Assembly: GCF_000003815.2 (NCBI RefSeq)
Contig: NC_049993.1
Span: 4,078,891-4,142,890, forward strand
DNA: 64,000 bases
Direction: 5' to 3'
From: Branchiostoma floridae
Lineage: Eukaryota > Chordata > Leptocardii > Amphioxiformes > Branchiostomatidae
Shown here: piece by piece, positions 1 through 64,000 of the stretch
Layout: each line of letters opens with the position of its first letter
Numbering within the stretch: the stretch's first letter is position 1
Notes under the pieces: generated by a model
Database searches by the model: none
Seen by the model: the letters and a program-made list of their open reading frames with translations, nothing else
What the model was told of the DNA's origin: nothing
Translations under genes and position numbers: made by a program

Positions 1-518
1 GAGTAATACTGTATATAATAGAAATGTCCATGTTAATGCGTCAGTTTACTCATGTTTCATTATCAGCATGCATTGTACTCACCCTTGCTTACGTTTTTGA
101 CGTCATTACGTAGTTTCCTAGGCACAGTGTTTAGTCAACTTACATATGAAATCTGAGCATGCATACTTAACGCAAAGTAAGGTTACATATATTTAGCTAT
201 ATAGTGAAAAAAGTTGTACTTTTTGGCGAACGTTATTACTGTGGAACATCGAAGTCTTGGCATGTCAAACCTTTTCAATCTTTTATTGTACAGTACTGTA
301 TTGATGATCAATCCTCCCTGCGAGGTCTGATCTTTCCTCCATGCTCTGTGCTATTCTGACTGGTTAATTTGCTATGTATTGCTCCTTTATTTTATGGTCT
401 ATAAACTGGTCTACATGTGTTTACACAATTTTTCGCTAGGGGGGGTTAATGACCCTTTCGGAGGGCAGCAACTGACGTGCCGTCCGCATTTAGTAGATAA
501 TCATTTTCAGTTAGATAA
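1..518. other. AT-rich DNA, no gene seen
   Basis: I see no convincing coding exon or structured RNA here. The only longer open stretch (379-567) has no recognisable domain and runs into the left end of the hAT-like element that begins at 527. Confidence 0.6.
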
Positions 519-526
519 ATATTTAC

Positions 527-972
527 TAGGGGTGGGTATCGGTATGGTGTTTTTTTTTTCTTATTAGACCGGTCCAGAAAAAACCGAACCTGATAAAATT
601 AGGTAGACCGGATGTTGGAATATTAGAAAATGAACGTAATACGTATCATATGATCAGGCATTCACACATTTCGGGGCTTGTCGGTCGAGGAAAATAACAA
701 GAGCGCAGTAGAGTAGAGTCTATAGTTATTTCTACCAAGTTTCACAGTCAACAGTACCGATGCAGTTAGCCTTGTAGGATTTTAAAAACGCAACTTGGAG
801 TCGAATACTCCACAAAACAGATTTCTTTGTTGTGAAATAGACCCGATTGTTTGGAGTATCGTCCATTCACAAGTTTCCACATACTGAATCAGGTCCAGGT
901 TCAGGTCCAAACCACATCTTATCCTCTGAACCTGAACTGGACCTGAATTTTCTGTACAGATACCCACCTCTA
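527..972. mobile_element. hAT-like non-autonomous DNA transposon (MITE)
   Basis: The left end reads TAGGGGTGGGTATC and the right end (959-972) is its reverse complement with one mismatch. Both ends are flanked by the same 8-bp word ATATTTAC (519-526 and 973-980), the duplication length expected of hAT transposition. The interior (446 bp in all) has no transposase frame. Near the right end it carries motifs resembling GTCCAGGTTCAGGTCC in both orientations. The element at 11856-12213 and the piece around 22890-22932 share these motifs, so a small family is present. The hAT assignment is inferred from duplication length and TIR form. Confidence 0.72.
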
Positions 973-1620
973 ATATTTACTCATCAATCGAACCCCGAAC
1001 CTGGAAAATCAAAAGTCAGCTACGCTTTTTTTTTCTATAACGAAGCTGAAAACGACTATCCCAGGGAGAACTGTTGCATGCTAGAAAAAAAAAATGTACC
1101 TCATCATGTCTATGAAACATGGCAATAGAAAAACTCACACACGTGAAAACTTAGGATGACGCAAATTCATTGAACTGATGCTATTTGGGTCATCAGGCCC
1201 AAACAAAGGGTCACCGTTGTAGGGACTAGCAGACTACTTATACCAAAGAAAGGCTTCGCTGACCGGCCCACTTCTCCATACTAAAAAGCAATCAACGTTA
1301 CAATAAAAAATATCATATATTCACCAAGCAAAAGTTAGGGAGCAAAAATAGGGACCCTAACACGCACTTCCGGTGTAAAACCGCGCGCGTAAGATTTGAA
1401 CTCCGACCCGGAAACGCAACGCCAGCGGGGAGATTCCAACAAGTCAAGAGGAGTAGAGTCAAATTTTGCGTTCGAGTCAAGGTAACGTTACTACAGTAAC
1501 AGATCCTAGAATATTGTTTGTGCGTATGTTCATACTATACATATGTCAACGTGTTATAAACCCCGGTACAATATACGTGGTTCTTTGGTAGATTTCGGAT
1601 TTGGTCGTAGAATGATGACA
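720..1620. repeat. Diverged repeat, copy A (partner of 22730-25740)
   Basis: Blocks here recur in the same order at 22730-23346 and 25428-25740. Examples are the stretch around ACGAAGCTGAA (1040), the block at 1185 (CTATTTGGGT-ATCAGG) and the block at 1395 (TTTGAACTCCGACCCGGAAA). Copy B is interrupted by a LINE. Similarity extends outside the hAT-like element, so the shared unit is larger than that element. No protein frame was found. It may be an old transposon or a segmental duplication. Confidence 0.6.
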
Positions 1621-2032
1621 AGAATTTCTGATGCAAAGATCAACTCACGGGGGGCTTGCGAGGCCCCACTGTTTTAATACACAACTTTTGTTTAGACTTC
1701 TGTTCATAATTCTTTACTTATTGTGTCCTTCAGATATATCCTGAGGTGTATAGATAATCTAGAGATTGATATTTGCTAAAAACAAATGAAGTATTTATCT
1801 GTGTATTTTCGAAGGAAATTTGAGTTTTCTACATTTATGTGCAAAGGTGGGGTGGATGCGTGCTCCATTTTTGGCAACGCCACTGGGGCGGTCTTCCAAA
1901 AGACATGCAAACAAAGGTTTTACAGAAAATTGTGTTACTATCCAAGATTATCTGCTATGGATACTTTTCTTGATCTGTGGAATAGTTAGCAATAGTTAAA
2001 GTCAAACTAAGTATTGTTTCATTTTGTTACAG

Positions 2033-2105
2033 GAACTGCAGGGCTAGAGGAGAAGGAGAAGAAGAGATCTCTGTGACATCCTGCTTCACCTGTATCAAGC
2101 ATTAG
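2033..2105 (+). other. Candidate non-coding 5' exon of the zinc-finger gene
   Basis: The stretch is preceded by a pyrimidine-rich acceptor (TTTTGTTACAG) and followed by a strong donor (ATTAG|GTATGT). It carries no ATG frame. It would splice to the acceptor at 2946-2947 just upstream of the zinc-finger start codon. This rests on splice signals only. Confidence 0.35.
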
Positions 2106-2285
2106 GTATGTTTGTCCATCATGTATGGTTCTTGCAATAACCACCCTCTTTCAGCCTCCTTGCAATAACCATTTGAGAGAGCTACTTTTAGTACATGTAT
2201 TACACCAAGCTTCAAAGTCCTTTATAAACCTCATTACCCAACACATTGAGTACCTGCCTATGACACTGGCTGTAAATACACCCGA

Positions 2286-2313
2286 TATTATTATTATTAT
2301 TATTATTATTATT

Positions 2314-2392
<79 letters not shown>
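2286..2392. repeat. Compound ATT/ATC microsatellite
   Basis: A run of ATT units changes to about fifteen ATC units and back to ATT. All six-frame homopolymer reading frames here (poly-I, poly-N, poly-D) are artefacts of the repeat. Confidence 0.97.
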
Positions 2393-2393
<1 letters not shown>

Positions 2394-2960
2394 GGGCATA
2401 AGACACCAATGACATCAAAATTGAAATTCTCTGAAATTGCATTTAATCATAATAATGTTTCTTAATAACATAGCCATTTGCACAAATTACATGCATGATA
2501 CTGGAAAGGGTTGCAGTCCTTAGGATGGGATGTTAATCCGCGGCCCACTGTTTATTGTAATTGTTGAAAATGGCTATGACATTTCTTGATACATCATAAT
2601 CTTAGTACAATTAACTTGTAATGTGTACATAGCGTATGTTTGTATGTCACGAGTGACTCATGACCAGTGGAAAAATAGCTTTTCTGTGAGTTCAATTTGA
2701 TCGAGATCACATTCACTTTTCTACCTTATCTACCACATTCAATGTTATGTCCAAAGCTCATACTTAGGATGGTTTGTGTGTTGCTAAATATACTTTACAG
2801 CCAAAAAGCTTTGAACTACAAGGAATTGTTAAGAGGATTTTGAGGGAAAAAATATAATATATAGTACACATATACTATACTATTCAAAAGCAACAGCACT
2901 AGAATAAGTTGTTCAAAGATATTTTACACATCTTTGTTTCCTAGCAGATTAAGTCAGAAG

Positions 2961-3689
2961 ATGGAAAATCCCAGCTGCAGCTCTGGACAGCAGACAAAAC
3001 ACACTGGTGACAAACCCTACATTTGTGAGGAGTGTGGGTACAGGACAGATGGAAAGTCTAAATTATGCAGGCATATGAGGACCCACACAGGAGAAAAACC
3101 CTACAAGTGTTACCAGTGTGACTATTCTGCAACACAGAAATGCACTTTGGATAGGCATCTAGCAAAGCACTCTGGTGATAAGCCCTACATGTGTGGGGAG
3201 TGTGGGTACAGGACAACTCTGAAGTCTACCTTATCCAAACATATGAGAACTCATACTGGTGAAAAGCCCTACAAGTGTGACCAGTGTGGGTACAGTGTAG
3301 CTAGAAAGTATCACTTATCCCAGCACATGAGAACACACACAGGGGAAAAACCCTACAAGTGTGACCAATGTGACTATTCTGCAGCAAAAAAATCCAATTT
3401 GGACCAACATCATCTGTCTAAACACACCAAAGAGAAACCCTATAAATGTGACCATTGTGAACATTCTGCTAGAAGTAGATCTGCTCTGGACTACCATCTA
3501 AAAACAAAACATACCGGACAAAAGCCCTTCATGTGTGGCATTTGTGGATACGGGTCGGCACTCAAGTATGGCTTAATCCGGCACATGAGAATCCATACCG
3601 GTGAAAAACCATACAAGTGTGACCGGTGTGACTTTTCTGCAGCATGGAAATCCAATTTGGACAATCACTGTAAAACTAAGCACAACTGA
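2961..3689 (+). CDS. C2H2 zinc-finger protein (eight fingers)
   Basis: The protein has 242 residues and is almost entirely tandem C2H2 zinc fingers: eight units of about 28 residues, each with CxxC and HxxxH or HxxxxH, joined by TGEKPY-type linkers (THTGEKPYKC between several fingers). This is the standard fold of sequence-specific nuclear DNA-binding proteins. No KRAB, BTB or SET domain is visible, so the regulatory output is unknown. I chose the ATG at 2961 because a good acceptor (TTTGTTTCCTAGCAG) ends at 2947, leaving 13 bases of leader in this exon. The open frame upstream of 2961 would lie in the intron. The coding region ends in one exon with a TGA at 3687-3689. Fingers 5, 6 and 8 have an extra residue between the histidines (HxxxxH), as in many invertebrate fingers. 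The target site cannot be read from the sequence. Confidence 0.88.
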   Translation: MENPSCSSGQQTKHTGDKPYICEECGYRTDGKSKLCRHMRTHTGEKPYKCYQCDYSATQKCTLDRHLAKHSGDKPYMCGECGYRTTLKSTLSKHMRTHTGEKPYKCDQCGYSVARKYHLSQHMRTHTGEKPYKCDQCDYSAAKKSNLDQHHLSKHTKEKPYKCDHCEHSARSRSALDYHLKTKHTGQKPFMCGICGYGSALKYGLIRHMRIHTGEKPYKCDRCDFSAAWKSNLDNHCKTKHN

Positions 3690-5362
3690 GAAAAATGACG
3701 TGGGTACACGACAAGTCTCATCCCAACATGTGAGAATTCGTACAGAAGAAGAGCTGAAACCATCAAGACAAATAAACACCAGTGTAAGCACTACAACTAT
3801 GCCCCATGCATCTGCAATGACAAAATGTAGGCAGGAGATACATTTTGCCAAATAACAAGTACCTAAGTGAGCATCCTGTTTGGTGAGGATTTGATAACCC
3901 ATGAGAAAACAAATCTTACCGGCCACGTCAATGTGTCTTTTTCTACAGCACAGTTACACATCTCGATATTGTATTTGTCAGAAACATGACAAGACAGTGA
4001 GGAATGTGTATGGTAAAGAGGATCAGAGAGGTAGTTTCTGCCATATTGTTAAAGAAGTGGATGAGGGTTGCAGTATATGCAGTAATTCATACATGCAACA
4101 ATATTAGATGCATACATGTTCAGATTTTCCATTGTTTACATCTGACGTTGTTAATGTTTTGGTTTGTTACCATCATATCGATAACATAGTATTAGTAGTA
4201 TAGTTACTTATAGTTAATTGTACAGTTCTAGCCAGTGATCAATATTATAGTAGTAGTACTTGTAGTAGTAGTAGTAGTGTAGTTAGTAGTAGTATAGGAC
4301 GTTACTTCAAATTGCCAGCAGTAGGTAGATGTTCATCATTAATCACCGAAGGAGTAGTTTATGACTTGTTGTTGTTATAACTGTTATTTTGTACTATCCA
4401 GTGATCAATATTATACTGTAGTAGTGATTGTAGTAGTAGTAGTGTAGTAAAAGTTACAGTAAGAAGTAGTAGTATAGAACATTACTTTAAACTGCCAGCA
4501 GTAGTTTAGTAGATGCTTGTCATCATCCCCTGACGGAGTAGTTTATGACTTGCTATGATTATAATTGTTGTTTTGTACTGCTTAGCTTTTTGTGTGAATT
4601 AGGATAAGATGTTTTCTTGTTTACGTCCGACCCTCTCTGTTTCATAGAAAATACAAGAACGCATAAAATCTTTACTTTTTTATGCTGGTCTGTGTTTTTT
4701 GTTGACACAGATCTGCTTGAAACTCGCATGCTATTTTCACGTAATGTTTCGCGCCATTTTTGCTTCACTTCAATTTCCAAAATCATTCAATAGATTTACC
4801 AATCCTACCCAATTTAACATTGTAACATTGCTTTGTTTCCAATTCTAACGTTAAAGGCTAGCTTCATGTCAACGTGTTTTTTTCCAGTGTTTTACAGCGG
4901 ACTATTGGCAATATATGTGCGATAAGTCGCAATAAGATCACTAGCTTTCGTACGCCTTTTGAAATACTGTATGTACTTTGATATCTGTCCCCGCCCCCAA
5001 CTACTTAAAAAATTGTTTACGACTTTCGCAAAAATGAAGTAGCGTTTGCCACACGTCATGCCTTTGATGGGGTTCAGACTAATCATGTCATTTTTCTTGA
5101 CCATATTTGGGCATGTTTAGCTGTTTCCAGACTGCGTTGTATGCATATCAAAGTAGAAGTATGCAAATTACAGTAGAAATACACGCGCAAGCACTCCAGG
5201 CCCGATTCATGCGGACGGCAGCGAAGGAATCCAGCGGGCCTTTCTACCGTCTCACGTCCCTCGTCGCCGTCTCAGCGCTTGTATCAAATACGTTGCTAAA
5301 AAGACGTCTTTAGAAACTAAAAAAGGCGGCAATCGAGCAGAATCCCAGGTCGTCAGAGTAAG
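3690..5362. other. Zinc-finger 3' flank and intergenic DNA
   Basis: This is the probable 3'UTR and flank of the zinc-finger gene, followed by an AGT-rich tandem duplication (listed separately) and unique AT-rich DNA. Short frames at 3601, 3901, 4004 and 4892 have no domain or splice support. The last 100 bases before 5363 are GC-richer and probably hold the promoter or 5'UTR of the lectin gene. Confidence 0.5.
4222..4580. repeat. Tandem duplication containing AGT microsatellite
   Basis: Two direct copies with a period of about 166 bases. Each starts near CCAGTGATCAATATTATA (4232 and 4398), continues through a TAGTAGTAG run and a shared CTGCCAGCAGTA-type block, and ends near TTTTGTACT. The copies are clearly diverged. 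Confidence 0.8.
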
Positions 5363-8300
5363 ATGGGGACAAGAGAGCCTCAAGACGGGAAAGACGCAGA
5401 TGACTTGGGGCGCCATGTCAACTTGCCTAACCCAACTGACTCGTCAACAGGTAGGTTACAGATATGATGTTACTGTATTGTATTGTTTCCCATAAGCGTG
5501 TTTGCAAAACACATTTACATTTTTTTGAAGAGGGTTTATCAACGAGTGACTATAAATAGTGTTAACTATGATAGGTTTTTCTTAATATTGCTGAAATCTA
5601 AAGTTTTCAATCCATGTAAGAAAGCAGATCGAAATTTACAGTATTTTGTTCATAGTACGCGTGGTGTTATGACTCAAAATTCGTGTCATGAGCATTAACC
5701 ACGAGTATATTGCAGTCTGCCATTGTCCAACAAATTCCAAATCGGTAACTTTTTTTTTCTTGCGCACGAAACCCTTTGGAACATCAGTAGGTGCAGGAGG
5801 AGAACATTCGGCCCCATCGGTCACTAACGTCGTTCGAATTCGACCGTCGTACGATTGCAAATTGAGGGCTTTCTTTGCACATCCATCCATTCTGTTAAGG
5901 ATCTTTGTCGGCGCTTGAAACTCCTATGGCATCAAAATCGTACGACGATCGCGCGACCTATTTGGCCGCGGCCTTACACAAAGGACGTTGTTTTAGATTC
6001 TTTTTTGGCTTTTGGTTTTGTCTTTGATTGAAAATCTACCACCGTGACATCAAAATTGCACGACGAATGTACCATTGCGGCAAATGTACCATTAGGAAGG
6101 ATTTTCTTGCCAGTCTTGTATCCAGTCAATCGTTGCTTGGCCAGGCTCTATGCGGGGCAGATGAAGCGCTCTGCCGCCAGACTAATCTTTCCCACCCGGT
6201 AGGAGTTTTTCGCTATTGGAGTTTCAGACAGTAGGAGTGGCTACCAAGCTTCACTCCTAACGGGTGCAAAAGATTAGCCCGGCGGCAGAGAGCTTCATTT
6301 GCCCCGGAGAAGAGCCTGGCCAGTTTACGGTAGACTGAGAACCAGGTTAAAATGAAGCCGGAGTTGTGATCAGAGCTATACCGGTCATTTTGGTGCTCTG
6401 TGCGATTATCTGTGACGACAATGCCATAAATTTGAACGACCAATCATTTCATCCTATAAGTCTGACTTGGNNNNNNNNNNNNNNNNNNNNNNNNNNNNNN
6501 NNNNNNNNNNNNNNNNNNNNNNNNNNNNNNNNNNNNNNNNNNNNNNNNNNNNNNNNNNNNNNNNNNNNNNATTTACCTGCTCATAGATTTCGCATTTCTT
6601 ATATGTCATAAGATTTTCTTCTTTTGTGGTTTATATAATATTACTTTTTATTCTGTGCTAGTACTTAACTTGTTCTGATATATTTTCAAGGCCTATGCTC
6701 TGCTGACCATGCGAAAAAATGTATGATGTCCTATGATTTTTCTTCCTTTGTGGTTTATATGATATTACTTTTTATTCTTGTGCTTAGCTTAACTTGTTTT
6801 GATATATTTTCAAGGCCTTTGCTTTGCTGACCATGCGAAAAAATGTATGATCCTGGGTGTGTTTTATTTGTTGAGGACTCCCCTTGTAGTATTTGAACAA
6901 GGTAGACATATTTCTGTGGCTAACCCACCCACCTTTGTCATCTTTGGCGCAGCTCCGTTGTCAATGCTTTAGATATAGACTCCACTAGCCTCATTTGCTA
7001 TCGTTTGTTTAATAGGTTGGAGAGGGGGAAATCGCGATCAGTTTTTACGCCCGGAAGGTTCTTATGTCAGGGAAGTGTTTTGCCGGTGAAGGTTTGTGTC
7101 GTTTACTTGCAAAACGGGCATGAAGGAGGCTTTGAAGTTTGAAACAGAATGATAACAATGGTTTGAAATTTGATGGACCTATCGATTGAAACCTGTTTAT
7201 GACGTATTGTGGCCAAATATTTGGCGCGCAATGATAAACCTCTGTCAGTGCGGGTGTCCTTTCTCAGTGCCGGGTCGCATACAATAACTGTCTCTGGATT
7301 ATCATGAATTTGCCTCGACGGTGTAGCGCCAGTACAATGTTTGTGTACCATTCGACTACACATTTGAATCAAGGTGAAGGAGGGTATGTTATTCTTTCTT
7401 ACAAAGATTAAATATCCACCGATTATTCTATCATCAAGCACTTGTTGACATCTGACACTATAGAAACACATTTTTTCGCAACTGCTATGACCACACATCG
7501 TCCACCGTGAATCAGCAGACAGCGCGGATTGGTCTTTTGACCAATACCGCGGATTTTAGGCGCCGCGGATCTAAAGATACTTACAGTATTGCTAGATCCA
7601 CCTGTCTTTTATTGTTCAGTGCCCCAGCTATGTCGTGAAATGTGTGTTAAAATAAGCTGTGTTTCTGTAGATCGCTTTGCTCTGAAACTACGCTGGTAGT
7701 CCGTTAGTATATTGTGACCTTTGAAGTGTTTCATTATATGGCTATGGATAATGTGTTCGAGTAGTTTACAGAAAATGCAGGTAAGTGAAACGGGTCTGTA
7801 GTTACTGGGGACCACTCCATCTCCCTTTTTGAAAATGTCGCATATGTTTGCATTCCTCCAGTCTTGGGGGATTTCTCCTGTGTCAAGCGATTGTTGGAAA
7901 ATGTTAGTCAAAACAGGTGCGATTTCACTGGCTGTCATTTTGAGGAACCAAGGAGCCTTTAGGGGGTATTTGGTCTGGCCCGGATGCTTTGGACGGATTA
8001 AGGACTTGCAACATTTTTTCTACACCATAAGTGGAAATTTCTATACGTTCCATAGGAGGGATGTAGGGGTTCCCTAGAGATGGCATGTCTGTGGTGTCTT
8101 CTTCTGTGAACACTTTTAAACTGTGAACTGAGTGCTTCTGCTTTTTCTCACTGTCACTTATAATGGTGCTCCCCACCTTAAGAGTGGCTACCCCAACAAG
8201 GTCTCTCTTCAGGCCTTTCATGTATGACCAGAATGTTTGTCAGTTATAGCTTCTCCCAGAATGTTTGCCACGTATAATTGAGTGTGCTGATCTTATGCTT

Positions 8301-11300
8301 TTCAGCACTCTTCTTTAGCGACGCCTGATGGGCGAGCCTAATAGTATAGTGTGCGACCGTTTGCAAAGAATTTTAAAAAACTTTACAGGAATGTCAGGAA
8401 TGCCAAAGTCCGCGCGTGCGTAGTTGCATCATGCCGGACTGAACCATTACCTCCACGGATAAGCTTTCGAGTCGCAGGACACATACCGATATAAGTGTGC
8501 ACAGTAGTGTTTTCCGTATTCGCGCATGGCGATATTTGAGTGATCGCCGTGCAAAATTGAGAAAAGTCTAGGACTTCAGACGTACCAGAATTGTAGTATA
8601 TAGTATGGTGGCCATGGAAATGTAAACATTTGAAACAGGGGATAAAAGATTATTGAAATATGTTCCTTGGAAAATGACCCATGAGTCGTGGTTTGTGTCC
8701 TGGAGTTTGGAACTTTCGGTGGCCTTCTTCACCTTTAATATCTTTGTTTAAAAAATGCAAACCGATGTGTGAAACAAGCATTGTTTGAACTTAAATGATG
8801 TATAACATGTGGGGTTGTGAGGTAGCGATTAGTTACCTTCGCCAAGAACGTTATATTTTGGGTAGCGTTTGTATGTGTGTGTGTTTGTAGAAGACCACCA
8901 TAACTCGAGAGCGCCTGGATGGATTGTAATGATATTCGGTATGTGGGTGTGTTTAGACCTGGAAACGATTAGATTTTGGGTCCCCTAGCGGCATGTTACG
9001 GTACTGCAGCGGAATTTCCTGGTTTGATATATCGAGTTCTGGACATGTTGCGGCTATGAATTTCAAGTAGTAGACAGCTCTTGATGCCGTGAGTAAGTGG
9101 TATGGGTTTGGGTCCCCTAGCAGCTTGTTTTGGAACTGCAGGACAGGTTTAGTGTCAGACTTTGAAAGGGAATAACCCAAGAAGGGAATGACGGATTGTT
9201 ATGATTTTTTGTATGTGGATAGGTTACGTAATGTACATATCAATTATGCAGATTGGAAGCTTACTTGTATGATTAATTGGAAAATTGTCTAAACATGCTC
9301 AGTTCAATTATAGGACCATTAAAACATATGACCTTTGTAACTGAGTAAGAGAATATTGATAGATATACATTATGCATGATTAATGATAATATGTTATAAT
9401 GTCATTGTGGTAAGCTAGAGAAGATGATCAACTGATATAATTTATGTAAATGAGGGTCTGATTTGTAAAATCGATGAGAAGTGTTTTACATTATTAGTTC
9501 ACCCTTCACTCACAAGAGAACCCCTTTTGACAGCAATGCTCTCTGACCATTGATCGCCAGGTGAATGGAATACGACTATCAAAACCCATCAATAACAACA
9601 ATCCTTAATATTTTCAAGGACGTTATATCAACCTGATATAACGTCCTTGATATTTCTAAACAATAAAACCGTCGCCATGGCAATAATTTTAATCGCCACA
9701 CTTTTTTTTACTGTCTTGTAGTTGTTCCAGTATTCCTCTTGCTCCTGTTCTTTGTTGTAAAGACATAACGAATGGATCGAAATAATGAATTGTTCTTTTT
9801 TTTTTAATTTGTTGGCTATCGTTGCTAGAGGAATTTTCCTTTTCCCAAACAATCAGGTAGATTTGACGTAAATATGCGCTGATTTTTTTCGAACCCAAAA
9901 TCTTTGATCTTGCACATTTCAATGAGAACGAGCATTATACGTTTTTCTTGCCCTAGCCCTCTGTCACGCTACGCGTTGAATGTTTTCTTGACAGTCGATA
10001 TTGCTAACTAAAGCTGTACCCAAAGCTCTAATTAATGAAGTCGAGGTTACAACTAGCTAAACACCACCCCGTAAAAATTCCCCGTGTGCGCTATTAGACC
10101 TTGGCGGGTGGACAACGCTCCTAGTACCGAGGATATCCTCGGCAGCTCACGATGGACTTGTACAAAGCAGGGTTTTTCTCCGGCAATACTGACAAAATGA
10201 TAGCATGCACGATTCGAAAATTTAGAATGCATCACACAACCTCGTCCGAAAGGCAAAACGTGTTTTAGTCATAGATCTGCTTAGAAATGGTCATCACAAA
10301 CTGAACATTTGTGCACTGTGTAACAACAGACAGCACGGATAAGGATGGAAAGAGCATGCGCCGTTCTGTTCGTGACGTCATCCGCAACTACTCCAGCTGC
10401 ATCATGGGTATCGCCCTGGCAGTACTTGTAGTCCTGATGACTGTTGGGTTCTCCGTAATGGCGGTTAGGCTTGGTCAACATGAGGAGGTATACTCTGAGT
10501 AGTTCTCACGCGGCGGACATGACAGAACGAAAACGAGGTCATTAAGGCAAACAAACAAAAACTATTTCTATCCCATTCAATTTTCCTACCAAACTGTTTC
10601 AATGAATATATAAGATCAAATAATAGATACCATAAGTAGCGTTATGCACAGAAACGATGTACCAATTTAGAGTAGGCCAGAGATGCCAAATAAAACATAA
10701 ATTTGTGACGGAAATAAAGCAATTCTCTAATTGGTCAATTTTCTAATTGCCATGCCATCAATGATTAAACTGCTAATCATGATTGACAGTCTTATGTTTG
10801 CCACATTGACCTCGTTTTCGATCTATCATGCCCGCTGCATGTATACGTATATAATATAGAGGACTGACAATCTTTCTAGCTCAACCACTACTTTCATATA
10901 ACCGTACGATACCTTATCAATTCCTTTCCGGTTGCAGGACAGTATGCAAAAGTAGTTGACAAATAGATACTGCCTTTACTGTCATTTGGATACTATCTTC
11001 TGACTGGTAAATCTGCTTGGAAATTATCACTTCTTTATATATCTTTTAGCAGATAGGATTTATTGTGGAAAATAATAAAAATAAAAGGCTACATTTAATG
11101 TACAACACATTTCTTCATATAGAGGTGATTGCCTTTTTTGGTGAAATATGAAGTAATGTATTAATCAGTGAACCATTCTCCTCTGGAAAGATGGAAGGAT
11201 GCCTACTACTACTTCTATTCTCCTCTAAATGACAATAGAAAACGTTAGTCAAATACCAAGACCAAAATGCCAATTTTCCTTTGGTATCTTTGTGCTTTTA

Positions 11301-14300
11301 TGAAATATGATAACAGATTGTAACGTTTATCTTACTCTGACGTTTTTTTTAGGAAATTTCTAAACTGACCTTTACTCTGAACGCCGAGCGAAACCGAACG
11401 ACTGCCTTGGAACGACATCTTTACCAGATGAGTAAGATGTCAGGCAAGTTGAAATCTCGATTCTCAAGAGAAGATCCAAGATTCCTTTTCTTTACATTAT
11501 TGATTTAAGTACCATTGGATCTTATTTTGTGGTTGATCGTAAGTTAATAGCTTGAAATTGACAATATGCATACTGCTGGTTTTCATATTGCGCCAAATGT
11601 AACTTTTTTTTTCAAAAGTAAACACCATTTAAATATCTTTCGTTCGTAATTGAGATGGAAATGTCTGGCAACATTGGTTGAGCAATCCATCAAGATCTGT
11701 TTTGATACCAAAATCAAGAAGTGTACTCTGAGAAAGAGACTGTAGGTTTAAATTTTCCTTATACTTATTCTTATTCATTGATTGTTGCCATAATGGCCGT
11801 CTTTAATGACATTTACAGAATCTTACTCGTAATAAAAAAAGGATACAGTGACAAGTAGTGGTGCGTACCTAAAGCCCGGACTTGGAATTGGACCTAAAAT
11901 AGTTAGGTCCAAGTCCAAAAAAAAAACTAAATGTCCGGAGCCAAGTCCGGACTTGCAAAAACCGATCTGTCATTTATATGCCCTTTTCTGTTCTAGACCA
12001 TCTAAAACCTTCCATAGACAGCGAAATTTGCACTTGAAAAAGACACAAAATATTTCGTGTTTACACTGGCTGTATATAATTTGCATGTATTTTTCACATA
12101 GCATTTCAATTCATGCTAATATGCAATTTCATGGACAAAAATGGACTTTAAGTCCGGACCTGAACCTGAACAGCTGTACTTGAATCCGGACCTGAACCTG
12201 AATATGAGTTTAGGTGACAAGCTTAATGTGCATCTGAATTCTTTTCATCCTGCAGGCTTTAATTTCCGAACTGCCACCCTGACTAAGGAACAAATCAGCC
12301 CTGATGACTACTACCGCGGACAGAAAATGGCAACCTACAAGAAAGGAATCCAGCTCTCCCCTACACAGGACACTGCGAGCAAGAGGACTAAAGGCGAAGG
12401 TAGGAGTAAGTTCTGGATTTGGTTAAAAATTATGCTGTAATTAAAAACATTGGACTCCGCCAAATATGCAATTGATCAACAGTCTTTGTCAAGGAATGAG
12501 CAATCCACCGCTTTCTGTGACGTCACGTTATACAGATAGAACACGTGACTCGATGAGCAGTGGATCATAAGTTGAAGTCTTTGTTGAGAGATGGTTGTAA
12601 AGTCCTGATGTAATTGGCATAATGTGAGGTCACAGAAAAAGTGAATTCGTCATTCCTTGACAAAGACTGGAATTAATCTGTCCCAAATGTGTTAATTTTT
12701 ATGTTGGACCCAGAATTTCTTCTACGAGCACAGGGGAACTTTCAAGTTCTAGGTCTGTACACTGATACATTACCAACAGGACCCTTTTTATTAATTAGTT
12801 TGTATGAAATGAAATGTTTATTCTTCCTACTTGAAGATGGGTACTTTATATGATATTCTCTGTGTATCATATCAAAGATGGGAATCTAGTTGCGTTTGTT
12901 CATAAGTTTTGTTCCACGCCAAACAGTGACAAACGTGTGTGCCACCTGTCAACACGGACTCTGTGTGAACCAAGATGACGGCTTCAAGTGTACCTGCTCA
13001 CCTGGATGGACTGGACAGAACTGTCAGCAAGGTGATTTCCTTTTCATATATTCTATTCTAATTGTTCTGAGGGTCCTGATATTTCATGCCTTTTCCCTAG
13101 TTGTTTTATGTATATATTTCTTATTGAGTGGGAACTTACTGATGCCAAACATTTTTTGCGTCCCATAGATATAGACGAGTGTACCAAACAACCATGTCAA
13201 CATGGACGCTGTGTGAACAAAGATGGCGGCTACAAATGTACCTGCTCACCTGGATGGACTGGACAGAACTGCCAGCAAGGTGAGTTGTTTTACTAAATCA
13301 TCGCCTAATTCAAAAATATTAAGCATCGTTTCATTTTCTGTTTGTTTGCTCTCCTTCTGCAATAACCTTTTATTAAAATTCTGCAATTCACTTTCCATAT
13401 ATACCTGGTGTGGATCAAGAATACTATATTAGGATCTCAATTCAGTTTAACAGTAAGCTCTACATCCTAAAATGTTGTCATCATCACACAGATATCAATG
13501 AGTGCACCGGAGACCCATGCCAACATGGACGCTGTGTGAACCAAGATGGCGGCTACATATGTATCTGCTCACCTGGATGGACTGGACAGAACTGTCAGCA
13601 AGGTGAGTTTTCAACATCGTTGTAACAACAAAAAGCTTTAAATCTAAGTATTTTTCCATGTTCTTTTTGTAACATCTATACGAACCTCTACTTTGTTGAT
13701 CACGATTCATTCCAATAAGTTTCATGATTTCATGAGAATATATTCTGGCATGAAAAGACATAGATGAGTGCACCGGAAACCCATGCCAACATGGACGCTG
13801 TGGGAACAAGGATGGTGGATACAAATGCACCTGCTCACCTGGATGGACTGGAGGGAACTGTCAGCAAGGTGTGTGAGCTGTATATATGCACTGATTATAA
13901 GGTTCAAGAAATTTCATGCCTTTGTCCCTAATTTTCCATGGGTATATTGCTTATTGATTGGGAAGTTACTTGCTACAATTTTTGCGGTCCATATTATAGA
14001 CATCAACGAGTGTACCAAGCAACCATGTCAACATGGACGCTGTGAGAACCAAGATGGCGGCTACAAATGTACCTGCTCACCTGGATGGACTGGGCAGAAC
14101 TGTCTGCAAGGTGAGACATTTTTCAAGGATAAGCAAGTTGTCAGTTTCTACAGGTTACCTTAATCAAGGCTAGACTTAAGTTTAGATGACATATTTAACC
14201 CTTTGTTACTGCTGTGTGTTGTGCAGACATTAACGAATGTGTCAAGAAGCCTTGCGAACACGGGAGCTGTGTGAACCAAGATGGCGGATACAAATGTACC

Positions 14301-17300
14301 TGCTCAACTGGATGGACTGGACAGAAGTGTCAGCGAGGTGAGTTATGTACATCATCCTACGCCCGGTCCCCGACGGCACTAGCCTATTGCCTTTAGTATT
14401 GGGGCCCTGCTGTCTGGGTGCCTACCAGCGGTTACTGTGATTGCCGCCACAAACCAGCTGTCAACCAATCAGAGAATAGGCCTTTCTTGGGCTTTCTGTT
14501 CATGAAAGCCACCTCGCAAAGGCCGCTGGGAAGCTATGAGCCAATCATGTTACGTCTTACATAGCTCCATCCTCCTACGCCCGATCCCCAACGGGTGACT
14601 GTCCAAGGGTAAGCTCACTTATATTCATAAGCAGGGCGGTCAGTAACTCATCTGAGTGCACCAGATAGCAGAGGTGACCACAAGGAGTTTCAACACGACT
14701 ATGGTTCCTCTGCGTAAGAGAATGGTTATTTATAAACTATAAACAAGCTGCCCTTTTCTTCGGGTTACTTGAATCTAGGCTAGACTTAATTTTAGATTAC
14801 ATAGTAGAATCCTGTTAACGTTAATTGCATGGCCCATTTGTCAGTTATTGGACTTAGTCAATTTTATGCAGTTATCGGGCTTTAAGTCAATTTCATGCGG
14901 TTATCGGGCTTAGTCAATTAACCCTATAGGATACCAAATGAGTGGCACTAGCCATTAACAGACATTTTCGTCAAGCTTGCCGGTTCTGTTCCTTTGCATA
15001 GCCACATAACGTTGTTTCTTCGTGGAGTCTTTTCCACTTTTACCAGGAATCGCATCTAATTCTCTGTAACCATTGAGATACAATTACAAAATTTTTGGTG
15101 ATTTTATGCCATTCTACACAATCTTGTCAGCTCGTTTTTGTTATTTTATTATATACATTGTATTTCCATGTTTGTATACCATACCTTGTGACATTATTTC
15201 ATGCAAATATTAGACTTATGCCATAATGGCTTTTGCAAACATGCCATTTCATTTATAGGGTGAATGGGAAATGGCTTGAGTTTTTAGATTTCAATGCAAT
15301 TCCATGAATTATGCAATTGGCTGTGATGCAATTGGTTGGAGTTTACTGTATGCCTCCAATTAATGGCAATTTATTATGATTGTTAAATGCTGTGCAGACA
15401 TTAACGAGTGTGTCGGAAAGCCTTGCAAACATGGGACCTGCGTGAACAAAGATGGCGGCTACAGCTGTACCTGCTCCCCTGGATGGAAAGGACAACATTG
15501 CCAGCAGCGTGAGTTTTTTTTATTTTTTTTTATTCACGACCTTGTATTTGGCAACATAGGGTAAAAATGGAAAATTCAGTCCAAATCATACCAAATCAAG
15601 ACCAAAATTGCGCTTCAGTCTTGTCATGATAGCCTGTGTGTATGTCATAGTAGAGATCACGACCCAGTAGAATCGCCGATTGCCCTAGGGCAAATCGTGA
15701 TCGGAGTTGTTCCTAGGACAGGCTGCGATCGGGATCTGTCCTAGGACAATCGTCGATTCTACTAGTAAAGATTGCGATCGGGATCTGTCCTATGACCAAC
15801 TCCGATCCAAACTCAAATGATGCTAAGGTATAGGAAACAGCAATACTTTTCTGATAAACCATGAAAGGCACATAATGAACGTTATGTGGTAGGTAGTAGG
15901 TATTTAGTGCAAACCTACTAACTTATTACCAACTACACTGAAGGCTATGAGTGTCAATTATACAATGTTAACTTCGCTCAAGACTACCACACAGAGTCAC
16001 TTCTGCAACTTTACTCAATGCACACTTCTGCTCAATGCTACCTCACTAGTGTCACTTTTACAGCTCTGCTTGATATTTTGACACCTGTTTGATAACTTTA
16101 CAGTTGTTATTGTTCTTCCAAAGCTGTGAATTGATTCAGTACAAGTCTGACTAGTGAAATGTACTCAATAGGTGTGAAAATGTGACTAATATCTTGAAAC
16201 TTTGCTTGATCTTTTGACATCTGTTTGATGACTTTACAGTTGTTATTGTTCTTCCAAAGCTGTGAATTGATTCGGTACATGTCTGACTAGTGAAATGTAC
16301 TGATTGGTGTAAAGCTGTAATATCTTAACACCTCAAAATTTGCAGACTGAAACATTGTTCATAAGATTTTTGCTCACATGAAGTTTATGTAAGTAATGCT
16401 ATAAACTGTAGTGTACCTTTAGTAAAGTTGAAGAAGGGACTTGAGTTAAGTTAACGTTGTAGAAGTGACACAAGTAGCCTTGAGTGTAGTTGGTATGAAA
16501 TACCAATAAACAAGGAGAGCTCTAAAGGAGCCAAAAACAATATATCTAAAAGGTCAAGACCTAACGACTAACCAGATTTCAAAAGCAATCATCCATTTAA
16601 CTTCGTGTGTTATGCTGCTTAACCAAAAGTACACTTTTACAAGTTCTACGTACAATATGACATTTTTAGTAAAGGCTATGGAATGCATCATGTGGTCCTT
16701 TTCATTATGTATCCTTCTATCCCCTTCCGAAAATAATTTCATCAGGTTGGTAGAATATAGGATATATGAGAATTCTTATGCACAACCAAAATTGGACTTA
16801 CTTGCTAACGTTTCGATGTCTGTCAGACATCGTCCTCAGAGCTTCTAACTGGAGTTCTGCTTCTCACCGCTATATGTAGCCGATGTAGGTGGCGCTTTTG
16901 CGGCGAGAATAACACTATCCCAAACGTGGCTCAGCTTGTACCCCCCCCCCTCGTCCCGGTTCATCACTGGGGTATCCTTCTATATTATCACAGCCTCGTG
17001 TCCTAGCGGGTGGAGCGAACAGAAAACCCACTGCTACAAGGTGATGCCGGACAAACTGAAATGGACTGACGCAAAATCGCGATGCGAACAACACGGTGCA
17101 CATCTTACTTCAGTCAAGGACGCCACCGAGAACAAACTCATCAGTCAGCTCATATCCAGTGGTAAGTTATGTACATTTCATTGTCACAAAGATCTGCGAA
17201 ATGCATTCGCTAATGCTACACATATAGATAAAAATATGCGCACCTGACGAAGGAAAATCTGTTCAAATACCTTATGTCATCATCTAACTACGATATACTG

Positions 17301-19466
17301 GAAAAACTCTGTAAGCTCGTCCACGCATGTTTTAAGAAGAGAGAAGAAGCATGTAAACTGTAATATATATGTATAGCTTTCCGATTACTTACTATGTACC
17401 AAACTGACTGCATTTAGCCCCAATGGGGCATGAATATGCAATAAACTTCATTGTCATTGTCATTGTCATTGTCATTGTAATTGTCATCAATGGTTAAAGA
17501 TTTAAAAAGATGAAAAGTACCAACAGGAGCTTAGGATTTTTTCTCACTATGAACAACTGTCATAACATCTTCCGACATCATGGTGACAAAAAGTCTGACA
17601 TTAATTTGTCAATTTTAGCACATCATAATACATACATGATGAATATTAATATGCTTCCACAATTATCCTGACTAAGAGGCGTTGGTCATGTGGTCTGACA
17701 AGTGGAAATAAGTCTGCCCCAACCGAATTGCCCTTTCCTGGGATTGAACTGAGGTCTCCTAGTTACCAACTAATTGGAACCAGGAGGTAAACTGTTGGCT
17801 GCTACCAGTTGAACTACAGAGACATTCCGGCCATACAGTTAATCTCCGAGCAGATCCTACGATAGCACAAGATAGTATCAAAAGCTGCCAGAGGAGTGAA
17901 GCTGGCCTACATGGCATATACGAGTACATGTACACCTCTTGGTTGAATTCACTCCTTGGCCAGTTGTCTACTTTATCTTATGCCATCGGAGAGTCTGTTG
18001 GAGATTACCATACAGCTAGAAATACAAGACTGGCCTAGCAGTAAAACAGGCTTGAAATGACTGGTTTAGAAATCTAAAGACGTATTTCTTTAACTGCAGC
18101 CCTCAAGCAAGAGAAGGATGACCTTGTTTGGATCGGACTCACGAATGGAAAGAAAGGTAGGCATGCCATGACTACCGTTTGCTGTCAATTAACAGATGTA
18201 ACTGATCGTCTCCTACCTATTCTCCCCCTGCCCTTTCCAAGTGCACAATAAACTTATATGAAACACGTACAATTTTACATACATACATTTCTTCTTGGCA
18301 TTTCTGTTATGCTGTCACAATTGGAAAAAGGGTGCCCACCGGAAGGTTTTGGGCACTTTTGGGCATTACCCCTACGTGGCCCCCTGGAACACCGTACGAT
18401 TTCCGTGTCATATTTGGACCTGGTAAGGCCCCCGATTTTTTACACTCAGAGTTAAATCAACCCGATATCCAGTTCACGCTCTTTTGGGGCCGAATCTGGG
18501 ATACGGCCGAGATCTGGATACACCAGTGCTCAGGTTGTCACGCCCGATACAGAACAGAGCAGATTGTTAGCTCCACGACGGGATGATCCCCTTTCCAATT
18601 GTGAATGTAGCATAAGCCGTATACCAGTCGGAGTCACAGCGACTTCGGCATATGGAGCACTTGTGTCTTTCCGCAGTCCTCTACCCTTCATTCCGCAGTA
18701 GGAGTCTGATATATGCTAACTTATTTGTTTCCAGTAATTTCTATTCTGCAGTTGTGGGGAAGCGATTTGAAGTGGACAGATGGATCACCGGTCTCTTACA
18801 CCAACTGGGCTAAGGGCCAGCCAACAGTGGCAGGACCTTTCATCTTCATCGGGAAAGCTGGAGGGAACTGTGCCGGCATGTACTCTAAGGTGTGTGTTCC
18901 AGCGTCCTTTCCTCCCTCTCTATCTCTCTCTCTCCACCTTTCTCTCCCTCTCCCTCGAGATCCCTCTCTCTTTCCGTCTCTCTCTCTCTCTCCGCCTTTC
19001 TCTCCCTCTCCAACTCTCTCCCCGTTTCTCTCTCTGTTTGTCTCTCCCCGTCTCTCTCTCTCTCTCTCTCTCTCCGTCTTTCTCTCCCTCTCCCTCGAGC
19101 TCCATCTCTCTCCCCGTATCTCTTTCTCTCTCTCTCTCTCCGCCTTTAACTCTCTCTCCCACTCTCTCTCCTCGTCTCTCTGTCTTTCTCTCTCTCCGTC
19201 TCAGTACCATGTTCATGTTTCTTTATTTATTATCTGGAAGGTATGTAAGAACTGTCCAAGAGAATTAAGACTGATCAATAACATATTTGATATGACAATC
19301 GACACAAAAAAAGTTTAACAGTACCCGGACTATAAAAGTTAAATATGTATTTTCTTCTTTCTTATAGAAGCCAGGCTGGCTGATGATGGGCCGGGGAGAA
19401 ATAGGACAGTGGAAAACTGGGAGATGTGACAGCCAGCATCCCTTTATTTGCAAGAAGCCAAAATGA
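5363..19466 (+). CDS. Type II membrane C-type lectin with seven EGF-like repeats
   Basis: My gene model has 16 coding exons: 5363-5450, 10330-10487, 11353-11431, 12256-12399, 12927-13031, 13169-13279, 13492-13602, 13758-13868, 14000-14110, 14227-14337, 15398-15508, 16994-17161, 18100-18156, 18735-18889, 19368-19466 (fifteen listed spans join without a phase break; the sixteenth, if any, would be 5'UTR). It gives 572 residues. Residues 1-53 are a polar cytoplasmic tail. Residues 54-75 are one hydrophobic helix with no signal peptide, so the type II orientation is inferred. Residues 76-156 are a stalk. Residues 157-413 hold seven EGF-like domains, calcium-binding type DINEC or DIDEC in repeats 2-7. 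Residues 413-572 are a C-type lectin domain (SCPSGW, HCY, SRCEQHGAHL, WIGLTN, WTDGSPVSYTNW, HPFICKK). The usual EPN or QPD and WND sugar-calcium motifs are not evident, so classical calcium-dependent sugar binding is doubtful. The acceptor of the fourth EGF exon is weak. A role in recognition or immunity is inferred. Confidence 0.85.
6138..6322. mobile_element. Palindromic MITE-like element
   Basis: Two arms of about 70 bases (6138-6206 and 6253-6322) are near-perfect reverse complements, separated by a 46-base spacer. Each arm contains the words TGGCCAGGCTC, GCTCTCTGCCGCC-type and ACCCG-TAGGAGT. The element lies in the first intron of the lectin gene. No target duplication is clear. Confidence 0.8.
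6471..6570. other. Assembly gap (100 N)
   Basis: A run of exactly 100 N, which usually marks a gap of unknown size. It lies inside intron 1 of the lectin gene. Confidence 0.99.
6609..6853. repeat. Two-copy tandem duplication
   Basis: Two direct copies with a period of about 123 bases. Both contain TGTGGTTTATAT, TTACTTTTTATTC, ATATATTTTCAAGGCC and CTGACCATGCGAAAAAATG. It is intronic and starts shortly after the gap. Confidence 0.85.
7606..8270 (-). mobile_element. Broken reverse-transcriptase fragment of a non-LTR retrotransposon
   Basis: The minus strand encodes two open pieces that belong together. One (8221 down to about 7930) runs WSYMKGLKRDLVG to NPSKASGPDQIPP. The other (about 7938 to 7609) runs from MTASEIAPVLTNIFQQSL through CDIFKKGDGVVPSNYRPVSL to YQRSFRAKRSTETQL. 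SGPDQIP, FKKGD and NYRPVSLT are signature words of LINE reverse transcriptase fingers and early palm. The frame shifts near 7930, and the catalytic FADD/YADD region and the endonuclease are absent, so the copy is dead. It lies antisense in lectin intron 1. Confidence 0.88.
8281..9613. other. Intronic DNA, only dispersed repeats
   Basis: No coding exon was found. Around 8880-9180 a GGGTCCCCTAGC-GC motif occurs twice (8980, 9111) in a stretch that looks like a dispersed repeat. The rest is AT-rich and featureless. Confidence 0.5.
9614..9650. repeat. Perfect 17-bp hairpin
   Basis: The arm TCAAGGACGTTATATCA (9614-9630) is followed by the 3-base loop ACC and its exact reverse complement (9634-9650). 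The word TATTT occurs immediately on both sides. No uracil-rich tail or promoter context is seen, so a terminator is not implied. Confidence 0.95.
10513..10835. mobile_element. MITE with about 40-bp terminal inverted repeats
   Basis: The left arm (10513-10552) and right arm (10797-10835) are inverted copies sharing CGAAAACGAGGTCA and GGCAAAC. The interior is AT-rich with no frame. It starts 25 bases after the donor of lectin exon 2. The target duplication is not clear. Confidence 0.75.
11856..12213. mobile_element. hAT-like non-autonomous element
   Basis: The element is flanked on both sides by the same 8-bp word GTGACAAG (11848-11855 and 12214-12221). The left end begins TAGTGGTGCGTACC, close to the 527-972 element. 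The right end is more diverged. The interior carries the same GTCCGGACCTGAACCTGAA-type words in both orientations. It ends only 42 bases before lectin exon 4 (12256), so it lies over the usual branch-point zone. Confidence 0.65.
12480..12669. mobile_element. Short inverted-repeat element
   Basis: Arms 12480-12531 and 12619-12669 are inverted copies (CAGTCTTTGTCAAGGAATGA at the ends) around an 87-base spacer. It is intronic and has no coding capacity. Confidence 0.82.
14345..14645 (-). repeat. Dispersed repeat (inverted partner at 52385-52680)
   Basis: This matches the reverse complement of 52385-52680. Both contain a CCTACGCCCG-TCCCC-ACGG box near each end, the CCAGCTGTCAACCAATCA block and a GCTTATGAATATTAAT-type end. 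It lies in the intron between the sixth and seventh EGF exons. Confidence 0.8.
14840..14925. repeat. Short tandem repeat, about 36-bp unit
   Basis: About two and a half copies of a unit containing GGTTATCGGGCTTAGTCAATT. It is intronic. Confidence 0.75.
15660..15805. repeat. Nested palindromic repeat
   Basis: The arms AGTAGAATCGCCGATTG (from 15667) and CAATCGTCGATTCTACT (to about 15764) are reverse complements. Between and after them the TCCTAGGACA and GCGATCGGGATCTGTCCTA words repeat in both orientations, giving an arm-and-a-half structure. The element is probably a MITE. Confidence 0.7.
15924..16500. mobile_element. Foldback element with internal 136-bp direct repeat
   Basis: The inverted ends 15924-15974 and 16448-16500 share ACCAACTACACT-AAGGCTA and GTTAACTT. 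Inside, a unit of about 120 bases (from 16068 and 16204) is duplicated directly and nearly identically, including TTGTTATTGTTCTTCCAAAG. No protein frame was found. It lies in the intron before the first lectin-domain exon. Confidence 0.82.
16810..16839 (-). ncRNA. Hammerhead-ribozyme-like core of a Penelope-like element remnant
   Basis: Read on the minus strand, CTGAGGA (16839-16833) is followed by an 8-bp perfect hairpin (GATGTCTG / CAGACATC) and then GAAAC (16814-16810). This is the CUGANGA - stem II - GAAA order of a hammerhead core. One extra C sits between the first box and the stem, and stem I pairing looks weak, so activity is uncertain. A related, more decayed block lies at 35975-36115. 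Penelope-like retroelements are known to carry such motifs. The assignment here is inference. Confidence 0.45.
17400..17486 (+). repeat. LINE 3' end with (CATTGT)n tail
   Basis: The sequence CTGCATTTAGCCCCAATGGG...GCAATAAA is followed by about six CATTGT units. A similar TGCATTTAGCCCAC end occurs in reverse orientation at 22390-22430. Short tandem tails of this kind mark 3' ends of CR1/L2/RTE-type elements. The upstream element is missing. Confidence 0.55.
17675..17826 (-). mobile_element. tRNA-derived SINE fragment
   Basis: On the minus strand an A-box-like stretch (TAGTTCAACTGGTAGCAG, near 17815) is followed by a B-box-like CAGTTCAATCCC (near 17745), spaced as in a tRNA-derived promoter with an insertion. 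The cloverleaf is not intact, so it is not called as a tRNA gene. It is intronic in the lectin gene. Confidence 0.55.
18903..19201. repeat. CT-rich low-complexity tract
   Basis: About 300 bases of TCTC-rich pyrimidine sequence in the last intron of the lectin gene, starting 13 bases after the donor. The long frames here (serine/leucine/proline-rich, and arginine/glutamate-rich on the other strand) are composition artefacts. Confidence 0.95.
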
Positions 19467-19489
19467 TAAAACGTTGATTCTGAGGCCAG

Positions 19490-20275
19490 CAATGTTGATT
19501 TGATCATATCGATGACATCCTTTAAAAAAAATAAAACCGATGCGTGCTTTCGAATAAATTGTTACCTTTATTTCGAAATCTAAGGGGTCAGGAAGTTTGA
19601 AGTCATGGCTAAACACACAAAATATGGTATACAGAACGATGGATGTTTTTAAATTTTGTTCTCTCGCATCTTCTTTGGGTTTTGAATTTCCTTTGGCAAT
19701 TTATGACAGTAGTTGTTAGTTTTCGATTTTATTTTTAATTTACAGCATATACGTGCTCAGTTTACAGCAGTTTTGTACGGTTACCAGTACTCTTGAAAAC
19801 GGATGAAAATTGGTGCGCGCGTGGATGTTATCCATATAGTCAAACCAACATAGTCTAAAGAGATATAGAGGACGGGGATGTATCTACAACTGTACACCTG
19901 AAATGGTAGCCTATGCCTCATGGTCTCATTCATGAGTTATTTACTTGCGTTGTGGCCTATATAAAACACATGCCTTATATGGGCGCGTTCCCAGTGAACC
20001 TGAGAGAAATGTACCCAAATTCTTCATTCTATGTTGAGCACATTTACCCTACATTAAGTGACTTGGCCATGTTGATTTTATTATATAGATGACATCCACT
20101 GAGAGCTCTAAACCTGATGCGAGCGTACGAATAAAAAATTGCCTTCATTATGAAATTCAAGTGGTCAGGAAGGTCAAACAACTGATTGAACACACAGAGT
20201 AAAAGATATACGGAACAATAGATCCGTTTAATTTTTCCCATTTTATTCTATGACGTTAGTATACGTTTTCCATTA
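19490..20275. repeat. Duplicated 3' flank of the lectin gene
   Basis: The block 19490-19690, just after the lectin stop codon and including AATAAA signals at 19530-19560, recurs in diverged form at 20072-20275 (GATGACATCC, GGTCAGGAAG, AACACACA words in the same order). This suggests a local duplication that included the transcript end. Confidence 0.7.
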
Positions 20276-22729
20276 TTTTACAATGCATAGCATGCAATGT
20301 ACATCTGCTCATTTTGTTTCTTCATTGCACGATTAACAGTATGGTTGGAAATGTCAACATGGCATTATTTAAAGAAAATGCCTACAGCTGCTACTCCCTT
20401 TTAATGGCAAATCACAAACTTCAAGTAGGGACTCCCTGCAAGCCGCTACAAGCGGACGATCCCATCACTCAAAAGACAAAACCTATGACTGTATCACTCT
20501 TACCACGTGGGTTGTTTACAGTTGTAAATATGTTTTCACCAGTTTGACGCATCAGATCAGTTAGGCTGGCTAAAATTTAAAACAAATACTCAAGCACGTG
20601 ATCATGTAGCCATTTACTTATTTGATAAGGTACTCTTTTCTCACTCAAAGTCATACATGGGATTTTAAGTTTCAACTTGAACCAGTGACACCGTCCATTA
20701 CTTTCTTTTATACAATTGTAACATAACATAACGTAACATAACATTTTGTATTGGTTCTATTATTACCTTATATTGTTAAATTAGTAGAATTTTATCATAC
20801 TATATACCTAGTGGTAGCAATACATCAACGTTTTGCGTTGTAAAAATACGGAAATAATGAACTGTTGATTGGATAGAATTGTCTTGGATAAAGACAGGAT
20901 CCGCCCAAATTAGCTTCGCATACTGACCATCGTTGTGTTTCTTTGAGTGGTAAACGTTTTGGGAAAAGGAAAATATTCAAGATATTTTGGGCCTCTTTAT
21001 GTTGTAAAAAAACACACAAAACATAGGACAATTTATTTGTGAATTAGCACAAAACATGGGGTACTAGTAGTTTACTTAAAAGTATTGTACTTCTAATTAC
21101 TGCAAATATGATACAAAAAGGTAGAAAAATACCACTTTTTATAGACTGAAAAAGACTACTAGTAATTGTGAAATCGTGTCTGTTGTTTTCATTGAACTAG
21201 CATTTAATATTTGGAGACTGTTGATTCCCGATTATTAACATGGGTTAAGGACAGTAAGGTTCTGTATGCTTGAAAGGAAGTTTTGCCGCACCCGGAATAT
21301 GTTTATAGCCTCTTTAAAAGGACTCCTTATTATTCTTTCCTTGCAAGTGTCCGACTGAAAGCAGACTTCAGGGCACCTTAAAACTCCATTTCCCAGCATA
21401 TAGAACCTTAGCCCATGTTGAAAATTTTGAATCAGTGCTTCTTAAAAAACGCCGCCGCTACAGAAGTCAGCGAATGAGGCTTACATTGAATTTGCAAACT
21501 AGAGAGATATCTCAATATCCTTCGAGAATACGTGTACATGTACATGTGCCTATACGGCTTAGAGGGATAATAAAAATGTGGTGTATTCGTTAAAATGGAC
21601 TCGTATATGATTTATATTGGTTAAGAGTTTCGAGGTAACTTACAACAGAGTCTGTCTTAGTGATGTAAAATGAAGGATTGACTAATGAGGGTATCTCACT
21701 GGGCCGCGTCAGTCGCCGACTGTTTGCGATAGACATTCGCCAACTGGTTGCAAACAGGCGCCAATGGACCCCAATTTGCCACATAAAATGGTGAATTTTT
21801 TTCAAAATTAAGAAAAGATATCACCATTTGTCATAATGGTGCAAATGGTCGCGAACTAAGGGCCAACAGTCGTAATCACTAAATGACTCCCCTAGCATAC
21901 TATTCCCTATATTAGTTTAATTGCTACTATTTGACCAGCAATGTTTGAGGCTAATCCAGGCGTATTGTAGCTACTGAATCTCTTTTGTTTTCTCCGCGTT
22001 TTTCACCCGGCTAGGCTATCGCAAAACAGCGCTATCGCTGAAAATGAACGCCTCCGCACCAGAAATCTGCTAAGGGTGCAGGAAAATACTCCAATGTTAT
22101 CTAATTTTGTGTCAAACATTTGGCTAACTTGCGTTACCGAACAACTGTCTGGTATAACTCCATCATGAAAAAATCTCCAATTCTCTTGCCGTCTCTTACT
22201 TTTTAGAGGTGACCTTATAAATTTAATTTTTTTTTCTTTAGCTTGAAATTGATCAAATTTAAGAAAAAAAAATTAACATTTCCTGTGAAATGACATGAGC
22301 AGATGCCAAATTAGAAAAGAAAAGGAAAAAGAAAATTCAGTGGACCGGATTTTGGACCTGAGAGACAATGATCAGATTATAATTATCTTTATTTGCATGT
22401 TCCTGCCCGTGTGGGCTAAATGCAGCAAATCCCATGATGGGATACTTACGACTAAGTACTATTACATGTAGTATTACAATTGAATAAACAATACATCTGC
22501 TCCTATGCTATCACTATATCTAACGTTTACATGATTCTTCCCTTTTCTTTAAACTTGTGTATACGAACTCACAGAGTTTGTGTTGTACAAAGTTGTCTGT
22601 GGTTGTCATTATATGTACAAACAGGTTGTCGTTGGTTAACTTTTTACATCGTGTATCTACATTGAGTATAACGACAAGGGTTTACCCGTTTTCAAATGGC
22701 ACTTATGATAATGAGCGAAGTACAGCTTC
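20276..22729. other. Intergenic, no gene seen
   Basis: AT-rich DNA with no supported exon. Around 21690-21860 a GGTCGCGAAC/TTGCAAACAG-rich stretch resembles a dispersed repeat. At 22380-22440 there is an inverted LINE 3'-end-like block. Confidence 0.5.
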
Positions 22730-23356
22730 TAGTCGTTTTTACCAAGTTTCTGCAGTAAAATGTACAGAGTTCACAAGAAGACAGGATTTCAAAATCGCCA
22801 TTGGGAGTCGTATATTACCCCAAATAGATTCTTTGGAAGAAAATTGGACCATTGAGTATCGCCCATTCAGAAATGTTCGCAAACAATTAGGTCCAGGTTC
22901 AGGCCAGGACCTGAACCGTACCGGTACCCACCTCGCACGTCACAACTTAACATGGCAGTGTCCTTCAATCCAAGGGTGAATGAAAATAGTCTTTTTCTTG
23001 GCATTAGTTGTACACTTTTTCAAGTGACAAGTTCTTAAGTTAGAAACTGTCGTGAAATAAAAACTAAGTTCGGACTCAGAAAGTCACATTTCGCTTTTTT
23101 TTTCTGACGAAGCTGAACACGACTATCCCAAGGGGAACGGTTGCCTGCTAGAAAAAGAATATGAAAATTGACGATAACAAATGATACACGTGAAACTTTT
23201 ATTTGCAAGTACTATCCATTGTTCTTTGAAAATGCATTCTAAGCGATTCTATTTGGGTTATCAGGTAAAAAAAAGAACGCCTCAGCAGGGTTGTTGCGCA
23301 TTAAAAAAGTACAAAAAGGCTTCTCTGGCCGAGTATTTTCCCCATGCTCCAAAAAT

Positions 23357-25417
23357 CATCATCATCATCGGCGTCAGCTCGTGACCGAGCATTAGTTCAT
23401 GTCCATCCAGTCTCATTTGCTAATTGTTGGTGGCGGTGTCTGAGGTGGCTGCTCAGTCCCAGGGCAGTGTGGAACAGTCTGGGACACTTTGTGCAGGGCA
23501 GAGTGGGTGGGGAGCGAGGAAGTAGTAGTCTCTCTTTGCGTTGTTGTCTTTTTGTCTCGGCTTCGGAGCGTCGTAACTGCTCCATGTGATCTGTCCCCTG
23601 CGTTATGGTGCGTCTCCACTCAGACCGGTTCTCCGCGAGAGTCTCCCAATTAGTGTGGTCAATGTCGCAACGAAGGAGGGTAGCCTTTAACTGGTCGCGA
23701 AACCGACGCTTGGGCGCTCCTCGCAACCTTGTGCCGGATTCTAGTTGGGAGTATAGGATCTGGCGAGGAAGTCGAGTTGTAGGCATTCTTTTGACGTGTC
23801 CTGCCCAGCGGAGACGATGTCGCGCCATCGTAGTCTCAATGCTGGGGAGCTTGGCCTGGAGAAGGACAGCTTCGTTGGAGACACGGTCTTGCCATTTTAT
23901 CTTCAGAATGGCACGGAGTTTTTGCTGTTGGAAACGCTCCAGCTTTTTCACATCTCTCCGATACAGGACCCACACCTCGCAGCCATATAGGAGGGTAGAC
24001 AGGACAATGGCTTGGAAAACCATGATCTTTGTTTGAAGACTGAGGTCATGGTTTAGGAAGACACGTTTGGAGAGCCTCCCGAAAGCTGCATGTGCAGCCC
24101 GAATCCTATTGTCAATGTCTTTCTGCATCGTACAGTCATCTGAGAGGAAGCTTCCCAAGTAGGGGAATGATTTCACTGTCTCTAGTACTTCACCTCGGAG
24201 TCGGATGTTACTAGTGTCAGGAGGAGGATGCCCCGGAGCTCCCTGTGCGAGGATCTTTGTCTTCCCTATGTTGGAAGTGAGACCGAAGCGGGAGTAAGCA
24301 CCGTCAAGGACATCGACAGTACTCTGAAGAGCGTCGACTGTATCCACAGGAGTTGCGTTGTCATCAGCGTACTGCAGCTCCCGTACCGTGAAGGAAGTGG
24401 TGTGTCTGCGGGAGCGAAGGCGTCCGGTGTTGAAGAGGCCTCCATCCATTCTATAACGAAGTTGGATACCGGAGGCGTTGTCGGGGAGCTCGTGGATCAT
24501 GGCCCCAAGGTAAAGGGAGAAGAGGGTTGGCGCCAGAACACAGCCCTGCTTCAGGCCAGTAGTGATGGCAAATGGCTCAGACATAGTGTTCTTTACAGCC
24601 ACACGACCAGTCATCCCATCATGGAGGGCTTGCACAAGGTCTGTGAAGTGGTCAGGACAGCCAAAACGCCTCAGGGTTGCCCACATAGCTGGTCTTGGGA
24701 CGCTGTCAAATGCCTTCTCCAGGTCCCAGAAGACCAAGAAGAGTGGTTGTCGCTGTTCGCGGGATTTTTCCTGAAGTAGGCGGGCACAGAAAATCATGTC
24801 TGTGGTACCACGAGATGGTCGGAAACCGCACTGTGACTCAGGAAGGACTTCTTCGGCAACAGTAAGGAGCCTGTCTAGCAGAATCCGTGCGAAAATCTTT
24901 CCAGCAATGCTCAGGAGAGAGATACCGCGGTAGTTTCCGCAGATGGAGCGGTCCCCCTTCTTAAAGATGGTGATGATGGTGGCATCCTTCAGGTCCGCAG
25001 GTACAACCTTCGTCTCCCACATGCGCAGGATCAGGATGAATAGCCTTGTCTGTACAGCTATGCCCCCATGAGAGATGAGCTCCAGTGGAATGCTGTCAGG
25101 ACCTGGGGCCTTCCATGCTTTCATGCGGTTCAACGCCTTCTGGAACTCAGCATAAGATGGGGGAAGAGACATCCACTGCCTAACATCGTGTTGAGGTACC
25201 TTACGGAGCAAGTCTTCAGCCGCAGACGATGGGCGGTTTAGGAGTGTCTGAAAATGTTCTCTCCACCTGTTAAGGATGGCTTGGTCGTCAGTAAGGGCTG
25301 TCATTCCGTCTGCAGTCAGGAGGTTGTTCGTACCTCCTCGACGAGGGCCCGTAAGTTTCCCTTTGTTGCTGCATAGAAGCGCCGGAGATCTCTGTTGTCT
25401 GCATAGGACTGGATCTC
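23357..25417 (-). mobile_element. 5'-truncated non-LTR retrotransposon with target duplication
   Basis: The insertion is bracketed by CTCCAAAAAT at 23347-23356 and again at 25418-25427, a 10-bp target-site duplication. On the minus strand the 3' end is a short GATGATGATGA tract, the kind of simple-repeat tail many LINEs have instead of poly(A). The 2.06-kb body encodes reverse transcriptase to the C-terminus, but the endonuclease is missing, so this is a 5'-truncated copy. The nearly open frame and clean duplication suggest a fairly recent insertion. Confidence 0.88.
23397..25350 (-). CDS. LINE reverse transcriptase with C-terminal zinc-finger-like motif
   Basis: This frame copies element RNA into DNA at a nicked target. 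Visible motifs in order are KAPGPDSIPLEL, FKKGDRS-CGNYRGISLL, CGFRPSRGTTDM, FWDLEKAFDSVPR (palm motif A), LKQGCVLAPTLFSLYL, LQYADDNA (catalytic YADD), the thumb PYLGSFLS, and a long C-terminal region (HRLRWAGHVKRM, TNWE-LAENRSEWR). It ends with CTKCPRLFHTALGLSSHLRH, a CxxC...HxxxxH zinc-finger-like motif. The open frame continues upstream to 25460, but the first residues there are flanking host DNA. Around 25340-25380 the upstream part reads better in another frame, so a small frameshift lies there. The family is non-LTR. The clade is not settled by eye. Confidence 0.85.
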
Positions 25418-25860
25418 CTCCAAAAATAGATTTATCATAACTCACAAGCTTTTCAGACAATCAAATAAAATATCGTAAAATGACCAACAGTCAAAGTTGG
25501 AGAGCGAAAGTTACGGAGCGGACAACCACATTCACATGCGGTGTTGTAACGGGCCAGATTTGAACTCCGACCCGGAAACTCAGCTCAGAACTTCTAGCCA
25601 ACAAGTCAAACCAGTGAGTTGGAGGTATGGATATCGGATTCTAGAATATTTATGCCCATAATACGTTATGTATGTCGGGGTTTTATGAAAATCAATAGAT
25701 GGTTATATGGTAGATTTGTTCGTTGAATGAAGGCAAGGATTTGTTAGACTGAGATCGCGATCCATCGATCGATCGTAGCTAGCGAAGACGATTTATAGAA
25801 TCTTACAAAAATACTCGTTCTTCTCAAAGTTTGTCTTGTTCTGTTTCCACCATGTTTCAG

Positions 25861-28272
25861 CCTACCAAGGACCCGGGCGGGAGAAAAAGCGGAACTTCCG
25901 TGTGCCAAACTGGAGAGAGATCCGTACGGCCGCTTTAATGTGACGAAGAACTGCACTATTGTGGTCGCCAATCCGCTGGATTGGTCAGTACAGTCGGCAT
26001 ATCTGCTGACAATCCGCAGTGGAGTCCACAACACGAGAGTCAAGGTAGAGTTGAGTGACGTTGAGGGCTATCCTCCTGTGTATAACGGGACGTGTGAAAC
26101 TCCGGTCAACACTGACGGACAGACGGGAGATTTACTACACAGTGTAACTACATCATGGGAACTCGTGACGACAATCGGAGATGTTTTCTTTAGCAGTGGG
26201 ACACGCAGCAAAGTCGGCGATGCTACAAAGTATTCTCCTTGGATGGCTCACACGGACAACAGCGACTGTAACATTCGCTTAATTTGGTACACTTCTCACA
26301 TTCCCGAATTGGCAGATTTGATATATGCATAGTACAAGGGTTTCCGTCAACTAACATGTATTGAAAGTTCAAATTCTGGACATGCGAATAAAACCAATGG
26401 GCTGCCCAGTTGGAAAATACGGCCTATTTTGCCACAAAACCTGCATCTGTAAGAACGGCGCCCGCTGCCACGGCTTTAACGGTGCCTGCAAATGTCCGCC
26501 CGGCTGGAAAGGTGTGGCTTCTGACATTCCCAAACAGGACGTCTCCGTCACGACGACACCTAGCGACCCTCGCGATATCTACATTTCGGCAAATGTCATC
26601 TTTCATTGCAAGGCAAACAATGTCGCCGTTCAATACATGTCGTTTACATTTCCAAGTGCGACAGAGAAACTAAGCTTTGGTGAAAATGAGATTAACTTTG
26701 TGGTTCCGAACATACAATCAACCAACAGTGGACCCTACACCTGCCAGGTCCGAGACACCCGGGGAAACACACTCAACACCACGTTTGTGCTCAATGTTAC
26801 CAACTGTGCTCCAGACACAAAAGGTGCCCGGTGTGATGAAGTGTGTGGTTGTCTACAACGTGCCAGCTGTGACCGCTGGGCTGGTTGTGTCTGTCCGCCG
26901 GGATGGACAGGAACCAGGTGTCAGACCACACGGTCAAGACTGTAGCTGTCAAAACGGGGCGAGCTGTAGCTCTAGCGACGGTAAGTGTAATTGCATCGAC
27001 GGGTGGTACGGAAGGAATTGTAACAAACCGTGTAAAGACGGTCGGTTCGGTTGGAGATGTCAGCAGGTTTGTGCCTGTAAGAACAATGCCACATGTAGCA
27101 ACGTGGACGGCAGCTGCGCATGTGTGACGCCGTGGACGGGGCCGGACTGTGACCAATGGCAGACAAGCTCAAGTGAACCGCTGCTCGAAATCCTGGTTTC
27201 ACTGGGCTCCTTAGTCTTACTTGTTGCCGTAGCGATGGCAATACTCTACAAAATGGGCATTCTGGCTTGCTCCGCACCTGACACAGGCGAGGAGGATAAG
27301 ATACTTTTCGAGTTGAGGAGAATGGAGCAGGATCTAGCACAGAGTCTACAGCCGGGATGGCTGGGACGTTGGGAGAAGAAGATCAAACATGTTTCTTCTG
27401 GTCCCCTGATAGGATTAGGAGAGTTTGGGCAAGTCAGAAGGGCGCAACTTCGCACATCTGAGGGAGAGCTTGCCGTTGCCGCTAAGACAGTTCGCGTCGA
27501 GGACTCACAGTCCTACCGAGACTTCTACAGAGAAGCAGCCATTTTGGTAGCTGTGCACAAAGAACGAGATGGCGATTATCGTGAGTCCAACATTGTTCGA
27601 CTCGTGGGGCTCATCACCAAGTCTGCGGTGAAGTACATTCTTCTGGAATATGCACCCAAAGGTGACCTCTTGAGTGTTCTATGCCGAATAAGAATCACTA
27701 CTGAAGAAGACAAACTTGGAAACCTTCTTGGATACGCAGTCCACATAGCACGAGCTCTACAAGAGCTGGAACGCTTGAGAATCGCCCATCGTGACGTGGC
27801 TGCTCGCAACGTCCTCATCACTGCCGATGACGTGGCCAAGTTGGCTGACTTTGGACTGGCCAGAGATGTCTACGCCACTACTCAGTATGTCCGATGCAAC
27901 CGACCAGGCGTTGACGAACTTCTTCCGCTGAAGTGGATGGCGCTGGAGTCCATCGAGACCGGCGAGTACACCTGTCAGAGTGACGTCTGGTCCTTCGGCG
28001 TGCTACTGTGGGAGATCGCCACGCTGGGGAAAGATCCGTGCTATGATGGCAGGATGCAGCTGAGCTTTCTTCAGATGGTGGGGATTCTGAGGCAAGGAAT
28101 ACGGTTGGAGAGGCCGCCGGGATGTCCATAGGACCTGTACCGACTGATGAGGTCGTGTTGGCGCGACGTTCCAGATACCAGACCGACTCCAGAAGGGATA
28201 GAAGAGAGGCTGCTGCAACTGAGACGTGCACTGCTTCCACATGACGTCATTGAAATGGAGACTGTGGTGTAG
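25861..28272 (+). pseudogene. Tie-like receptor tyrosine kinase pseudogene (copy 1), intronless
   Basis: The ancestral product was a cell-surface receptor with a tyrosine kinase. From 25861 (after acceptor TGTTTCAG) an extracellular region runs to 26329. Then come an EGF-like unit (26401-26520), an Ig-like domain (26540-26800), three EGF-like units (to about 27160), a membrane helix (27180-27255) and a kinase with G-loop GLGEFGQV, AAK lysine, HRDVAARN, DFGLAR and WMALES. The lesions are a TAG at 26330-26332, a frameshift near 26402, another near 26930, and a TAG at 28129-28131 in the kinase C-lobe. Beyond it the same frame continues as DLYRLMRSCWRDVPDTRPTP to a stop at 28270-28272. All catalytic motifs survive, so decay may be recent. 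No introns interrupt 2.4 kb, which is unusual for an animal RTK and raises a retrocopy origin, though no poly(A) tail or duplication is seen. Tie-like is inferred from domain order. Confidence 0.8.
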
Positions 28273-28884
28273 TTTTTTTTCGCTATCAAATCCTGTAAAA
28301 GAAAATGTGAAGCTTTTGTTTGCCATTCTTAGCATTTTTGTAGAATCTTTCTTCGTGTGTGTAGTGCTTGTGTTGACATTTTAATCACTGAGTGTTGTTT
28401 TGAGGCCATTAGTTTGAATTGAGAGCTAGCTGTACAGAATCTTGCTTGTTTTGCAGTGTACCAATTCCCACAGTAACAGTTTGATGGGTTGCTGTGATGG
28501 CTTGAGTATTAAGATGTAGCTATGTACATGTTACAAGCTTACTTAGTCAATGACAAGCAAATAAAAATGTGGAGGGTACTAGAGATGCTTTGCAACATGA
28601 TTTCCCAATTAAAAAATAAATATAACTTAACACATCATTCCTTCTTCCGTACTATATTTAAAGTCAATTTGCAGTTTGAATCCAGTGCTGTGTCTATATT
28701 TCACTGATGTTGTAATTAATCGGTGAAGGTATGAGACCGTTGAACTCTCGTTATTTCTTCTATTAAAATGCTTTGAATACTTAATGTAGCTTTGAATAGT
28801 AGTACTGGATAAGATCAATCTTAGCAGCCAGTAGTCGTATAAAACGCGTTTCCCTACATTAAACCCGCCACAATCGTTGTTCAA

Positions 28885-29211
28885 TAAACTTTGACCTGAC
28901 GTGTATTATAAAACCTGCATCATAATTATATTTTACATCATGAACATTAATGTTAATATAAATAGCCAGCTTCAGACAATCAGCCCCGCCCTGTAGGTAC
29001 GACTAATCCTGGGTTGTTTGCCACACGCCATTACGGACCAGCTACCGACGGCCGCACCATACTAGTACACACTAGCACCTGGTGCCTGGGGCGTACGCCC
29101 ACCCGTCAGCGGTGCCTGGGGCATTCTACTCAAGTTCCTGGCCAAGGTGCCGCCTGAAGCTGTTCTCAGTGGCTTCAAAGGTATGTTTCTGCCGGCGGAT
29201 AAACATTTAAA
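28885..29211 (+). repeat. Duplicated upstream region of the kinase family
   Basis: The order AACTTTGACCTGAC, GCCAGCTTCAGACAATCAGC, CCCGCCCTGTAGGTA, TTACGGACCAGCTAC and a donor-like TCAAAG|GTATGTTTCTG recurs at 37860-38460, directly upstream of kinase copy 2. This is therefore probably an orphan promoter/5' exon left by tandem duplication of a kinase unit. Confidence 0.65.
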
Positions 29212-30374
29212 GGTAATTCTGTTGTGCATACATTTGTTATATGCCTTAGCTTACATTACTCTTGCAGTGGGGAAAGGGTGCTGCGCCGTGATTGTTTGTT
29301 TGTTTGTTGTTTTTTTCTGACGTCACGGTCTGCCATAACCGGAATTTCTGCAGATTGATGATGCCATCTCTCGAGGCCACAGTCCGGTTCAAATGTTTTC
29401 CGGCCTGTTGTGAAAAACATTCCCTCCCTCTAGGCTTCAAAAATGGACACTCTCAACTGAAATCGTATTTGTCTACATCTATATTTTTGTATAAGCACAT
29501 TATGATTAAGTGATAGTATGTATGCTATAGATTTAGAGGTAGCCTAGATGATCAATTGTTTTGTTTTCTTCTGTTCACTAATAACACTTCAGGTTTTGTC
29601 TCTTATTTTACATTTAGTTATTAATACAATAGTAAAACTAACCCTATGTTAGAATATAAAGGTAGATCATCAATTTATTTAGATGAAAGTTGCTAAGAAA
29701 TTTAGTTCTAAAGAAATAACAGTTTGCAAGAAAATTTCATATAAAAATTTGGAGATATAAAACATATTTATGAGACGTATTACACTTTGTATCCTTCCAC
29801 CATTGTCCTTTCTGAAGGTCAGCAAAAAGAGTAAAAACCACAAGTGAACATTCAAACAGCCAGCTTCAGACAATCAACAGAAGTTAACCATATCATATGA
29901 TCACAGTAATTTAAATATGTTTGTTACGCACTGTAAGGGAACAACTGCTGAAGTACTCCCCAAGCAGAGGGTCGGCTTTGCCTGTTTATTATGTGTTTTT
30001 ATGATAGGCGTTTTTTCTGGCTTACTTTACGTCTGCCGGTCTCCTTTGACTGCTTTGTCTCCCCTTGTTTATTACTAATGCTACATACATTGATTTTTTT
30101 CTTTGATTTTATTGTAGAACGACTGCATGTAGGACCATGTAAGGAAAGATCATAAAATTATTTCGACGGGAGTGACTATAGGGTATAAAAGAACCGTTTA
30201 GTCCAGAAATAGGCATATGAACGTTTCTGGAAGAAGTTTTGCAATGCCCAAAAACGAGTAAACAACCTCAATATTAATATTCATTCTGCCAGCTTCAGAC
30301 AATTAACACAACCATGTCGCAAAGACCACAGTAATTTTACTGCTTGTTACACACTTTTCCAGTAAAGATTTATT
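29212..30374. other. Intergenic with duplicated blocks
   Basis: No gene was found. Blocks 29840-29960 and 30265-30370 are related: both have GCCAGCTTCAGACAAT, then ACCAT, CACAGTAATTT and TGTTAC. They echo the core of the duplicated kinase upstream region. Confidence 0.6.
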
Positions 30375-30378
30375 TTAA

Positions 30379-31318
30379 AATCCTCAAACACCCGAGTGGG
30401 GTCCATTTGGACCCCAGGCGTACATTTTGAAGTGCCATTTGAACATTTTTGATCTGAAGAAAACATCCTTCCGTGACTTTGTCAGTCAGTATGTCTTATA
30501 CCTTCTCCTAAGTTTTCGCAAAGATTGGTACAATAATGTGGAAATTATAAAGAAAGTTTGTGTTCAGTCCCTCTGGGGTCGAAACGGACCCCAGCAAAAA
30601 TGTGCAAACTTTGGAGGCTAACTCCTTAACTACTTATAGTATGAATACCAAACTTTCAGATAATAATAGGAAGGTAAACCTCAATCTTAACAAAAAATTC
30701 TGTGTCATCAACATGGAATGTGACGACATTATGATGTCATTTACCTAATCAGGGCGGCCATCTTGAATTTTTACCAATGACGTCATGAAATTAGCATAAA
30801 TTAAAAATTTCAAGTCATGAAAATTACATTGCATTTCATAGAATTTAATTGTTGTCAGAAAACAGGTGTAGTTTACCAAGAAAACCTTGTTTAAATTGAA
30901 ATTGTCAAATTTTGGCAAAAATATGCCTGTTAGAATATGAATACCATGGCAACCCCAAAAAATGATAAACTTGCATTTTTGACCTAAAACTTTTGGGAAC
31001 AATATTTTGTGATAAATTACCAAGTTTCGTAGCTTTAGCTCTAGCCGTTCATGAGTTATGCGACATAAATGTTGCTGAGGTCCTCAAAATTGCCCTATCT
31101 GGTCGGAATAGGTTTAGTGCAAAACGTGGTCCTTCTGAAATTTTGCATAAATTATGATAATGAGTTGGAATTAGCAACACCTTAACATCTCAAAATCTTC
31201 CTCTTACATTGACAAAGCAATGTTTATACAATGATCGCCGATAAGAAATGGTACTGAGATTTTATGAACAAAACATTTTGGTCATTTTAGTCGCCAAGAA
31301 AGGTCGGGTGCTTGAGGG
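30379..31318. mobile_element. TTAA-type non-autonomous DNA transposon, element 1
   Basis: The ends TCCTCAAACACCCG (left) and CGGGTGCTTGAGGG (right) are inverted copies, each next to TTAA (30375-30378 and 31319-31322). TTAA duplication is the habit of piggyBac and Kolobok elements. The 940-bp interior has GGGGTCC palindromic boxes and no transposase. It shares the block around GACGTCATGAAATTAGCATA with element 2. Confidence 0.65.
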
Positions 31319-31322
31319 TTAA

Positions 31323-31911
31323 CCCTATCTAGACCGGCCTTTTTGGGGATTCCTGGGGCCGAGGGGGGGGGTCTCTTTTGCCCCCCCCCCCCTTCGTGAT
31401 TTCAAAACGGCTTGGGTTACGATCACTAAATTTTGGAGCTTGAATTTTATGAAATACGTTTCTTTTCTACATATAACATCAAAACCCAATAGAAGTGGAC
31501 TAAAAAGGTTCAAGTGATTGTATTTTGTAAGAAAATAAAATGAATTTTCGTAAAAAATAACATGTATTGATAATGACATTGTACGCCATCTTTGATTTTG
31601 ATCCATGACGTAATCAAATTAGCATAAATTATGAATATATAATTAGAAATTACATGGGATGTTAATGATATAGATAGGTGTGGTCTAGCAATAAAACCAT
31701 GAAATCCCATAATTCAAACTGAAATTAGTAAATTTGGTAAAATATGCCTGTGAGGAACCTGTTGCCAAGGCAACGCGAAAAATCACAATTTCATTTTTTT
31801 TCGCAGAATTGTTGCCAACAATATTTCAGGAAAAGTCACAAAGTTTGGTAGTCCTAGCACACGTCGTTCGGCTGTTATACGATGTCAAAGTTGGCGCAGG
31901 CACTTTGAGGG
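31323..31911. mobile_element. TTAA-type non-autonomous DNA transposon, element 2
   Basis: It starts at the same TTAA that ends element 1 and ends before TTAA at 31912-31915. The shared interior words (CCATGACGTAATCAAATTAG, AAAATATGCCTGTGAGGA) show it to be a relative of element 1 in the same orientation. Its left end is diverged and contains G9 and C12 runs. It lies 70 bases upstream of the LRR-gene exon. Confidence 0.55.
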
Positions 31912-32005
31912 TTAAAGTAAACATCAAATTGCGAGATATTGACGAGGTTAGCTTTTTAACAGACGACGTTCCTGTTCTGTTCAGGTAGAAGACCTAAAGA
32001 ACACC

Positions 32006-33526
32006 ATGGGGAAAAATCTGCGACACGTGCTCATCTTTCTTCTCATCCTCTGGAATGAGTCCAACGTGTCAGAAACTTTCTGTGAAGACAAGCGTGATTT
32101 CACCAGCGTCCCTCAGAATATCACATACGGCAACCCCTTATCTTTACATAACTTGATAGCAAAAATTCAGCCCCACACACTTGTTAAGACATGGGGAGTA
32201 AATAAGCTGGACCTGTTCTCCAACCACATAACAAATATTCCGGCAGGTACATTTGCACATGTACAGCTATACAATCTCCAACTTTTGTGCTTGGCCCGCA
32301 ACAGGATAACAATGATTCAGAATGGCACATTTGCAGGTCTACACCGGCTAAGAATGTTAAACATGGCCCATAACAGGATAACAAGGATCGAGCCTGGTGC
32401 GTTTGCAGAGTTACCCCAGCTCTTTGAAATCAACCTATCATTCAATCAGATAATAACGATTCAGGCAGGTACATTTGCAGGCCCACCCATTCTCGGAAAG
32501 TTATCGATGAAAAACAACAAAATAGCTAAGATCGACCCTGGTGTGTTTGCAGAGTTACCACAGCTACAAGTACTGATCCTATCCTCAAACCAGATAACAA
32601 TGATTCAAACTAGCACATTTGCAGAGTTGCCGGAGCTCTTTACGTTGGACCTAGACTCCAACCAGATAACAATGATTCGAACTGGAACATTTGCAGATCT
32701 TCCCAGCCTCAGATGGGTGTATCTGAAATCCAATAAGATAACAGAGATTCAGCCCTGTGCATTTGTCAATGTACCCAAGCTACGAGAGGTTAAAGTAGAC
32801 AACAACCAGTTAACAATGATTCAAACTGGCACATTTGCAGACCTTCCCAGCCTCAGATGGGTGTATCTGCAATCCAATAAGATAACAGAGATTCAGCCCT
32901 GTGCATTTGTCAATGTACCCAAGCTACGAAAGGTTAGACTAGACCACAACCAGTTAACACTGATTCGAACTGGAACATTTGCAGACTTACACAGCCTCGA
33001 ATGGTTGCATCTGGAGGTCAATAAGATAACAGAGATTCAGCCCTGTGCATTTGTAAATCTACCACGAGAGGTTAACGTATACGTAGACGACAAGCAGATG
33101 CTGGAAGGATCGATATGCGAAGGAGGAACCATATCAACACAGTCTGTTGATATCCAAACCTCCTTCCAGTCATCTTTAGTTTCAACATCTTCTCCGTTTG
33201 GCAGCACATTAATCAATGCTGGCCCAACAGCGCGCCCTGAAGCCTCCACATCTGCCACACAGTCCCTAATTGATCCAATGCAAAGTGCTAACAACAGTTA
33301 CAATGGCACCGGCACCTCTCGCTATCACTGGTACTTCAAGCGCGATTTTGGTTCTGCAGGCAATACAAGCCAAGCTAGAGCAATAACACCTTCCCTCCTT
33401 GCAATGGACCGATCCCGGAGCCCCGCCCCCTGTTCGATCATGTTCTATTTCGAACACCTCCGTCAAAAACAGCGCTTGTCGGACAGAACTGGCCGCCGCC
33501 GCTGTTTGGTTGATAATAACGACTGA
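32006..33526 (+). CDS. Leucine-rich-repeat receptor, ectodomain exon
   Basis: The 506-residue frame starts at an ATG in a strong context (ACACCATGG), 21 bases after an acceptor (TCTGTTCAG, ending 31984). Residues 1-25 form a signal peptide (FLLILW core). About twelve LRRs of 24 residues follow (pattern LxxLxLxxNxIxxIxxGTFAxLP), residues 65-360. Then comes a Ser/Thr-rich, glycosylation-prone stalk (NNSYNGTGTS). LRR solenoids bind ligands. In this context a recognition receptor is inferred. From residue 466 (position 33403) the frame enters an inverted-repeat element and stops at 33524-33526 in element sequence, so the natural C-terminus is probably the membrane exon at 34221-35648. Classical cysteine-rich LRR caps are poorly developed. 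Confidence 0.8.
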   Translation: MGKNLRHVLIFLLILWNESNVSETFCEDKRDFTSVPQNITYGNPLSLHNLIAKIQPHTLVKTWGVNKLDLFSNHITNIPAGTFAHVQLYNLQLLCLARNRITMIQNGTFAGLHRLRMLNMAHNRITRIEPGAFAELPQLFEINLSFNQIITIQAGTFAGPPILGKLSMKNNKIAKIDPGVFAELPQLQVLILSSNQITMIQTSTFAELPELFTLDLDSNQITMIRTGTFADLPSLRWVYLKSNKITEIQPCAFVNVPKLREVKVDNNQLTMIQTGTFADLPSLRWVYLQSNKITEIQPCAFVNVPKLRKVRLDHNQLTLIRTGTFADLHSLEWLHLEVNKITEIQPCAFVNLPREVNVYVDDKQMLEGSICEGGTISTQSVDIQTSFQSSLVSTSSPFGSTLINAGPTARPEASTSATQSLIDPMQSANNSYNGTGTSRYHWYFKRDFGSAGNTSQARAITPSLLAMDRSRSPAPCSIMFYFEHLRQKQRLSDRTGRRRCLVDNND

Positions 33527-34189
33527 CTTCGGTTTAGCTCCTTTGACCCTGAAATCCTCTCAGACCAAGCCGAAAAAAATGCGCTGACTTCTTTGTTGAA
33601 GGCTACATGCACTGGGTACAATCATCTGAGGAGGGGGCTGATATAGTTGTGGTACGGGCGTCATAATTTCAGTCAAAGCGGAAGCGGGAGGCACCGCATA
33701 TCTTTACCTTGTTGGTGGACAGAAGTGTCCGGTTTCTGACGTACGTCGATGCAGGTGAAAAACAGGGTACATCTATCTGTGACTGAGTTTCTACTGCGTT
33801 TGTTGCATGCATAACAGCTGCATGTATGCTCATGATACAAGCGAAATCAAGAAGAAAGCAGCTCAGGCACTCGTGGAGGGGGAGCTTGTACTACGCACCA
33901 AATAATGGCACACTTCTACAAAGTCTACCAGTGCAGATTCCCGTGTCTTATACATACCCTGCACTACACGTGCATCCTGCCCACCACCAATGTAATGCTA
34001 TGCAGTGGCTCTCGCTCCCACAATACCTATACTCGGTGGGTGTAGTCTTCGACAAAGAATAGCATAGCATATTTCCTTGGCCATTTCTGTTCAACTGGGG
34101 CTGTTTTTGACGGAGGTGTTCGAAATAGAATAGGGGGTTCCATGTTGTTCTATTTGTTCGATATGACGTTCGATCGGGATCGGTCCATT
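33403..34189. mobile_element. Inverted-repeat element splitting the LRR gene
   Basis: The left end (AATGGACCGATCCCG) and right end (CGGGATCGGTCCATT) are inverted copies. Further in, the block ending GAACACCTCCGTCAAAAACAG (33450-33473) has its reverse complement at 34100-34125. It is 787 bp long with no transposase frame. Flanking duplications are not evident. It lies between the LRR ectodomain frame and the membrane/tail frame. Confidence 0.75.
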
Positions 34190-34220
34190 ACTTCAGACAA
34201 ACCAGAAATCCGCAGTTCTC

Positions 34221-35648
34221 ATGAATTATCTCCCAATTTACCCAATTTACCACAGATTTACCACAGATAGAGGCAATGTTCTCATTGCCTCTATCTGTGG
34301 TTCAATAGCTGGCATTATCCTGATTGGCGCCATCATTCTCACTATCTGGTGCAAGAGGAGGACCAGCCATCCTCCTTTGGGACTAAAAAATGTTTCTGTA
34401 ATGGTAAGTGGCCAGAATGACTATGAAAACAAGGATCATGATCAGACAGGGCAGGGCCAGTCTCAGGCCATTACTGAATCCAACACAAACAGCGCAGCTG
34501 CTGTAATTACCAGTGGTCATTATCACCAGTATGAAGATAAAGACAAACAACACAGCCATACAAGTCAGGGCCAGTCTAAGGCCATCACTGAATCCAACAC
34601 AAACACCACAGTTAGTGCAGTGCTCAGTGGTCATGATCACCAGTATGAAGATGTAGACAAACAACATACTCAGATAGGGCAGGGCCAGTCTCAGGCCACC
34701 ACTAAGTTAAACACAAACACCACAGCTGCTGTGGTAAGCAGTGGCCATGATCAACAGTATGAAGATATAGACAAACAACGTGAACAGGCAGGGCAGGGTC
34801 AGTCTCCGGCCATCACTGAATCCAACACAAACACCACAGCTGCTGTAGTAACCAGTGGCCATGATCACCAGTATGAAGATATGGCCCCGCAACACAATCA
34901 GACAGGGCAGGACCAGTCTCAGGCCATCACTAAATCCAACACAAACCCCAAAGCTACAGTAGTGGCCAGTGGTCATGATCACCAGTATAAAAACATGGAC
35001 AGCCAGACAGGGCAGGATAATCCTCAGGCCATCACTAACTCCTTTGATGCTAGAAATCTATCATATGGCTCAGGGCCGACTGCCTCGCAGCTTAATTCCT
35101 TGTACACAAACACCACAGCTGTTGTGGAAGCTAGTAGTTATGATCAGGCAGGGCAGGGCCAGTCTCAGGCTGTCACTGAATCCTTGGATACTGGTAATAT
35201 ATCTTATGGCACAGGGCCGACTGCCTCACAGCTCAACTCCTTGTACAACGTTGAGAGCCAGTATCAGGCCAGTATCAGGACCAGCAGTCATAGTCAGACA
35301 AGGCAGGGCCAGTCTCAGGCTATCATTGAGTCCAACCCAAACACTACAGCTGTTGTAGTGACCAGTGGTAATGATCAGACAGGGCAGGGCCAGTCTCAGG
35401 CCATCACTGAATCCAACCCAAGCACTACAGCTGCTGTAGTGACCAGTGGTCATGATCAAACAGGGCAGGGCCAGTCTCAGGCATTCACTGGGTCATTTGA
35501 TGTCAGGTCGTGTGGCGTGACGGCAGGTTGTTTGGCCCAGAACTCAGAGGTCCTGGGTTCAAATCCTCAAGGCACTTTGCAGGACGTCTCTCCCTTCACT
35601 AATGTGAAAATGAGTACCTATCTCCGTATCAGGCCGTCCCTCGAATAG
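34221..35648 (+). CDS. LRR receptor, membrane segment and repeat-rich cytoplasmic tail
   Basis: This open frame is probably the 3' coding part of the LRR receptor. Acceptor candidates TTTACCACAG end at 34250 and 34266; the ATG at 34221 is only the first in the frame. A membrane helix (IAGIILIGAIILTIW, about 34310-34355) is followed by basic CKRR, a stop-transfer signal, so the rest is cytoplasmic. The tail holds five units of about 38 residues (GQGQSQAITESNTN... SGHDHQYED) and two copies of SYG(S/T)GPTASQLNSLY. Tyrosines in YEN, YED and NSLY contexts could be phosphorylation or SH2-binding sites (inference). The last 45 residues or so read through a SINE-like sequence (35505-35648). The exact join to 32006-33526 is unresolved. 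A GC donor at 33357-33358 would be in phase with the acceptor at 34266. Confidence 0.7.
   Translation: MNYLPIYPIYHRFTTDRGNVLIASICGSIAGIILIGAIILTIWCKRRTSHPPLGLKNVSVMVSGQNDYENKDHDQTGQGQSQAITESNTNSAAAVITSGHYHQYEDKDKQHSHTSQGQSKAITESNTNTTVSAVLSGHDHQYEDVDKQHTQIGQGQSQATTKLNTNTTAAVVSSGHDQQYEDIDKQREQAGQGQSPAITESNTNTTAAVVTSGHDHQYEDMAPQHNQTGQDQSQAITKSNTNPKATVVASGHDHQYKNMDSQTGQDNPQAITNSFDARNLSYGSGPTASQLNSLYTNTTAVVEASSYDQAGQGQSQAVTESLDTGNISYGTGPTASQLNSLYNVESQYQASIRTSSHSQTRQGQSQAIIESNPNTTAVVVTSGNDQTGQGQSQAITESNPSTTAAVVTSGHDQTGQGQSQAFTGSFDVRSCGVTAGCLAQNSEVLGSNPQGTLQDVSPFTNVKMSTYLRIRPSLE
34261..34300. repeat. Perfect 18-bp palindrome inside coding sequence
   Basis: The arm CCACAGATAGAGGCAATG (34261-34278) and its exact reverse complement (34283-34300) are separated by TTCT. 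It spans the junction just before the membrane helix and includes one candidate splice acceptor (CCACAG). Confidence 0.95.
34438..35500 (+). repeat. Coding minisatellite, 113-114-bp unit
   Basis: Five consecutive units are spaced 112-114 bases apart (GGTCAT-ATCACCAGTATGAA near 34517, 34629, 34743, 34856, 34970). They are followed by shorter partial units sharing GGGCAGGGCCAGTCTCAGGC. Frame is kept throughout, so the array can expand or contract as protein. Confidence 0.9.
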
Positions 35649-35665
35649 GACGAGAAGTCCCGTGT
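35505..35665 (+). mobile_element. tRNA-derived SINE-like fragment, exonised
   Basis: GTGGCGTGACGGCAGG resembles an A box. About 40 bases on, GGTCCTGGGTTCAAATCC is a B box. The downstream body is AT/GC mixed without a clear tail. It supplies the C-terminal residues and stop codon (35646-35648) of the LRR-receptor tail. Confidence 0.55.
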
Positions 35666-37859
35666 TTGAAGAGAGCCACACATAGAGCACGTCCAAAAAA
35701 ACCTCAACACTTATCGAAAATAGAAGACAAGAATACCACTCCATGAAGGCACTGTATGTGGCCACGTACACCAATGTATTTTCATGGCTCTATGATATAT
35801 ATTTAGAAACATTCAATCGGAAATTTAAGAGGAAACAGAGAGCTGGGAAGACAACCTGCATCTGTATGTATTAAAAAGTACTAAAAGTGATTAGAAAATA
35901 ATTTCATCACGTTATTAGATCATAGGACATAGAAATTTTCTTTTACACATTGTCTACCTACCAGTTAATCTCACCTTAGCTGACGTTTCGATGCCTGTTA
36001 GACATCTTCCCCATAGCCAATACCTGGAGGTCTGCTTCTCGCTACCCCAAAAGAAGCAGAACTTCAGTTAGAAGCTCTGAGGAAGTTGTATGACATCAGC
36101 TTAGGTTAGATTAATTGGCTGTGTACAGGAAAACTCCTATATCCTGTTAGAAAGTAGTCTGTTAGTTGGTTGGTTGGATTCAAAAATTTCTAATTCGTTG
36201 TTGTGGGCCACCAGGAGAACGCTAGATGACACTATGTGCTGCTTATGTGGTAGTAATGTTTTTGAGATACCCTTTAGCCCCTAACGGAGCTGATATTCCA
36301 GGGTTCAGAAAGTAAAAGGAATCTATTGGCTTAATTCAGATCCTGCAACGTTAGCAATACAGTGGCTAGAGATTAACGTATGGTTGGCAAACATCTATAC
36401 AGGGATTTAAATAAGCCTGGCATAGTGCAAAAATTCCAATGGAATGTAAGAAAAAAGCCTGTACATTTTTGGGCATCATCAACCACTATATGCCTATTAC
36501 GAAGCTAACAGTTATTCAGGCAACATGATTTTGGAAACGATCAGACGGTTCAAACAGCATCCACTGCTGTCGTCTGACAGCGACTTCACGAAAATCTGGA
36601 GTCATTAGAGTAACTGTTACCTTGTCTATCTTATTACCTGGATGTTTTACCTTCATCGGTGTATTAGAATGTAGTCCGTGGTTTGTGGAGACTTCAGTTT
36701 AGAACTACTGGTTGTAGGCATGTGGGATGCTAGTCGGACTCTATGTGATACTTTGAAACTGCATGATACTAAAGAGCTACGAAGGGCCATGGAGGACCAA
36801 GTGCATTGGATGAAGATCTCGGGATTGGTTCTAACTAAAGAAAAAATAGATTTGAAATCACACCCTACAAAGGTAAAATGTAAAGCTCGCAGAAATTTCA
36901 ATATTGCCATGCCTACTTGGCGAATGTGTTGTCTGAGGGCTTACAATTATGGGACCATAACTACGACTAAAAGTTTAGCGTACGAACCTCTCTGTGTAGC
37001 TGTCGCTAATCAGCACCAAGGGAGTTTTGTCATTCTGTGTAAGGTATGGACAATTCAAGTTTGGGCAATTTAAGTTTGAAAATCTCAAAGTACTGCAGAA
37101 GCTGTAGGAGTTGTAAGTTACCGATCAGCTATATCTTAATGGTCGTTATCACCACTGGATGTTGCTGATTGGATGTGAGCTTTATTACATCTGAGTAATG
37201 CCGGCAGTATTTTGTTCTTATTTTCTTGGTGGTATTGTAAAGATAGTGGTCATACCTATTTCTTGTATTATTCACTTTAATTGAATGACTTGTTTGTGCT
37301 ATCTATCGGTCGACCGCAAGGCGGGCGACTGCAAGTCTCCACTGCAGTTGAATGTTTATTTCATATATGAGAAACCAATATTTGCTGTAGTGGCCGGCTT
37401 TGGATGTGTTAACACCTAGGAAGTATTTATGTTTTTATTAGCTTTAGGAGTACTACATGTTATTCTATGACTTCTGTGTAATGAGCTTAGAAAAATAAAA
37501 TACAAGAAAGAGTACAGATTCGACAATTTGTCTTTAAGTCATTTTATGAGGTTGCAAGTGGAAAAAACATAATTGTCCTGACATCCTTTCACAACGCGTC
37601 CTGTCCACCCTTATCTTCACAAGCCAACTACCGAACACTAAAATTTGAAAGCATTAAAACTGTAAAAAAAAAATATGACGGGGGAGGGGGGCATATAGAC
37701 TATCTGACGTGTCCCTGACGCCATGTGGCCGAAATGCTGAATAATTGACAGTTTGTGTGCCCCTACTTTTACGTGTAAGTCGTTTGAACTCTAATTCTTT
37801 AGTCATATAAGGTAGTAGTCATATAAAAAGCATTTCCATATATTGGAACTTATTCTTGT
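35666..37859. other. Intergenic, Penelope-like remnant at 35960-36115
   Basis: The block 35975-36115 contains GACGTTTCGATGCCTGTTAGACATC and, inverted, GAAGCAGAACT-CAGTTAGAAGCTCTGAGGA. It matches the 16800-16870 region and looks like decayed Penelope-like terminal sequence. The frame 36678-37073 has no recognisable domain or splice support. No other gene was seen. Confidence 0.5.
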
Positions 37860-38462
37860 GCAATACGCTTTGACCTGACTTGTATTTTGAAACATTCACC
37901 ATGTTAAAATAAATCCCCATCATCATTATTAATGTTGATATAATTTGAATGGCCAGCTTCAGACAATCAGCCCCGCCCTGTAGGTAAGACTAATCCCGGG
38001 TCGTTTACCACTCGGCATTACGGACCAGCTACTGAAAGATGCACTACTAAAATACTACTATTACTACTACTGAAAGATGCACCCTACATGTTCACAACAA
38101 CAGCCTAAACCACTGCTTAAAAAAAGCTAGCATTTTGCCCAAGTTTGCGAGTGTGAACGTTTTTTTTTCTAGTTATTGGAATTTGCTGTAGGCAGTCATT
38201 CGTTAACACGTCGAAATTGCGACACCTCTTGCCATCATACAAAGACTCCCTTGGGACTAAATGTAACACTCCCTTGAGACAATATGGTGATGCCCAAGGA
38301 CGCTAACGAAGCCAATACAGGTTTGTCTATTGCAAACCTGTAACAATATGATCAGCTACCACCCTACATGTACACAACAACAGCGTGAGCCATTCTACAC
38401 GAGCTCCAGACCAGAACGTGTCTGAGTGGTTTGAAAGGTAAGTTTCTGTCGGTGGATAAACT

Positions 38463-39116
38463 TTGAAGGTAAATCTGTCACGTTTGTGCTCAATGTTACC
38501 AGCTGTGCTCCAGGCAAAGAAGGAGCAAATTGTAGCAAACCGTGTCCAATCGGTCGGTTCGGTTGTACATCAAGTTTGTACCTGTAAGAACAATGCTACA
38601 TGTGACGACGTGGATGGCAGCTGCGCATGTATGACGCCATGGTTGGGACCGGACTGTGATCAATGGCAGACAAGCAGAGATGAACCGCTGCTAGAAAGTC
38701 TGGTCCCACTGGGCTCCTTAGTCTTACTTGTTGCCATAGTGATGGCAGTTCTCTACAAAACGGGCTTTTTGGCTTGCTCCGTGCCCGACACAGGCGAGGA
38801 AGACAAGATACTTTTCGAGCTGAGGAGAATGGAGCAGGATCTAGCACAGAGTCTACAGCCGGGATGGCTGGGACGTTGGGAGAAGAAGATCAAACATCTT
38901 ACTCCTGGTGCCCTGATAGGAGAAGGAATGTTTGGACTAGTCAGAAAAGGAAAACTGCGCACGTCTAAGGGAGAGCTCGCCGTTGCCGCCAAGACAGTTC
39001 GCGTCGAGAACTCACAGTCCTACCGAGACTTCTACAGAGAAGCAGCCATTTTGATAGCTGTGCACCAACAACGAGATGGCGATTGTCGTGATTCCAACAT
39101 TGTTCGACTTGCGTAG
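38463..39116 (+). pseudogene. Truncated receptor tyrosine kinase copy 2
   Basis: This is homologous to 26780-27600 of copy 1. EGF-like remnants (CKNNATCDDVDGSCACM) are followed by a membrane helix (LVPLGSLVLLVAIVMAVLY) and the kinase N-lobe (GEGMFGLV, AVAAKTVR, DFYREAAIL), ending at SNIVRLA with a stop at 39114-39116. The C-lobe with HRD and DFG is missing: a tandem repeat unit begins exactly there. A frameshift near 38565 separates the upstream GRFGC stretch from the rest, and most of the ectodomain is deleted. It lies directly behind the family's upstream region (37860-38460) and is intronless like copy 1. It cannot encode an active kinase. Confidence 0.85.
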
Positions 39117-39710
39117 CTTTCACACAGGACAAGATTTGCTGTTCTTTGTTAAACTTAACACGCTAACACAGCAAGAGCTATTCATTTGAAGCTGCTGCTT
39201 TAGTGGACGGCGCATGTGCTATATTAAGCGGAAAATACTCTTAATTTGGTAAAAGCAATGCCTCTTCTTCAAATAATGATTAACGCTACCTTTCCGACAC
39301 CTTTTTTCCACCTATACATAAAAGGGGGGAGGTTTGCTTAAACCTCCCCCTTTTATGTAAAGTCAGCTCAAATGTAACGGAAAGACATCGGAAAGATTGT
39401 ATCTCTTATATGTAGCTTTCACATAGGAGATTTGCTTGTCTTGGTTAAACTTAACACACAAACCCAGCAGGAGCTATTCATTTGAAGCCGCTGCTTTAGT
39501 GAACGGCGCATGTGGTATATTGAGCGGAAAATACTCTTAATTTGGTAAAAGTAATGCCTCTTCTTCAAGTAATGATTAACGCTACCTTTCCGACATCTTT
39601 TTTCCACCTATACATAAAAGGGGGGAGGTTTGCTTAAACCTCCCCCCTTTTATGTAAAGTCAGCTCAAATGTACGGAAAGATATCGGAAAGAATTGTATC
39701 TGTTATATGT
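39115..39710. repeat. Two-copy 299-bp tandem repeat with strong hairpin
   Basis: Copies start at 39115 and 39414 and are over 85% alike by eye. Each carries a hairpin CATAAAAGGGGGGAGGTTT - GCTT - AAACCTCCCCCTTTTATG near its end. The left border coincides with the break of kinase copy 2. Confidence 0.88.
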
Positions 39711-41109
39711 CGTATGGTCGGTTCAAACCCTGTAGATGTTTTCTGTACATAAGCAATACCCCTTTCATATACGGCACATATAAGGATGATTAAAGGTTAT
39801 GTAAAGATATTACATGTATTTAATCTGCCTTAACGAATTTCAGCCAAATTTCAGGTCATTCGGTGCAGGAACGACGGAGAGGAATCACTTTAACGATCGC
39901 GACAGGAGAAAGAAAGAAAGAAGAAACAATACGAACACTAGAAAGGCCGACATTTGCTTAGGATCAAATACAGCATATTTCAGCCATACCTTTTCCCATA
40001 CAACATTTAACTGTCTCAAATAACCCCTGCTCGAAAATGGAACATTTAGGGGCACACCCCAGTTTCTCGCCCCCATTGAAACGTATAGTTAAGAGACTAT
40101 TTTCAACGACGCCGTATTTCCAAACAAAATTTTCCCCGGGAACTACATCTATACAGTATACAGGAAGTAAAAATGTACCATCTGGTCTAACATCTGATTT
40201 GCAAGAAAATTGTAGGACCTAAAATCTTACAATATCCTAATGAATTTTGAAAGCCTGTAGCGATGACATTATCGGTCAAGCTGCCCGGGGCGCTTCACTG
40301 TTTGCGTCCTCGGAGCGATACCCGGAAGCCAAGATGTGTCGACAAAAAGTTACCAAAAACAACATATAAGGGTCGAAGTTTATACTAGCAGCGGATCCGC
40401 TACGCTAATTTTACACTGAGTAACTGGGCACTAAGGAACTGGTCGATATTTAGCGGGGGGGGCGGTCGTCGGAGGGGGGGATGGGTCTAGGAAAAAAAAT
40501 TTGAGCCAGGGGGAGGGCCTAGGAAAAAAAAATTTGAGCGGGGGGGAGGGCCTAGGAAAAATTGTTTGCTCGGACTATCAGTGAAATTTGTTCGTCCAAA
40601 TGCCGGAAATGGCGTTTCAGAGGGTCAAAATTTCCCCGGGCCTCAACAAGCTTGAGACGCCTCGCGCCCGAGTTCGGCGCCCGGCAAGGCAAAAAAGTTG
40701 GTGGCTTCGGCGCTCCATATGCTGAAAATTCGCTCAGTATTCACTCAGTAATATTTTCCTGCCGCGCCTTCGACTCTATCTCTGTTAAACACCGCTACAA
40801 CGTTGTAAAACTATTTATGTTACAATAGTATTTACCGTTTTAACGCTGGTATAAAGGTGGGCGGAGAAAATATCAGTCAAATTTGTTTACCTTTCTTTTG
40901 AAGCTGGCGCGGCAAAGACATGAAGCCGAAGTTCATACCGGACGTGGTAGACTATTCTCAGAGTTCTACTGTATGATATAATAAGTTCTCGATAAAGGTA
41001 CCAAAATGCGACGTAAAAAATGTACTTCCGGTTTGCAATGCCACAATTCAGTCACGGTGACGAAATTCAGAATAATCCACGTTTTAACGTCCGAGAAAAC
41101 AAAAGGGCA
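39711..41109. other. Repeat-rich DNA without gene
   Basis: At 39840-39925 the words AAATTTCAGGTCATTCGGTGC and GGAGAAAGAAAGAAAGAAG belong to a dispersed family also seen at 42800, 44110-44200 and 49195-49300. Frames at 40037 and 40562 have no domain. Confidence 0.5.
40455..40565. repeat. G-run/A-run minisatellite
   Basis: Three units of about 33-36 bases, each a G-rich block (GGGGGGAGGG), then CCTAGG and A8-9 TTTGAGC. The clustered G runs on one strand have G-quadruplex potential (inference). Confidence 0.85.
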
Positions 41110-41306
41110 NNNNNNNNNNNNNNNNNNNNNNNNNNNNNNNNNNNNNNNNNNNNNNNNNNNNNNNNNNNNNNNNNNNNNNNNNNNNNNNNNNNNNNNNNNN
41201 NNNNNNNNNNNNNNNNNNNNNNNNNNNNNNNNNNNNNNNNNNNNNNNNNNNNNNNNNNNNNNNNNNNNNNNNNNNNNNNNNNNNNNNNNNNNNNNNNNNN
41301 NNNNNN
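41110..41306. other. Assembly gap (197 N)
   Basis: A run of 197 N. Sequence on both sides is single-copy by eye. Open frames crossing it are meaningless. Confidence 0.99.
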
Positions 41307-41565
41307 CCCGATTCGCATGAGGGAAATGTTGTTATACGTGTCGTTACCATGACAACAGCCTTGGCTGCAGTCTTCAGATATACCGATTAGACAGGGCGTG
41401 CCACTTTATACGAAAAATCGAATTAACTTGCGACCAATCACAGCCAGCAGCGGCCCCAACAAAGGCGGTAACATAACGCCAATCAAGAAGAGGCACGAAA
41501 CTTTGCGAAAATAAACCGAGAAACTGCGGTGTTTTGGACTGGATAACATACACAAGTATCTCTCT

Positions 41566-41793
41566 ATGTCGTCGATCTGTCAAGAAGTGGACGACGCGGA
41601 AACTATTGCTTCTACAACAACTGTTGAGGGACAAGGACAAGGGGCAGCGGTGCAGTCAGGGCTGACACCGATCGCCAGGAAACGACGCCGAGGCCGCGGT
41701 GGACGGCTCGACTGTCGAGCCAGTCTCGAATCCAAGAAAAATGGCACAAGAGGCGGAAGTGGCTTCGTCACATCGGAGATGAGTGGTGTGTGA
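41566..41793 (+). CDS. Hypothetical basic protein or first exon
   Basis: A 75-residue ATG frame in CpG-rich DNA. It is acidic and Thr-rich at the N-terminus, then has a basic patch (RKRRRGRGGRL) like a nuclear localisation or nucleic-acid-binding stretch. A donor-like GATGAGTG|GTGTGTG lies at its end, so it could be a first coding exon, but I found no matching downstream exon before 45873. No family was recognised. It may be chance. Confidence 0.25.
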   Translation: MSSICQEVDDAETIASTTTVEGQGQGAAVQSGLTPIARKRRRGRGGRLDCRASLESKKNGTRGGSGFVTSEMSGV

Positions 41794-41899
41794 CGTGTGT
41801 TTACAGTTTGCACCAGGAGAAAAACATCCTTTAACGATTCCTTTGTCAATAGTTTTTAAACTATGAAAATAGGAAGCGTGACTACTGAGAAAAGAATCT

Positions 41900-41945
41900 G
41901 AACTAACAAAGGAGCTTTTATCTGATAAAAGCTCCTTGAACTAAC
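41900..41945. repeat. 30-bp perfect hairpin flanked by 8-bp direct repeats
   Basis: GAACTAAC (41900-41907) is followed by a hairpin whose arms AAGGAGCTTTTATC and GATAAAAGCTCCTT are separated by one T. GAACTAAC then repeats (41938-41945). The form is that of a tiny insertion with an 8-bp target duplication. Confidence 0.93.
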
Positions 41946-42449
41946 GTGTCGGATTCGTCATAAATTCCAATTTCCCGTTAAATGCATTTTAAATCGTACA
42001 AGGTCCGGGTGATTCCGATCGGCGTTTGCAGGCATTGCAAATTAGAATCGTGAATAAAAGTGAATGTTACCGAATAAATAGTATCATAATATTTCTTTTG
42101 TCATGCTTGTTCATTTGCTTACGCGCCTTCAACAATAAAAGTGGCATAATACAGACATAAACTTAACATGTTGCTGCAACGTCGTGCTGGCAAAATGTAT
42201 GTTTATTCATATAAACATTGCACAGGTAACACAATTGTTTAGATTTACAGTTCAAAACATTCTAACGACATGTACTCTGACGTTCAAGGAACGCGTACCT
42301 TCTGCTACCGTCCAAATGACCTTGTCGTTAACTCCAAATCCTAGCAAACAACTATTTTATATATACATGTATATAAAACCGGGCGTAAGGTGACATTCGT
42401 CCGCTGTGTTGTCAAGATATGCACGTGTTTCTATATAAACTGGGTTGGA

Positions 42450-44250
42450 AGGCCCGCTATTGAATATTGATTAGACTTCGTTTCCTCTTCGCTGATTGGC
42501 TGGCTCGTTAAATTCAATTAACTTGCACGGGCGGGGCTCTGCGGGGTGACGTCAAGGCAAAAGGCCGAAAGAAAACCAATTTTCCCTCAGAAAAGTGCTG
42601 AAATTAATCATTCTAAAATAGTTTTTGCCAAAAATTTTACTTGAATCATGTAACCAAATGTCTAGTGCCTATCTATACCAAATTTCAGGTCATTTAATTG
42701 TAAAACCAGGGTACAGGGGGCCAAGATATTCCGTTTTGGTCTAAAAATGAAAAAAAAAAATGAAAAAAAAAAACATCAAGGTATTGGCCCACTCTACCGT
42801 TGTGCCAAATTTCAAGTCATTCGGAAATTGACCAATCAGGCCACGGAGACAAGAGAGTTCTTCAGGCACAGGTAGTACCGAGGCACAGGCAAAGCTCGGC
42901 CTTTGTCAACACTGTTGTACTGTGTACATTACTCGTAGTTGTCATGAACCCAAGGGCACCAAAGCTTGTTAACATTTAGGTGTGTTACGTGTCCTCGTTC
43001 GTAGTTGGAATGAATCATTTGCGAAAAGATTGGAGGTGGCGATCTCGAGAACCTAATCAAAATGATTATGCACGGCACTGCGCACGCGATCCACTCAGTA
43101 GTACTAAGTGGACGCAAGACCCTTAAGTCTTTGCTGATTGGCTACCGAGACAATCCAATTAGCAGACCACAACACCTGCCAGCTTCGGGCTCAAGGACCC
43201 TTTTGTCGCTTTGTTTACCACAAATGGTGAAACGAAGGAACGCGTTGAGTGCCGAGAATACTGTAGTTATATAGTAAAGCGCTGGTTGCAAGTTAGGAAT
43301 TTACGTGTTTGTAAGCATAAGTCAGTGAGATTTCTGAAACAACAGCAGTTCCGTGATAAACGGAACCTTCTAAAAACGTAGGTACGGAGCGAACAACGCA
43401 GTGAAAATACCATCGCTAGCGTCTCAACTTCGGATGGCAAACCGGACAAAAGTTATAAGTACTGTTGAACTCATTAACGTTAAAGTTTGTTTTAGTTGCC
43501 TTTGACGGTTTGACCTGAAATACTGTTACGCTAAACTCCTGAAGAGAAGTTAAGTGACTGCTGCGATTATCACAGAAATGCCCCTAAAAACTGATACAAT
43601 AAGCCTTCTGAATAGCCTAAAGTGCAAGAGTTTCAGGCGGTCTTCGCCCCCCTGGGACCCCCAACGGGGCTCTGCCCCTGGACCCTGCCGGGCCGGGGCC
43701 TTCGGCGTTCTTCGGCGGCCCCCGAAAAAAATTCTGGCGGGAACACTGCCGTATATACGGAATCGTGGGGCCCCGCTTATGAATATTAATTAGCCTTCGC
43801 CCTTTTCGCGCACAGGTGTGGGCTCTGTGCGGGGTCACGGAAGGTCACGTCAGGAGGCCAAAAGAAAACAAATTTCCCCTCAGACAAGTGCCAAAATTAA
43901 TCATTTTAAAGTAGTTTATGTCAAAACTTTTACCTGGATCATTTTACCAGGATCAAATTTCAGGCCATTCCATTGTAAGACCAGGGTACAGGAGGCCAAA
44001 ATATAACGTTTTGGTCAAAACATGGCCTTTAAACGTCAATAAAATCATTTTAGAGGCAGATATGAGAAAAAAAAATGAGAAAAAAGCATCAAGGTATTGG
44101 CCCATTCTATCCGTGTTCCGAATTTCATGTCATTCGGTCTAGGAACGGCGGAGATGAATCACTTTGAAGATTTGACAGGAGAAAGAAAGAAAGAAGAAAC
44201 ATGACGAATACAATATATTTAACCATACTATGTATGGCTGAAATATAACA
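42450..44250. repeat. Two direct copies of a dispersed repeat (42450-42850, 43755-44250)
   Basis: The shared order is GGCCCCGCTTATGAATATTAATTAG-like start, GCGGGGTCACG, TTTCCCCTCAGA-AAGTGC, AATTAATCATTTTAAA, ACCAGGGTACAGG, GGCCAA, CATCAAGGTATTGGCCCA and a CATTCGG end. The start motif also occurs at 52390. The stretch between the copies has no supported gene. A GC-rich block (43640-43760) is not coding. Confidence 0.75.
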
Positions 44251-44644
44251 ATATTTTTACTCCCTAGCGTACCTACGGTACGCGGAGTAAAAATTAAAAA
44301 AATCTTCCACCACATATTTTATGTACACAAACATTTATACATAGTGTATGTCTTATGGCTATGTACATGTTATACGTATATTTGAGTCTTGAGCGTTGAG
44401 TGTTCTTTGTATATAAAGTACGTTGGTTCAACACTGCTGCCAGAAATGGTTGAGTCTTCAGTAAAACGAACAATCATATAGTCCTGTATTAGTATACAAC
44501 TGAGGGTGAAATATATATACAAGACCGGCACGGACAGGGTCAAAGAACGTACATTGTTTGGTTGAAGGCTCCATGCGTCAACAAAGCTTGAGTGAGGCCA
44601 TTCAATATCACCGTGAAAGGCACGGGGTGCTCATGTAAACAAGC

Positions 44645-45055
44645 AACGCGAGGAACAAAATAACTGGAAAGGCTTCATGCATAACGTACGGTTTGTGTAC
44701 TATAACGTTAGAGATCTTTCAAGTTAAAGAACGTGAAAATATCTACATACATCGTAAGGTAAATCTGAAGTAACATTGTCTCAAACAAACGCTGCAGAAC
44801 CCCTATTACGATCAGCGATTAACGTTGTTGATTAGCAGCCTTTACTTTTTGCAAATGAACAGCCAGGCGAGGAACAAAATAACTGGATGGGCTTCATGCA
44901 GAACGTATGCTTTGTGTACTATAACGTTAGAGATACATTTCTACATACATTGTAAGGTAAATCTGAAGCAACAATGTCTCCAACAAACGCTCCAGAACAA
45001 ATATCACGATCAGCGATTAACGTTGTTGATTAGCAGCCTTTGCTTTTGGACTATC
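44645..45055. repeat. Two-copy tandem duplication, about 219 bp
   Basis: GCGAGGAACAAAATAACTGG begins both copies (44648, 44867). Both end with CGATCAGCGATTAACGTTG followed by TTGATTAGCAGCCTTT. Confidence 0.9.
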
Positions 45056-45843
45056 TACGCCCCAACCCATATCCAACACAAAACAACATCTGCTTTGGGA
45101 TCACAACAGACTTTGAGATAACAACAACTTATCTTTAAAAAACAGATCAATTCAATGCCATGGCGGGCACATGAAACAATACGAGCCCCGAAAACGCCTT
45201 CGTAACTGAAGTCATTTTTAACACTATCATGGTTTTATTCAGCCATGTTCGTAGTCAGAAGGGGAAGTATTAAGGAGAGTAAAGGGGGTGTATTGGCGTA
45301 TAGAATTTTAAAAGGCGATTCTGTATACATTAGGGAGTTATGTATGTTTAAATATTAATGAAAGATGTAGATACATGTACCTTTGCCTTGGTCTGGTTAG
45401 TATTACGTTAGACACTGGGAAAACATTTAATGTGATGTCAAGTCATTTTGTTCCCCTTTCCATATGCAGAAGAATTCAAGAAGGCATGCCAGCTGTGTGT
45501 ATGCGTGCGAGCTGGCTAATTCATCATTGGCCATTCCAATGTCCAGTGACAACAGTACATGTACTGTACAACTTAGTATAAATCACTCCCCGTCATGTTA
45601 CAGTACTTGGTCGATGTATTTTGCACTAAAAAGGTTGGATTATACGCTGTTTTGACTGGTTTTGAGATTTGATTAGCGGGTTAACACCGAGAAGAATACC
45701 CGTGTCAGCCATGCGTCCAGGTAACGGTCGTTGCACCGACCGACATGACTATCTCGTGACGTCACAAGGAAGTAGCTCCAAACAAGTCTCAATCGGTTTG
45801 CTGGCATTTTGATAGGGATATACACTTTTCGGTGGCATTTCGC

Positions 45844-45882
45844 ATGACAGGGATGTGGATTCGGGCGCGAAAATGGGCATAA
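45844..45882 (+). promoter_or_regulatory. Overlapping upstream ORF in the SAM-receptor leader
   Basis: A 12-codon frame (ATG at 45844, TAA at 45880-45882) begins upstream and ends 10 bases past the main ATG at 45873. If transcription starts further upstream it would compete with the main start. This is sequence-visible; the effect is inferred. Confidence 0.4.
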
Positions 45883-48800
45883 AGTCCGTCCGGAAACCCG
45901 AACCTAGCCTTGAGGGCCGCTGGCTTTGGACTGTGTTTCTTTTGGTTGGCCTTGCACAGACGGTAACAGGTACGTGACTGTAGCCTCTACCAGGCTCCGT
46001 GAATCGGTAGAATTATTATCCTCACCTCGTGGTGAGTAAACGTACTCTTCTGGCCGGCTAACTCCCTTAGCGTACTATAGACTCTATTTGTGCAATTTCT
46101 ACAATTAGACCACCGATCCACGAAGCCTGGTAGAGGCTAACGTGACTGTACAGTACAGTACTTTTTTTGCTCCGTGTGACTGAGCTTACAATTAATTGCT
46201 ACTTTGGTTAACTACACACGGCCACATGTAAATGTGCCCCACACCATACAGATTATATTTCAATCCTAGACCAAATAGACAAGTATGAGAGATACAGAAC
46301 GAAGCCGACCATGCATCCAGACATTCTATTTTTCTATCCTAGTCTACCTGAGTAACATAATTGTAGACTCGGACTCGGCGTTCGTATACGTAGCTGCCTT
46401 ATCGTAGAAACGTTTGCCGCATGAATCATTTCAAAATTTTCCTCATTACTTAAAAATCTTTGTTAAGTTTTTTTTTTAGATAATAACTTACTCCTGACTT
46501 TAGTGGCTTTAGGGAAGCCTTTGTATGACGTTGTCTCTTTTAGCATTAAGGCAAGCAATGGCGGGACAATATTTAGTTTTCATGCTCGGTTGCGTTCACC
46601 CGTTTAGATAGGCAACAACGCGTGGCAACGTTACGGGGTGATCTTGGGCCACTTCGATCTATTGTGACACTATATTCTAGATGTTTCTTAATGTAAACCA
46701 ATACTGGAGTCCCAAATGATTTGCTTTTCAAAGCCGATTCACAAGGTATTTCCGTTTTTTTCAGGTGTAGTAGACGTCACCATCGTCAGTAAGTACCAGT
46801 TCTTTGATGAGCCAGCGGACACCTGGCTGTACTGTTACTACACGGGGAGTCTCATCAACCATCAGAACGGGTACCAGTTCGGTGTAGAGGTCAACACTGG
46901 CTCAGGAACGGTGTTTACATCACGGAGAGGCACCGGCGAGATATCAGGGCGCTATAATGTGAGAATCTATGGTGACGCTGGTGACTTCCGGGTCGGGGCA
47001 TTCTCCTGTCGAGTAAGGACCCCTGACAATAGTCAAACCGAAAAGGCCATCACCTTCAAAATGAAGTCACAGGGTGAGTACACAACTTGTTGCCGATTAT
47101 ATGTGCATAAGAGAGCCATGATTCATGTATTCATCTACTGCTGGAATGCACTTATGAGTCAACAGCCGTCAGATAGAGAAAGACGTATCAATATTCATAC
47201 TTACATCCTCCTTCCAGCCGATGTCTGGCCCGTGACCTTCACAGTGACCGCCAACACAGGTGACCCCGTGACCCTACAGATGGTGCAGAAGTCCAACAGA
47301 ACCGGTACCCTGGTGTGGAGGAAGGGCGGGGTCGGGGGGACTGTCCTGACTGGACAGAACGGTCTCAACTTCACCATGGCCAGTGTCCGGGCTTCAGATG
47401 AGGGGATCTATGAGTGCTACTATCAGGGGGATACTGATAGAAAACAGGGCATCATGAGGCTCATTGTAAGAGGTATCTTAACGTTATACCATTTATCTTC
47501 CGATGTAAAAACAAGGTAATATTTTTGCATGCACAAAGTTAATACTTCTTTTGGTAACACTAAGCGTAATTCCTGTATTACTGTTAATTCCTGTATTACT
47601 GTGATATCATTCACGTTTTCAAGCTGTACAAATCGTGATCACTGAACTTCTACTTGCTTCATTAATGCTGCATATCATTTAATGCACAGATACCTTTTCC
47701 CTCATGCTGAACACCACCCACCCACACAAGCAAAGAAATTTCAACTTGGACATTTGCCCTTCCTTGCTGATCAACAAAGCACACACGCAGGTAAACACAT
47801 CTACGTATTCTGTTTGACAGGTTGCACTGAGAACAAGTGGGGTCCGCCCTCCTGTACCGGTGACTGTCCTGTGTGCTACAACGGCGGTGTGTGTGACGAC
47901 AACAGCGGGGAATGTGTGTGTCCTCCGGGCTTCCATGGACAAAACTGTGAAAGTGGTAAGATATAGTGATGTGTGCAACTAGACCTAAAACAGTGTCTGT
48001 ATGTATAACAGATTTGGGAGAATCCCTGCGTTAAAGAAGGAATGCTAAAAACTAGTAAAAGTAAAGGCTTAATTATTTGTCACACAAGACACTGTTCATT
48101 CTTTCGAAGCCTGTGCGAACAACCAGATCGGTACCAGCTGCACGAGAGAGTGTGAGGGTGGAGACTGTACAGGCCAGCTGTTGTGTGTGATGGACCCGTA
48201 CGGCTGCTCCTGTGCTCCTGGACTCATGGGGATAGAGTGTAACACAGGTGAGTACACATTAAGACAGACTTTATTTCATTCCAACCTTCAGTAGTGTCAT
48301 AAAAATGAAATGAAACAAAATTTGAATGAAAAGGCAATGGTGGACAATTTTACACTCAAATGCCGGAACATTAAACACAATGGAAAAGTCAAACGTGTCC
48401 AGGGCCTGTACATTTCAAATGAAATGCATCAGTTCGAATCCCTACTTCAGGTTGTCCAGACGGCATGTACGGAGCAGGCTGCACCCAAACCTGTCACTGT
48501 GCCAGTGGAGGTTCCGTGTGTGACGTCATGACTGGTGCCTGCTCTAGTGGAGGGTGTGAGGCTGGGTGGGAGGGGAGCAACTGTCAGACAGGTGATTGTA
48601 CTCCGTGCCAAACGGCAATTGTACTCTGTGGTTTCCTTAGTGATGTGTCCGTCCATATATCGAACAATCAAGGTAAAGTTATTCTAAAGATATCTAAGTA
48701 TCTATCCAAGGTATCTAAGTATCTATCTCAGGATCTATCCAAGGCTTCTCGAGTTATGCTGTTGACATGGAATCATGATATTTTCTCATTAATCATGCAA

Positions 48801-51800
48801 ATGAGTTCGTTAGTTGCATGATTAATATCTACTGACATTTCTCTCTTTCTTTACATATGTGACAAGTTTAAAGTTCTATCATGGAATGCAGTAGATTTAT
48901 AAATTGTCCCCATTAATTTTGCAAATTAGCTGTTGATCTGCTACTCAAAAATCACGACCGCAGCATGTTCAGAACAGCATTTATGAAAAAGGGAAGTTTA
49001 GAGGGCCCATTACCGAACTTGACCTTTGTTTTCCTGACCCCTACCCACCTACCAAATATCATCAGTATCCATCCAAGGCTCACGTTATGCTGTTAACAGA
49101 CAAACACAACAAAATGGCAAAAAAACCTTGAATAAACTTCTCATAAAGCATCTATTGATAAAATAAACACCTAGGGGCAATGATCCATTCTACCTTTGTG
49201 CCAAGTTTCAGGTCTTTTGACCCCGGAACGACAGAGATCTTTCCGCTTAAAGATTTCGATAGTAGAAGAAGAAGATGCAGAAACATTACGAATACAATAT
49301 ATTACCCATACCTGTGGTATGTGTGAAATAAGTACGAAAAGAGTATTTAATTACGCCTAGGCCTATTGAAAACTAAACTCAGTATCACCAGTATCAAGTA
49401 CATTGTCTATCTGTAAGTAATATAAAAAAATCGTTTAATTATCACGGAAGGTAAACATACTATTTTTGCTCAGTTTCCTCTTCTTCTCCAAACGAATAAG
49501 GTCAACGACCTGGGCCAGACAGCTGTCACCATGGTTACTGGTAAAGTAGAAGCCACCCTATCTTCACTGCGCGCTCATTGGCATATTCTGAATCACATGA
49601 TTCTCACTACCATAAAAACAAGATGCAAGAAAAATTGATGTGAAAAATTTGCTACTACGTTTTGTATCAATCAATTTACTAAATGAAAAAAAATATATAA
49701 AGTTATAGTCATTGCTTATTGTTTGATTGCGTACATCGTGTTCTGCGATTTTAATGAGGATATTCTATAATTTTCCTCCTGCAGAATGTGATGACGGTTA
49801 TTACGGTAACGACTGCGGGGAAAGTTGTGGAAACTGTGTGACAGGGACGGTTTGTGACAAAACCAACGGCAACTGTCCCGGGTGTGAGGAACCTTGGGTC
49901 GGAGACACCTGCAAAATGAGTATGTAAACCTTCATTTTTCATTGCTGAATGATATACAGATACATGTAGGTGCACGTGCACTGTTGCTCAAGCAGGATTG
50001 ACCGATCATCAGTTCCTTTTCTCAATAGAGAGTGCTTGAATAGTAGAGTTATACTTTTCAATTTATTTTTTATTTTTTTATTTATTCACATATATTTTGC
50101 GAGTATGAGGCGGAAAGCACAAATTGCTTATATTAAGCCTTCTACTCAAGAAACATACGTATAAAACATGAATAGTAAACGACATTACATACATAAGTAC
50201 AAAATGGATAACAGAAAAATAAATTTAAACAAGACAAGTTGGTGCTGAATCAATTAGGAGAACCTGCCTGTACAATGGATATAGGTAATGACAAGATCAA
50301 AAATGTTACAGTTCTGTTGATGTGAGAGAGATGTTGATCCTGATAACAGTAAAGTACATAAATTAGTGTCGTTGAGGTGCTTTAGGTCTACTATAATATT
50401 TGAGACAGCCGATAACAAAGAACTTCTTTGGCTAGTATAGAGTGTGCAGTGTAGTAGATAATGTTCGGTTGTTTCACAATGATAGCCGCATTTACATGTA
50501 GGATAATCAATACAATGGTGTTGAAATAGATGGTAGTTTAACTGACTGAAGTTTAGACGGAGCCTTGTAAGATGAACTGCGGAACGACCTTGGCCATGAG
50601 AGAAATGGGAGTATTTTGTCGGCTTGTTGAATAGTGAGTCCAGCTCTTTTTTGAAAGTGTTGATCGAAAGGACGGCTTTAGCATTCGTAGGCAGTTCATT
50701 CCACAAGTGAACAGTTGAAGGTAGGAAGGATCTTTTATACTTTTCAGTTTTACAGGCAATGGAAGTAAGGTTTTGGTTTGCGCGAAGGTTGTAGGGGACC
50801 GTATCACAGATACGTGGAGGGATAATATTATGTAAGTACAGTGGTGCGAGACCATTCATAATTTTCCAAAACTGAATCAACTGGTGCTTTTTCCTTCTGT
50901 CCGCTAGTGTGTCCCATGCAACCTCGGCTAACAAGCTCTCATGTTTAGTGCCTCTCATGGCTCCGGTACAAACTCGTGCCGCGGCCATCTGGACAGACTC
51001 AAGAAGATCACAATCTTTGCCGAGAAGGCCACACCAAACAATGTCAGCTCAATTCTAATATGAGATAAAAAAACAATCAATGCACGTGTATTGTTGGTGA
51101 AAGGTATTGCATCAGATGCACTTTATACGCTTGTTCTGATACATGTATAGACATGAGATATGGCCTGTATCATTCCAGTACCTGCAACAGTTTCAGAAGG
51201 TCCAGAAAGCGTAACTCTAGTTGTCGAGAATGACACAACGTTCAGCTGCACCGGTCGCGGTGTTCCTGGCCCTAGTGTCGTCTGGTATCATGGCGAAGAA
51301 ATCATCACACCTGGAAACGGGATCAGGATAGACGTTACAGATGGCGGTCTGGTGGGAGAACAACACGTGATCCACAGCACCTTAACCATTACGTCAGTAC
51401 GTCGACAACATAACGGGAAGTACGTCTGTATCTCCTCTAACGTGGCGGGGCACGAGACGTCACAAGAAGCTACACTCGTGGTGCAAGGTACGAGATCGAT
51501 GTAGTTTATGCAGTAATGAAAGCGGTAAAATTTCCATTTCTGTATCTTGCCAGCCTCCCCTATATGTGTTCAAATATCTACACTCTCTACGTTCTGTTTG
51601 CAGAACGTCCTGATGACGTGACAGTAAACGTCACCGCCGTGAACTCTACAACCCTACACGTCACGTGGATAGTAGGTGAAACCGGTAACCTCGACATCCT
51701 CGACTCCCAGGTACGCTACAAACGGAGCGACACGGAGGACTGGGGAGACTGGGAGTCTACTGGAGTTTCTGGTGCGAAGGGTGATGTCTACATTCATAGC

Positions 51801-51997
51801 TTACAGCTGGCCGTCATGTACGATGTTCAAGTGCGGGTGCACAACTTGCTGGGATGGAGCGATCCTGGTAGTGGTCGGATGGGAACTACAGACGAAACAG
51901 GTATTAAAGATATAGAAAATTGAAATACTTTTGAAAACTGTTGTGTTCTGGTGCGTTTCATTTCTTTGCTACGCTAATGCATTATTACTTATATTTA

Positions 51998-52080
<83 letters not shown>

Positions 52081-54967
52081 GAGAGAGAGATGGAAATAGA
52101 TATGCATACAAATAATGACGATCCGTGGTAAAGCGTTATAGTGCTATATATCCTATTTCCAATGCAGAACCGGTATCGCTGTTGCCTACCAGGCCACCTC
52201 TGGGCGCTACTGCAACATCTTTTCCCAAAACTCGGTACATGGAGCCTGTGACTGCAGAGGCCATAATCAAGGGTTAGGCCACACTGTACTTAACTTCATG
52301 GATGACATCACCCTCACACTCAGGGTTGACAATCGCGGCAAAGCCTAGCGATATCACCCCTGACAACTCAGCCACAGAATTCAGTTATTAGGGCGCCTTG
52401 CTTATGAATATTAATGAGCTTGCCCTTATATGGGCAGTCAGCCGTTGGGGATTGGGCGTAGGAGGATGGAGCCATGTAATACGTAACATGATTGGCTGAT
52501 AGCTTCCCAGCGGCCTTTGCGAGACAGCTTGCGACAACAAAAAGCCCAAGAAAAGCCTATTCTATGATTGGTTGACAGCTGGTTTGTGGCGAAAATCATA
52601 ATAACCACTGATAGGGCATGAAATAGCAGGGCCCCATAGGCTAATGCCGTTGGGGACCGGGCGTTAGGAGGATGGGATGACATCTGCGCGCATTGATTTT
52701 CGCCTGTCCTCAATAAAACTGTGGCCACATGTTACCCAATAGCATATCTGTCCAATCAGAATTTTACGCTTGCTAAAGACTTTGCTCTCCAGTGTAAGGG
52801 GGCACATGGTCAGGGCATGGCGCCACAGCGCCCTTGATCCACTCTTTAAACAAGAATGGCCATAAAAACATTATAATTGAAATGCAATGACTGTCTCTTA
52901 CTGGAGGTGAATATATGACTAACAAAACTTGGGAAAGAATAGACTGGATGTTTAGTCCTGTGGTTTAGCAGCATTTTTTTTTTATTTTGCTGGATTTTTT
53001 CGCCCTCGCGATTTAGTTTTGGGGTCCTCAGAGGATGCCATACATAGAATTAAGTCAGTGTGGTCTTAATTGATTAAGACCCATTGTCTGGGTGCCATTC
53101 AATTACTACCGGGGCTCCCTACCCTCTCTATCTTGATTTTTTCGTCATTCTGATGATTCATTTCAATATGAAAATAGCTCACATTGTTGTCTAAATTTTG
53201 TAGGTCCACCCGAAAGTGTTAGTGTCGCCTCCATCATTGGTGGTAGCGTTGGGGCTGCCCTGCTGGTCGTCGTTCTGTTGACAGTCGGCATAATATGCTA
53301 CAGGTAACTAAAGCCCGTATTAACAGAAAACGTGATCCATCAAAATGTAATCATGAAGCGCTGAAATTCTTTTAAGTAAAATCTGTGATGTTGTTATTTT
53401 TAGCAAGATGTCTGCTCCAGCTGCTTCAGAAAAAGAACACCTATTTGCTGGCTTGTATTTTTCATTACTTTCATTGATAGCGTTTGTGTGTTTGGACCTC
53501 ATACTGTCAACTTAAGTAGCTACTTCAACTGACGCCCAAACCAATTATGTCTTAAAGAAGGAGACACGCTGCTGAGCGACAGGACCCCATAGGCGGTCAA
53601 ATAGACCTGAACATGATCAAAACTGACGATCCCTCCGACAGTGCATCAGCTGAGAATCCTACATGTACAGAATTGCATGAATACAATTCGCCTTATGAAA
53701 CGGTAACCTTTTATTCGGTGTTTTCCTATACAGACTACATTATACTGGTTTTACTGGTTGTACTGTACGTATCTACTAAATCGTTGTTGGTACATGAGTT
53801 CGATACGTAACGTTATCATTCTAATTCTGCATTGATGTCTTTACGACGCTAAGTACTTCTTTGTTGTATCTCCTTCTTATACAGATCTATCCCTCTGTAT
53901 TTCCGAAAATTTACCTTTATCACGTTTTAATTCACTCTTTTGATGTAGCCGATTTACAACATCACAGACCTTGTAACTGTGGATGACGTAGTGGAATTCC
54001 TAAAGGCCAAGGGCTTTGGCCAGTACGCTGCAGCATTTAAGAGTAAGTTAAGTTCCACGTACAACTCTTATTTCTTTGCAACCTTAACGAGGAAAAAACT
54101 TGATACAACAATGATACAACTGCTTCAGCTATATCAGTAGGTGAATTTGATGATGCCCATTTGATCCTCTTGGTAGGTTTTGCCTGCTTGCGAAAGTTTG
54201 CTAAGTTTCTTGTTAATTAGACATCTTATTGCTCAGGGCACAAAATAGACGGAGTTGCCGTAATGTACCTGAACGACGCTGTGCTTGCTGAGCTCGTCCC
54301 TGAGATCGGGCCGAGGGTAAAACTACAGAAAGCCCTGCAAGAGCTGAAGGACAACCAGGTTTGCCTCATTTTACCTCATCAAGCATATTTATTTTCAATA
54401 CATGTTATCTTTTTCACGTAATATTAGTAATATGACCTCATCTGTGTACCAACGCTGCCGTCATTTCCATGGTAGTTAATTTAACAACATTGTCATTTCA
54501 AAATAAAGGCCAGGAAGTGACACAACACCACAATGCATTGCAATGTATACACTGTAGCAGAGGTATGCACCTATTCCCTTCAAAACTGCAAGAAACCTTG
54601 CACAGAAAACTAATCTACTATATACTCTGAGGAAACTGTCAAATGGCCTCAACTGGGAAGCCAGGCTGATACTGAACACAAAAGCATTGAACAGCTGTCT
54701 GTGCCCATCTGTTGGTTGGAAGATCACAATTTTTATACATGCTTATGTGATGCAATGATGTCGCAGCATCTCCCCCAGAATATTGGTATGTAATGCTATA
54801 GGGTTGATTGAACTAACAATGTAAAGAAAAAGTAGGAAAAGGTACTTTTTTGTTTCGTTCAAATCTTACGTATCATACATTTAAAAGGCAATCAACGGAA
54901 GTCTTAGTGCAGAGATCAATGTATTATTTCTTTACTTTTGCAGACATACACCTCACTGCTGAACTAA
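45873..54967 (+). CDS. Tie-like Ig/EGF/FN3 receptor with cytoplasmic SAM domain
   Basis: Fourteen coding exons: 45873-45969, 46765-47073, 47218-47472, 47821-47955, 48110-48247, 48451-48591, 49785-49919, 51179-51487, 51604-51900, 53204-53303, 53558-53702, 53949-54042, 54237-54358, 54944-54967. All phases agree and the product is 766 residues. Residues 1-33 are a signal peptide (WTVFLLVGLAQTVTG). Ig-like domains cover 34-135 and 136-220; the second lacks its first cysteine. Four EGF/laminin-type units follow (220-403, e.g. CYNGGVCDDNSGECVC), then an Ig (FSCTG...YVCISS, to 506), an FN3 (ERPDDVTVNV, to 605), a membrane helix (GAALLVVVLLTVGIICY, about 615-637) with basic RRRH after it, a linker, and a SAM domain (688-759: VVEFLKAKGFGQYAAAF, HKIDGVAVMYL). 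It ends TYTSLLN. The ectodomain order is that of Tie/angiopoietin receptors, but no kinase follows. SAM domains mediate protein oligomerisation, so scaffold signalling is inferred. Confidence 0.88.
45975..46146. mobile_element. Small inverted-repeat MITE in intron 1
   Basis: The ends GTAGCCTCTACCAGGCTCCG (from 45978) and the inverted CCTGGTAGAGGCTA (to about 46139) form arms of about 37 bases around a 100-base interior. It starts within a few bases of the exon 1 donor. Confidence 0.78.
49190..49325. repeat. Dispersed repeat end
   Basis: CCAAGTTTCAGGTCTTTTGA, GGAACGACAGAGAT and TACGAATACAATATATTACC match the ends of the repeats at 44110-44230 and 39840-39930. It is intronic in the SAM receptor gene. 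Confidence 0.6.
50055..51053 (-). mobile_element. 5'-truncated non-LTR retrotransposon, C-terminal part
   Basis: The minus strand is open from about 51040 to a stop at 50254 (ADIVWCGLLGKDCDLLES..., then MAAARVCTGAMRGTKHESLL). It contains the LINE C-terminal signatures NLRANQNL, KRSFLPSTVHLWNELP, and CKCGYHCETTEHYLLHC. Reverse-transcriptase catalytic motifs lie upstream and are missing. A 3' AT-rich tail (AATAAATAAAAAAATAAA on the minus strand) ends near 50055. The CR1/L2/Crack-like group is likely but not decided. It sits antisense in the intron between the last EGF and third Ig exons. Confidence 0.85.
51999..52076. repeat. (TA)n microsatellite
   Basis: About 39 TA units in the intron after the FN3 exon, followed by a short GA run. 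Confidence 0.98.
52385..52680 (+). repeat. Dispersed repeat (inverted partner at 14345-14645)
   Basis: Contains GCTTATGAATATTAATGAG at the left and two copies of CCGTTGGGGA-GGGCGT-AGGAGGATGG (52442 and 52645) bracketing the body. It matches the lectin-gene intronic copy in inverse orientation. Confidence 0.8.
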
Positions 54968-56168
54968 GAATCCACTGACAGAGACATAGAAGAATCATTT
55001 TGCCAAGAAGGAAACGTTGTCTCATGTTCTCACCAACACATAGCCAGAATGACCAATGTGACTCTAGGAATATCAAGCATACAGAAATATGTTCTACTGG
55101 ACAATCTTATGCTAATTATGAAACATTTCAATAATGAAATGAAGATTACACATTCATTTTTATCACAAACATGGCACATATACTGTACAAGCTGCATCAT
55201 AAGATAGGAATATATTAGGATAATAGATTGCAAATTTTAAGCAAACAAAAACAATTCATAGTTTACATTTCCTGTTTACGATATTTACATCATTTTGTAT
55301 TTTTATCTTATTTAACCAAGATAACAGTGTGCATCTTCTGCCCATCTATGTAATTCACTTTGCACAAACTAAAATATGACAACGAACATTTAGTCCAGAG
55401 AATTCACAACTGCAAACTACCACCACTGGTCTTGTGCTAAAACAAAACGGGGTCCAGAACAAAAATTACCATAAAAACCTGCCATTAACACAGTAGCTTG
55501 AGAACCAAATCAGCCCCACCTCACATTATCCTCCCTGGCACTAAGACTACAGTCAATGACAGGGTTATATCTTGGCCATTCAATGCCATTTCCTAACAGC
55601 AAGATTATGCTAATTCTATTGGAAAGGACAACTTATACTGACAAACTTTAGCTATATAAAGTACATGTGAGCCAATGCAATTCCTGTGAAACGTAAATAT
55701 GTTCCACTCATTTGATTTCTGTATAATTACAATTCTTTTTGTACAAAGGCTTTGGTCAAGCATTGCATACAATTGAGTTAACAGGATCTAATGATAGAAA
55801 GCATCATCTAAGTACAAATGTATGTTACCTTTACTGACCTACAGCATACGGTGTAGGGCATTTTATAAATAAGCAACTGTTCCAGCAATCTTTTTCCCTC
55901 CACAGCAAATATTCATCTTAACCAACATATATATATATATATAGAATAACTAAAACTTTTCTATTGTAGTCAGAGCATTTACAGCTACAAGATGCAGTAT
56001 ACTATAGAGATATACATCTGTAACTAATAGAATTACCAATGGGTACCTGATAGCATGTACCTCTATTCTAGGCTGCACAACATGTAGGTAAGACTGAACT
56101 CAGTTATGAAGGAATCTACTTTTATCCAATATCATATAACCATGAGGTAGCGTATTATCTGTATTCTT
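54968..56168. other. 3' flank of the SAM receptor gene, no other gene
   Basis: AT-rich DNA with no supported exon on either strand. A short TATATA run lies at 55929-55942. Part is presumably 3'UTR. Confidence 0.5.
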
Positions 56169-56614
56169 AGGCCACACCAATTTAATTTCTTGGTTCACGG
56201 ATTTTTTTTATAAAAAATATGGAGCAATAGGGCAAAAAAAAAATAAAAATTGTTAAATGGTTGGGGTAAAGATAAGGGCTAATCCAAAACATAAAGAATA
56301 AAAAGTTTTCAGCTTGAAAAAAATATAAAAACACTATTACTGTACAGTAACAGTTTGTTGAAAATTACAAAAGTAGTATCAGTTTTTATGTTTGTCTTAT
56401 TCTTCATCAATAAAAAATATAACTGGAATAATAATACCTACATTTTAAGGAGCTTATAATATAAAGGCCAATTTGCTAACACCCGAAAGTTGGTGAATTT
56501 AATGGTTTCATTAATGGTACAAATTTGCTGAGTGGTAATTTTCATTTTTATTTTTTTTCCCAAAAAATAGGAGCTAGCGAATCCGTGAACCAATCAATTA
56601 AATTGGTATGGCCT
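56169..56614. mobile_element. Inverted-repeat MITE, copy 1
   Basis: The ends AGGCCACACCAATTTAATTT and an inverted AATTAAATTGGTATGGCCT bracket an AT-rich interior. Inside each end lie TTGGTTCACGGATT and its reverse AATCCGTGAACCAA. It shares the interior (TACTGTACAGTAA) with 62730-63094. TA may be the target word. Confidence 0.82.
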
Positions 56615-56948
56615 TAGAATGAGAATTAAAAGGCAAGACTGATCCCTCTGAATATTGTACAGTGGACAGTTTTGAACATGTAGTTCTTACTGCTATGTAC
56701 ATGTACCATTAATCATTATCTGTGTTCTGAGTGCGTTGTTTTAGCTGAGCGGCGAGATATATTTCAATCTTTTGACATCTATGCAGTGAAAATAAAACCT
56801 TTTGCAACCTGACACTGTAAAAAAAGTAAAAACAAATACACACGGTGGCATATGTATGTGACTGTGTAGCCTTTGTACGTGCCCATGTGAACACTGGGCC
56901 CATACAGTGCCAAGTTAGTTTGGAGTAGAAGACTGGAGTGAGTGAATA

Positions 56949-57515
56949 CGAGGGGCGGTCAATAAGTAATGCCCCTGACCCATTTCCCATAGCAGGAGAT
57001 TAATGAAACTTGGCACAGTTATTAGTCTTTCTCTTCATAGGAATCACCCAGAGTTATGCATTTCTCCCATCGTTTGATGCAGCTCTGGACACCCTTTTTG
57101 TAGGACACCCCAGGTTGGTCCTCCAACAGATGCCTCATCAATGGCACAAGAGGGACGACCAGGTCTGGGAGCTGTTTCCACAGACCATGTTTGAATTCAG
57201 GATGCCAGCATTTTACAAGGTCATATGATGGGGCATCATCACCATAAGTTTCTTTCATTTCATCAAAAGTCTTCTTTGGTGTGCATCCTTTCAAATACAA
57301 AATCCGGATCACTGCGCGACACTCAACTGGTTCCATTTCACACCTGGTCCATTTCGCACCTGACTCAGTTCAAACACCAGTAAATCAGAAACCACAATTA
57401 GTTCAGAGCTGTTTTTGCAACATAACCTATAAAGATATGAATCATTACACACACAAAATTTCATTTAGATCAGACAACTGGAAGTGGGTTAGGGGCATTA
57501 CTTATTGACCCCTCA
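56949..57515 (-). mobile_element. Mariner transposon with internal deletion
   Basis: The ends CGAGGGG-GGTCAATAAGTAATG (left) and the inverted CATTACTTATTGACCCCTCA (right) are each next to TA. The minus-strand frame (57336-57022) starts MEPVECRAVIR-LYLKG and continues to DDAPSYDLVKCWH, the helix-turn-helix start of a mariner transposase. It then jumps to the C-terminal end (HLLEDQPGVSYKKGVQSC, KRWEKCITLG). The whole DDD catalytic core is missing between about 57160 and 57190, so the 567-bp copy is non-autonomous. Confidence 0.9.
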
Positions 57516-58346
57516 TACTTTTTTTTTGTGCAGTGGTGTGTGTTGTCTCCAACTCTTAACAGTCCAACTCTTAAGCAGTCTTAACAGTATGTACAAGGAT
57601 AGAGTTACTAGGGTCAAGGAACTACATCTAGTCTGTTGTACATTGTTTTGGCTAAAGGCTCCAGGCCTACCCAAGCTTCAGAATGCTATCTTTCAAGTTG
57701 GATTCGGCTATGTATACATTTCTGTTTCTCGTATTTGATACAATTGTCCTAATGATCCTGAATAGACTAATAGTCTCCATGTACATGTACTATTTTAACA
57801 TGTTTATAACTACACAAGTTTATATATTGAACTGCTTCTCTTTGCTGCATTCTTATGTACAGAGCTGCATAAAACTGGAGTAGGTCTGTAATCTATGATA
57901 TGTGTATTACAACTTTTATTTCTATCAGTGAATCTTCATTTGCAGGAAGGCAGCTAACACACATACAAATAGCTCTAAACCCTGTCCCCTAAAACTGTGG
58001 TTGGGGTGAGGTGGAATGATCTACAGGTAGGTCCTGTCAAATTACATACAGGAATAACTCCCTCCCATTCTCTTGCATATTTATATACAATCCTCAACAA
58101 GAAATCATGTTGGTAAACATCCCTGGGCACAGAGGCAGGCTCACAAACATCCCTAGCTAATATAAGACCAAGCCTAATGCACCGAGCTTCAAGTTTAACC
58201 AAAGAGAAAGGGAGTATACAACCACCCCTTCAAGACATACAAATGTACAAAGCCATTGCCAGTCTTGGCACTTGTATCCACCAGCACCAGCAAGACTATT
58301 GGAGTACTGGTGGAGCGCTCCTGCCTTACTGCTACAAGCCAAGGGT
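57516..58346. other. Probable 3'UTR/flank of the LMBRD2-like gene
   Basis: No supported coding exon on either strand. Frames at 57505, 57683 and 57975 lack domains and splice signals. Confidence 0.45.
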
Positions 58347-58351
58347 CATCT

Positions 58352-58620
58352 ATAGTCTGGACTCAGACATTGCAAAACAGACCTCATGGGGGGACCTTGT
58401 GCAAATTAGCCTCCCCCTGATTTAGACGTTGTCAAACAGGCCTTTAGATGGAGCCTGTGACGCATAGCCTATGCCTGGATTCAGACATTTGTCAAACAGG
58501 CTTTCTGAGGAATCTGCGACTCATACTCATAGCCTCTACCCCTGATTCAGACATCGTCAAACAGGCCTTTAGGCGGAGCCTGCGACCCGTAACCTCTCCC
58601 TCCCGTCCAGCGGGACCCTG
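58352..58620 (-). repeat. Tandem copies of the LMBRD2-like coding tail
   Basis: Four units of 59-68 bases. Each, on the plus strand, begins CTGAT/CTGGA-TCAGAC and contains GTCAAACAGGC-TTTAGG and AGCCTGCGACTCATA-like words. The unit starting at 58542 is the real exon end. Those at 58474, 58415 and 58352 lie downstream of the stop codon on the minus strand and repeat the tail and its stop. Confidence 0.85.
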
Positions 58621-61600
58621 TGGTCTGCCGACTTGACCTCCCTGGAAAACACAACACATCGTTAATTTTATCATTTAAACTGCAAGAGTTTCAGCCCTAT
58701 AAAATGCTATCAGTGCCAGGGTAGGCCTCTGACCTCCAAAAAGAACCCCATGAAAAAGCAGAAGTCCATAACTTCCAGGGTTTGTGTTCTAGACACGCGC
58801 AAAGCTGCTACTTTGAGGGAAAACGCTATACATGCATTGTATACATACATGTACTAGCCAACTGCTGCCTACCCATGTCAGGGACTCCCGCAGCAGTATA
58901 TTAAGATACTGGATACTACCACTCTACATGTCTTTTTCAGTTGGCTAACCAAATTTTTACCATGCAAAGAAGAAAGTATTTGAAGCACACAGACCTGCTT
59001 GGGAGCGTGTGTACTTGGCCCGATCAAACTCCTCATTCTCAGCAAGGCTGTCATCATAGTCGAGAGGCTCCGAGTCCTGGGAAAATGAACCAACCACATT
59101 GGGTTGTAGTTTAGATTTGCTAACAATAACGTTGGAAAATATTGTTGCTGTTTAGGAGAGCTAAATTAATCCCAGGGTCAAATGCTTTGATTAAGTGAAA
59201 GGTACAATTTTAGTAGCCTCCATCAATATCTATCCACCTACGGCACCTAGCTACATAGTGTTTTTGAGAGATCTCTTGAGCGGCAGCCCCCAGGTATCCA
59301 CAGTTTAGATAGACAGGAGTACATTATATTGTTGAGTTGCAGATATCTTTGGACACATTCTTTTGGGGTGGCAGATTTCATATGTGACCTGGCTGACTGT
59401 TATGTACTACAAGGACAACTCCTTTATTAGCTGAAAGTTGTGTATGAAAACTAGCAGTAGAACTAGAGAACTATTCCATCTACTGCATCGGAACGTAAAA
59501 AACAAGAGAGATGTATACATGCCTTGAGTAGCTCCACCTGTGCACTGTCATCCTTGTCGTTCACACGGCTGTACTTGGCTGAATAGACAAACATACATGT
59601 AGTATGAACGTATCTGTGAGCACACGCACACCTGTGTTGTCTCACCTCAAAACCACACATTGCCGGTGCAACTCTACAATATTACAGTGGGGAAGAAGCC
59701 ATGTGTAGGTTGGTACAATGACAGATTGCAAACAGACACATGAACCTTTTTTTACCTATTCTATTATGTCCCAAAGAAGTGAAAACAAACTGAAAGGTGC
59801 ATTACATTTACCTTGTAGTATGAGCATGGTAAGAGGGCGTGTCACACTTAATTGGAATGGATTTACCAATATTGCAGAAACACAGCATGTACAGGGAAAG
59901 TTGCCGAAGAGGGCTAAACTACAGACTCAGCAACAAGAAGACAACTTTTTAAAAATTATTCAGAAACAGGGTTCTAGCTAGTGCATTTTAGCGTAGTGGG
60001 CCACTACGCTAAAATTCGTGACCACTACGCTAAAATAAGGGCCACTACGCTAATTTTTAACTAGTGTAGTGGTGCTTTGCTATCATTTGCTTGTTCAACA
60101 ATGTCTAATCAATGTCTGAACAATGAAAAATGATGATATGCCTAAAGATCAATAAATAAATAAATAAATAAATATGCCATTCAAAACTGACCAAAAATCC
60201 TTCAAATTACATGTGATGTTAACTTTTAACTCTACAATGTCAAAATCTCACTGTGGAAGGGCCAAGACCCCCCTTCCACACCAATCTCCTGATTGGTCGC
60301 TTCTCTACAATGCCATTCCCACTACATTAAAATGAAATCCTGGCTAGAACCCTGAGAAGGAAAACACTCCAAGGAACAAGGAAACAGGATCATTTAGTAT
60401 GATTTACTACACTGAAACATCCCATTGGTTAGTAGTTAAGTTTTCACATCACAAAATCACCCACAAAGTGAAGAGATCAAACACTGCAATGGGTGGACAC
60501 ATCTTTCCACAGGTGCAAATCTGTGATGCACTAAAAGAACATCAGCTGTAAGACAGAAAGAAACTCTACCTAGCTGGGAAGCAATTCTGTGCAGCAGACT
60601 GGATTCTGGAGAAATGAAGGAGGGAGGGTGTTGGACTTGTGGTAGGGAGTAGGGCACATTGAATTTACATATCAATATGTGGTGTGGAAAAGGGGGATGT
60701 GAACAGTTTGTACGAGACCACATCTATGAATGCATTATGTTGGTGTGAGAGAAAGTGTGGAAATATGCAGACTGGGCATGGGGCATGCAAAGTTGCTAAC
60801 ATAAAGCCATATAAAGGTTTTTCAATATAATGCAATGCACCTTCTTTGCAATTAACATTCAATATCTGCTAGTCATATCTGTAATACAGTTACATACCCA
60901 AGATAGCATTTAATGTTTGCAAAAGAAGTCAAAGGATATTCAGAATATTTCTTGCAGAACAACACAAGAAGGGGGTATATAATTATAATAAGTTAACTGA
61001 CTTTGAACCAAAAACAAAAGTAAAAGCACAAGTAAACTAAATGGGAAAGGTAACTAAATGTCAACACAACTTAGAAACAAAAGCTAAGAATGAAGAAATG
61101 GTATCACAATGGGAAGACGTGTTGGGAGATTACTACAACACACAACATCTGTTAGATCACAGCATCATCCAAGAGACAAGTACCTTTCCCATATAGAGCA
61201 CCTGACTTCATACTCCCTCTACCTGAGTCACTGTCACTGGCATCACGGTTCTGTAACGAGCCCACACGGTCTTTTGTGGTACCGTAACGGTCTCTCCACG
61301 ACTGGAAATATACATCATAAGATAATTGATTTAACTGTACAGCAATTAGCTCAATGTTGAGCCTACAAATTAGTACAATGTTGGGTACATTAAAAAAAAA
61401 CGAAATATAAAAAATTCCAAAAATTGCATACATTGCACTTCCTATTACACAGCTATTTCTCTGAATAATCTGAGCAGAAGAAAGCTTTTCTTCTCTGCAG
61501 TTAAGATAACCTTTGCATCCATCCTTCCTTACCTTTCTTCTGGCTTCACCATCTTCAACTCTCTGCCGTTTTCTCTTCTCTGAAAGTATACATTAAAGGA

Positions 61601-64000
61601 CTCTGAGTTGTAAGATGGGGAAAATCATCAAATACACCTTCAGAATATCTATATGCAGACACACCTGCATTACATGTGACACACAGCCACTTACTAAACC
61701 ATACAGCTTCTGGAAAAGTCTTCAGCATGACAAAGGGACATAAAGAACTAATGTGCTATCCAACTAGGGTGAGCCTGTTGGACAGAGCTGCATTGAAGCA
61801 TGGTGTGGAGACTAGCCGACTGCTACCAACCCATGTCAGGGACCCCAGCAGCAGTATAATCAAATACTCATACAATCTTATACAGCAGGTCTGTGTTTTT
61901 TCCCTCCTTGGATCTCAAGGCTTTCAGTAAGACTTCAAGGACTTACCTCTTTTAATCATCTCCTTGCCCTCCTCAATGAGGTCAGAGGTCATATCATCAT
62001 CACCAATAAACTGCTGGAAGCCGAGAAGTCCCAGACAACGGTTGCCAACACTGAAGAATGTCCCCAGGGCAACAACGATGACCAGGATAGGGTAGTAGAT
62101 GTAGAAGCCATCAGAGAGGAAGGAGATGACATCCATGTGGCCCATGATCTAGAGGGGGAGGGAGGAAATACTATGTTATGCTTGTCCATAACTTGAGAGC
62201 CCTATAATTACTCTACTTCTCTATGTTGCCTTCCCACATAGACAACAAAAATTTCGTACAAAATGGCCTCTTCTGCATTAAGTACCTAATTCTTAGCTAT
62301 CAAACAGGAAGAGGATCATCTTATACATAATAACTGTCGTTTTGAAATGGTTCAAGTAGTTTCATTGCTTGTTTGAAATATATCATCAAAGAAAAACATT
62401 TTCTTGCATCAGTTCTACTATGAACAGGACATGTAAAGCTATGAACATTGATTGATTTTCAGTTCATGAAGGTGGTGTAAAGTTCTGTGACTACAAGTAC
62501 AAGCTATTTTGCAATATGATGAATGTGACTCTTCATTGTTACCGAGGTGTAAGCTGTCTCAATCTCCTGGTCTTCATTCCCTGTCACATGTTTGTCCAGG
62601 TGGATCATACCAAGGAAGTTCAGACACAGGGGGGGAGTCAAGCGGCACAGTAACCTGTGGACAGAGTAACAAGATGATGACATGGGGACCAACTTTGTAT
62701 TTGGGTCCCAAAGATGACAAAAATACATAAGGCCACACCAATTTAATTTCTTGGTTCACGGATTCGCTCGCTCCTATTTTTTGAAAAAAAAATTAAAAAA
62801 TAAAAATTACCACTCAGCAAATTTTCACCATTAATGAAACCATTCACCAACTTTCTGGTGTAGCAAAAACTGACACTACTTTTGTAATTTTCAATGAACA
62901 GGTGCTGTTACTGTACAGTAATAGTGTTTTTGTACTTTTTTCAAGCTGAAAACTTTTTATTCTTTATGTTTTGGATTAGCCCTTACCTTTACCCCAACCA
63001 TTTTACAATTTTTATTTTTATTTTTATTTCGCCCTCTCGCTCCATATTTTTTATGAAAAAATCCGTGAACCAAGAAATTAAATTAGTGTGGCCTAATAGA
63101 CATCAGAAAAATATGCATATACCTTGACTGATATATAGACATTCTTTTACTGGTTGTACTCCTAACTTTGATCAACAGCTAGGATCAGTTTACAGTTATG
63201 AAACTACACCTGTATTTGGAAAATCCTTCATTGGAGTAAAAGCTCCATCATTGGAGTGACTTGAATCACTTAGTAATAAAATATCTCTATCATAAAATTG
63301 ACTGATGTACATCAAAGGATTTTAGAAAACTCTCATAAGGCTACCGTTAGTTACATTTCCAAACCAGGCCTGGTTGGGCTGTTTGTGGAGACAAAAAATA
63401 GAAATTTAAAGTACATGTAAAAATATACACAAATAATGCCCACAACTATTCTCTGTGTAGTTTGGTGTCTTTAGTATCATCAGGCTTTTAGCTAGGATTT
63501 TATAATAGGGAGTCCAAACTTATCTGTGAGTCGCGGTAAGTGACTATTGTAGGGGGTCTGGGGGCATCCACTCTCCATGGTGCAGAGTTTTTGATGATTT
63601 CAAGTTAAAGTAGTGCATTCTAAGGTATGCCAAGAGGCAAAAATACTGTTACAGATGTCACAGTAGAAGACTGTGACCACAGATGACCTGGTAGCATCCC
63701 TGGTCAATCAGAATTTCATGCCTGTCAGATGATTTTCTCCCCAGTACAGGGCGTCCAGGGGCATCAAATTTCTTGTTGTTCTAAGAAAAGTGCGTCCAGA
63801 TGACGCGTTGACGCATGCCTGGCTAAAAGCCTGAGTCCCAAAAGCTGCTCTGCCAGGCCCCAGTTTGTGAATGTGATATATAGGCCTTAGACTACGTACA
63901 TGCCACTGAAGAGCAGGCTGTTGGAGTCAGTCTGGTGGTACGGTGCGATGTAGTAGTAGTTGAAGATGCGGATTCTGAACACCGTGAAGTAGACACACAC
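58547..64000 (-). CDS. LMBRD2: LMBRD2-like multispanning membrane protein (C-terminal eight exons)
   Basis: Exons in transcript order: 63900-64000 (continues off the window), 62543-62654, 61947-62148, 61533-61579, 61223-61301, 59523-59578, 58995-59076, 58547-58641. Phases agree and give 258 residues. The sequence includes [53 protein letters not shown], a membrane helix ([15 protein letters not shown]), [20 protein letters not shown] and basic KREKRKRQR. A polar, acidic tail ending PPKGLFDDV with TGA at 58547-58549 completes it. These are conserved C-terminal features of LMBRD2, an LMBR1-family protein linked to receptor signalling at the plasma membrane. The intron after 59523-59578 begins GC rather than GT. 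N-terminal membrane spans lie beyond the right edge. Confidence 0.85.
59967..60354. mobile_element. hAT-like element with CAGGGTTCTAGC ends
   Basis: The left end CAGGGTTCTAGCTAG and right end CTGGCTAGAACCCTG are inverted copies. The arms continue with TTTTAGCGTAGTGG. Near the left end the 13-bp hairpin TTTTAGCGTAGTG/CACTACGCTAAAA is followed by two further CCACTACGCTAA copies. The 388-bp body includes an (AAAT) run. Flanking 8-mers do not match cleanly. Intronic. Confidence 0.75.
60149..60172. repeat. (AAAT)n microsatellite
   Basis: About six AAAT units inside the hAT-like element. Confidence 0.9.
62730..63094. mobile_element. Inverted-repeat MITE, copy 2
   Basis: Same family as 56169-56614. 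Ends are AGGCCACACCAATTTAATTT and inverted AAATTAGTGTGGCCT, with TTCTTGGTTCACGGATTC next to them. It is 365 bp, intronic between the first two listed LMBRD2-like exons. Confidence 0.85.
63481..63833. mobile_element. hAT-like element with CAGGCTTTTAGC ends
   Basis: The left end CAGGCTTTTAGCTAGGATTT and right end GCCTGGCTAAAAGCCTG are inverted copies. Flanking 8-mers AGTATCAT and AGTCCCAA agree at only five positions. The 353-bp body has no frame. It ends 66 bases from the LMBRD2-like exon. Confidence 0.65.

Follow-up and report, generated by a model that had tools for sequence, protein, structure and literature searches.

Exon structure and domain order

The window, meaning the whole 64,000-nucleotide stretch of Branchiostoma floridae DNA that was analyzed, contains on its forward strand, at 45873-54967, 15 open coding exons in consistent phases that were spliced by sequence into a protein of 801 amino acids (Table 1). 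All 14 introns are bounded by GT and AG, and domain borders coincide with exon borders in phase 1. Exon reading and Pfam together give the plan signal peptide-Ig-Ig-EGFx4-Ig-FN3-TM-SAM, with the transmembrane (TM) helix at about residues 648-673 and no kinase. An earlier note on this DNA had described the same order, which is upheld by the exon reading, Pfam and the paralogues; the phases and positions that it gave also stand, but its count of 14 exons gives way to 15 coding exons. A tyrosine cluster, YNSPYETPIY, is located in exon 12, its final residues being encoded by exon 13. Exon 10 could be a cassette exon, as it is 105 bp long and in frame. For comparison, seven paralogue loci of the same genome (P1-P7) were each read as a joined, gene-oriented stretch.

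Table 1. Coding exons and other features of the window (positions count from the first letter of the window)
Feature	Position	Strand	Content and evidence
Exon 1	45873..45969	+	Start codon in AAAATGG context; signal peptide; phase 1 at end
Exon 2	46765..47073	+	Ig domain 1; matched in 7/7 paralogues
Exon 3	47218..47472	+	Ig domain 2; Pfam, PDB and paralogue matches
Exon 4	47821..47955	+	EGF 1; exon reading and PDB match
Exon 5	48110..48247	+	EGF 2; exon reading and PDB match
Exon 6	48451..48591	+	EGF 3; exon reading and PDB match
Exon 7	49785..49919	+	EGF 4, the last EGF; donor scores weakly; paralogue matches
Exon 8	51179..51487	+	Ig domain 3; tblastn match in P1 and P7, none in P2-P6
Exon 9	51604..51900	+	FN3; Pfam, model, PDB and paralogue matches
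Exon 10	52168..52272	+	Stalk rich in Pro/Thr; 105 bp, in frame
Exon 11	53204..53303	+	TM helix; phase 2 at end; 59% identity to P2 TM
Exon 12	53558..53702	+	Juxtamembrane, TM-SAM linker; weak acceptor score
Exon 13	53949..54042	+	SAM, N-terminal half; Pfam, PDB and paralogue matches
Exon 14	54237..54358	+	SAM, remaining half; phase 0 at end
Remainder between two P3-aligning blocks	54383..54911	+	529 bp
Exon 15	54944..54967	+	Last coding exon, TYTSLLN then stop
3' UTR	54968..55542	+	Homologous to P3 3' UTR (alignment 54912-55542, 66%)
Local kinase copies	26674-28128; 38460-39113		Broken; ~18 and ~7 kb upstream of the window gene

Domain evidence and likeness to Tie receptors

Profile searches of the spliced protein, which the earlier note had named as a check, bore out the Ig domains (E 5e-18) and the SAM domain (SAM_1, E 9e-9, 36 bits, cut-off 23), whereas fn3 scored slightly below its cut-off (E 1e-4, 22.9 bits, cut-off 25) and hEGF and EGF_laminin both fell below theirs. 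Pfam found neither a kinase domain nor an ephrin-binding domain in the 801 residues. The FN3 domain was modeled at pLDDT 73 and matches FN3 domains in the PDB. The first Ig domain was not called by Pfam alone and gave a poor AlphaFold single-sequence model (pLDDT 49); it is placed by the tail of the Tie2 alignment together with the exon 2 matches in all seven paralogues, of which the P6 match consists of two pieces, one with a stop.

The outside of the protein resembles Tie receptors, as the earlier note had proposed, in the order Ig-Ig-EGF-Ig-FN3 and, over Ig2-EGF, in sequence: the TEK/Tie2 ectodomain was the best PDB match, covering residues 110-359 (E 1.4e-44). When the Ig3-FN3 part was searched alone, TEK was absent from the best 60 of 194 PDB matches, and among these the part was closer to Robo/contactin than to Tie2. 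Domain borders in the Tie2 gene likewise fall at exon borders in phase 1, and the window gene shares the Ig-Ig-EGF order with both Tie1 and Tie2; unlike Tie2, which carries three EGFs and three FN3s, it has four EGFs, one FN3, an internal SAM and no kinase. Neither Pfam nor queries with kinase exons revealed a Tie-type cytoplasmic tyrosine kinase in the window gene.

The window SAM gave 24 PDB matches, which include SAMD1, Shank, Ph, Scm, Sfmbt and BicC. Many SAMs of these proteins polymerize. No Eph SAM was present among the 24, on which ground an Eph affinity of the domain was rejected. A profile search of the genome with PF00536 returned 37 matches, none of them in the window gene, whose SAM is split between exons.

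SAM-kinase paralogues and probable loss of the kinase exons

In P2, P3 and P5 a homologous ectodomain and TM (the P5 TM match is weak) are followed by a SAM and then by a tyrosine kinase, placing the SAM between TM and kinase. The window gene has the homologous ectodomain, TM, juxtamembrane region and SAM, and because P2 and P3 share its splice positions, the SAM exons are assigned to it, in agreement with the earlier note. That note had also taken the SAM to stand instead of a kinase, a view that the coexistence of SAM and kinase in these three paralogues of the same genome rules out. In P3, 13 exons splice in phase from the TM through SAM and kinase to the stop, as do 15 from the last EGF via FN3 to the stop, and Pfam identified SAM together with PK_Tyr (E 3e-89) in the chain. 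The P3 kinase matched FGFR1-3 in the PDB at ~1e-81, behind one two-kinase EGFR chain, with TIE absent from the best 60 of 823 matches; unlike the kinase of Tie receptors, it thus reads as FGFR type. P3 alone is shown to be a complete in-phase kinase receptor, because the last kinase exon of P2 has no AG acceptor in the corresponding position and the P5 juxtamembrane exon could not be placed, its exon chain breaking at the juxtamembrane block; in the same chaining run the P2 chain broke at the TM block. P4 matched the Ig1-EGF exons, with no SAM, kinase or phosphatase match within 30 kb. A genome search with the SAM-kinase part produced 123 matches (120 of 647 candidates scored), mostly single-block kinases.

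P2 and P3 define eight kinase exons between the SAM and the last coding exon. The exon 14 donor of the window gene is the donor that stands before kinase exon 1 in both paralogues, and its exon 15 peptide, TYTSLLN, is homologous to their last coding exons (TYASLLK in P2, AYASLMK in P3). The distance from the end of the SAM exons to the start of the last exon is ~2.9 kb in P3 and ~4.5 kb in P2; the corresponding remainder in the window, which has no significant match to the paralogues, the window or the flanks, is 529 bp. Within the window, queries with the eight kinase exons reached E ≤0.03 only at 27-28 kb and 39 kb, where the intronless copies lie, and all other matches in the window plus 30 kb on each side had E values of 0.1-0.8. 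The reading frame is kept across the loss because both edges are phase 0. These comparisons indicate that the eight kinase exons disappeared from within the window gene, between exons 14 and 15, in a loss that kept the frame. The gene is thus probably a family member from which the kinase has been deleted; the full plan of the family is Ig-Ig-EGFn-(Ig)-FN3-TM-SAM-tyrosine kinase, with a Tie-type ectodomain coupled to an FGFR-type kinase.

Alternative explanations

The loss of the kinase could instead be the first step of pseudogenization, with the frame open merely through recency. This seems unlikely. All 15 exons are open, the introns retain GT-AG without exception and the frame is intact across the loss, while dN/dS, on small counts, is 0.24-0.43 for the pooled ectodomain and 0.24-0.27 for the SAM. 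For the window-P2 pair the values are 0.24 and 0.27, respectively, again from small counts that are undatable relative to the kinase loss; on the polarized window branch the SAM has 6 synonymous and 7 nonsynonymous changes (ratio 0.35). The TM and juxtamembrane region gave 0.59-0.77 across window pairs. Compatible with early decay are the missing catalytic domain, the weak scores of two splice sites (donor of exon 7, acceptor of exon 12), and a dN/dS close to 1 for Ig1 against P1 (1.04; Ig3, 0.73).

It is rather improbable that other haplotypes carry the kinase exons or that these were dropped in assembly. The data are one assembly, the 529-bp remainder has no recognizable origin, and a genome search for displaced kinase exons was swamped by other kinases, but both flanks of the loss align to paralogues and no run of N falls inside the gene, those in the window being located at 6471-6570 and 41110-41306.

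We regard an erroneous joining of SAM exons from another gene as highly improbable, although novel lancelet domain combinations are often prediction errors and some have been shown to be so, according to excerpts of PMC4967905 and PMC6071037. Judged from the window alone, the link between TM and SAM is weak. The exon 12 acceptor is poor, with 37% of AGs reaching an equal score, and among 300 shuffles an in-frame linker of at least 90 bp arose in 183, one of at least 145 bp in 66, and one of at least 145 bp scoring as well as exon 12 in 7. P2 and P3 contain the TM-juxtamembrane-SAM exon series with identical splice positions and phases, followed there by a kinase, and on this ground a separate SAM gene was rejected.

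The earlier note had further described two broken Tie-like kinase copies in the window and had suggested local swapping of modules. The copies are present and broken, but their kinase domains are not of the Tie type: after a two-kinase EGFR chain, the matches are to FGFR, RET, ABL, ROS, MET and FAK, with TIE absent from the best 60 of 802. One member of a separate intronless receptor-kinase family was read with an open frame, and by sequence the local copies belong to this family; being intronless and matching another family, they were rejected as donors or remnants of the window gene. That the SAM took the place of a kinase with these copies as exchange partners is scarcely credible, their proximity and the weak TEK match of an Ig-EGF piece of one of them (E 3.6e-8) notwithstanding, given that the paralogues carry their SAM ahead of the kinase.

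Predicted function and related receptors

As a kinase-deleted family member, the window gene most likely encodes a non-catalytic partner or decoy. The predicted receptor would be expressed and membrane-bound, would bind a ligand or partners common to the kinase paralogues, and would pair with these through the similar ectodomains and its own SAM. With no enzymatic domain of its own, it would weaken or divert the paralogue signal, a built-in dominant-negative or scaffold role in which its juxtamembrane tyrosines could be phosphorylated in trans only. A member made kinase-free by a frame-keeping loss would be a natural experiment on SAM and juxtamembrane region acting alone.

FGFRL1 (FGFR5), reported in amphioxus (PMC2754479), and other kinase-less relatives offer a parallel: like the window gene, they combine a receptor-kinase ectodomain and a TM with no kinase and exist beside kinase-bearing relatives. 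FGFRL1 differs in its ectodomain, and the window gene retains a SAM and the last coding exon of its family. Eph receptors are likewise single-pass proteins with FN3 domains and a cytoplasmic SAM, and they have tyrosines directly inside the membrane, as in the window juxtamembrane cluster. In Eph receptors, however, the SAM is C-terminal to the kinase (an excerpt of PMC6485061), whereas in the window-gene family it sits between TM and kinase.

Among the titles listed, which cover part of the literature and exclude the 2008 survey of amphioxus kinases by D'Aniello et al., no description of a Tie ectodomain with a SAM or phosphatase was recognized. The sections seen of PMC8662651, PMC2575513, PMC8870065 and PMC5336234 describe no such combination.

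Phosphatase paralogues and ectodomain exchange

Three paralogues (P1, P6 and P7) carry tyrosine-phosphatase exons in place of the kinase. P1 and P7 have two phosphatase domains each, the P7 exon chain being complete; in P6 the phosphatase exons chained and the first domain was seen as far as the stretch end. The TM of P1 is followed by a PTP domain with the HCSAGVGRTG signature and by a second PTP domain, and the best PDB match of this cytoplasmic part is PTPRA (two-domain chain, 4e-163; single domain, 2e-100), with PTPRE next. PTPRA and PTPRE form the R4 class, with short ectodomains free of Ig, EGF or FN3-type domains; P1 resembles them in its two-phosphatase cytoplasmic part and differs in its Tie-type ectodomain. 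The window gene has no phosphatase.

P3 and P1 are arranged head to head, with 12 kb between their Ig1 exons and 72-94% identity between their ectodomain domains. One phosphatase paralogue bears a kinase-type ectodomain, and therefore an exchange of ectodomains has taken place between the two classes. The switch point is between the FN3 and phosphatase exons, and both classes have a phase 1 intron between FN3 and TM. Movement of the ectodomain between cytoplasmic parts, as the earlier note had envisaged, is thus retained, but it is visible in paralogues located elsewhere on the same chromosome, between those with a kinase and those with a phosphatase, and the local kinase copies drop out as partners.

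What had seemed a one-off fusion becomes a family whose members link one Tie-type sensing module to a kinase, to a phosphatase or to neither of them. There is perhaps an even chance that these genes form a paired-receptor system with opposing enzymes, a repeatedly duplicated Tie-type ectodomain being mounted on a SAM-kinase, a phosphatase or a SAM alone; different members could then turn the same ligand or neighbor into a kinase, a phosphatase or a neutral signal. Paired immune receptors comprise activating and inhibitory members whose ectodomains are alike. Common to both would be one ectodomain type with opposing outputs and ectodomain exchange between members; here, unlike in the immune receptors, the outputs, read from the genes alone, would be enzymes (kinase versus phosphatase) plus a SAM-only form. 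Vertebrate Tie2, a kinase, and VE-PTP, a phosphatase, act on a common pathway as two distinct proteins. The likeness of the P3 and P1 ectodomains makes it testable whether one ligand drives opposing phosphotyrosine signals. In ectodomain trees the kinase and phosphatase members were intermixed, with support of 14-69 for Ig2-EGF2 and 27-88 for Ig1.

Domain organisation of the window gene

The window gene has 15 exons, and its spliced frame is open over 801 amino acids; the phase consistency reported in the earlier note was upheld, but its count of 14 exons was one short. All 14 introns are GT-AG, with start phases of 1 (ten times), 2, 0, 1 and 0, and GC content is 0.42–0.60 in exons versus 0.23–0.44 in introns. 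Profile searches had been proposed, and Pfam on the spliced protein found Ig and SAM, fn3 just below the cut-off, EGF-like below it and, as claimed earlier, no kinase domain. In the PDB search, Tie2 (TEK) was the top match by a wide margin over the Ig2-EGF part (E 1.4e-44), whereas the Ig3-FN3 part was generic and Robo/contactin-like. The SAM domain had 24 PDB matches, the nearest being SAMD1, Shank2, Sfmbt and Ph; none was an Eph protein.

Loci and features (C, contig; L, fetched stretch)
Feature	Position	Strand	Description
Window	C15:4078891-4142890		
Window gene	window 45873-54967	+	Ig-Ig-EGFx4-Ig-FN3-TM-SAM
P1	C15:10.30M; L015-L017, C15:10301001-10331000	+	tyrosine phosphatase exons, including second phosphatase domain
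P2	C15:1.93M		TM, SAM, tyrosine kinase exons, in order
P3	C15:10.29M; L021-L023, C15:10261001-10291000	-	TM, SAM, tyrosine kinase exons, in order
P4	C14:19.69M		no cytoplasmic part recognised in fetched stretch
P5	C5:2.73M		TM (weak match), SAM, tyrosine kinase exons, in order
P6	C15:7.78M		tyrosine phosphatase exons; stretch stops at first phosphatase domain
P7	C15:10.77M		tyrosine phosphatase exons, including second phosphatase domain
Further kinases	C15:8380048-8380728; C15:8414661-8415074		split-exon; 61-77% identical to P3 kinase; one piece contains stops
Distant Tie-type locus	L034, L035; C18:9004001-9018000		Ig2, several EGFs, Ig-like segment, several FN3-like frames (by eye)
Local kinases	window 26674-28128; 38460-39113		broken, intronless
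Relative of local kinases	L036; C8:24055801-24059000		open frame
EGF array	window 12890-14160		tandemly duplicated similar EGF exons (TCSPGWTGQNC type)
Retrotransposon-like	window 23400-25460	-	non-LTR; open reverse-transcriptase frame (RVT_1, E 8e-31)
LRR frame	window 31952-35645		putative receptor
Retrotransposon-like	window 50254-51048	-	non-LTR frame inside intron 7 of window gene (ORF reading)
Transposase	window 57025-57369	-	downstream of window gene; Mos1-type HTH domain (HTH_48, E 6e-7)

Paralogues with kinase or phosphatase domains

The genome (431 contigs, 513,431,437 bases) was searched with the Ig1-EGF3 part of the window gene, giving 128 matches. Ig1, Ig2 and EGF exons occur in at least seven other loci (P1–P7), a lower bound because 122 of 543 candidates were scored; 20–30 kb was fetched per locus. 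P3 forms an in-phase splice chain of 15 exons that includes the last EGF, FN3, TM, SAM and kinase and ends at the stop, and in-phase chains lead through FN3 and TM to the first phosphatase domain from the last EGF in P1 and from Ig3 in P7. In P2, P5 and P6 the parts are ordered on one strand and a full in-phase chain was not obtained; the last kinase exon of P2 has no AG acceptor at the homologous place. Among P1–P7, Ig3 was found in P1 and P7 only and FN3 in P1, P3 and P7 only.

Pfam recognised a kinase (3e-89), SAM and fn3 in spliced P3, and Y_phosphatase (2.5e-80), Ig and fn3 in spliced P1. The P3 kinase is nearest FGFR1-3 (about 1e-81), after one EGFR chain with two kinase copies, which were seen to be added in its score for the window kinase; TIE is absent from the best 60 of its 823 PDB matches. 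The P1 phosphatase is nearest PTPRA (two-domain chains 4e-163, single domains 2e-100), with PTPRE next. The surprising part is the family, in which a single Tie-type ectodomain is carried on a SAM-kinase, a phosphatase or SAM alone, and this is directly testable. The more distant locus on C18 is perhaps closer to true Tie; kinase and phosphatase queries in its 14 kb gave one weak minus-strand match alone (E 6e-4).

The SAM domain is joined to the ectodomain

On the window sequence alone, the TM-SAM link is the weak point. The acceptor of exon 12, the linker, is poor (37% of AGs score equally well), and among 300 dinucleotide shuffles of the interval an in-frame linker of at least 90 bp arose in 183 and of at least 145 bp in 66, seven of the 300 having one of the latter length that scored as well as exon 12. 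Several novel lancelet domain combinations of this kind have proved to be prediction errors (PMC4967905; PMC6071037). The link is settled because the TM, juxtamembrane, SAM and last exons recur as a series in P2 and P3 with shared splice positions, which also rules out that the SAM exons belong to a separate gene, one of the cases that the earlier note had named as refuting.

Loss of the kinase

In the alignments with P2 and P3, SAM exon 14 is matched until just beyond its donor (window 54363 and 54382), and alignment picks up again slightly upstream of exon 15, at 54912 (P3) or 54936 (P2). Exon 15 consists of eight codons, TYTSLLN and a stop, with counterparts TYASLLK in P2 and AYASLMK in P3, and the 3' UTR is also aligned to P3 as far as 55542. 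From SAM exon to last exon the distance is 585 bp in the window versus 2.9 kb in P3 and 4.5 kb in P2, where eight kinase exons occupy the interval. Eight kinase-exon queries covered the window and 30 kb on each side, and none hit a split-exon kinase; their low-E window matches were the intronless copies, and the remainder had E of 0.1–0.8. The exons flanking the loss join at phase 0, so the reading frame is preserved. The alignment to SAM-kinase paralogues, the missing kinase exons and the retained last exon therefore argue strongly that the kinase was lost and SAM was not gained, and the window gene is evidently a kinase-less receptor relative. Its architecture and history are shown by the sequence. 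The feature highlighted earlier is real, but SAM did not take the place of a kinase: it precedes the kinase in P2, P3 and P5, and in P2 and P3 the eight kinase exons are followed by the shared last exon.

Exchange between kinase and phosphatase members

P1 and P3 lie head to head, their Ig1 exons 12 kb apart. Their ectodomain domains are 72–94% identical (Ig1 72, Ig2 94, EGF1 93, EGF2 93, last EGF 91, FN3 85; Ig3 was not found in P3). P1 and P7 are 38–64% identical in ectodomain domains and 65–100% in the eight phosphatase pieces compared. The two halves of P1 therefore have separate histories, with the switch between the FN3 and phosphatase exons. The first four ectodomain pieces of P6 are 57–86% identical to P1, and kinase and phosphatase members are intermixed in ectodomain trees whose support is low to moderate. 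Of seven window ectodomain domains compared by nucleotide identity, four (Ig1, Ig2, EGF1, Ig3) are nearest P1, a phosphatase member; P1 and P3 tie in EGF2, and P3 is nearer in the last EGF and FN3, the P1 last-EGF value being taken from another EGF copy.

Selection and predicted function

Pooled ectodomain dN/dS (Nei-Gojobori) was 0.24 for window-P2, 0.35 for window-P3 and 0.43 for window-P1. For SAM, values were 0.27 (P2, 70 codons) and 0.24 (P3, 37 codons). Speaking against constraint, window-P1 reached 1.04 in Ig1 and 0.73 in Ig3, and TM plus juxtamembrane gave 0.77 (P2) and 0.59 (P3). The SAM changes polarised by P3 comprise 6 synonymous and 7 nonsynonymous ones on the window branch (ratio 0.35) and 12 and 9 on the P2 branch (0.23); the juxtamembrane ratios are 0.60 and 2.30. 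These counts, small and undated relative to the kinase loss, favour a working protein without proving it.

We infer that the protein is expressed, inserted in the membrane and able to bind partners and pair through SAM. Most likely it would be a non-catalytic member that has binding partners in common with kinase and phosphatase members, enters their complexes via ectodomain and SAM, and lowers or redirects their output. Its juxtamembrane tyrosines (Y716, Y720, Y725) could be phosphorylated in trans only. YET-x-IY is common to the window protein, P2 and P3, and is all that these share of a region which in the window gene has two successive YxxP motifs (YNSP, YETP) straddling the junction of exons 12 and 13, right next to SAM on its N-terminal side (window 53642-53960).

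Local kinases and neighbouring features

Each of the local kinases is part of a receptor without introns, with the plan EGF-Ig-EGF-TM-kinase. The first has a stop within the kinase and a frame shift in the ectodomain; the second is truncated. They had been called broken and Tie-like; broken they are, but TIE is absent from the best 60 of 802 PDB matches of the first kinase. Its Ig-EGF piece matches TEK (E 3.6e-8), so the ectodomains may be distantly related. The relative on C8 is 55% identical over 404 amino acids. The Ig1-EGF3 search also returned at least 53 frames of at least 550 amino acids matching the EGF part at 30–47% (manual count), many found again as kinases in a genome-wide SAM-kinase search. 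The two copies are broken members of an intronless receptor-kinase family, whose plan (EGF-Ig-EGFs-TM-kinase) was read directly in the C8 frame alone among about 50. Between the two copies lies a leucine-rich-repeat open frame (LRR_8, E 3e-84). The frame after it contains a hydrophobic segment and 114-bp repeats in tandem, many encoding a tyrosine motif like HQYEDxDKQH; together the two frames may represent an LRR receptor whose tail is a tyrosine repeat.
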